A stretch of DNA of 23,697 nt from a virus, in IMG/VR virus record IMGVR_UViG_3300010885_050101, positions 1-23,697 of that record; one strand, given 5' to 3'. Under the pieces are notes generated by a model. The model was not told the origin of the DNA. It did not search any database and worked only from the letters and a program-made list of their open reading frames with translations. Below, piece by piece: positions 1-23,697 of this stretch; position 1 is the first letter of the stretch, and each line of letters opens with the position of its first letter. Position numbers and translations under genes: made by a program.

Positions 1-3000
1 GCAGTGACTGCCAATAACAACGTGTTGTCCGGACAAGTTAAAATTTATAAATCTGGAGTACTGTCTCAGACTATAACCGGAACTAATTTATATTTTGGAA
101 ACAGCATAGATATCTCAGATAATGCAGATTATTTGATAATTTCCGATAGTCTTGCAGATAATGAAAAACAAAATAGCGGAACTGTAAATGTTTATAAATC
201 TACAGAATTTGTATTTGTGCCATATCAAACATTAAAAAATCATCAACCGGAAAATTCTGGATACTTTGGAAGCAAGATTGCATTTATAAATGATTATAAA
301 ACAATTGTTGTTTATAGCTCTGATGAAGATACAGTATTAAAAACTATCTTTGATGAAAACACAACAATTTTTGACAAAGATTCTACAAATATATCACAGT
401 TAGCCGCTGAGTCGGGCCGAATTGATGTATATGATATGTATGAAACTAAATGGATTTATAGTGAAACTTTAGAGAATCTTCAAACGGCTGGTTCTGGATT
501 CGGCACTGCCATCGCCACTAGTAATAATCACATTCTTGTAACAGCACCTTTTGAATTTGATCAAAATTTACAATCAGGCATAGTTATTGATTACGAGAAA
601 AAAGAAAATACATTTAGCTGGACAATTAAGCATCAGCAAAAAGCAATACCAGATCCTTATAAAATAAAATCTGCGTTTTTATACAACAAAGCCATAGGCA
701 AGCTAGTAAAATATATAGACATTATAGATTTGGCACAAGGAAAGATTGCCGGGCCAGCCAGAGAAGAAATCAAATATTCCTGTTATTACGATCCGGCCAC
801 ATATTCCGTGAGCAACGCTAACGACGATGTAACAGTGGATGCTGATGCGCCCTGGGGCAAGGCACAAGTTGGTTATATCTGGTGGGATTTACGCACCACA
901 AAATTAATTGATGCATATGACGATTCAGTCGTATATAGAAACAGTGTATGGAATTCATTAGCAGTTGGAGCATCTGTAGATTTGTATGAATGGGTTGAGA
1001 GTACACTGTTACCAGCGGCCTGGGACAAAGAATCAGATACCGAAGCTGGTTTTGCTAATGGTATCAGTGGTAAAAGTCTATACGGAAACAATGTTTATTC
1101 TATTAAAGAAAGATTTGACACTGGAACTAATACAAAAAAATACACCTACTATTACTGGGTAAAAAACAAAAAAACAATTCCTAACATAACTGGTAGAAAT
1201 TTATCCTCAAGCGATGTTGCAAGTTTAATTGAGAATCCCCGGGGATCTAATTACACATATCTTGCGTTGACTGGCACTGACTCGTTTAGTTTAGTAAACG
1301 CCTCTAAGTATTTGAAAGAGTCTGATGTAGTGTTGTCAGTAGAGTATTGGACTACCACTGAAACGTCTCAAAATATACATAGCCAATGGAAAATTATTAA
1401 TGCCGATCCTAGCACAACAATACCTGCACCTCTTGAACAAAAATGGTTTGACAGTTTGTGCGGAAAGGATGAGATGGGTAGGGATGTGCCCGATGTAAAT
1501 TTACCAGAAAAACTTCGTTACGGTGTGGAAAATAGACCCAGACAAGGTATGTTTATCAATAGGTTTGAGGCATTGAAACAGTTGATAGAAGAAGCCAACG
1601 CAGTACTGTTAGAGAATCCAGTATTGTACAGTAGAAACAAAAGCATTGCAAACATTGATGCTAAAGAGACAGCACCTAAATTAGACTCTGGGTTGTATGA
1701 TAGTGTTCAAGATACTTCCGAAGAATTACGATTTGTCAACGTTGGTGCTTTTAGAAGACCGGTAATAAATGGTTGTGTTATTGTTGACGGCAAAATCACA
1801 GATATTGATATTTCTTATAGTGGCCGTGGATATCTAGTTGCGCCTTATATCTCAATATTAGGCAACGGCGAAGGCGCAGTAGTTCGAGCAGTTTTAAGCA
1901 GTAACGGGACAGGACAGATTATTGGGGCAACTATTATAAATCCAGGCGAAGGCTACGATGCCAATACTATTGCCACAGTACGCGACTATTCTACATTAGT
2001 AACAACTGATGCAGGTGCCCAAGGAGTTTGGAGTATATATTCATATGATCCATATGGAAAAATTTGGTCTCGAACAAAATCTCAATCGTACAATGTAACA
2101 GCCTACTGGAGTAAAACTAATTGGTTTGCATCTGGTTACAATCAATTCACTGCCATTGATCATGCGGTAGATTTGACTTCAGATTTAAAAACACTAAATG
2201 ATACTGTAGGACAAATTGTCAAAGTAGGAACAACTGGCACTGGTTGGTCGCTATTGGAAAAAATATCCGATGTGGAATCTTTTGACTACACACAAATGTA
2301 CAAAGTAGTTGGTTTAGAAAACGGCACAATACAATTGAGTCCTGCACTATATCAATCCTCAAATAATAGCACTGGATTTGATGGCACAACGTACGATGGA
2401 ATTGCATTTGATAACAGCCCTAATTTAGAACTACGAATCATTCTGACATCGTTAAAAAATGATATTTTTATTGATGATTTAAAAATAAAATACTTAAACT
2501 TGTTTTTCACCACAGTAAGGTATGCATTAAGTGAACAGGTTTATCTAGATTGGATATTTAAAACAAGTTTTATCAAAGCTAGACACAATGTTGGAACGTT
2601 ATCAACTCCAGTAACATACAACAATGACAATTTGGCAAATTTTCAAGATTATATAAGCGAGGTAAAGCCATTCAAATCTAAAATTAGAGAATATATCAGT
2701 GGTTACCAGTTGATAGATTCAAATCCTACTATGGTTTCCGATTTTGATTTGCCGCCCATATACAGAAACAATGCAATAACAACAATTTCTACCAATGTTT
2801 CTCATGGCATCATAACCGCAGATGATGCCTCCATAAGACAAAATCCTTGGAAAAACTGGCTAGATAATGTTGGATTTATTGTAACTGATATAAAAATTAT
2901 TAATGGCGGATCTGGATATATTGCAGAACCGGTTGTTAAAATTACAAATGATTCCGGAAATGGTGCCACAGCGCGAGCATTTTTTACAAATGGAGTTATC

Positions 3001-6000
3001 AATCGAATCATAATACTTACACATGGTGCCGGATATTTATCATCTCCGACCGTGTCAATTATAGGTGGTTTATCATCAAATGGTATTGCGGCCCAAGCAG
3101 TTGCAATTATTGGAAATAGCGTGTCTTCCTCGCAACAGCACGGTGTTGTTAGATCTAGTTTGATTAAAATAAAATTTGATAGAATAACAAGTTCTTATTT
3201 CTTTGTGAATTTAGAAGAAACTGAATTTATTAATACTAATGGAAATTTACAATATAAACTGACTTATGCTCCCGATACTGTTATTGGAACAGCGACAGTC
3301 ACAATTAGCAACGATCGATCAGACCGTGGCAGGATTCCAATATTGAGAGAAAATTATAAATTAACAACAGTTGCAACAACAAAAGATTATACCAAATATT
3401 CTGGACTGTTAACATTTGCACCAGGAACACAGCCGCCAGCCGGACAAATAATTAAAATTGTTTATTTAAAAAATCAATCTTTGTTAAATGCCGCTGATAG
3501 AATACATCATTATTATAATCCACAAAACGGTGATATTGGCAACGATTTATCTCAACTAATGAACGGAGTAGATTATGGTGGTGTAATAATACAGGGACTT
3601 GGATTTGATGTCAGTTCTGGATGGGGATCTACTCCTTGGTTTACAGATAAATGGGATAGTTTTGATCCATTGTTTGATGACTATGTAGTAACAGTTGCAG
3701 CCAATACTCATTCATTCACCCTGCCTTATACTCCCAGTTTGGGAACCAAAATTAACACATACTATGTGGGATTAGAAGTGACCACAATACCTGTGGTAAC
3801 TGATTTGTTAACTTATCCATACGCTTATATTGGAGCCAATCCTACTGCAACATTGGTAAGAAATGTTGCGGCTGGCGGTATATCAACAAACTATATTCCA
3901 GTGGGCACATATGATTCAACTTCAGTTATTGTAAAGGTAGCTAGTGTTTCTGGAATACTGCCAGGCATGTCGGTATTAGGAGTTGGATTTAGTTCAAAAC
4001 AAATTGTATTATTAACTAACCCTACAACTAATACTGTTACTTTAAGTGCGCCGCCAAATACGCAACCCAACGGAACACTGTATTTCACTAAGAGTATTGC
4101 AGGTTCCACTACATTGTCGGTAAGCAGTACTGCGGGATTAAAAATTGGCGATAAAATATCCACATCTTCTGCACCTTCGTTTGGTGTTGACACCGTAGTT
4201 AAAACAATTATAAACAGTACAGAAATACTGTTAAATCAAATAATTTACGTCACAGTTCCCACAGCATCGACTTTGGTATTTACTAGACCTTTGATCAAAT
4301 ATACTGATATAGTAATTTCCAGTGGATTTGTTAATTTAAAAACTTCTTTGATTTCTGGAAGTGTCATCAACATCACTAGCACACTACCAAGTATCAAATT
4401 AGATGATGAGAATTTTGGGACCCCGCAACAAACCAACGCCAACTCAGTGATGTCTACATTCATTGGCAATGGCAATTTGAATACTATAACTATTCCTAAT
4501 ACATTTGTAGTGAAAACTGGCGACAAATTCATACTTCGAAAAAGCACCAGTGATGGTTCAATAATTCCTCAAGATACTGATTATGATTCTTTGATAACTG
4601 GAGGCGATATCAATTATGCCACTGCATCAGGTTTGAACGCCGATGATATTCTAGTTGACGGTGACGGATTTGTAACACCAACCACTAGCCCTGCCCCAGA
4701 AGAAGTAGTGCCTGGTCAAGTGATTGATGCAGTTGCTATCAAAGTATATGATCAGCCAAATTCAGGTGCTGCCAATATAAAAGTTGATAATTTTATTGGA
4801 GATTCGCTAACCAGTACATTTAAAATATCTCAAACTCCAAACAACGCAGAATCAATTGTTGTTAAGAAAGGCAATACAATTTTAAATACAGATCAATATA
4901 CCATCGATTATAAAAATAGAACAGTAACACTGATAGACGTTCCTCCTGTAGGAGAAATAACAAGCATTTATAATATAGGTTTTAATGGAAATAATATTTT
5001 AGATATTGATTATTTTGTTGGGGACGGCTCCACTACTGAATTTATTACCAAGGCTCCGTGGTTATCAGAAATTACTAACATTGTATATTTGAATGGTGTG
5101 GTTGCAACTCCTGATTTATTCCGAACAGATGCAAGTTATCAAACTGCAAACCGAGTTGCTTTGAGATTTGCAACACCACCTGGCAATAGTGCATTAATAA
5201 ATTACGTTATTGTTTCAGGCAACCAACAAACATTTGCAATTACCAAAAAAGAAAAAATTGTTCCAACTGGAACAAATACTTATAAACTAGCATTTCCAGT
5301 TGGAAATAATTTGCCAGCTGAAGCAAATATGATTGTTAGAGTAAATCAAAGTATTTTGCCTTCGCCCGTTAGCAGTTATTTTACTATAAAAAACAACAAA
5401 TTATCTTATAAAATTGATCCGGCAAAGATAATTCCTTATTCTACTCCTATCACAAATATTTTAGTATTTGTTGGAACAACCACACTAAAATTAGGAACTG
5501 ATTACACAGTAGACCCAGGTGGCTTGACTATTAAAATAAACAAAATAACTTATGCAACCTATGTTAATAAAACTTTAGTTGTCACAGCAAACAATTCGCA
5601 AGGTTATGTGTATGATTCGATTAATAATACAATTGTATTTTCACAATCTTATACTAGCTCTGATTTAGTTGAGGTTATCAGTTCATACAATCATGATATA
5701 TTAGATATTCAAAGAACTGCAATCACAATCAGTACCAACTTATCAATAACACAAAATTCAACAGAATATTACACTTATAGAGAATCGTTATCGGGATTAA
5801 TCGCGCTTGACCGAACAGTGATTTCTGATGAATATGTTTGGGTTGTAAAAAATACCACATTGCTGGCACCATCGGTGGATTACAAACTGAATGATGACAA
5901 ACAAAGTATCCAGTTGGCAAACACTCCTGCCATCAGCGATGTGTTTACATTGATTACATTTGGCAGTAATGTTTTGGGTTCAACCATATCATACATGCAA

Positions 6001-7056
6001 TTCAAGGACATGTTGAATAGAGTACACTACAAACGATTGAGCAAAAATAAACAAACCAAATTGTTGCAACCTTTACTATTCAACGATACTTCAATTGTAG
6101 TGAACAATGCAAGCAATTTTGACATTCCAAACACCGCAATTAATCGTCCTGGTATAATTGAAATTAGAGGAGAACGTATTGAATATTTTTCACTTGTTGG
6201 TAACACGTTAAGCAAATTGCGTCGAGGCACTTTAGGAACTGGAGTTCCGGCACTGCACAAAACTGGAACGTTGGTGCAAGACATCGGGCCATCAGAAACC
6301 TTGCCATACACTGAATCTTCTGTAATACAACAAATAGAGTCAGATGGTTCTGCTATTATCAATTTAAATTTTGTTCCCACAAAGGTAGCAGAAACGGCTG
6401 TGAATTTCAAAATCAATCGTCAATACAAAATAGTTACACTAGGCACAACAGACTGGAATATAGCTGCCAACACCACCGGGGTGTTATATGCTGTTGGAGA
6501 TATTGTCACAGTGAGCAAATCAGCTTCGGGATCGGGCACTGCAATATCCACGTCTTACGGTCAGTGCGATGAAATTGAAGTATTCATTGGGGGTTACAAC
6601 ATTGATACAGTATGGTCTTTCAATACAACCTATGCAATTGGCACAATAGTTATTTCAGGTAGTTACACATATCAAGCAACTGTTGCACATACCAGCAACA
6701 CAACTTTCAAACAAGATTATGATTTGGGATATTGGAAGTTATTTGTTGGAAATACAAGACTAAAGAAAATACCTTACAAAGTTTATCACGAATTACAAAA
6801 TTCAACAGCATCTTTGAATCCCAGTAATTTTGAACAGATAATGGATGCTGAATTCACTGTGGATGGTGTTTCTGCGGCTGTTCGATTGACAACTCCCGTT
6901 GATGTGGGCGTAAAGGTAACAGTTGTTAAGAGAATGGGCACCCAATGGGACAGCATGTTAAATATACAATACGACTCGGGTGCCATAACTGAATTTTTGA
7001 AAGCAACGCCGGGCATCTGGTATTCAGAAAATTCAACGTTTGGGCTAGCACCTTAG
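1..7056 (+). CDS. Giant beta-rich virion structural protein, N-terminus outside the window
   Basis: The frame is open from the first base, so the gene begins upstream; the GTG at base 4 is just the first possible start inside the window. At least 2350 residues. Counting from base 4, residues about 20-200 hold FG-GAP-like segments (FGNSIDIS, FGSKIAF, FGTAIATS) as in beta-propellers. Residues about 600-660 and 965-1035 carry GxGY...P repeats (SGRGYLVAP, GGSGYIAEP, GAGYLSSP). Residues about 1595-1900 contain FxGDGSTTEF-type beta repeats. From about 2000 there is an FKDMLNR...GERIEY...LRRGTLGT segment that I recall from large structural proteins of T4-like marine phages. Residues about 2200-2245 have a W-x5-Y-x2-G-x2-V...W pattern like small carbohydrate-binding modules. 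It is followed by virion and fibre genes, so a tail or baseplate-associated adhesion role is likely; the exact location in the virion is inferred. No enzymatic motif seen. Confidence 0.8.
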   Translation, partial: AVTANNNVLSGQVKIYKSGVLSQTITGTNLYFGNSIDISDNADYLIISDSLADNEKQNSGTVNVYKSTEFVFVPYQTLKNHQPENSGYFGSKIAFINDYKTIVVYSSDEDTVLKTIFDENTTIFDKDSTNISQLAAESGRIDVYDMYETKWIYSETLENLQTAGSGFGTAIATSNNHILVTAPFEFDQNLQSGIVIDYEKKENTFSWTIKHQQKAIPDPYKIKSAFLYNKAIGKLVKYIDIIDLAQGKIAGPAREEIKYSCYYDPATYSVSNANDDVTVDADAPWGKAQVGYIWWDLRTTKLIDAYDDSVVYRNSVWNSLAVGASVDLYEWVESTLLPAAWDKESDTEAGFANGISGKSLYGNNVYSIKERFDTGTNTKKYTYYYWVKNKKTIPNITGRNLSSSDVASLIENPRGSNYTYLALTGTDSFSLVNASKYLKESDVVLSVEYWTTTETSQNIHSQWKIINADPSTTIPAPLEQKWFDSLCGKDEMGRDVPDVNLPEKLRYGVENRPRQGMFINRFEALKQLIEEANAVLLENPVLYSRNKSIANIDAKETAPKLDSGLYDSVQDTSEELRFVNVGAFRRPVINGCVIVDGKITDIDISYSGRGYLVAPYISILGNGEGAVVRAVLSSNGTGQIIGATIINPGEGYDANTIATVRDYSTLVTTDAGAQGVWSIYSYDPYGKIWSRTKSQSYNVTAYWSKTNWFASGYNQFTAIDHAVDLTSDLKTLNDTVGQIVKVGTTGTGWSLLEKISDVESFDYTQMYKVVGLENGTIQLSPALYQSSNNSTGFDGTTYDGIAFDNSPNLELRIILTSLKNDIFIDDLKIKYLNLFFTTVRYALSEQVYLDWIFKTSFIKARHNVGTLSTPVTYNNDNLANFQDYISEVKPFKSKIREYISGYQLIDSNPTMVSDFDLPPIYRNNAITTISTNVSHGIITADDASIRQNPWKNWLDNVGFIVTDIKIINGGSGYIAEPVVKITNDSGNGATARAFFTNGVINRIIILTHGAGYLSSPTVSIIGGLSSNGIAAQAVAIIGNSVSSSQQHGVVRSSLIKIKFDRITSSYFFVNLEETEFINTNGNLQYKLTYAPDTVIGTATVTISNDRSDRGRIPILRENYKLTTVATTKDYTKYSGLLTFAPGTQPPAGQIIKIVYLKNQSLLNAADRIHHYYNPQNGDIGNDLSQLMNGVDYGGVIIQGLGFDVSSGWGSTPWFTDKWDSFDPLFDDYVVTVAANTHSFTLPYTPSLGTKINTYYVGLEVTTIPVVTDLLTYPYAYIGANPTATLVRNVAAGGISTNYIPVGTYDSTSVIVKVASVSGILPGMSVLGVGFSSKQIVLLTNPTTNTVTLSAPPNTQPNGTLYFTKSIAGSTTLSVSSTAGLKIGDKISTSSAPSFGVDTVVKTIINSTEILLNQIIYVTVPTASTLVFTRPLIKYTDIVISSGFVNLKTSLISGSVINITSTLPSIKLDDENFGTPQQTNANSVMSTFIGNGNLNTITIPNTFVVKTGDKFILRKSTSDGSIIPQDTDYDSLITGGDINYATASGLNADDILVDGDGFVTPTTSPAPEEVVPGQVIDAVAIKVYDQPNSGAANIKVDNFIGDSLTSTFKISQTPNNAESIVVKKGNTILNTDQYTIDYKNRTVTLIDVPPVGEITSIYNIGFNGNNILDIDYFVGDGSTTEFITKAPWLSEITNIVYLNGVVATPDLFRTDASYQTANRVALRFATPPGNSALINYVIVSGNQQTFAITKKEKIVPTGTNTYKLAFPVGNNLPAEANMIVRVNQSILPSPVSSYFTIKNNKLSYKIDPAKIIPYSTPITNILVFVGTTTLKLGTDYTVDPGGLTIKINKITYATYVNKTLVVTANNSQGYVYDSINNTIVFSQSYTSSDLVEVISSYNHDILDIQRTAITISTNLSITQNSTEYYTYRESLSGLIALDRTVISDEYVWVVKNTTLLAPSVDYKLNDDKQSIQLANTPAISDVFTLITFGSNVLGSTISYMQFKDMLNRVHYKRLSKNKQTKLLQPLLFNDTSIVVNNASNFDIPNTAINRPGIIEIRGERIEYFSLVGNTLSKLRRGTLGTGVPALHKTGTLVQDIGPSETLPYTESSVIQQIESDGSAIINLNFVPTKVAETAVNFKINRQYKIVTLGTTDWNIAANTTGVLYAVGDIVTVSKSASGSGTAISTSYGQCDEIEVFIGGYNIDTVWSFNTTYAIGTIVISGSYTYQATVAHTSNTTFKQDYDLGYWKLFVGNTRLKKIPYKVYHELQNSTASLNPSNFEQIMDAEFTVDGVSAAVRLTTPVDVGVKVTVVKRMGTQWDSMLNIQYDSGAITEFLKATPGIWYSENSTFGLAP

Positions 7057-7094
7057 TTGATTATGCTACATTAAACTAGCAGATAATAATACTT

Positions 7095-7102
7095 GATAAA
7101 TA
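7095..7102 (+). promoter_or_regulatory. Candidate T4-type late promoter GATAAATA
   Basis: The octamer GATAAATA matches NATAAATA, the form of the T4 late -10 element (TATAAATA) reported for T4-like cyanophages. It lies in a 66-base gap and ends 20 bases before the ATG at 7123. The same octamer type recurs in two of the other longer gaps between plus-strand genes, which supports it. Such promoters have no -35 box and need the phage late sigma factor (gp55 type), which is not in this window. Confidence 0.6.
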
Positions 7103-7122
7103 TAATACAAAGAGAGTCTACT

Positions 7123-7737
7123 ATGCAGAGTCAAGAAACAACTGGAATGCACATCGAAGGGCACATTAAAATATGGGATCCCGAGTCTAAAACCGTCTAT
7201 ATTAACAAACGCAATGCAATTCATTATGAAAACATCAGCATTGCCTTAGCAAATAGTATAGCAAATAGCGGCAACGGATTTGTTTACGAAATGGCGTTTG
7301 GCAATGGCGGAACAGCCATAGATCCAACTGGCATTATAACATATCTAACACCAAACAGTTCAGGATCTAATGCCAGTTTATATAATCAAACTTTTCAGAA
7401 AGTAGTTAATCAAAATTCTGTTAATAACAAAGACCCCAGCAGAAACTTCATTGAAGTAAGACATGTTACTGGAACAAATTACACTGATGTGTTTGTAACC
7501 TGTTTGTTAGACTACGGAGACGGCAATACTTCAGGACAGCAGGCTTTTGATAACGCAACAGATGCAAACGGGTCGTTTGTGTTTGATGAATTGGGGTTAA
7601 AGTCCTATAGTGCTAGCGGAACCAGTTTACTGTTAACACATGTAATTTTTCATCCGGTACAAAAAAGCCTTAACAGATTAATTCAAATTGATTATACTGT
7701 GCGAATACAAAGTTTAACTGGTATTGTAGGAGTATAA
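7123..7737 (+). CDS. Conserved T4-like phage virion structural protein (204 residues)
   Basis: The frame could start at TTG 7093, but the ATG at 7123 is preferred: AGAGAG (7111-7116) lies six bases upstream as a ribosome site, and the TTG overlaps the late promoter. The N-terminus reads MQSQETTGMHIEGHIKIWDP, followed by NKRNAIHYENISIALA and a segment with EMAFGNGG...ITYL. I recall this pattern (IEGHIKI.DP, RNAIHYEN, FGNGG) from conserved hypothetical structural proteins of T4-like marine phages. There is no signal peptide, membrane segment or catalytic motif. It sits between the giant structural protein and the fibre genes, three bases before the next start, and probably heads a late transcript with the two fibre genes behind it. 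The precise virion role is unknown. Confidence 0.72.
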   Translation: MQSQETTGMHIEGHIKIWDPESKTVYINKRNAIHYENISIALANSIANSGNGFVYEMAFGNGGTAIDPTGIITYLTPNSSGSNASLYNQTFQKVVNQNSVNNKDPSRNFIEVRHVTGTNYTDVFVTCLLDYGDGNTSGQQAFDNATDANGSFVFDELGLKSYSASGTSLLLTHVIFHPVQKSLNRLIQIDYTVRIQSLTGIVGV

Positions 7738-7740
7738 CAC

Positions 7741-9864
7741 ATGAGTTATCAAGTTACATACACTGAAACAACTAATCCTGCCAAACCTGCGTTAACAGTA
7801 GCAGATCAAACTTTAAATTCTCAAACAAGTCTAACTTTTGTAGGAAAGAATTATGCGGGATATGCCCCAGTTGTGGCAAATAATTTCTTACACTTATTAG
7901 AAAATTTTGCAAATAACAATCCTCCTGCAAATCCAATTGAAGGACAATTGTGGTACGATAATACCAGTGGGGTTAGTTTATTAAAAGTATTTGACGGAAC
8001 AATTTGGACATCAGCAGGATCTGTAAAAAAAGCAGGATCGGCACCGTTAGCCGCCAATAGTAATCCTGGAGATTTATGGGTGAATACTACAACAGCACAA
8101 CTGTATGTGTTTTCTGGTAGCAACTGGCTATTGGTTGGCCCGCAGTTTAGTTCTGGAAGTTTAACAGGCACTGTAGTTGATACTATAATAGATACTTCAA
8201 ATGTAAGTCACAGCGTAATATCTTTGTATGCAAACAACTATCAATTAGCAATCATAAGCAAAGAAACATTTACTCCAAAATCAACTATTGTTGGATTTAC
8301 TACTATTAACCAGGGATTTAATCTCAGTTCTGTTGATTCAGACAGCACTACAAGTTTATCAAGGATATGGGGAACTGCAAATAATGCTGATGCATTACTA
8401 GTTAACGGGGTTTCTGTACCCTCTGCAAATTTTGTAAGATCCGACATATCTGGCACTAGTAATTTTCCGCTAACACTCAGAGCCGATGGAGGCCTGACTA
8501 TCGGCAATAACTCCAGTTTTAACATTGGTCGAGATGGAACTAGTACAATTTTATATTCTAAATCCAGTGGCGACAGTGTGGATTTCAAATTAAATAATAA
8601 CGGCTCACCAGTAACTGTGTTACATATCAGTGCGTTGGCACGGGTAGGAATTGGATCAAATAACACTACTCCTACAGCCACACTGGATGTTGCTGGCACA
8701 TTTACTGCTAGTGGCGACTTGTCAGTGACAAGTCTTACAGAGTCTACTTCAGCAACCACCGGCAGTATTAAAACTGTTGGCGGCCTTGCAGTAGGTAAAA
8801 AATCTACATTAGGTGATGATGTCACAATAAACGGCCAATTATATTTAAATTGGTTAAACGGCACCAGTGGTTTACCAGAACCTGGTTCGGCATTATTACC
8901 AAGTACCACCAATATTTACGATATTGGATCATCAGAATTATCATTTAGAAACATATATGCTGATTCGTTTGTAGGAAATTTTTCTGGAACATTTACTGGA
9001 ACATTACAAGGCAGTATTAGCGGATCAGCCGCACGACTTGCTAGTCCGACAGTTTTCAGTATGCAAGGCGATGTTAGTAGTGACGCCATCAGCTTCACTG
9101 GACAAAGTGCATTAGGAACTGCAACATTTACAACATCAATTAGCCAAAATTTTATCAGTAACAAAACAGCCGCAACTGATTCGTTGTTGTCTGATCAATT
9201 GTTGGTTTATCGTACTGGTGGCAGCAGTTTATTGAGAATGACCAAAGAAACATTATTGAGTCATGTGGCCACAGTTCCAGTTGGTGTAATAATGCCATAT
9301 GCAGGCACTGTGGTTCCAAACGGTTATTTGTTGTGCGACGGCAGTGAAGTTAAAACAGCCGATTATCCAGCATTGTACGGAGTCATAGGATACACTTATA
9401 AATCAGCTTCTCTGTTATTGGGTGCCGCAACATTTGCATTGCCTGATTTGAGAGGAAGATTTCCTCTAGGTAAAGACAGCATGGACAACGGCCAGCGTAT
9501 TCCTTCAAAAGATGATATTGGCGTGTTGATTGATGCAGGCGGCGGGTCTGCCAACAGAGTCACCGACGTTACCGCTGACATAATTGGTACGGGGTCTGGT
9601 TCTCAAACGGTCACGTTGTCAATTAATAATTTACCAGATCACAAACATAATCTCAGTAGTGCTTCTGCACAATATTATGCGGCAGGTTTGCCGGGCGGTG
9701 TTAGTGACACGGCTGCGGTTCCTGGACTTGGTTTATCAAATTCAAGCACTGGATCTGGATTGCCCAACAGCGGAGGAATTATTTCAAGCACGTTAGGGTC
9801 AGCAGTTACAATAATGAATCCGTATACAACTATAAATTATATAATTTTTACTGGTGTCCTATAA
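7741..9864 (+). CDS. Tail fibre protein with phage tail-collar tip domain
   Basis: 707 residues; TAGGAG (7727-7732) precedes the ATG. Residues 1-135 form the N-terminal module shared with the next two genes: LTFVGKNYAGY, LLENFA, GQLWYD, GDLW and a tryptophan-rich end (WLLVGP). Residues about 140-510 are a beta-rich shaft with fibre-type phrases such as ATLDVAGTFTASG and YDIGSSELSFRNIYA. Residues 512-574 are a phage tail-collar domain (VPVGVIMPYAG, NGYLLCDG, LPDLRGRFPLG). The C-terminus has an NLPDHKHNL motif (HxH, as in gp12/gp37-like metal-binding tips) and ends NPYTTINYIIFTGVL, typical of collar-type fibres. This is most likely a receptor-binding or short-fibre-like protein. Fibres of this class usually trimerise and may need a chaperone; none is recognisable here. 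Whether it is a true gp12 equivalent cannot be said. Confidence 0.87.
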   Translation: MSYQVTYTETTNPAKPALTVADQTLNSQTSLTFVGKNYAGYAPVVANNFLHLLENFANNNPPANPIEGQLWYDNTSGVSLLKVFDGTIWTSAGSVKKAGSAPLAANSNPGDLWVNTTTAQLYVFSGSNWLLVGPQFSSGSLTGTVVDTIIDTSNVSHSVISLYANNYQLAIISKETFTPKSTIVGFTTINQGFNLSSVDSDSTTSLSRIWGTANNADALLVNGVSVPSANFVRSDISGTSNFPLTLRADGGLTIGNNSSFNIGRDGTSTILYSKSSGDSVDFKLNNNGSPVTVLHISALARVGIGSNNTTPTATLDVAGTFTASGDLSVTSLTESTSATTGSIKTVGGLAVGKKSTLGDDVTINGQLYLNWLNGTSGLPEPGSALLPSTTNIYDIGSSELSFRNIYADSFVGNFSGTFTGTLQGSISGSAARLASPTVFSMQGDVSSDAISFTGQSALGTATFTTSISQNFISNKTAATDSLLSDQLLVYRTGGSSLLRMTKETLLSHVATVPVGVIMPYAGTVVPNGYLLCDGSEVKTADYPALYGVIGYTYKSASLLLGAATFALPDLRGRFPLGKDSMDNGQRIPSKDDIGVLIDAGGGSANRVTDVTADIIGTGSGSQTVTLSINNLPDHKHNLSSASAQYYAAGLPGGVSDTAAVPGLGLSNSSTGSGLPNSGGIISSTLGSAVTIMNPYTTINYIIFTGVL

Positions 9865-11546
9865 TGAGTTATACAATTACAAAAACAGATGGTACAACAA
9901 TAACACAAATTGTTGACGGAAGTTTAGATCAGACTTCAACAGACCTTACACTTATTGGAAAAAATCTTGCAGGCTACGGTATTTTTATCAATGAAAATTT
10001 AGTCAAATTATTAGAAAACTTTGCAAGTACTTCTCAACCTTCTTATCCTTTAACTGGTCAGTTATGGTTTGATACTACTGAAAATAGACTAAAGGTGTAT
10101 GACGGTAATAATTTTAAAGTAAGTGGCGGAACCATTATTTCTAAAACTCCTCCAAGTTCTATTGCGGCCGGAGACATATGGATTGACAGTAGTAGACAAC
10201 AACTGTATTTCAATGACGGAATATCAACCAAACTTGCCGGGCCAATTTACACATCATCTCAGGGCGTTACAGGATTCAATGCTGAGGACATAGTTGATAC
10301 TGTTGGAGTTTTACATACTATTTTAAAATTGTATGTATCACAAACTTTATTAGGAATTTTCAGCAAAGACTCTTTTACGCCAGGTTCTGTAATACCAGGA
10401 TTTTCAGGAAGCATTTCATCTGGATTCAATGTTAGCACACTATCGGGTGTGAAATTCACAGTTCCTACATCGCAAGCAGATGCGTTAAGGGCAGCGGACG
10501 GCACATCTCGCACTGCGGCAAATTTTTTATCAACACTCGATGATTCTGCCACAACTGGCACAATATCAATACAAAATGCAGTGCCGTTAGTGCTAGGAGA
10601 AGGAGCCAGCACTGAAATCAATGCCACAACTTCCATATTTCAGTTTAAATCAAACACCAGCAATCAAAACTTTGGAGTAAATTTGCTAAGTGGCAGTGGA
10701 TTAACAACTGCATTTTTTATCAACGCTACTACACAGCGTATGGGTGTATATACTGAACTGCCAACAGCAACTTTGGATGTCAATGGTGATGCTCGTGTTC
10801 GAGGTAATTTAACAGTAGAAGGTAATTTAACTTCTATTAACACCACTAATGTTGAAATAGCTGATAAATTAATTGAATTAGCAAAAGTTTCGTCTCCGTC
10901 AAATTCCACAGCTAACGGCGGCGGCATCCTGATAGAAGGCGGCACAGACGGTGATAAAACTCTTACGTGGTCAAGTACTGGATCAACGTGGTCGTCTTCC
11001 GAAAATTTTAACCTAGCTACCAACAAAACATACAAGATTGCAGGGTTTGATGTGTTAAATCAAACTAGTTTAGGCACAACCGTAGCAAGTGCTCCAGGAT
11101 TAACCAGTGTTGGAACATTGACTAGTTTGCAAGTTAGTAATTTAAGTTTTAATAATACCACTATTTCTAGTACAAGTGCAAATTCAAACATTGTGTTAAG
11201 TCCTAATGGGACTGGAACAGTTAGCATTAATAATGCTAAAATATCAAATTTAGGCACGCCTACAGATCCAGCACACGGTGCCAATAAATCATATGTGGAT
11301 TATACTGTACGAATAGCCCCGTTAGGACTTAGCGCAGATACTACTGGCTTAACTCCTGCACAAATTGCTACCAGTATACTTGCAAAGATATTTCCACCAA
11401 CGGATCACGAAACTGGCACTATTTTACGGTTGATTTGTACGGACAAACCAGAATTGGGTACCGATTTAAACAGTAGATATAAACAATTTAATCTAACACC
11501 AACTGTAGGTACTACAAAAGAATGGCAATACGGTGGTCCGCTATAA
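9864..11546 (+). CDS. Tail fibre paralogue 2 with an unassigned tip
   Basis: 560 residues. The start overlaps the stop of the previous fibre gene by one base (TAATG) and has no clear Shine-Dalgarno sequence, so translational coupling is likely. The N-terminal module repeats that of the previous gene (LIGKNLAGY, KLLENFA, GQLWFD, GDIWID), and similarity continues through a second block (FSKDSFTPGSVIPGF, TSQADAL). The shaft has typical fibre phrases: TLDVNGDARVRGNLTVEGNL, LSPNGTGTVSI, LGTPTDPAHGANKSYVD. The last 70 or so residues (LTPAQIATSILAKIFPPTDHETG... to EWQYGGPL) are a different tip, with no collar domain and no HxH motif; I do not recognise it. Probable role: a structural fibre subunit with its own ligand specificity, or a shaft partner of the neighbouring proteins. 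Confidence 0.8.
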   Translation: MSYTITKTDGTTITQIVDGSLDQTSTDLTLIGKNLAGYGIFINENLVKLLENFASTSQPSYPLTGQLWFDTTENRLKVYDGNNFKVSGGTIISKTPPSSIAAGDIWIDSSRQQLYFNDGISTKLAGPIYTSSQGVTGFNAEDIVDTVGVLHTILKLYVSQTLLGIFSKDSFTPGSVIPGFSGSISSGFNVSTLSGVKFTVPTSQADALRAADGTSRTAANFLSTLDDSATTGTISIQNAVPLVLGEGASTEINATTSIFQFKSNTSNQNFGVNLLSGSGLTTAFFINATTQRMGVYTELPTATLDVNGDARVRGNLTVEGNLTSINTTNVEIADKLIELAKVSSPSNSTANGGGILIEGGTDGDKTLTWSSTGSTWSSSENFNLATNKTYKIAGFDVLNQTSLGTTVASAPGLTSVGTLTSLQVSNLSFNNTTISSTSANSNIVLSPNGTGTVSINNAKISNLGTPTDPAHGANKSYVDYTVRIAPLGLSADTTGLTPAQIATSILAKIFPPTDHETGTILRLICTDKPELGTDLNSRYKQFNLTPTVGTTKEWQYGGPL

Positions 11547-11557
11547 CAGCAAATTAA

Positions 11558-11565
11558 CATAAATA
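11558..11565 (+). promoter_or_regulatory. Candidate T4-type late promoter CATAAATA
   Basis: CATAAATA fits NATAAATA and sits in the 41-base gap between the second and third fibre genes, 22 bases before the ATG at 11588. The ribosome site AAGGA (11573-11577) lies between the octamer and the start. The position relative to the gene is nearly the same as for the octamers at 7095 and 13995, which argues against chance. Confidence 0.65.
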
Positions 11566-11587
11566 CTGAAATAAGGAAAAGAGCGCA

Positions 11588-13063
11588 ATGGCATACACTA
11601 TAAACAGATATAACGGAGCAGTAATTACAGTAGTCGCCGATGGCACTATTGATACCACGCTTGATGTTAAATTAATTGGTAAAAATTATGCAGGATATGG
11701 CGAAATACAAAATGAAAATCTAGTGTTCTTGCTGGAAAATTTTGCCAGCCCTACTCAGCCTCCGCGCCCATTATCTGGTCAGGTATGGTTTGACAGTGCT
11801 AACAATAAGTTAAAATTTTATGACGGCACAAAATTTAAAACAACTGGCGGCGCTGAAGTTTCTTCAACACCTCCAACTGGATTATCAGAAGGCGATTTCT
11901 GGTGGGACAAAGGAAATACTCAATTGTATGCATGGACTGGCACTAGATTTGAATTAATTGGGCCACAAGGTGTTGCCGGTTCAGCAACTACACAAATGCG
12001 TTCTGTTAGCTTGACAGATACCAACGGTGCTCCTCATGCAGTTATCCAAGGTATCTCCAACGGACAAACTATTTTTACTATCAGTTCAGATGCAGATTTT
12101 ACATTAAATGCTGCCGTTAATGCAATTACTGGATTCACAAAAATTCGTCAAGGTATAACATTATGTTACACTAATTCAGAAGGTCCCTTACTGGGACAAA
12201 CCACAAGCAATCATAGATTTTTTGGAACAGCAACGAACTCAGAAAGATTGGGTGGATACAGTGTCACCGAATTTGTAAGGTCAGGCGCAACCAGTTTTGC
12301 TTCTGCAATTAATTTTGCAGATGTGGGATACACTGTTGGCAACCCAGTTGCTAAATTACGTGTATTCAACGACAGTGCTACCACTCCAACAATTTATAAT
12401 CAGCAAGGCGATACTATTGTTTTTAAAACAACTGTATCAAGTGTAGAAAAAACACCAATGAAATTGGTAGGTACGGATGTATTACCTGGAGTAACCCTTA
12501 CTTCCAACTTGGGATCACCTACATTAAAATTCAATAACTTGTATGCAAATTACATATATGGTACAATTGAACAAGCAGATAAGTTGACTGTTAACGGCAC
12601 ATACAGATCTGCAAGTACTGATCCAGGTGTTAATACTATTGCTGCCAGAGATGGTGTTGGCACACTTTCAGCAATTTTATTTTCAGGAGTAGCAACCCAA
12701 GCTAATTATGCTGACTTGGCTGAAAAGTATCTTGCTGATGCAGAATATGAAGTTGGTACAGTTTTAATGGTAGGTGGAGAGAAAGAAGTTACTGCTTGTG
12801 TTATTGGTAGTAGAGCAATTGGTCCAGTATCTGCAAATCCTGCATATTTAATGAATAAAGATTTAGAAAACGGAACAATCATTGCTTTAAAAGGAAGAGT
12901 TCCAGTAAAAGTTTCTGGACCGGTGGCTAAAGGTCAACATTTAGTTGCTGGAGCAAACGGCACAGCGCAATCTGCTGGCGCTGGCAATCCCGATACTTTT
13001 GCTATTGCACTAGAAACCAACGCTGATCCTTTAATTAAATTAGTTGAATGTTTAATATTATAA
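11588..13063 (+). CDS. Tail fibre paralogue 3 with a C-terminal ADLAE/VSANP domain
   Basis: 491 residues; AAGGA (11573-11577) and a late-promoter octamer precede it. The N-terminus is the shared fibre module (KLIGKNYAGYGE, LLENFA, GQVWFD, GDFWWD). The shaft includes a segment of the SNLGSPTLKFNNLYANYIYG type, also present in the first fibre. From about residue 372 a distinct C-terminal domain begins: ANYADLAEKYLADAEYEVG, then GGEKEV, IGPVSANPAYLMN, and a beta-rich end finishing KLVECLIL. Its layout resembles the C-terminal module of some marine phage fibres and, more loosely, the intramolecular-chaperone/peptidase G2 domain (YAE...G.VVS..P). Self-cleavage is a hypothesis only; no catalytic residues can be assigned by eye. 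Likely virion role: fibre or fibre tip. Confidence 0.8.
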   Translation: MAYTINRYNGAVITVVADGTIDTTLDVKLIGKNYAGYGEIQNENLVFLLENFASPTQPPRPLSGQVWFDSANNKLKFYDGTKFKTTGGAEVSSTPPTGLSEGDFWWDKGNTQLYAWTGTRFELIGPQGVAGSATTQMRSVSLTDTNGAPHAVIQGISNGQTIFTISSDADFTLNAAVNAITGFTKIRQGITLCYTNSEGPLLGQTTSNHRFFGTATNSERLGGYSVTEFVRSGATSFASAINFADVGYTVGNPVAKLRVFNDSATTPTIYNQQGDTIVFKTTVSSVEKTPMKLVGTDVLPGVTLTSNLGSPTLKFNNLYANYIYGTIEQADKLTVNGTYRSASTDPGVNTIAARDGVGTLSAILFSGVATQANYADLAEKYLADAEYEVGTVLMVGGEKEVTACVIGSRAIGPVSANPAYLMNKDLENGTIIALKGRVPVKVSGPVAKGQHLVAGANGTAQSAGAGNPDTFAIALETNADPLIKLVECLIL

Positions 13064-13073
13064 AGGAATATTC

Positions 13074-13955
13074 ATGTCTGGCGTAAATACTGCTGTTTTA
13101 GCAACCGATTATAATACTATACAATCAAAAGTTAATAATATATTAGGAATTGGTTCAGGAGATTATGGTTATGGACAATCAGTCTCCAGTAGCCAAGTTG
13201 CAAGAACCAATAGAATCACGGTGGCTCAGTGGAATGCGTTAAGAACTGATTTGTTGAAAGCACGTAATCATCAAACAAATGTAGATGAAAGCGGACTTTT
13301 AACTATTGCATCAACATCAACTCGTATCAAAGAAGCTGATAGGCTAGCATACAGCATATTTGCAGATACCATAACTACAAATAGATTAATAACACCGCCC
13401 AGTAGTCAAGCGTCTTTGACAAATTTACAAACTGTGACACGAACAGCTCCTTGGGCCACCACTATCAGCCACCAAGTGACTGTGTCTTTTGCATCTCAAG
13501 ATGCAGGACGATACTTTTTTAACAGTGGTGGTTCCATCAAATTCAGTTCGTCCATGACCGGATACTCTGCTGGAATTAGTTTGTTAGTCAATCAGTCTTG
13601 GGCCACATTACTGGCCAACATGGGTATTATCAGTTTTGGTGCATATTCAACCACACGGAGTGGCACCGGCACAGCCCAAGCCATAGGTTTTTACAATTTA
13701 ACTACTACTGATCAATTGGTTTTTACCAAACTGGTCGAAGCTGGTAACCAATACACTCCAAATCAATACGATCTTTATGTAAAAAAATCCGGAAATTCCG
13801 TCATTTTTACACCCACTTGGAGTTACACATCTGCTGGAAATTACGGAAATTTTGAACCAGCAGATGGCACGTTAACCAGTTTAGTGCAAGCATATACTGC
13901 TACCGGTACAAATGTTTCAATAACTGCTCCAACAAGTTCTACAACTAGTTTATAA
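13074..13955 (+). CDS. Virion protein, short form of a paired structural family
   Basis: 293 residues, with AAGGA (13063-13067) upstream and a 10-base gap after the previous stop, so probably cotranscribed with it. The whole protein corresponds to the N-terminal 290 or so residues of the next gene: shared YNxIQ, GSGDYGYGQ, SSQV, QWNxLRxDLLKARxHQTxVDESG, PPSSxxSL and GNQYTPNQYDL. No signal peptide, membrane segment or enzyme motif. I recall proteins of this pattern as virion structural proteins of T4-like marine phages, without a defined function. The pairing with a longer neighbour suggests the shared region is an attachment or oligomerisation module; the short form would be a bare version. 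The function is inferred from context. Confidence 0.75.
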   Translation: MSGVNTAVLATDYNTIQSKVNNILGIGSGDYGYGQSVSSSQVARTNRITVAQWNALRTDLLKARNHQTNVDESGLLTIASTSTRIKEADRLAYSIFADTITTNRLITPPSSQASLTNLQTVTRTAPWATTISHQVTVSFASQDAGRYFFNSGGSIKFSSSMTGYSAGISLLVNQSWATLLANMGIISFGAYSTTRSGTGTAQAIGFYNLTTTDQLVFTKLVEAGNQYTPNQYDLYVKKSGNSVIFTPTWSYTSAGNYGNFEPADGTLTSLVQAYTATGTNVSITAPTSSTTSL

Positions 13956-13964
13956 AATTTGTAT

Positions 13965-13993
13965 TCAAAGTATTTTTAATAACGATACTTTGA
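13965..13993 (+). other. AT-rich stem-loop upstream of the late promoter
   Basis: TCAAAGTAT (13965-13973) pairs perfectly with ATACTTTGA (13985-13993): nine base pairs around an 11-base loop. It lies ten bases after the stop of the 293-residue gene and directly before the AATAAATA octamer at 13995. No run of T follows the stem, so it is not a classical intrinsic terminator. It may be an RNA 3'-end, a processing or stability element separating two late transcripts, or chance in AT-rich DNA. Confidence 0.4.
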
Positions 13994-13994
13994 C

Positions 13995-14002
13995 AATAAA
14001 TA
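13995..14002 (+). promoter_or_regulatory. Candidate T4-type late promoter AATAAATA
   Basis: AATAAATA fits NATAAATA, lies in a 68-base gap and ends 21 bases before the ATG at 14024. AGGGGA (14013-14018) is the ribosome site. It would drive the 863-residue gene and perhaps read on into the downstream genes. Spacing to the start matches the two other octamers. Confidence 0.62.
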
Positions 14003-14023
14003 CATATATAATAGGGGACAACA

Positions 14024-16615
14024 ATGGCAGCAGGAGTCGGATCTAAAGTAGAATATTTAGATTACAATCAAATACAAACCATAATAAACAATGTGTTTGG
14101 TGCGGGCTCAGGCGATTATGGCTACGGGCAAACTGTCACTAGTAGCCAAGTTTCTCAATATGCTGTGGTGTCAGTAACTCAGTGGAATTCTCTAAGAAAC
14201 GATTTGCTCAAAGCTAGACAGCATCAAACTGGGGTAGATGAGTCTGGAAATTTAGGCCTTCCTACACTTGATATTAGACTGACCGACGCAGATCGTGCGG
14301 CGTATCTGAGTATGGCAACGTTGATTAGAGATAATAGAACTGTTAGTCCTCCTAGCAGTGAATCTAGTCTGGTAACTTTAATATCATCAAACAGAGCTTC
14401 TGGTTGGACCGGTACAGTTAATCAAACAATAACCATAGAATTTGGAACAGCAGATAATCTTCGTTGGTTTTTTAATTCAGGCGGCAACTTTCAATTTAGT
14501 GCATCTCTTACTAATTATCCCACTTCCGGCGACAGCAGATTAGTTAGTGAATCTTGGGCAGTGCTGTTGAAAAATATGGGAATAGTAAAACTATCTAACA
14601 ATTCAACAACCAGTACCGGCACTGGAACCTCAGCAACTAATATTGGTTTTGTTAATTTAAACTCCAGCGATCAATTGATTTTTAGCAAATTAGTCGAAAG
14701 CGGAAATCAATATACTCCTAATCAATATGATTTAAAAGCAAGAATATCAGGCGGTTCAGCACTGGTGTTTACTCCTATTTGGTCCTATACTGATGCGGGC
14801 AATGACGGCGATTATAGAGTATTTGAACCAGTAATTGGTACACTGACCAGCACTTGTCAGATGTATATTGCTACCGGACAAAATGTAGCAGTTGCATACC
14901 CACAAATACAATTCAGCGGTTCATCGTGGACATATTCATCAGCTTATTCAACGCCACCGCCAAGTTATAGCATCCGACCTAATGTTACTTTGGTAAATGA
15001 AGGCAGCACAGTTACTTACACTGTGAGCACTGATAACGTATTTAACGGCACTGTGTTGTACTGGAAAAATTTAGGTACTTCCTCGCCGCAAGATTTTGTT
15101 GATGGAGCCAATTCTGGATCTGTTACCATAAACACCAATGTTGGAACTATAACAAGAGCAGTACGTGCAGATCTCACAACAGAGGGATCAGAAACTATTA
15201 TTTTACAACTGCTAACTGGATCTACCGCAGGTGATCCAGTGGCAACCGCTGACACTGTCACAATCAACGACACATCGCTGACTCCTATAAGTTTTTCAAT
15301 AACACCAAATGTTTTCTCACAAAATGAAGGATTACCGGTTGTTTTCACTATCAATACCACAGGAGTACCAGACGGCACAGTAGTGTACTGGTATAACGTG
15401 GGTACTACCAGTGCCAACGATTTCCCCAATGATGTCAACACCGGAACAGTGACCATACAAGGCGGTACAGCCAGTATCACACGATCGCCTCTTGCGGATT
15501 TTACCACGGAAGGTGCTGAAACGCTTATTTTGGAATTGCGTTCCAGCAGTTCATCCGTCACGCCGCTGGCCACTAGTAGTACAGTAACGATAGTTGATGC
15601 CAGCACCACTCCCATAGTGCCCACTTACGATGTAGCACCCAGTGTGTACAGTGTCAATGAAGGAAACAGTTTGGTATTTTATATTACCACTTCAGGAGTG
15701 CCAGATGGAACTGTGTTGTATTGGACAATAAATAACAGCACCAGCAATAATGCAGACTTTGGTATCACCAGCGGATCAGTCACAATTGCTTCAAATGCGG
15801 CGCAATTTTCAGTAACACCTACAGCAGACGCCACCACTGAAGGTGCTGAGCGTTTCTCAGTATCAATTCGAACTGGCAGTGTTTCTGGCCAACCTGTAGC
15901 AACTAGTCCTACCATCACAATTGTTGATACCAGTACAACTCCATATATCCCGCCATCTGAGCCGTATATACCACCAACTCCAACTCTGGCGGCCAGTGCA
16001 GTTGGTCCCTATTTCAACTACACAATTCCAGGCCCTGAATCTAACACTCGAGCCTATTATGTACGAATTTACAAAGACACCAACGGCCCTGCTACACAAT
16101 CATGGTCTGTAAGCACTGCTTTTAGCATACAGTCAGGTTTTGGGCAAGGCAGTAGTGGAACATTCAGCGGGGCAATTAATAACGCAGTAGTTGGATTTAA
16201 CGGCCCGCACGATGCTGGATATGTGTATGTGACTGTATCAGCATCCGGCTATAATTCTTACAGCACTAGTATCTATGTTCCTGCAAATACTGCATATACT
16301 CCGTACACAGTTTCTAACGGATTCACACAAGAATTTGGTATACCTTCTGGCATTGCTGCCAGTGTTGTTGCGTTCTATACTGGTAATGGCACGTTTTATG
16401 TGACTCAAGATCCAGGAGTAATCCGTTATCAACTATATCGTGCGCCAGAGGCTGGCGGAGTAGCATATTGGTGTAATTTTTTGATAAACAACGGATTAAC
16501 CACCAGCTCTCAACAATTTCTTGATGCGTTTGGCTCTGCTCCAGAGACATTTACAGGACCAAAAACCAGTTATCAGTATGGTAATGGTTATAATGTGTTT
16601 TCAGATAAACCGTAA
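14024..16615 (+). CDS. Virion adhesion protein with three Calx-beta-like repeats and a DUF4214-like end
   Basis: 863 residues, long form of the preceding gene. Residues 1-290 are the shared module (GSGDYGYGQ, QWNSLRNDLLKARQHQTGVDESG, GNQYTPNQYDL). Three Calx-beta-like repeats follow at about 314-415, 424-523 and 534-635. Each begins with S/D-x-x-P-x-V...NEG, has V-x-YW in the middle, and ends with TTEG(S/A)E and a TITI(N/V)D(T/A)S strand. A proline-rich linker (PYIPPSEPYIPPTPT) leads to a beta domain at about 650-760. Residues about 796-840 (VIRYQLYRAPEAGGVAYW, then QQFLDAFGSAPE) resemble DUF4214, known from bacterial surface and S-layer-associated proteins. Calx-beta domains bind calcium in many proteins and are common in adhesins; here Ca binding is an inference. 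Probable role: an extended virion appendage making host-surface contact. Confidence 0.78.
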   Translation: MAAGVGSKVEYLDYNQIQTIINNVFGAGSGDYGYGQTVTSSQVSQYAVVSVTQWNSLRNDLLKARQHQTGVDESGNLGLPTLDIRLTDADRAAYLSMATLIRDNRTVSPPSSESSLVTLISSNRASGWTGTVNQTITIEFGTADNLRWFFNSGGNFQFSASLTNYPTSGDSRLVSESWAVLLKNMGIVKLSNNSTTSTGTGTSATNIGFVNLNSSDQLIFSKLVESGNQYTPNQYDLKARISGGSALVFTPIWSYTDAGNDGDYRVFEPVIGTLTSTCQMYIATGQNVAVAYPQIQFSGSSWTYSSAYSTPPPSYSIRPNVTLVNEGSTVTYTVSTDNVFNGTVLYWKNLGTSSPQDFVDGANSGSVTINTNVGTITRAVRADLTTEGSETIILQLLTGSTAGDPVATADTVTINDTSLTPISFSITPNVFSQNEGLPVVFTINTTGVPDGTVVYWYNVGTTSANDFPNDVNTGTVTIQGGTASITRSPLADFTTEGAETLILELRSSSSSVTPLATSSTVTIVDASTTPIVPTYDVAPSVYSVNEGNSLVFYITTSGVPDGTVLYWTINNSTSNNADFGITSGSVTIASNAAQFSVTPTADATTEGAERFSVSIRTGSVSGQPVATSPTITIVDTSTTPYIPPSEPYIPPTPTLAASAVGPYFNYTIPGPESNTRAYYVRIYKDTNGPATQSWSVSTAFSIQSGFGQGSSGTFSGAINNAVVGFNGPHDAGYVYVTVSASGYNSYSTSIYVPANTAYTPYTVSNGFTQEFGIPSGIAASVVAFYTGNGTFYVTQDPGVIRYQLYRAPEAGGVAYWCNFLINNGLTTSSQQFLDAFGSAPETFTGPKTSYQYGNGYNVFSDKP
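14964..15929 (+). repeat. Three tandem Calx-beta-like repeats (protein level)
   Basis: Three units of about 100-110 codons inside the 863-residue gene, starting near 14964, 15294 and 15624. They share NEG near the start, GTVLYW or GTVVYW in the middle and TTEGSE or TTEGAE near the end. DNA similarity between units is clearly lower than protein similarity, so this is an old duplication rather than a recent one. Boundaries are approximate. Confidence 0.68.
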
Positions 16616-16623
16616 GGAACAAT

Positions 16624-16878
16624 ATGTTAACAAAACAACAAATTATAGATATATTTGTCGCTGGAATTAACGAAACTCCAAGTGACGAATTAATTGAAGC
16701 TTATCAAAGTTTAAATTTTACCCAACAGCAACTTGATGAAGTAATTGCACGAAATCTTGCTGTGAAAACAGATTCAACATACACAGACCGTGTAGCAGAA
16801 GACTATCAAACATATGTGGAAGCAAGTCAGGAAGAACAAGCCACTTGGACACATGTTGAACCCATTCACAATAACTGA
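16624..16878 (+). CDS. Small acidic protein of unknown function (84 residues)
   Basis: AAGGA (16614-16618) overlaps the stop codon of the previous gene and sits five bases before the ATG, so expression is linked to the adhesion gene. The protein is acidic and probably helical: MLTKQQIIDIFVAGINETPS, then DELIEAYQSLNFTQQQLDEVIARN and an acidic tail with EEQATWTHVEP. No membrane segment, signal peptide or known motif. Being just behind the Calx-beta fibre gene, it could be a small chaperone or accessory of that protein, as T4 gp38 or gp57A are for fibres, but only position supports this. I do not recognise the family. Confidence 0.62.
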   Translation: MLTKQQIIDIFVAGINETPSDELIEAYQSLNFTQQQLDEVIARNLAVKTDSTYTDRVAEDYQTYVEASQEEQATWTHVEPIHNN

Positions 16879-16901
16879 TTCAAACTTCTTGACTAGATAA
16901 T

Positions 16902-16907
16902 TATAAT
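16902..16907 (+). promoter_or_regulatory. Possible -10 element TATAAT before the glycosyltransferase block
   Basis: A perfect TATAAT lies in the 60-base gap ahead of the 116-residue gene, 31 bases before its ATG. No good -35 is present: the hexamer 17 bases upstream is TTCAAA, and a TTGACT at 16889-16894 is only seven bases away. No MotA-type box is seen and no NATAAATA octamer occurs in this gap. The block may instead be transcribed by read-through from the late promoter at 13995. Confidence 0.3.
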
Positions 16908-16938
16908 AGTGTATTATTGCACTATCTCGGAGTTATCT

Positions 16939-17289
16939 ATGGACGAAAAAATTCAAAAAGCGTTTGAAGTTGTCAACTATATGGCAACATTATCAAATCA
17001 GCGGAGACTATTGGCTGAAGAAATAGATCAAAAATTAATCTATTATGTCAACGGATCAACATTCAAAATTACTCCCACTCTAATCAATTTTGCAAAATTA
17101 ATGATTGATTTGAATCGCACAGTGGATGCAGTGTTTATCGATGACAACAATAATCCAGTTGTGGTAGCGGACGTGCAAGAATTTTTTGATAAAATCACTT
17201 CTCAGTATTTTGAAACCACTGCCAATTACTCCGCTAGATTCTTGGCCATCAAGTCCAAAAGAAAAATAAGCGATTTAATTGATTTATGA
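16939..17289 (+). CDS. Unknown protein heading the glycosyltransferase block (116 residues)
   Basis: The frame extends up to GTG 16909, but ATG 16939 is chosen because GGAG (16929-16932) lies six bases upstream, while the GTG has no ribosome site and falls close to the TATAAT. The protein begins MDEKIQKAFEVVNYMATLSN, is predicted mostly helical, and contains ALAEEIDQKL-like and FFDKITSQYFETTANYSARF segments; it ends in a basic KSKRKISDLIDL. No signal peptide, membrane segment or catalytic motif. Its TGA overlaps the next gene's ATG (ATGA), so it is translationally coupled to the first glycosyltransferase. I do not recognise it; an accessory or structural role is possible. Confidence 0.62.
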   Translation: MDEKIQKAFEVVNYMATLSNQRRLLAEEIDQKLIYYVNGSTFKITPTLINFAKLMIDLNRTVDAVFIDDNNNPVVVADVQEFFDKITSQYFETTANYSARFLAIKSKRKISDLIDL

Positions 17290-18143
17290 AAACAGTTGGT
17301 GCAGTTATTTTTGCTCAAAATAATTCATCCATTGACTATGTCAAACTGGCAATTTTTGCCGCGACTCAGGTAAAGACTTTTTTAAATATTCCCGTTAGTG
17401 TTATAACTGATTGTGCAGACTGGATGCTGTCAGCATATCCTAAAGAATCTATGATATTTGATCAAATTATTGAAATAGATTATGCACCCTCAAATAATCA
17501 AAAAAGATTTAACGATGGCACATTGTCTTCAAAATTTTTAGAATGGAAAAATCTAGATAGAAATTCAGTATTTGATTTAACACCGTATGATAGGACTCTG
17601 GTTATTGATAGCGATTATGTTATCAATTCTAACTCACTACTGGGAGCATTAGAATCTGATCATAACTTTCAAATATATAAAGACAGTTTTAGTTTATCGG
17701 CTTGGAGAGAAAACACTGAATTTATAAGAATAAATCAATACAGTATTCCTTTTTATTGGGCCACCGCGTTTGTTTTTGAAAAAACATTAGAAGTAAAATC
17801 TTTTTTTGATATTATTGATTATATTAAATCTAATTGGCAATATTTTAGAACACTGTACAGTATAGAAGTTGCTACATTTAGGAACGATTTTGCTTTCAGT
17901 ATTGCAATTCATCTCATGAACGCAAAAACATCAGGTATATTTGCACATGAATTGCCAGGAAAAATGTTGTATATTTCTGATAGAGATTTATTAATATCTA
18001 TCAAAGATGGTAAAATGAAATTTTTAGTTGAAAAAGAAAACCACCTAGGAGAGTATACTGCGGCGTCGTTGAATGACACTGATGTTCATGTTATGAATAA
18101 ACTCAGCCTCACTAGATTCATTGATGGAGGTTCAGGTGTCTAA
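17286..18143 (+). CDS. GT-A-like glycosyltransferase, paralogue A (DSD motif)
   Basis: 285 residues, starting in an ATGA overlap with the previous gene. The N-terminus is a beta-strand nucleotide-sugar-binding type (MKTVGAVIFAQNNSSIDYVK), followed by PVSVITDCADWML and a strand ending LVIDSDYVI, with DSD at residues 108-110. That position and context match the metal-binding DxD motif of GT-A glycosyltransferases, closest in look to the GT8-like group. The next gene is a clear paralogue (AQNN...DYVK near the start, DAD at the same place). The reaction would be transfer of a sugar from a nucleotide sugar, with divalent metal, in the host cytoplasm. Donor and acceptor are unknown. The second half (residues about 150-285) is less characteristic. 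The fold assignment is inferred from motifs; the enzyme could be inactive or have a structural role. Confidence 0.6.
   Translation: MKTVGAVIFAQNNSSIDYVKLAIFAATQVKTFLNIPVSVITDCADWMLSAYPKESMIFDQIIEIDYAPSNNQKRFNDGTLSSKFLEWKNLDRNSVFDLTPYDRTLVIDSDYVINSNSLLGALESDHNFQIYKDSFSLSAWRENTEFIRINQYSIPFYWATAFVFEKTLEVKSFFDIIDYIKSNWQYFRTLYSIEVATFRNDFAFSIAIHLMNAKTSGIFAHELPGKMLYISDRDLLISIKDGKMKFLVEKENHLGEYTAASLNDTDVHVMNKLSLTRFIDGGSGV
18126..18130 (+). promoter_or_regulatory. Shine-Dalgarno GGAGG fixing a GTG start
   Basis: GGAGG lies five bases before GTG 18136, inside the end of the preceding coding sequence. TTG 18121 and ATG 18124 are also in frame but are upstream of or overlap the ribosome site. The GTG start also gives a protein beginning MSKGFVVLAQNN, which aligns with the start of the upstream paralogue. 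Confidence 0.72.
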
Positions 18144-18978
18144 AGGATTTGTAGTTCTTGCTCAGAATAATAAAAATGTTGATTACGTCAAACAAGCCTA
18201 TGCACTGGCGTTGAGTATTAAGGCAACACAAAAAAATGTAGCAAACATATCATTGGTTACCAATAATAGAGTTCCAAAAGAATACAAATCAGTATTTGAT
18301 AAAATTATTCCAATTCCCTTCAATGACGATGCAAAAAAAACACAATGGAAAATTGAAAATCGTTGGAAATTATATCATGCCAGTCCTTATTATGAAACCA
18401 TCGTGTTAGATGCAGATATGTTGCTGTTGGAAGACATTGGATTATGGTGGGATTATTGCGCCAATTTTGATATGCGTTTTTGTTCAAAAATCACAAATTA
18501 TAAGTTAGAGAAGGTGATTGATACTGTGCATCGCAAGACGTTTATAGCAAACAGCTTGCCCAATGTATATCATGCGTTGCATTACTTTAAAAAATCCGAA
18601 ACAGTTTCTGAATTTTATAAAATATTAGAATTTGTTGTAAACAACTGGGCATCATGCTTTGGCAAAGTAGCACCCAATGAATATCAAAATTGGCTAAGTA
18701 TGGATCTTGCTTGTGCAGTTGCAATAGAAATAGCTGGACTTCAAGACATAATTGATTCAAATTCTCCGTTGCAATTTACCCACATGAAATCTCCTATTCA
18801 AGGCTGGACCATAACTCCAGAAAGCTGGCAAGATATGATTTCTCATTATCTTACTTCAACAGGAAATTTAGTAGTTGGAAATATTGCTCAGGGCAAGTTA
18901 TTTCACTATGTGGAAAAGAACTTTATAACAGCCACGTTGTTAACAGAATTAGAGGAGTTGGCAAGTGGCAAGTCCTAA
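18136..18978 (+). CDS. GT-A-like glycosyltransferase, paralogue B (DAD motif)
   Basis: 280 residues from GTG 18136, chosen because of GGAGG at 18126-18130; it overlaps the upstream gene by eight bases. The opening MSKGFVVLAQNNKNVDYVKQ mirrors the upstream paralogue. A SLVTNNRVP segment follows, then NRWKLYHASPYYETIVLDADML, with DAD at residues 92-94 as the likely metal and nucleotide-sugar site. This arrangement (NRW.L...SPY..TIVLDAD.L) resembles GT8-like and related phage glycosyltransferases more closely than the first copy does. The C-terminal half contains tryptophan-rich segments (NNWASCFGKVAPNEYQNW, MKSPIQGW) that could shape an acceptor site. Donor sugar and acceptor are unknown. Likely works together with the neighbouring genes on one glycan or one virion protein, which is an inference from operon structure. 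Confidence 0.65.
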   Translation: MSKGFVVLAQNNKNVDYVKQAYALALSIKATQKNVANISLVTNNRVPKEYKSVFDKIIPIPFNDDAKKTQWKIENRWKLYHASPYYETIVLDADMLLLEDIGLWWDYCANFDMRFCSKITNYKLEKVIDTVHRKTFIANSLPNVYHALHYFKKSETVSEFYKILEFVVNNWASCFGKVAPNEYQNWLSMDLACAVAIEIAGLQDIIDSNSPLQFTHMKSPIQGWTITPESWQDMISHYLTSTGNLVVGNIAQGKLFHYVEKNFITATLLTELEELASGKS

Positions 18979-19558
18979 ACTATACGCATATTTTGATATT
19001 GATACAGGTAATTTGCTTGCGTTTTCCAACGAACTACGAAGCGAATATGAATACAAAATAGAAGTAACAAAAGAACAATATCATCGATTTGTCAGTGGTA
19101 TTGAAAAATTTTCTGACTGGGTAATTTGTAGAACAAAAAATGTAGATTATGAGTTTGAATTAGTTCAAAAAGAAAATCAGAGCATGCTTTTTAAAAATAG
19201 TTTGCTTGAAAAAATTACAAACAATAGCTCTGATCTTGCAACAGAATTAACAATTCATTTAGATGCTTTTAAAAAAGTTTGGGTTTTTATCATTACTGAT
19301 GAATTTAGACAACGCATTTACGATGAAAATCACATTTCAGGTATACGTTATAAACATGTAGAATTTTATATCACTGCATCAAGTGATCCCAACATGTTGA
19401 TACAGCAAGTGATAATTGATATTCAACAACTAATACAAGACAAAACATCTATACCGTTTGTGTCTGAACACGAATTAGATATCAAAAAAATCAATATTTT
19501 TACAAGAAATCCATTTTTCTCGTACAGCATACAAGAGTGGAGGGAAACAAATGAGTAA
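18965..19558 (+). CDS. Unknown protein between two glycosyltransferase pairs (197 residues)
   Basis: Starts at GTG 18965, with GAGGAG (18952-18957) seven bases upstream, and overlaps the previous gene by 14 bases; its stop overlaps the next start (ATGAGTAA). It begins MASPKLYAYFDIDTGNLLAF and has a middle segment with KKVWVFIITDEFRQRIYDEN, then QQVIIDIQQLIQDKTSIPF. The composition is that of a soluble mixed alpha/beta protein. There is no DxD motif in a GT-like context, no signal peptide and no membrane segment. The N-terminus (tolerant of FDIDTGN, EYKIEVTKEQY) looks like small structural or tail-associated phage proteins, but I cannot name a family. Its place inside the cassette suggests a shared function. 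Confidence 0.62.
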   Translation: MASPKLYAYFDIDTGNLLAFSNELRSEYEYKIEVTKEQYHRFVSGIEKFSDWVICRTKNVDYEFELVQKENQSMLFKNSLLEKITNNSSDLATELTIHLDAFKKVWVFIITDEFRQRIYDENHISGIRYKHVEFYITASSDPNMLIQQVIIDIQQLIQDKTSIPFVSEHELDIKKINIFTRNPFFSYSIQEWRETNE

Positions 19559-20450
19559 CATTATCAAAGTTATAGAACAGGACATCGTATTTCTCAGCTA
19601 CGATGAACCCAACGCTGAAAAAAATTATGCAGATTTATGCAACAAAGTGCCTTGGGCCAAACGTGTACACGGAGTCAAAGGATCAGATGCCGCACACAAA
19701 GCCTGCGCCGCATTAAGTGATACTGAATATTTTGTCACAGTGGACGCTGACAATATTATTGATCCCAAATTTTTGGAAGTTGAAATAGACATTGATGCAT
19801 TGGGGTTAACTGCTAATCATGTGTTTAGTTGGTGCGGTCGAGTGCATGTTAACGGACTCATGTATGGTAATGGCGGATTAAAAATGTGGACCCGCAAATT
19901 TGTCAACAACATGCGCACACATGAAAATTCAGATCCTGCTGATACCAAAGGGTTGGTTGAATTTTGCTTTGACGATAACTACTATCAATTCAATGATAAC
20001 TACAGTGAAAGTTTTACTAATGCAACTCCGTTTCAAGCATGGAGAGCAGGATTCCGAGAAGGTGTGAAAATGTCATTGGAGCAAGGTGCCAAAACCGCAG
20101 ACCTGCGATCAGTTTGGTGGCAAAATTACGATAGATTGCTGATTTGGTGTAATGTTGGTGCGGATGTGGAAAACGGATTATGGAGCATGTACGGTGCTAG
20201 AGAAGGTGCATATCTTACCAATTGTACAGATTGGGATTATGCAAATGTACGTGACTTTGAATGGTTAACTAATCAGTGGAAAACCAAATACAGCAAGATC
20301 ACAAATAAAATGTTACCATACGAAATAATGGGACTAGGCGAAACATTACGTCATGAGTGCGGATTAGAACTAGCAGATTTAGATTCTAATGGCAGTAAAT
20401 TTTTTAAAACAGTTTACAATAATTCTCCAAGAATCATTAGGAGAAGATAA
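19551..20450 (+). CDS. Phage glycosyltransferase-like protein with one W-x3-FRE module
   Basis: 299 residues; GGAGGG just upstream of the ATG. The N-terminal domain reads DIVFLSYDEPNAEKNYADLC, then KRVHGVKGSDAAHKACAAL and YFVTVDADN, with DAD at residues 65-67: a GT-A-like core (GT2-like in style) with a phage-specific YDEPNA/RVHGVKG signature that I recall from marine phage proteins. MYGNGGLKMW follows, a motif shared with the next gene (EYGYGGVKLL). The C-terminal part contains AWRAGFREGVKM...RLLIWCNVGAD...GAREGAY...DFEWLTNQW, a single copy of the module that is triplicated in the next gene. The predicted role is sugar transfer in the host cytoplasm, acceptor unknown. Strongly coupled to its neighbours, since its stop overlaps the next start (TAATG). 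Confidence 0.62.
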   Translation: MSNIIKVIEQDIVFLSYDEPNAEKNYADLCNKVPWAKRVHGVKGSDAAHKACAALSDTEYFVTVDADNIIDPKFLEVEIDIDALGLTANHVFSWCGRVHVNGLMYGNGGLKMWTRKFVNNMRTHENSDPADTKGLVEFCFDDNYYQFNDNYSESFTNATPFQAWRAGFREGVKMSLEQGAKTADLRSVWWQNYDRLLIWCNVGADVENGLWSMYGAREGAYLTNCTDWDYANVRDFEWLTNQWKTKYSKITNKMLPYEIMGLGETLRHECGLELADLDSNGSKFFKTVYNNSPRIIRRR

Positions 20451-21769
20451 TGTACGATATTGCGTTTCTATCATTCAATGAACCAAATGCAAATAATTTG
20501 TATTTTAAATTTTTAAAAAAAATTGCCAATCTTCCAAATAGGGTATACAGAATTCACGGAGTTCAGGGCATACATCAAGCTCATGTGGCCGCTGCCAAAC
20601 TTGCATCAACCAGCATGTTTTGGGTTGTTGATGCGGATGCAGATGTATTACCCAATTTTAAATTTGATACAAAACTGGACCCTAGCGAAGAAGACATTGT
20701 ACATGTGTGGAGAAGCAAGAATCCTATAAATGACTTGGAGTATGGTTACGGAGGTGTTAAACTATTACCAACAAATTTAACATTGAACATGGACACGAGT
20801 TCGCCGGATATGACAACTAGTATATCGCCTAGATTTAAATCCGTGCCCCAGGTATCAAATATAACAGCGTTTAACACAGATGAATTGACCACATGGCGTA
20901 GTGCTTTTAGAGAATGTGTGAAACTGGCTAGTGGTTTGATTTTTGGGCAGATAAGTCAAGAAACTGAAAAAAGATTAAATGTTTGGAAATACAATTTTAA
21001 TGATAAACCTTTTGCTGAATATGCAAGAGGCGGTGCAAGTGCAGGTGAATGGTACGGCATAGCACACAAAAATAATCCTGAAGCATTGTTTAAAATCAAC
21101 GATTATGAATGGTTAGAGATTGAGTTTGGAAAACACATTATCATGTTTCCTGATTTGTACCCCACTGATGCACAAACACTTAAACACGTATGTCTTGAAC
21201 GCGAACGCGAACGTGAACGCGAACGTGAACGCGAACGTGAACGCGAACTCGAATCATTGGAGGTAAATTTTACAATAGAACAAATTAATCGATGGAAAGA
21301 TGCTTTTAGAGAAGCTGCCAACACTAATGATGCGGCCCGGTTAGATACATTACTGCATAGAGGAATTGATGAATATTCTCGTGGCGGTGCGAGTGCGGGA
21401 AATTGGTGGAGAGAAACATATCAAGACGACCCGGAAAAAATGCAACAGATTACCAATGATAGATTTTTGGTTGAGGAGTTTTACTGGCATGTTGAAAATT
21501 ATCCATTAGAACAATTTCGACCAGATCCGCTCATATGCTGGAGAAGTGCTTTTAGAGAAGCTGCCAATACCACTGATGCGGCCCAATTAGACGATTTGCT
21601 GTATCGAGGAATTGATGAATATGCTCGTAGTGGTGCAAGTGCAGGCAAATGGTGGGGAGAAACTTATCGAGACAATGCAGAAAAAATGCAACAAATTACC
21701 GATGATAAATTTCTAGAAGGGGAGTTTTACTGGCATATTGAAAACAACCCAGTGGAGCAATTCAAGTGA
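20450..21769 (+). CDS. Glycosyltransferase-like protein with triplicated C-terminal modules and an (ER)8 linker
   Basis: 439 residues; AGGAGA precedes the TAATG start. Residues 1-110 are homologous to the previous gene: FLSFNEPNANN, YRIHGVQGIHQAHVAAAKLA, WVVDADADV (DAD 61-63) and EYGYGGVKLLP. Module 1 starts at W149 (WRSAFRECVKL...AEYARGGASAGEWYG...DYEWLEIEF) and matches the C-terminal part of the previous protein. Residues 250-265 are (Glu-Arg)8. Module 2 (W282-C363) and module 3 (W364-K439) are shortened to about 80 residues and are direct tandem copies, 55 of 76 residues identical by my count. The GT core looks intact, but whether the extra modules add acceptor binding, make a multivalent structural protein or merely accumulate is unknown. 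The stop lies inside the 3' end of convergent thyX. Confidence 0.65.
   Translation: MYDIAFLSFNEPNANNLYFKFLKKIANLPNRVYRIHGVQGIHQAHVAAAKLASTSMFWVVDADADVLPNFKFDTKLDPSEEDIVHVWRSKNPINDLEYGYGGVKLLPTNLTLNMDTSSPDMTTSISPRFKSVPQVSNITAFNTDELTTWRSAFRECVKLASGLIFGQISQETEKRLNVWKYNFNDKPFAEYARGGASAGEWYGIAHKNNPEALFKINDYEWLEIEFGKHIIMFPDLYPTDAQTLKHVCLERERERERERERERERELESLEVNFTIEQINRWKDAFREAANTNDAARLDTLLHRGIDEYSRGGASAGNWWRETYQDDPEKMQQITNDRFLVEEFYWHVENYPLEQFRPDPLICWRSAFREAANTTDAAQLDDLLYRGIDEYARSGASAGKWWGETYRDNAEKMQQITDDKFLEGEFYWHIENNPVEQFK
21197..21244 (+). repeat. Hexanucleotide microsatellite (GAACGY)8 coding (Glu-Arg)8
   Basis: Eight uninterrupted hexamers, with arginine codons in the order CGC CGC CGT CGC CGT CGC CGT CGC, so most of the tract has a 12-base super-period. 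That pattern suggests growth by slippage or unequal exchange in two-hexamer steps. The unit is a multiple of three, so length changes keep the frame. It encodes a highly charged linker, possibly helical, between module 1 and module 2. Confidence 0.95.
21293..21766 (+). repeat. Tandem duplication of an 82-codon module
   Basis: Copy 1 runs 21293-21538 (246 bases), copy 2 21539-21766 (228 bases, the last six codons missing). They remain very similar in DNA, for example TGCTTTTAGAGAAGCTGCCA and GGAATTGATGAATAT occur in both. This points to a fairly recent duplication. A longer, more divergent copy begins at 20894. Confidence 0.93.
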
Positions 21770-22424
21770 GATTTGTCATTAACGGGAATATTTCTGCAAT
21801 TACTTTTGCACAGGCAACTGCTACTTCTTGATGTTCTTTTTGTGTACCGTTAGCACTGCGTAGCTCAATGAAATGAATCCAACTGCGCAATGTACCATTC
21901 ATATAAAGTCTACTTTCAATCAGGCCTTCGGGTAATACAGCTCGAGCTTGTTCTTTTGCTATGCCGTTGGCAATGGCCCATTCGTACTCTCTTTTGGCAG
22001 CATATATGACTCGCTGTTGAGCTTGGTACCATTCATTTTGTAACAGTTGATCATCCACTGCGATGCTGTTCTGTCTATTTTTATCGTCTTGCAACCGTGC
22101 TTCTCTACATACAAACGATAGGTCTCGAGTAGGGTCAGCATATCGTTGACTGAATTCTTGGAAACTGAAACTTCTGTGTCGTAAGATTTGTCGGGCAATA
22201 TCTCTTGTTGTGGTGATTTCAATACAGGCGGAGACCATTTCAAGTGGGCTCCAGTGTTGGTGTTTGACCAAGTATCGTATGAGTTTTTCTGATGTGTCTG
22301 TGTTGAGTTGATTGGAGGGATTGCTGACACGGGCGCAATACGCAATGAGTTCTTGCGCATCTGCAAGACCCAAATTTCTAAATTCCGCTGTGGGTTGGGA
22401 ATAGGATAATAGCTGAACATTCAT
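21762..22424 (-). CDS. thyX: Flavin-dependent thymidylate synthase ThyX
   Basis: 220 residues, a usual length for the family. ThyX methylates dUMP to dTMP using methylenetetrahydrofolate, FAD and NADPH, supplying thymidylate for phage DNA synthesis in the host cytoplasm. The diagnostic RHRx7S motif is present: R82-H83-R84 followed by S92 in RHRSFSFQEFSQRY. Other family features are HQHWSPLEM (residues 55-63), the ISR-like ARVSNPSNQ at 31-39, and LPEGLIESRLYMNGTLRSW...FIELR near the C-terminus. No lesion is visible and it should be active. It is the last gene of the minus-strand operon, three bases after the upstream stop. Its end overlaps the convergent late gene by eight bases. As a nucleotide-metabolism gene it is expected to be early or middle, unlike the opposing late genes. 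Confidence 0.96.
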   Translation of the reverse strand: MNVQLLSYSQPTAEFRNLGLADAQELIAYCARVSNPSNQLNTDTSEKLIRYLVKHQHWSPLEMVSACIEITTTRDIARQILRHRSFSFQEFSQRYADPTRDLSFVCREARLQDDKNRQNSIAVDDQLLQNEWYQAQQRVIYAAKREYEWAIANGIAKEQARAVLPEGLIESRLYMNGTLRSWIHFIELRSANGTQKEHQEVAVACAKVIAEIFPLMTNLT

Positions 22425-22427
22425 TAT

Positions 22428-22748
22428 TTATAACTTCTTTTTCTTTAAGAATTTCTGTGTTGATTTTACAATATCTTTTTTAACACGTTCAGTATCAAGT
22501 TTAAAATCAATATTATCAATGGAATCTTCGTAAGTTTTTACAAGCTCACGAAGATTCAATTCAAAACTAGGCCATCCTTCGTTACGAGTGACTGTAGTTA
22601 CTTTGATTTCCCACGTTTTACCATCTTTAAAATTAACCAAAACTGAATGCAAATACCCAAGAGGTAATACGTTGAGTTTTACTTCGCCAAATATTTCGGG
22701 CCAATGTTCAATGATTTCTTTGGGAAAGATTTTTCCCTTGGACATCAT
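22428..22748 (-). CDS. Conserved phage hypothetical protein (106 residues)
   Basis: Two adjacent ATG codons (22748 and 22745) overlap the stop of the upstream gene (ATGA), with no clear ribosome site, so translation is likely coupled. The sequence KGKIFPKEIIEHWPEIFGEV, then LNVLPLGYLHSVLVNFKDGKTWEIKV is a pattern I recall from T4-like marine phages, always as a hypothetical protein. The C-terminus is very basic (STQKFLKKKKL), which might mean nucleic acid contact, but that is inference. No membrane segment or enzymatic motif. Confidence 0.75.
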   Translation of the reverse strand: MMSKGKIFPKEIIEHWPEIFGEVKLNVLPLGYLHSVLVNFKDGKTWEIKVTTVTRNEGWPSFELNLRELVKTYEDSIDNIDFKLDTERVKKDIVKSTQKFLKKKKL

Positions 22749-23356
22749 TTTTGTTTTTTAGTCGGCACTAAATCTTCAGCAAGTCTACGGAAGTTTGCGG
22801 CTTCTTTAGCCAACTTATCAGCTTGGCTACGATACAATTTAGCCTGTGCTTCTGGGCTTGAATCCGCAACAGCTTCCACTTCGTTAACAGATGATGATGT
22901 TGTTTTTGTAACATTGCTTTCTGCTGGTTTAGCATTTGGAGTTTCTGCTTGTTTAGCATCAGGTATATTTGATTTAACAGACAGATCGTCAATTGCTACA
23001 CCACGTTGCTCTGCAATAACTTGATTAAGTTCCGACAACAGAATTGATACAGATGTTGTTGGTTGCATTTCAACTTGATCTGTTGAAATTTTAATCAATT
23101 TGCCTTGTGTATGCAATGCTGAAAGCATGACGCTACCATCCGGAAAATTGCCTCTTGCCAATGCATCTGCAAACTCATGAGCATCTTGTCCAGTTGTGCT
23201 TTCCACTAGATTTATAATAGCATCATGATAACTGTCTGGTAAATTTTCTGTTGGTACAATCAAGCAGTTATATGCATCGCCAGGCAGTGTACGATATGCC
23301 ACAACGCATTTCTTGTTGGTAGATTTTACTCTACCTACGTGTTTAAGTTCAGCCAT
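22745..23356 (-). CDS. Conserved phage hypothetical protein with C-terminal coiled coil (203 residues)
   Basis: Starts at ATG 23356, four codons into the overlap with the upstream gene's end; AAGGA lies about ten bases upstream. The N-terminal domain (residues 1-130) reads MAELKHVGRVKSTNKKCVVA, then YRTLPGDAYNCLIVPTENLP, ALARGNFPDGSVMLSALHTQ and LLSELNQVIAEQRGV. I recall this pattern in T4-like marine phages without a function. A low-complexity link (NIPDAKQAETPNAKPAES) joins it to a likely coiled coil (SPEAQAKLYRSQADKLAKEA to FRRLAEDLV, residues about 170-195). It is soluble, with no known motif. Position in an operon with thyX only hints at an early or middle role. Confidence 0.78.
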   Translation of the reverse strand: MAELKHVGRVKSTNKKCVVAYRTLPGDAYNCLIVPTENLPDSYHDAIINLVESTTGQDAHEFADALARGNFPDGSVMLSALHTQGKLIKISTDQVEMQPTTSVSILLSELNQVIAEQRGVAIDDLSVKSNIPDAKQAETPNAKPAESNVTKTTSSSVNEVEAVADSSPEAQAKLYRSQADKLAKEAANFRRLAEDLVPTKKQK

Positions 23357-23585
23357 TTTGTTTTTGTCCTTCAGCTTGTTTAGCCACTTGATCTAAAAAA
23401 GCTGTTAATTTTGTATAAGTTTGACCAACCGCTGTCATTTCATTTGGTTTAAATGCACCGCGTGAACTGGCAATGTCGATGATAACTTTCATTGCATTTA
23501 AATCGTTGATAGTTAAATCATTTGGATTTTCTGCTGGAGCTTCGTTTTGTGGTAGCTCTTGGTTTGGTTGTACGGATTCAGTCAT
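23349..23585 (-). CDS. Small conserved phage hypothetical protein (78 residues)
   Basis: The frame could start at 23609, but ATG 23585 is chosen because AAGGAGAT (23596-23589) sits three bases before it. The N-terminus is proline- and glutamate-rich and probably disordered (MTESVQPNQELPQNEAPAEN). Then a compact helical segment follows: NDLNAMKVIIDIASSRGAFK and PNEMTAVGQTYTKLTAFLDQ. I recall the latter from T4-like marine phages as a hypothetical protein. Its TGA overlaps the next start, so the two are coupled. Function unknown. Confidence 0.78.
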   Translation of the reverse strand: MTESVQPNQELPQNEAPAENPNDLTINDLNAMKVIIDIASSRGAFKPNEMTAVGQTYTKLTAFLDQVAKQAEGQKQNG

Positions 23586-23588
23586 AGT

Positions 23589-23596
23589 ATCTCCTT
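23589..23596 (-). promoter_or_regulatory. Strong Shine-Dalgarno AAGGAGAT
   Basis: A near-perfect anti-16S match three bases before ATG 23585, read on the minus strand. It decides the start of the 78-residue protein, and is stronger than any ribosome site further down this operon, where starts overlap the preceding stops. Confidence 0.8.
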
Positions 23597-23615
23597 CGGT
23601 TAAGTACATAGTTAA

Positions 23616-23696
23616 TTATCTCGTTTCCAAAAGCGGACAGGCAATCCTGAAGAAACTTAATTCTTTTTCGCTTTCAAAACCAATTCGTGTGTTATG
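23616..23696 (-). CDS. C-terminal end of a gene entering from beyond the right edge
   Basis: On the minus strand a frame is open from the window edge to a TAA at 23618-23616: 26 codons reading HNTRIGFESEKELSFFRIAC then PLLETR. The stop lies 30 bases before the next gene's ATG, the tight spacing usual for this operon, and no other explanation for the stretch is apparent. Too short to identify; it could be chance. Confidence 0.45.
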   Translation of the reverse strand, partial: HNTRIGFESEKELSFFRIACPLLETR

Positions 23697-23697
23697 C

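Follow-up and report, generated by a model that had tools for sequence, protein, structure and literature searches.

A putative phage adhesin with a shared anchor module, an exchangeable tip and a tip-linked small ORF

The window, i.e., the whole stretch of 23,697 nucleotides analysed here (positions 1 to 23,697 of IMG/VR record IMGVR_UViG_3300010885_050101), comes from a very large uncultured phage with two copies, one short and one long, of a probable virion-anchor protein. The locus contains the following features.

7741..13063, + strand: upstream tail-fibre/structural cluster (proteins of 707, 560, and 491 aa), given as context (Pfam, PHROG)
13074..13955, + strand: short paralogue, 293 aa, the ~300-aa module alone; 52% identity to residues 3-293 of the long protein
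14024..16615, + strand: long paralogue, 863 aa, consisting of module, three repeats, linker, and tip
14024..14923, + strand: N-terminal module, residues 1-300 of the long protein; it is proposed to act as the virion anchor
14957..15286, + strand: Calx-beta-like repeat 1, residues 312-421 (located with a profile of all three units)
15287..15613, + strand: Calx-beta-like repeat 2, residues 422-530 (same profile)
15617..15943, + strand: Calx-beta-like repeat 3, residues 532-640 (unit profile; Pfam Calx-beta 20.7 bits)
15944..15988, + strand: Pro-rich linker, residues 641-655; the matching linker holds an exchange edge of the L032/L060 contig pair
15995..16279, + strand: beta-sandwich part of the tip, about residues 658-752 (AF2 blocks with pLDDT 70-92 in most of the part)
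16433..16555, + strand: DUF4214-like core of the tip, about residues 804-844, below the Pfam cut-off
16624..16878, + strand: 84-aa partner ORF directly behind the tip gene, proposed tip-specific accessory protein
16909..17289, + strand: conserved gene (126 aa) at the border of the exchangeable segment, outside it

The short and long proteins align with 52% identity over 291 columns (E 8e-95), which confirms the original prediction that the 293-residue gene corresponds to the N-terminal module of its 863-residue neighbour. The two genes are tandem paralogues of a phage protein that presumably resides in the virion. Beyond the module, the long protein continues with three repeats of ~108 aa, the Pro-rich linker, and a 223-aa end. 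Neither the partner ORF behind the tip nor the exchange of tips had been part of the original prediction.

Among ten long proteins of one lineage, the ends are of three unrelated kinds or missing, and the modules are 76-99% identical. The contigs L032 and L060 share 95-100% identity elsewhere and diverge across the tip and partner ORF alone, with one edge of the exchange in the linker and the other at the stop codon of the partner ORF. Fourfold sites differ at 15/336 before this patch, 46/96 in the tip, 6/22 in the partner ORF, and 2/39 after it. Point hypermutation was rejected as the source of the patch because synonymous and amino-acid sites jump together and all substitution types are present. 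Over the related contigs, a partner ORF of 81-84 aa follows this tip in 9/9 cases and other ends in 0/5; L063, where the locus breaks off about 60 nt after the gene, and L062, whose gene is cut by the contig end, were left out of this count. In L169, a record that has no module, the tip belongs to an unrelated fibre protein and the partner is again paired with it. Another partner-like match, located in a 356-kb record (E 0.0028, with internal stops), was taken as chance since no tip lies beside it. The tip is an exchangeable unit, and the partner ORF is linked to it.

The 84-aa protein would be dedicated to the tip, most likely as a folding or assembly chaperone and less likely as a bound co-adhesin. 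In favour of a protein that remains on the tip and itself contacts the receptor, as S16 phage gp38 does, the ORF sits immediately behind the tip gene and is exchanged with the tip in one pair, but the partner has only 81-84 aa, and between L165 and L060 the tip changed while the partner kept 82/83 residues, which is odd for a receptor-contacting part; we regard this role as unlikely. The same comparison means that the partner is specific at most to the tip family and not to the tip allele. A passenger role for the ORF, as a small gene that travels with the tip but is unrelated to it, also seems unlikely. None of the six members searched (6/6) gave a convincing Pfam or PHROG match, so the ORF has no known relatives there, and L165 illustrates that recombination can part a tip allele from it; however, the ORF follows every counted copy of this tip and none of the other ends within the same lineage, and the pairing persists on the different fibre protein of L169. 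A chaperone dedicated to the tip is the role that we favour.

At the other end of the long protein, the shared ~300-aa module would anchor both paralogues to the virion, with the baseplate or the tail fibres as the most likely location; the short copy may fill or cap an anchor site there. The module family is present in 83 of 84 records, is widespread among phages, and mostly occurs as a stand-alone protein; Calx-beta-like repeats were found in 20 of the 21 module proteins longer than 500 aa. The module profile matched gp360 of PA5oct (Wroclawvirus; 406 aa) with E 5.8e-31. This protein is annotated ESI-MS/MS in the PA5oct record, in line with the predicted short and long versions of one probable virion protein, and its gene order is the same as in the window; in PA5oct, a gp10-like tail pin gene precedes the module gene. 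The tail-fibre neighbours upstream, which match PHROG structural and tail families and include the 707-aa protein with a Collar domain (E 1.2e-18), point to a tail-side anchor together with the PA5oct gene order and ESI-MS/MS mark. Since gp360 has neither the repeats nor the tip, and no partner ORF goes with it, PA5oct backs the anchor role only. Mass spectrometry is not mentioned in the available portion of the PA5oct paper (PMC6950013), and that of a paper on MIJ3, a phage related to PA5oct, names four virion proteins (PMC6892783).

The AF2 model of the module, made from the short paralogue, reached a pLDDT of 93.4. The best match to solved structures had an E of 0.74 by sequence and 0.039 by fold, the latter giving no clear PDB match; the best VIA Z was 6.6, below what the tool rates as common, and three good matches in BFVD (E 5e-22 to 3e-20) included none with a described function. 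In a tree built from 60 of the 105 module ORFs, the window's long modules group together in a single clade, with the short modules next to it, and at least four changes are required to explain the extended state. The predicted gain of units by the long form fits this tree, but losses may also have occurred.

Alternatively, the long protein could decorate the capsid as a fibre of the T4 Hoc type, sticking to the surroundings rather than to a host receptor. Hoc, as outlined in the available text of one paper (PMC10385173), has the same general build of an anchor and a string of Ig-like domains, and some neighbours carry the PHROG label "head and packaging"; however, the gene is part of a tail-fibre cluster, beside the Collar-domain protein, the PA5oct relative comes after a tail pin gene, the anchor sits at the N-terminus whereas Hoc has it at the C-terminus, and the long protein has no PHROG match. 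We consider such a fibre quite unlikely and retain the tail-side anchor.

From this anchor, the Calx-beta-like sandwiches of the long copy would extend outwards as a stalk that Ca2+ probably stiffens. The three predicted units are supported as divergent Calx-beta domains in profile-to-profile comparison with 16 bacterial Calx-beta domains, 12 of which are clearly above the Pfam cut-off (probability 94%, score 46.1; best of 100 column-shuffled controls, 16.4), whereas Pfam Calx-beta (PF03160) itself stayed below its gathering score of 27 bits (19.5 with the full-length protein and 20.7 with repeat 3 on its own). Six acidic positions are conserved in 64-72 of 74 repeats and agree in the profile alignment with the acidic Ca2+-site pattern of Calx-beta; this set would suit Ca2+. 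The eukaryotic domain has an acidic run at its end, which is absent here, as the last acid of the repeats lies in D-x-S. The long protein of the window scored 34.5 bits with Ig_3 (PF13927), whose cut-off is 30; of the relatives scanned, 0/10 reached that cut-off. BLASTP of the long protein against itself returned the trivial match only and did not reveal the repeats. By sequence, the repeats matched solved structures weakly (best E 0.073), nearly all of them Ig chains; no Calx-beta chain was among these matches, with which such a fold would still be compatible. The stalk matches annotated Calx-beta proteins of Gloeothece plasmids (best E 5e-6), and its best tblastn matches fall in cyanophages. 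A cyanophage origin was considered and not upheld, because psbA/Photo_RC was not found in any of four related records and the matches of both the module and gene 7093 lie in jumbo phages that infect Proteobacteria.

The stalk would carry a receptor-binding tip, composed of a beta-sandwich and a DUF4214-like C-terminal part and swapped as a unit. The segment LYRAPEAGGVAYW is present in the tip as predicted, and PF13946 (DUF4214) matches there with 11.7 bits against a cut-off of 23.2, over model positions 32-67 of 72. Three of five records gave such matches (11.7-12.8 bits, none above 23.2) and two gave none; the matches stay within model positions 32-68, half of the model. The tip profile scored 35.7 over 38 columns against 10 bacterial DUF4214 domains (best of 200 shuffled controls, 20.6), and this comparison recovers the core motif R.PD..G..YW, with PE for PD in the tip. 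Judged from these profiles, the tip holds a ~38-residue DUF4214-like core and is not a DUF4214 member; the predicted likeness stands and membership does not, and we write "DUF4214-like" because the core falls under the curated cut-off. The beta-sandwich part gave generic Ig-like fold matches only, the AF2 model of the tip is poor and too weak for fold claims, and the tip sequence had no match among solved structures up to E 5.

The proposed acquisition of the domain from a bacterium was not borne out, since no tip relative was found in a one-per-species bacterial and archaeal genome set, searched at close-relative sensitivity, and plasmids gave no meaningful match. A captured surface-layer domain that binds the host S-layer in a Ca-dependent manner, to which the DUF4214-like core and the Ca-type acids of the stalk would be suited, is very improbable, as the DUF4214 cut-off was missed with half of the model matched, no bacterial relative of the tip appeared in these sets, and DUF4214 has, to our knowledge, no established function. 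The predicted host surface-layer binding loses its footing with a domain of unknown function that is called likely surface-anchoring in the available text of one paper (PMC12780176). Titles and abstract openings of the literature on DUF4214 or Calx-beta in phages revealed no such phage protein.

We consider it fairly probable that the long protein is an adhesin on a shared anchor, with a stalk, a swappable tip, and a dedicated accessory protein, organised like gp37/gp38 from unrelated parts. The tip and its partner look like a plug-in kit for host recognition. About a broader version we are hesitant, leaning slightly towards doubt: the tip and 84-aa ORF may make up a mobile host-recognition cassette of two genes, whose accessory protein would represent a new, tip-specific family. 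Such a cassette would pass from one related phage to another and also join an unrelated fibre backbone, with its usual Calx-beta-like stalk making attachment Ca2+-dependent.

Receptor-binding proteins of large uncultured phages are rarely known. An anchor module followed by a Calx-beta-like string, an exchangeable tip, and a tip-specific small ORF provides a sequence rule for candidates, and exchange between near-identical contigs pinpoints the segment relevant to tests of host specificity. If our reading is true, an accessory protein unrelated to gp38/Tfa would represent a new helper family, and such tips may misfold when expressed alone.

Known systems share parts of this arrangement. PA5oct gp360 has the anchor module and gene order in common with the window but, at 406 aa, lacks the repeats, tip, and partner. 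Stalk matches occur in the Synechococcus phages Sf-FP1 and S-H9-2 and the Prochlorococcus phage P-SSM2 (tblastn, E 2e-22 to 5e-6), in proteins annotated as virion structural, baseplate hub/lysozyme, or hypothetical; profile search found no anchor module in these three records, and the tip was also unmatched. Bacterial surface proteins with DUF4214 and Calx-beta resemble the tip core and stalk at the profile level, although both phage parts are below the Pfam cut-offs and no bacterial protein with the tip was found. T4 Hoc, which according to the accessible part of PMC10385173 combines three variable Ig-like domains in a row with a conserved domain that binds the capsid, is alike in joining a conserved anchor domain to a row of variable Ig-like domains, whereas the long protein has its anchor at the N-terminus, a tail gene setting, Calx-beta-type acids, and an extra tip with a partner gene. 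The closest organisation is that of T4 gp37/gp38, Mu fibre/Tfa, and V22 gp26/gp27, where a small gene likewise follows the tip gene immediately and is linked to the tip; in Alteromonas phage V22, according to the available text, the tip does not recognise the host unless gp27 is co-expressed (PMC7289586). Those accessory proteins are about 20-22 kDa, unlike the partner of 81-84 aa, which shows no Pfam or PHROG relation to gp38/Tfa-type families and goes with a tip and stalk of other kinds, yet the arrangement of a gene directly behind the tip and linked to it is the same in all nine contigs.

Two tandem genes encode a short and a long version of one protein, as the original prediction had observed:

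13074-13955, + strand: short gene, 293 aa, adjoining the long gene
14024-16615, + strand: long gene, 863 aa, with module, repeats, Pro-rich linker and 223-aa end

Residues 2-286 of the short protein align with residues 3-293 of the long one (BLASTP, 52% identity, E 8e-95). Beyond this shared module, the long protein carries three repeat units of about 108 aa each (residues 312-421, 422-530, and 532-640; the stalk), followed by the Pro-rich linker and the 223-aa end (the tip).

Directly behind the tip lies an ORF of 81-84 aa (the partner; 16624-16878 in the window), which is found in this place in all nine contigs with this tip (the window, L032, L055, L057, L059, L060, L165, L168, and L169). 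Among 118 viral loci scanned, several of them overlapping, tip and partner occurred on exactly the same nine contigs, a count taken over related contigs; L165 and L169 were found solely with the partner as query, and the tip lies upstream in both. The partner is absent behind all five other ends of the lineage (L031, L056, L058, L061, and L079), where a conserved 126-aa gene comes next. We regard the partner as coding, since all nine contigs have an AAGGA-like ribosome site in front of it and its differences are biased by codon position (406/322/764 over 28 pairs). On L169, a 28-kb record in which the module search found no anchor module, tip and partner sit on a different protein of 736 aa, while on L168 they lie upstream of a lone module. 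No Pfam, PHROG, or phage-record match to the partner was convincing, and the bacterial genomes searched gave none. A second partner match in the 356-kb record G001 (103480-103608, E 0.0028) contains stops, has no tip beside it, and is probably due to chance. Most likely, this small protein would help its tip family to fold or assemble; that it is a co-adhesin, or a mere passenger, we consider unlikely in either case.

The ends of the long proteins are exchangeable in kind. Ten long proteins of the window lineage have modules that are 76-99% identical, whereas their ends differ: five are DUF4214-like, two are of a second kind (one with a Gly-rich insert), one is Pro-rich, and two are missing. 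For example, L032, a contig of 9.9 kb, and L060, which lies on a 356-kb contig, show 95-100% identity in each 150-nt step outside 4501-5550, where it falls to 57-85%. This patch comprises the tip and the ORF behind it. Its left edge lies within the Pro-rich linker, at a run of CCA/CCT codons common to both, and its right edge coincides with the stop codon of that ORF, with near-complete identity beyond. Of the fourfold-degenerate sites, 15/336 differ upstream of the patch and 2/39 in the gene behind it, against 46/96 in the tip and 6/22 in the ORF; the patch is a replacement by a diverged copy. In L165, compared with L060, a changed tip is combined with a nearly unaltered partner (one amino acid difference in 83). 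The first 480 nt of the tip are 28-62% identical, whereas identity is 98.4% over the 4.85 kb that begin roughly 12 nt before the end of the tip gene.

The module itself belongs to a larger family. Scans of viral contigs gave 29 close relatives and 207 with alignment, of which 80 were kept. Module ORFs were present in 83 of 84 records examined (105 altogether), many of these records being near-copies and not independent events. The typical ORF has about 300 aa and stands alone; among the 21 longer than 500 aa, 20 carry one to nine repeats of the window type, and the exception has He_PIG domains instead. In a tree of 60 modules, the long modules of the window lineage group into a single clade (support 100), next to the short modules of the same phages, and the extended state requires five changes, at least four by the starred branches. 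The high-confidence model of the module (pLDDT 93.4) begins with helices and is mostly beta towards the C-terminus; the PDB offers no clear match (Foldseek E 0.039 and VIA Z 6.6 at best), BFVD three good ones. At L101:2030-4801 and L102:4944-6032, the module match comes in two parts, the first covering residues 3-98 or 3-104 and the second starting at 167; about 65 residues separate them, as if the module bore an insert. L125 holds two giant module ORFs (3943-8004 and 7887-11450; 1353 and 1187 aa); as called, some 118 nt are common to both, the start of the second being uncertain.

Protein gp360 of phage PA5oct matches the module profile (E 5.8e-31) and carries the note ESI-MS/MS, presumably reflecting virion proteomics. 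The PA5oct gene order is similar to that of the window (giant structural protein, small proteins, gp10-like tail pin, structural protein, gp360), and one of the small proteins occupies the place of window gene 7093, whose family is present in 11 Pseudomonas phage records. The module would most likely anchor short and long proteins to the particle, with the long protein bearing a receptor-binding tip on a stalk stiffened by Ca2+. A Hoc-like head fibre, as outlined in the excerpt of PMC10385173, is a rather improbable identity for the long protein.

Several neighboring genes were also recorded. A giant protein at 4-7056 (2351 aa, open at the window edge) weakly matches CBM_5_12 (carbohydrate-binding) close to its C-terminal end (E 0.0022); an FG-GAP match is likewise weak. 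Three tandem structural proteins (7741-13063; 707, 560, and 491 aa) all match phrog_14394 and phrog_15511 at the N-terminus, as if sharing one attachment domain. Behind the adhesin genes, nearly every locus read has conserved two tandem ORFs of about 285 aa (17286-18143 and 18121-18978 in the window); by eye, segments such as VLDADMLLLEDI resemble glycosyltransferases, with no Pfam match. A ThyX-type thymidylate synthase gene lies at 21762-22424 on the minus strand (Thy1, E 1.8e-44).

Returning to the stalk and tip, the proposed Calx-beta-like nature of the repeats was borne out by profile comparison, though the Pfam cut-off was missed (19.5 bits vs 27). Against 16 plasmid Calx-beta matches, 12 of them clearly above the cut-off, the repeats scored 46.1 (probability 94%), compared with 10.0 for the reversed profile and at most 16.4 for 100 column shuffles; the shuffles are the better guide, as the E-values concern one chosen target. 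The Ig_3 match was slightly above its cut-off in the long protein (34.5 bits vs 30), a level reached in a Pfam scan by none of ten relatives. In the alignment, DF, D, and E..E of the repeat stand opposite DY, D, and E..E of Calx-beta, and the six acids, presumably Ca2+ ligands as in eukaryotic Calx-beta domains, are retained in 66, 70, 72, 70, 69, and 64 of 74 distinct repeats. We call the repeats putative divergent Calx-beta domains, in which a Ca2+ site is plausible and Ca2+ binding is inferred. Stalk-like repeats also occur in a protein of Synechococcus phage S-H9-2 (L132, 147731-148324), annotated in the RefSeq copy as baseplate hub subunit and tail lysozyme.

For the tip, PF13946 (DUF4214) reached 11.7-12.8 bits in three of five records (cut-off 23.2), confined to model positions 32-68 of 72. 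In a comparison with ten DUF4214 domains encoded by annotated genes of plasmids, the profile of the tip scored 35.7 over 38 columns (top of 200 shuffles 20.6), and a nine-tip profile scored 36.2 (shuffles at most 19.6). Since the profiles beat the shuffles and the cut-off was missed over a partial model, a DUF4214-like core, as judged by these comparisons, is real, but the long protein should not be assigned to the DUF4214 family. In the AF2 model of the tip, which has low confidence (mean pLDDT 54.5), a beta-sandwich is followed by a C-terminal region that includes some helices. The original prediction of an appendage with a bacterial-looking domain was partly right; its further proposal, a bacterial-derived tip for Ca-dependent S-layer binding, is very improbable, as nothing beyond the DUF4214-like motif speaks for it: the bacterial genomes and plasmids searched yielded no relative of the tip, and DUF4214 has no established function according to the excerpt of PMC12780176.

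The cassette of tip and partner is a more valuable result than that reading. It resembles T4 gp37/gp38, Mu fibre/Tfa, and V22 gp26/gp27, in which a fibre tip is followed by a downstream accessory gene; the V22 gp26 tip recognised host cells only when co-expressed with gp27, as stated in the excerpt of PMC7289586. However, none of the parts is homologous as far as tested, and the partner (81-84 aa) is far smaller than the accessory proteins of about 20-22 kDa in the T4, Mu, and V22 systems. The arrangement is already known: the variant is new, while the category is not.
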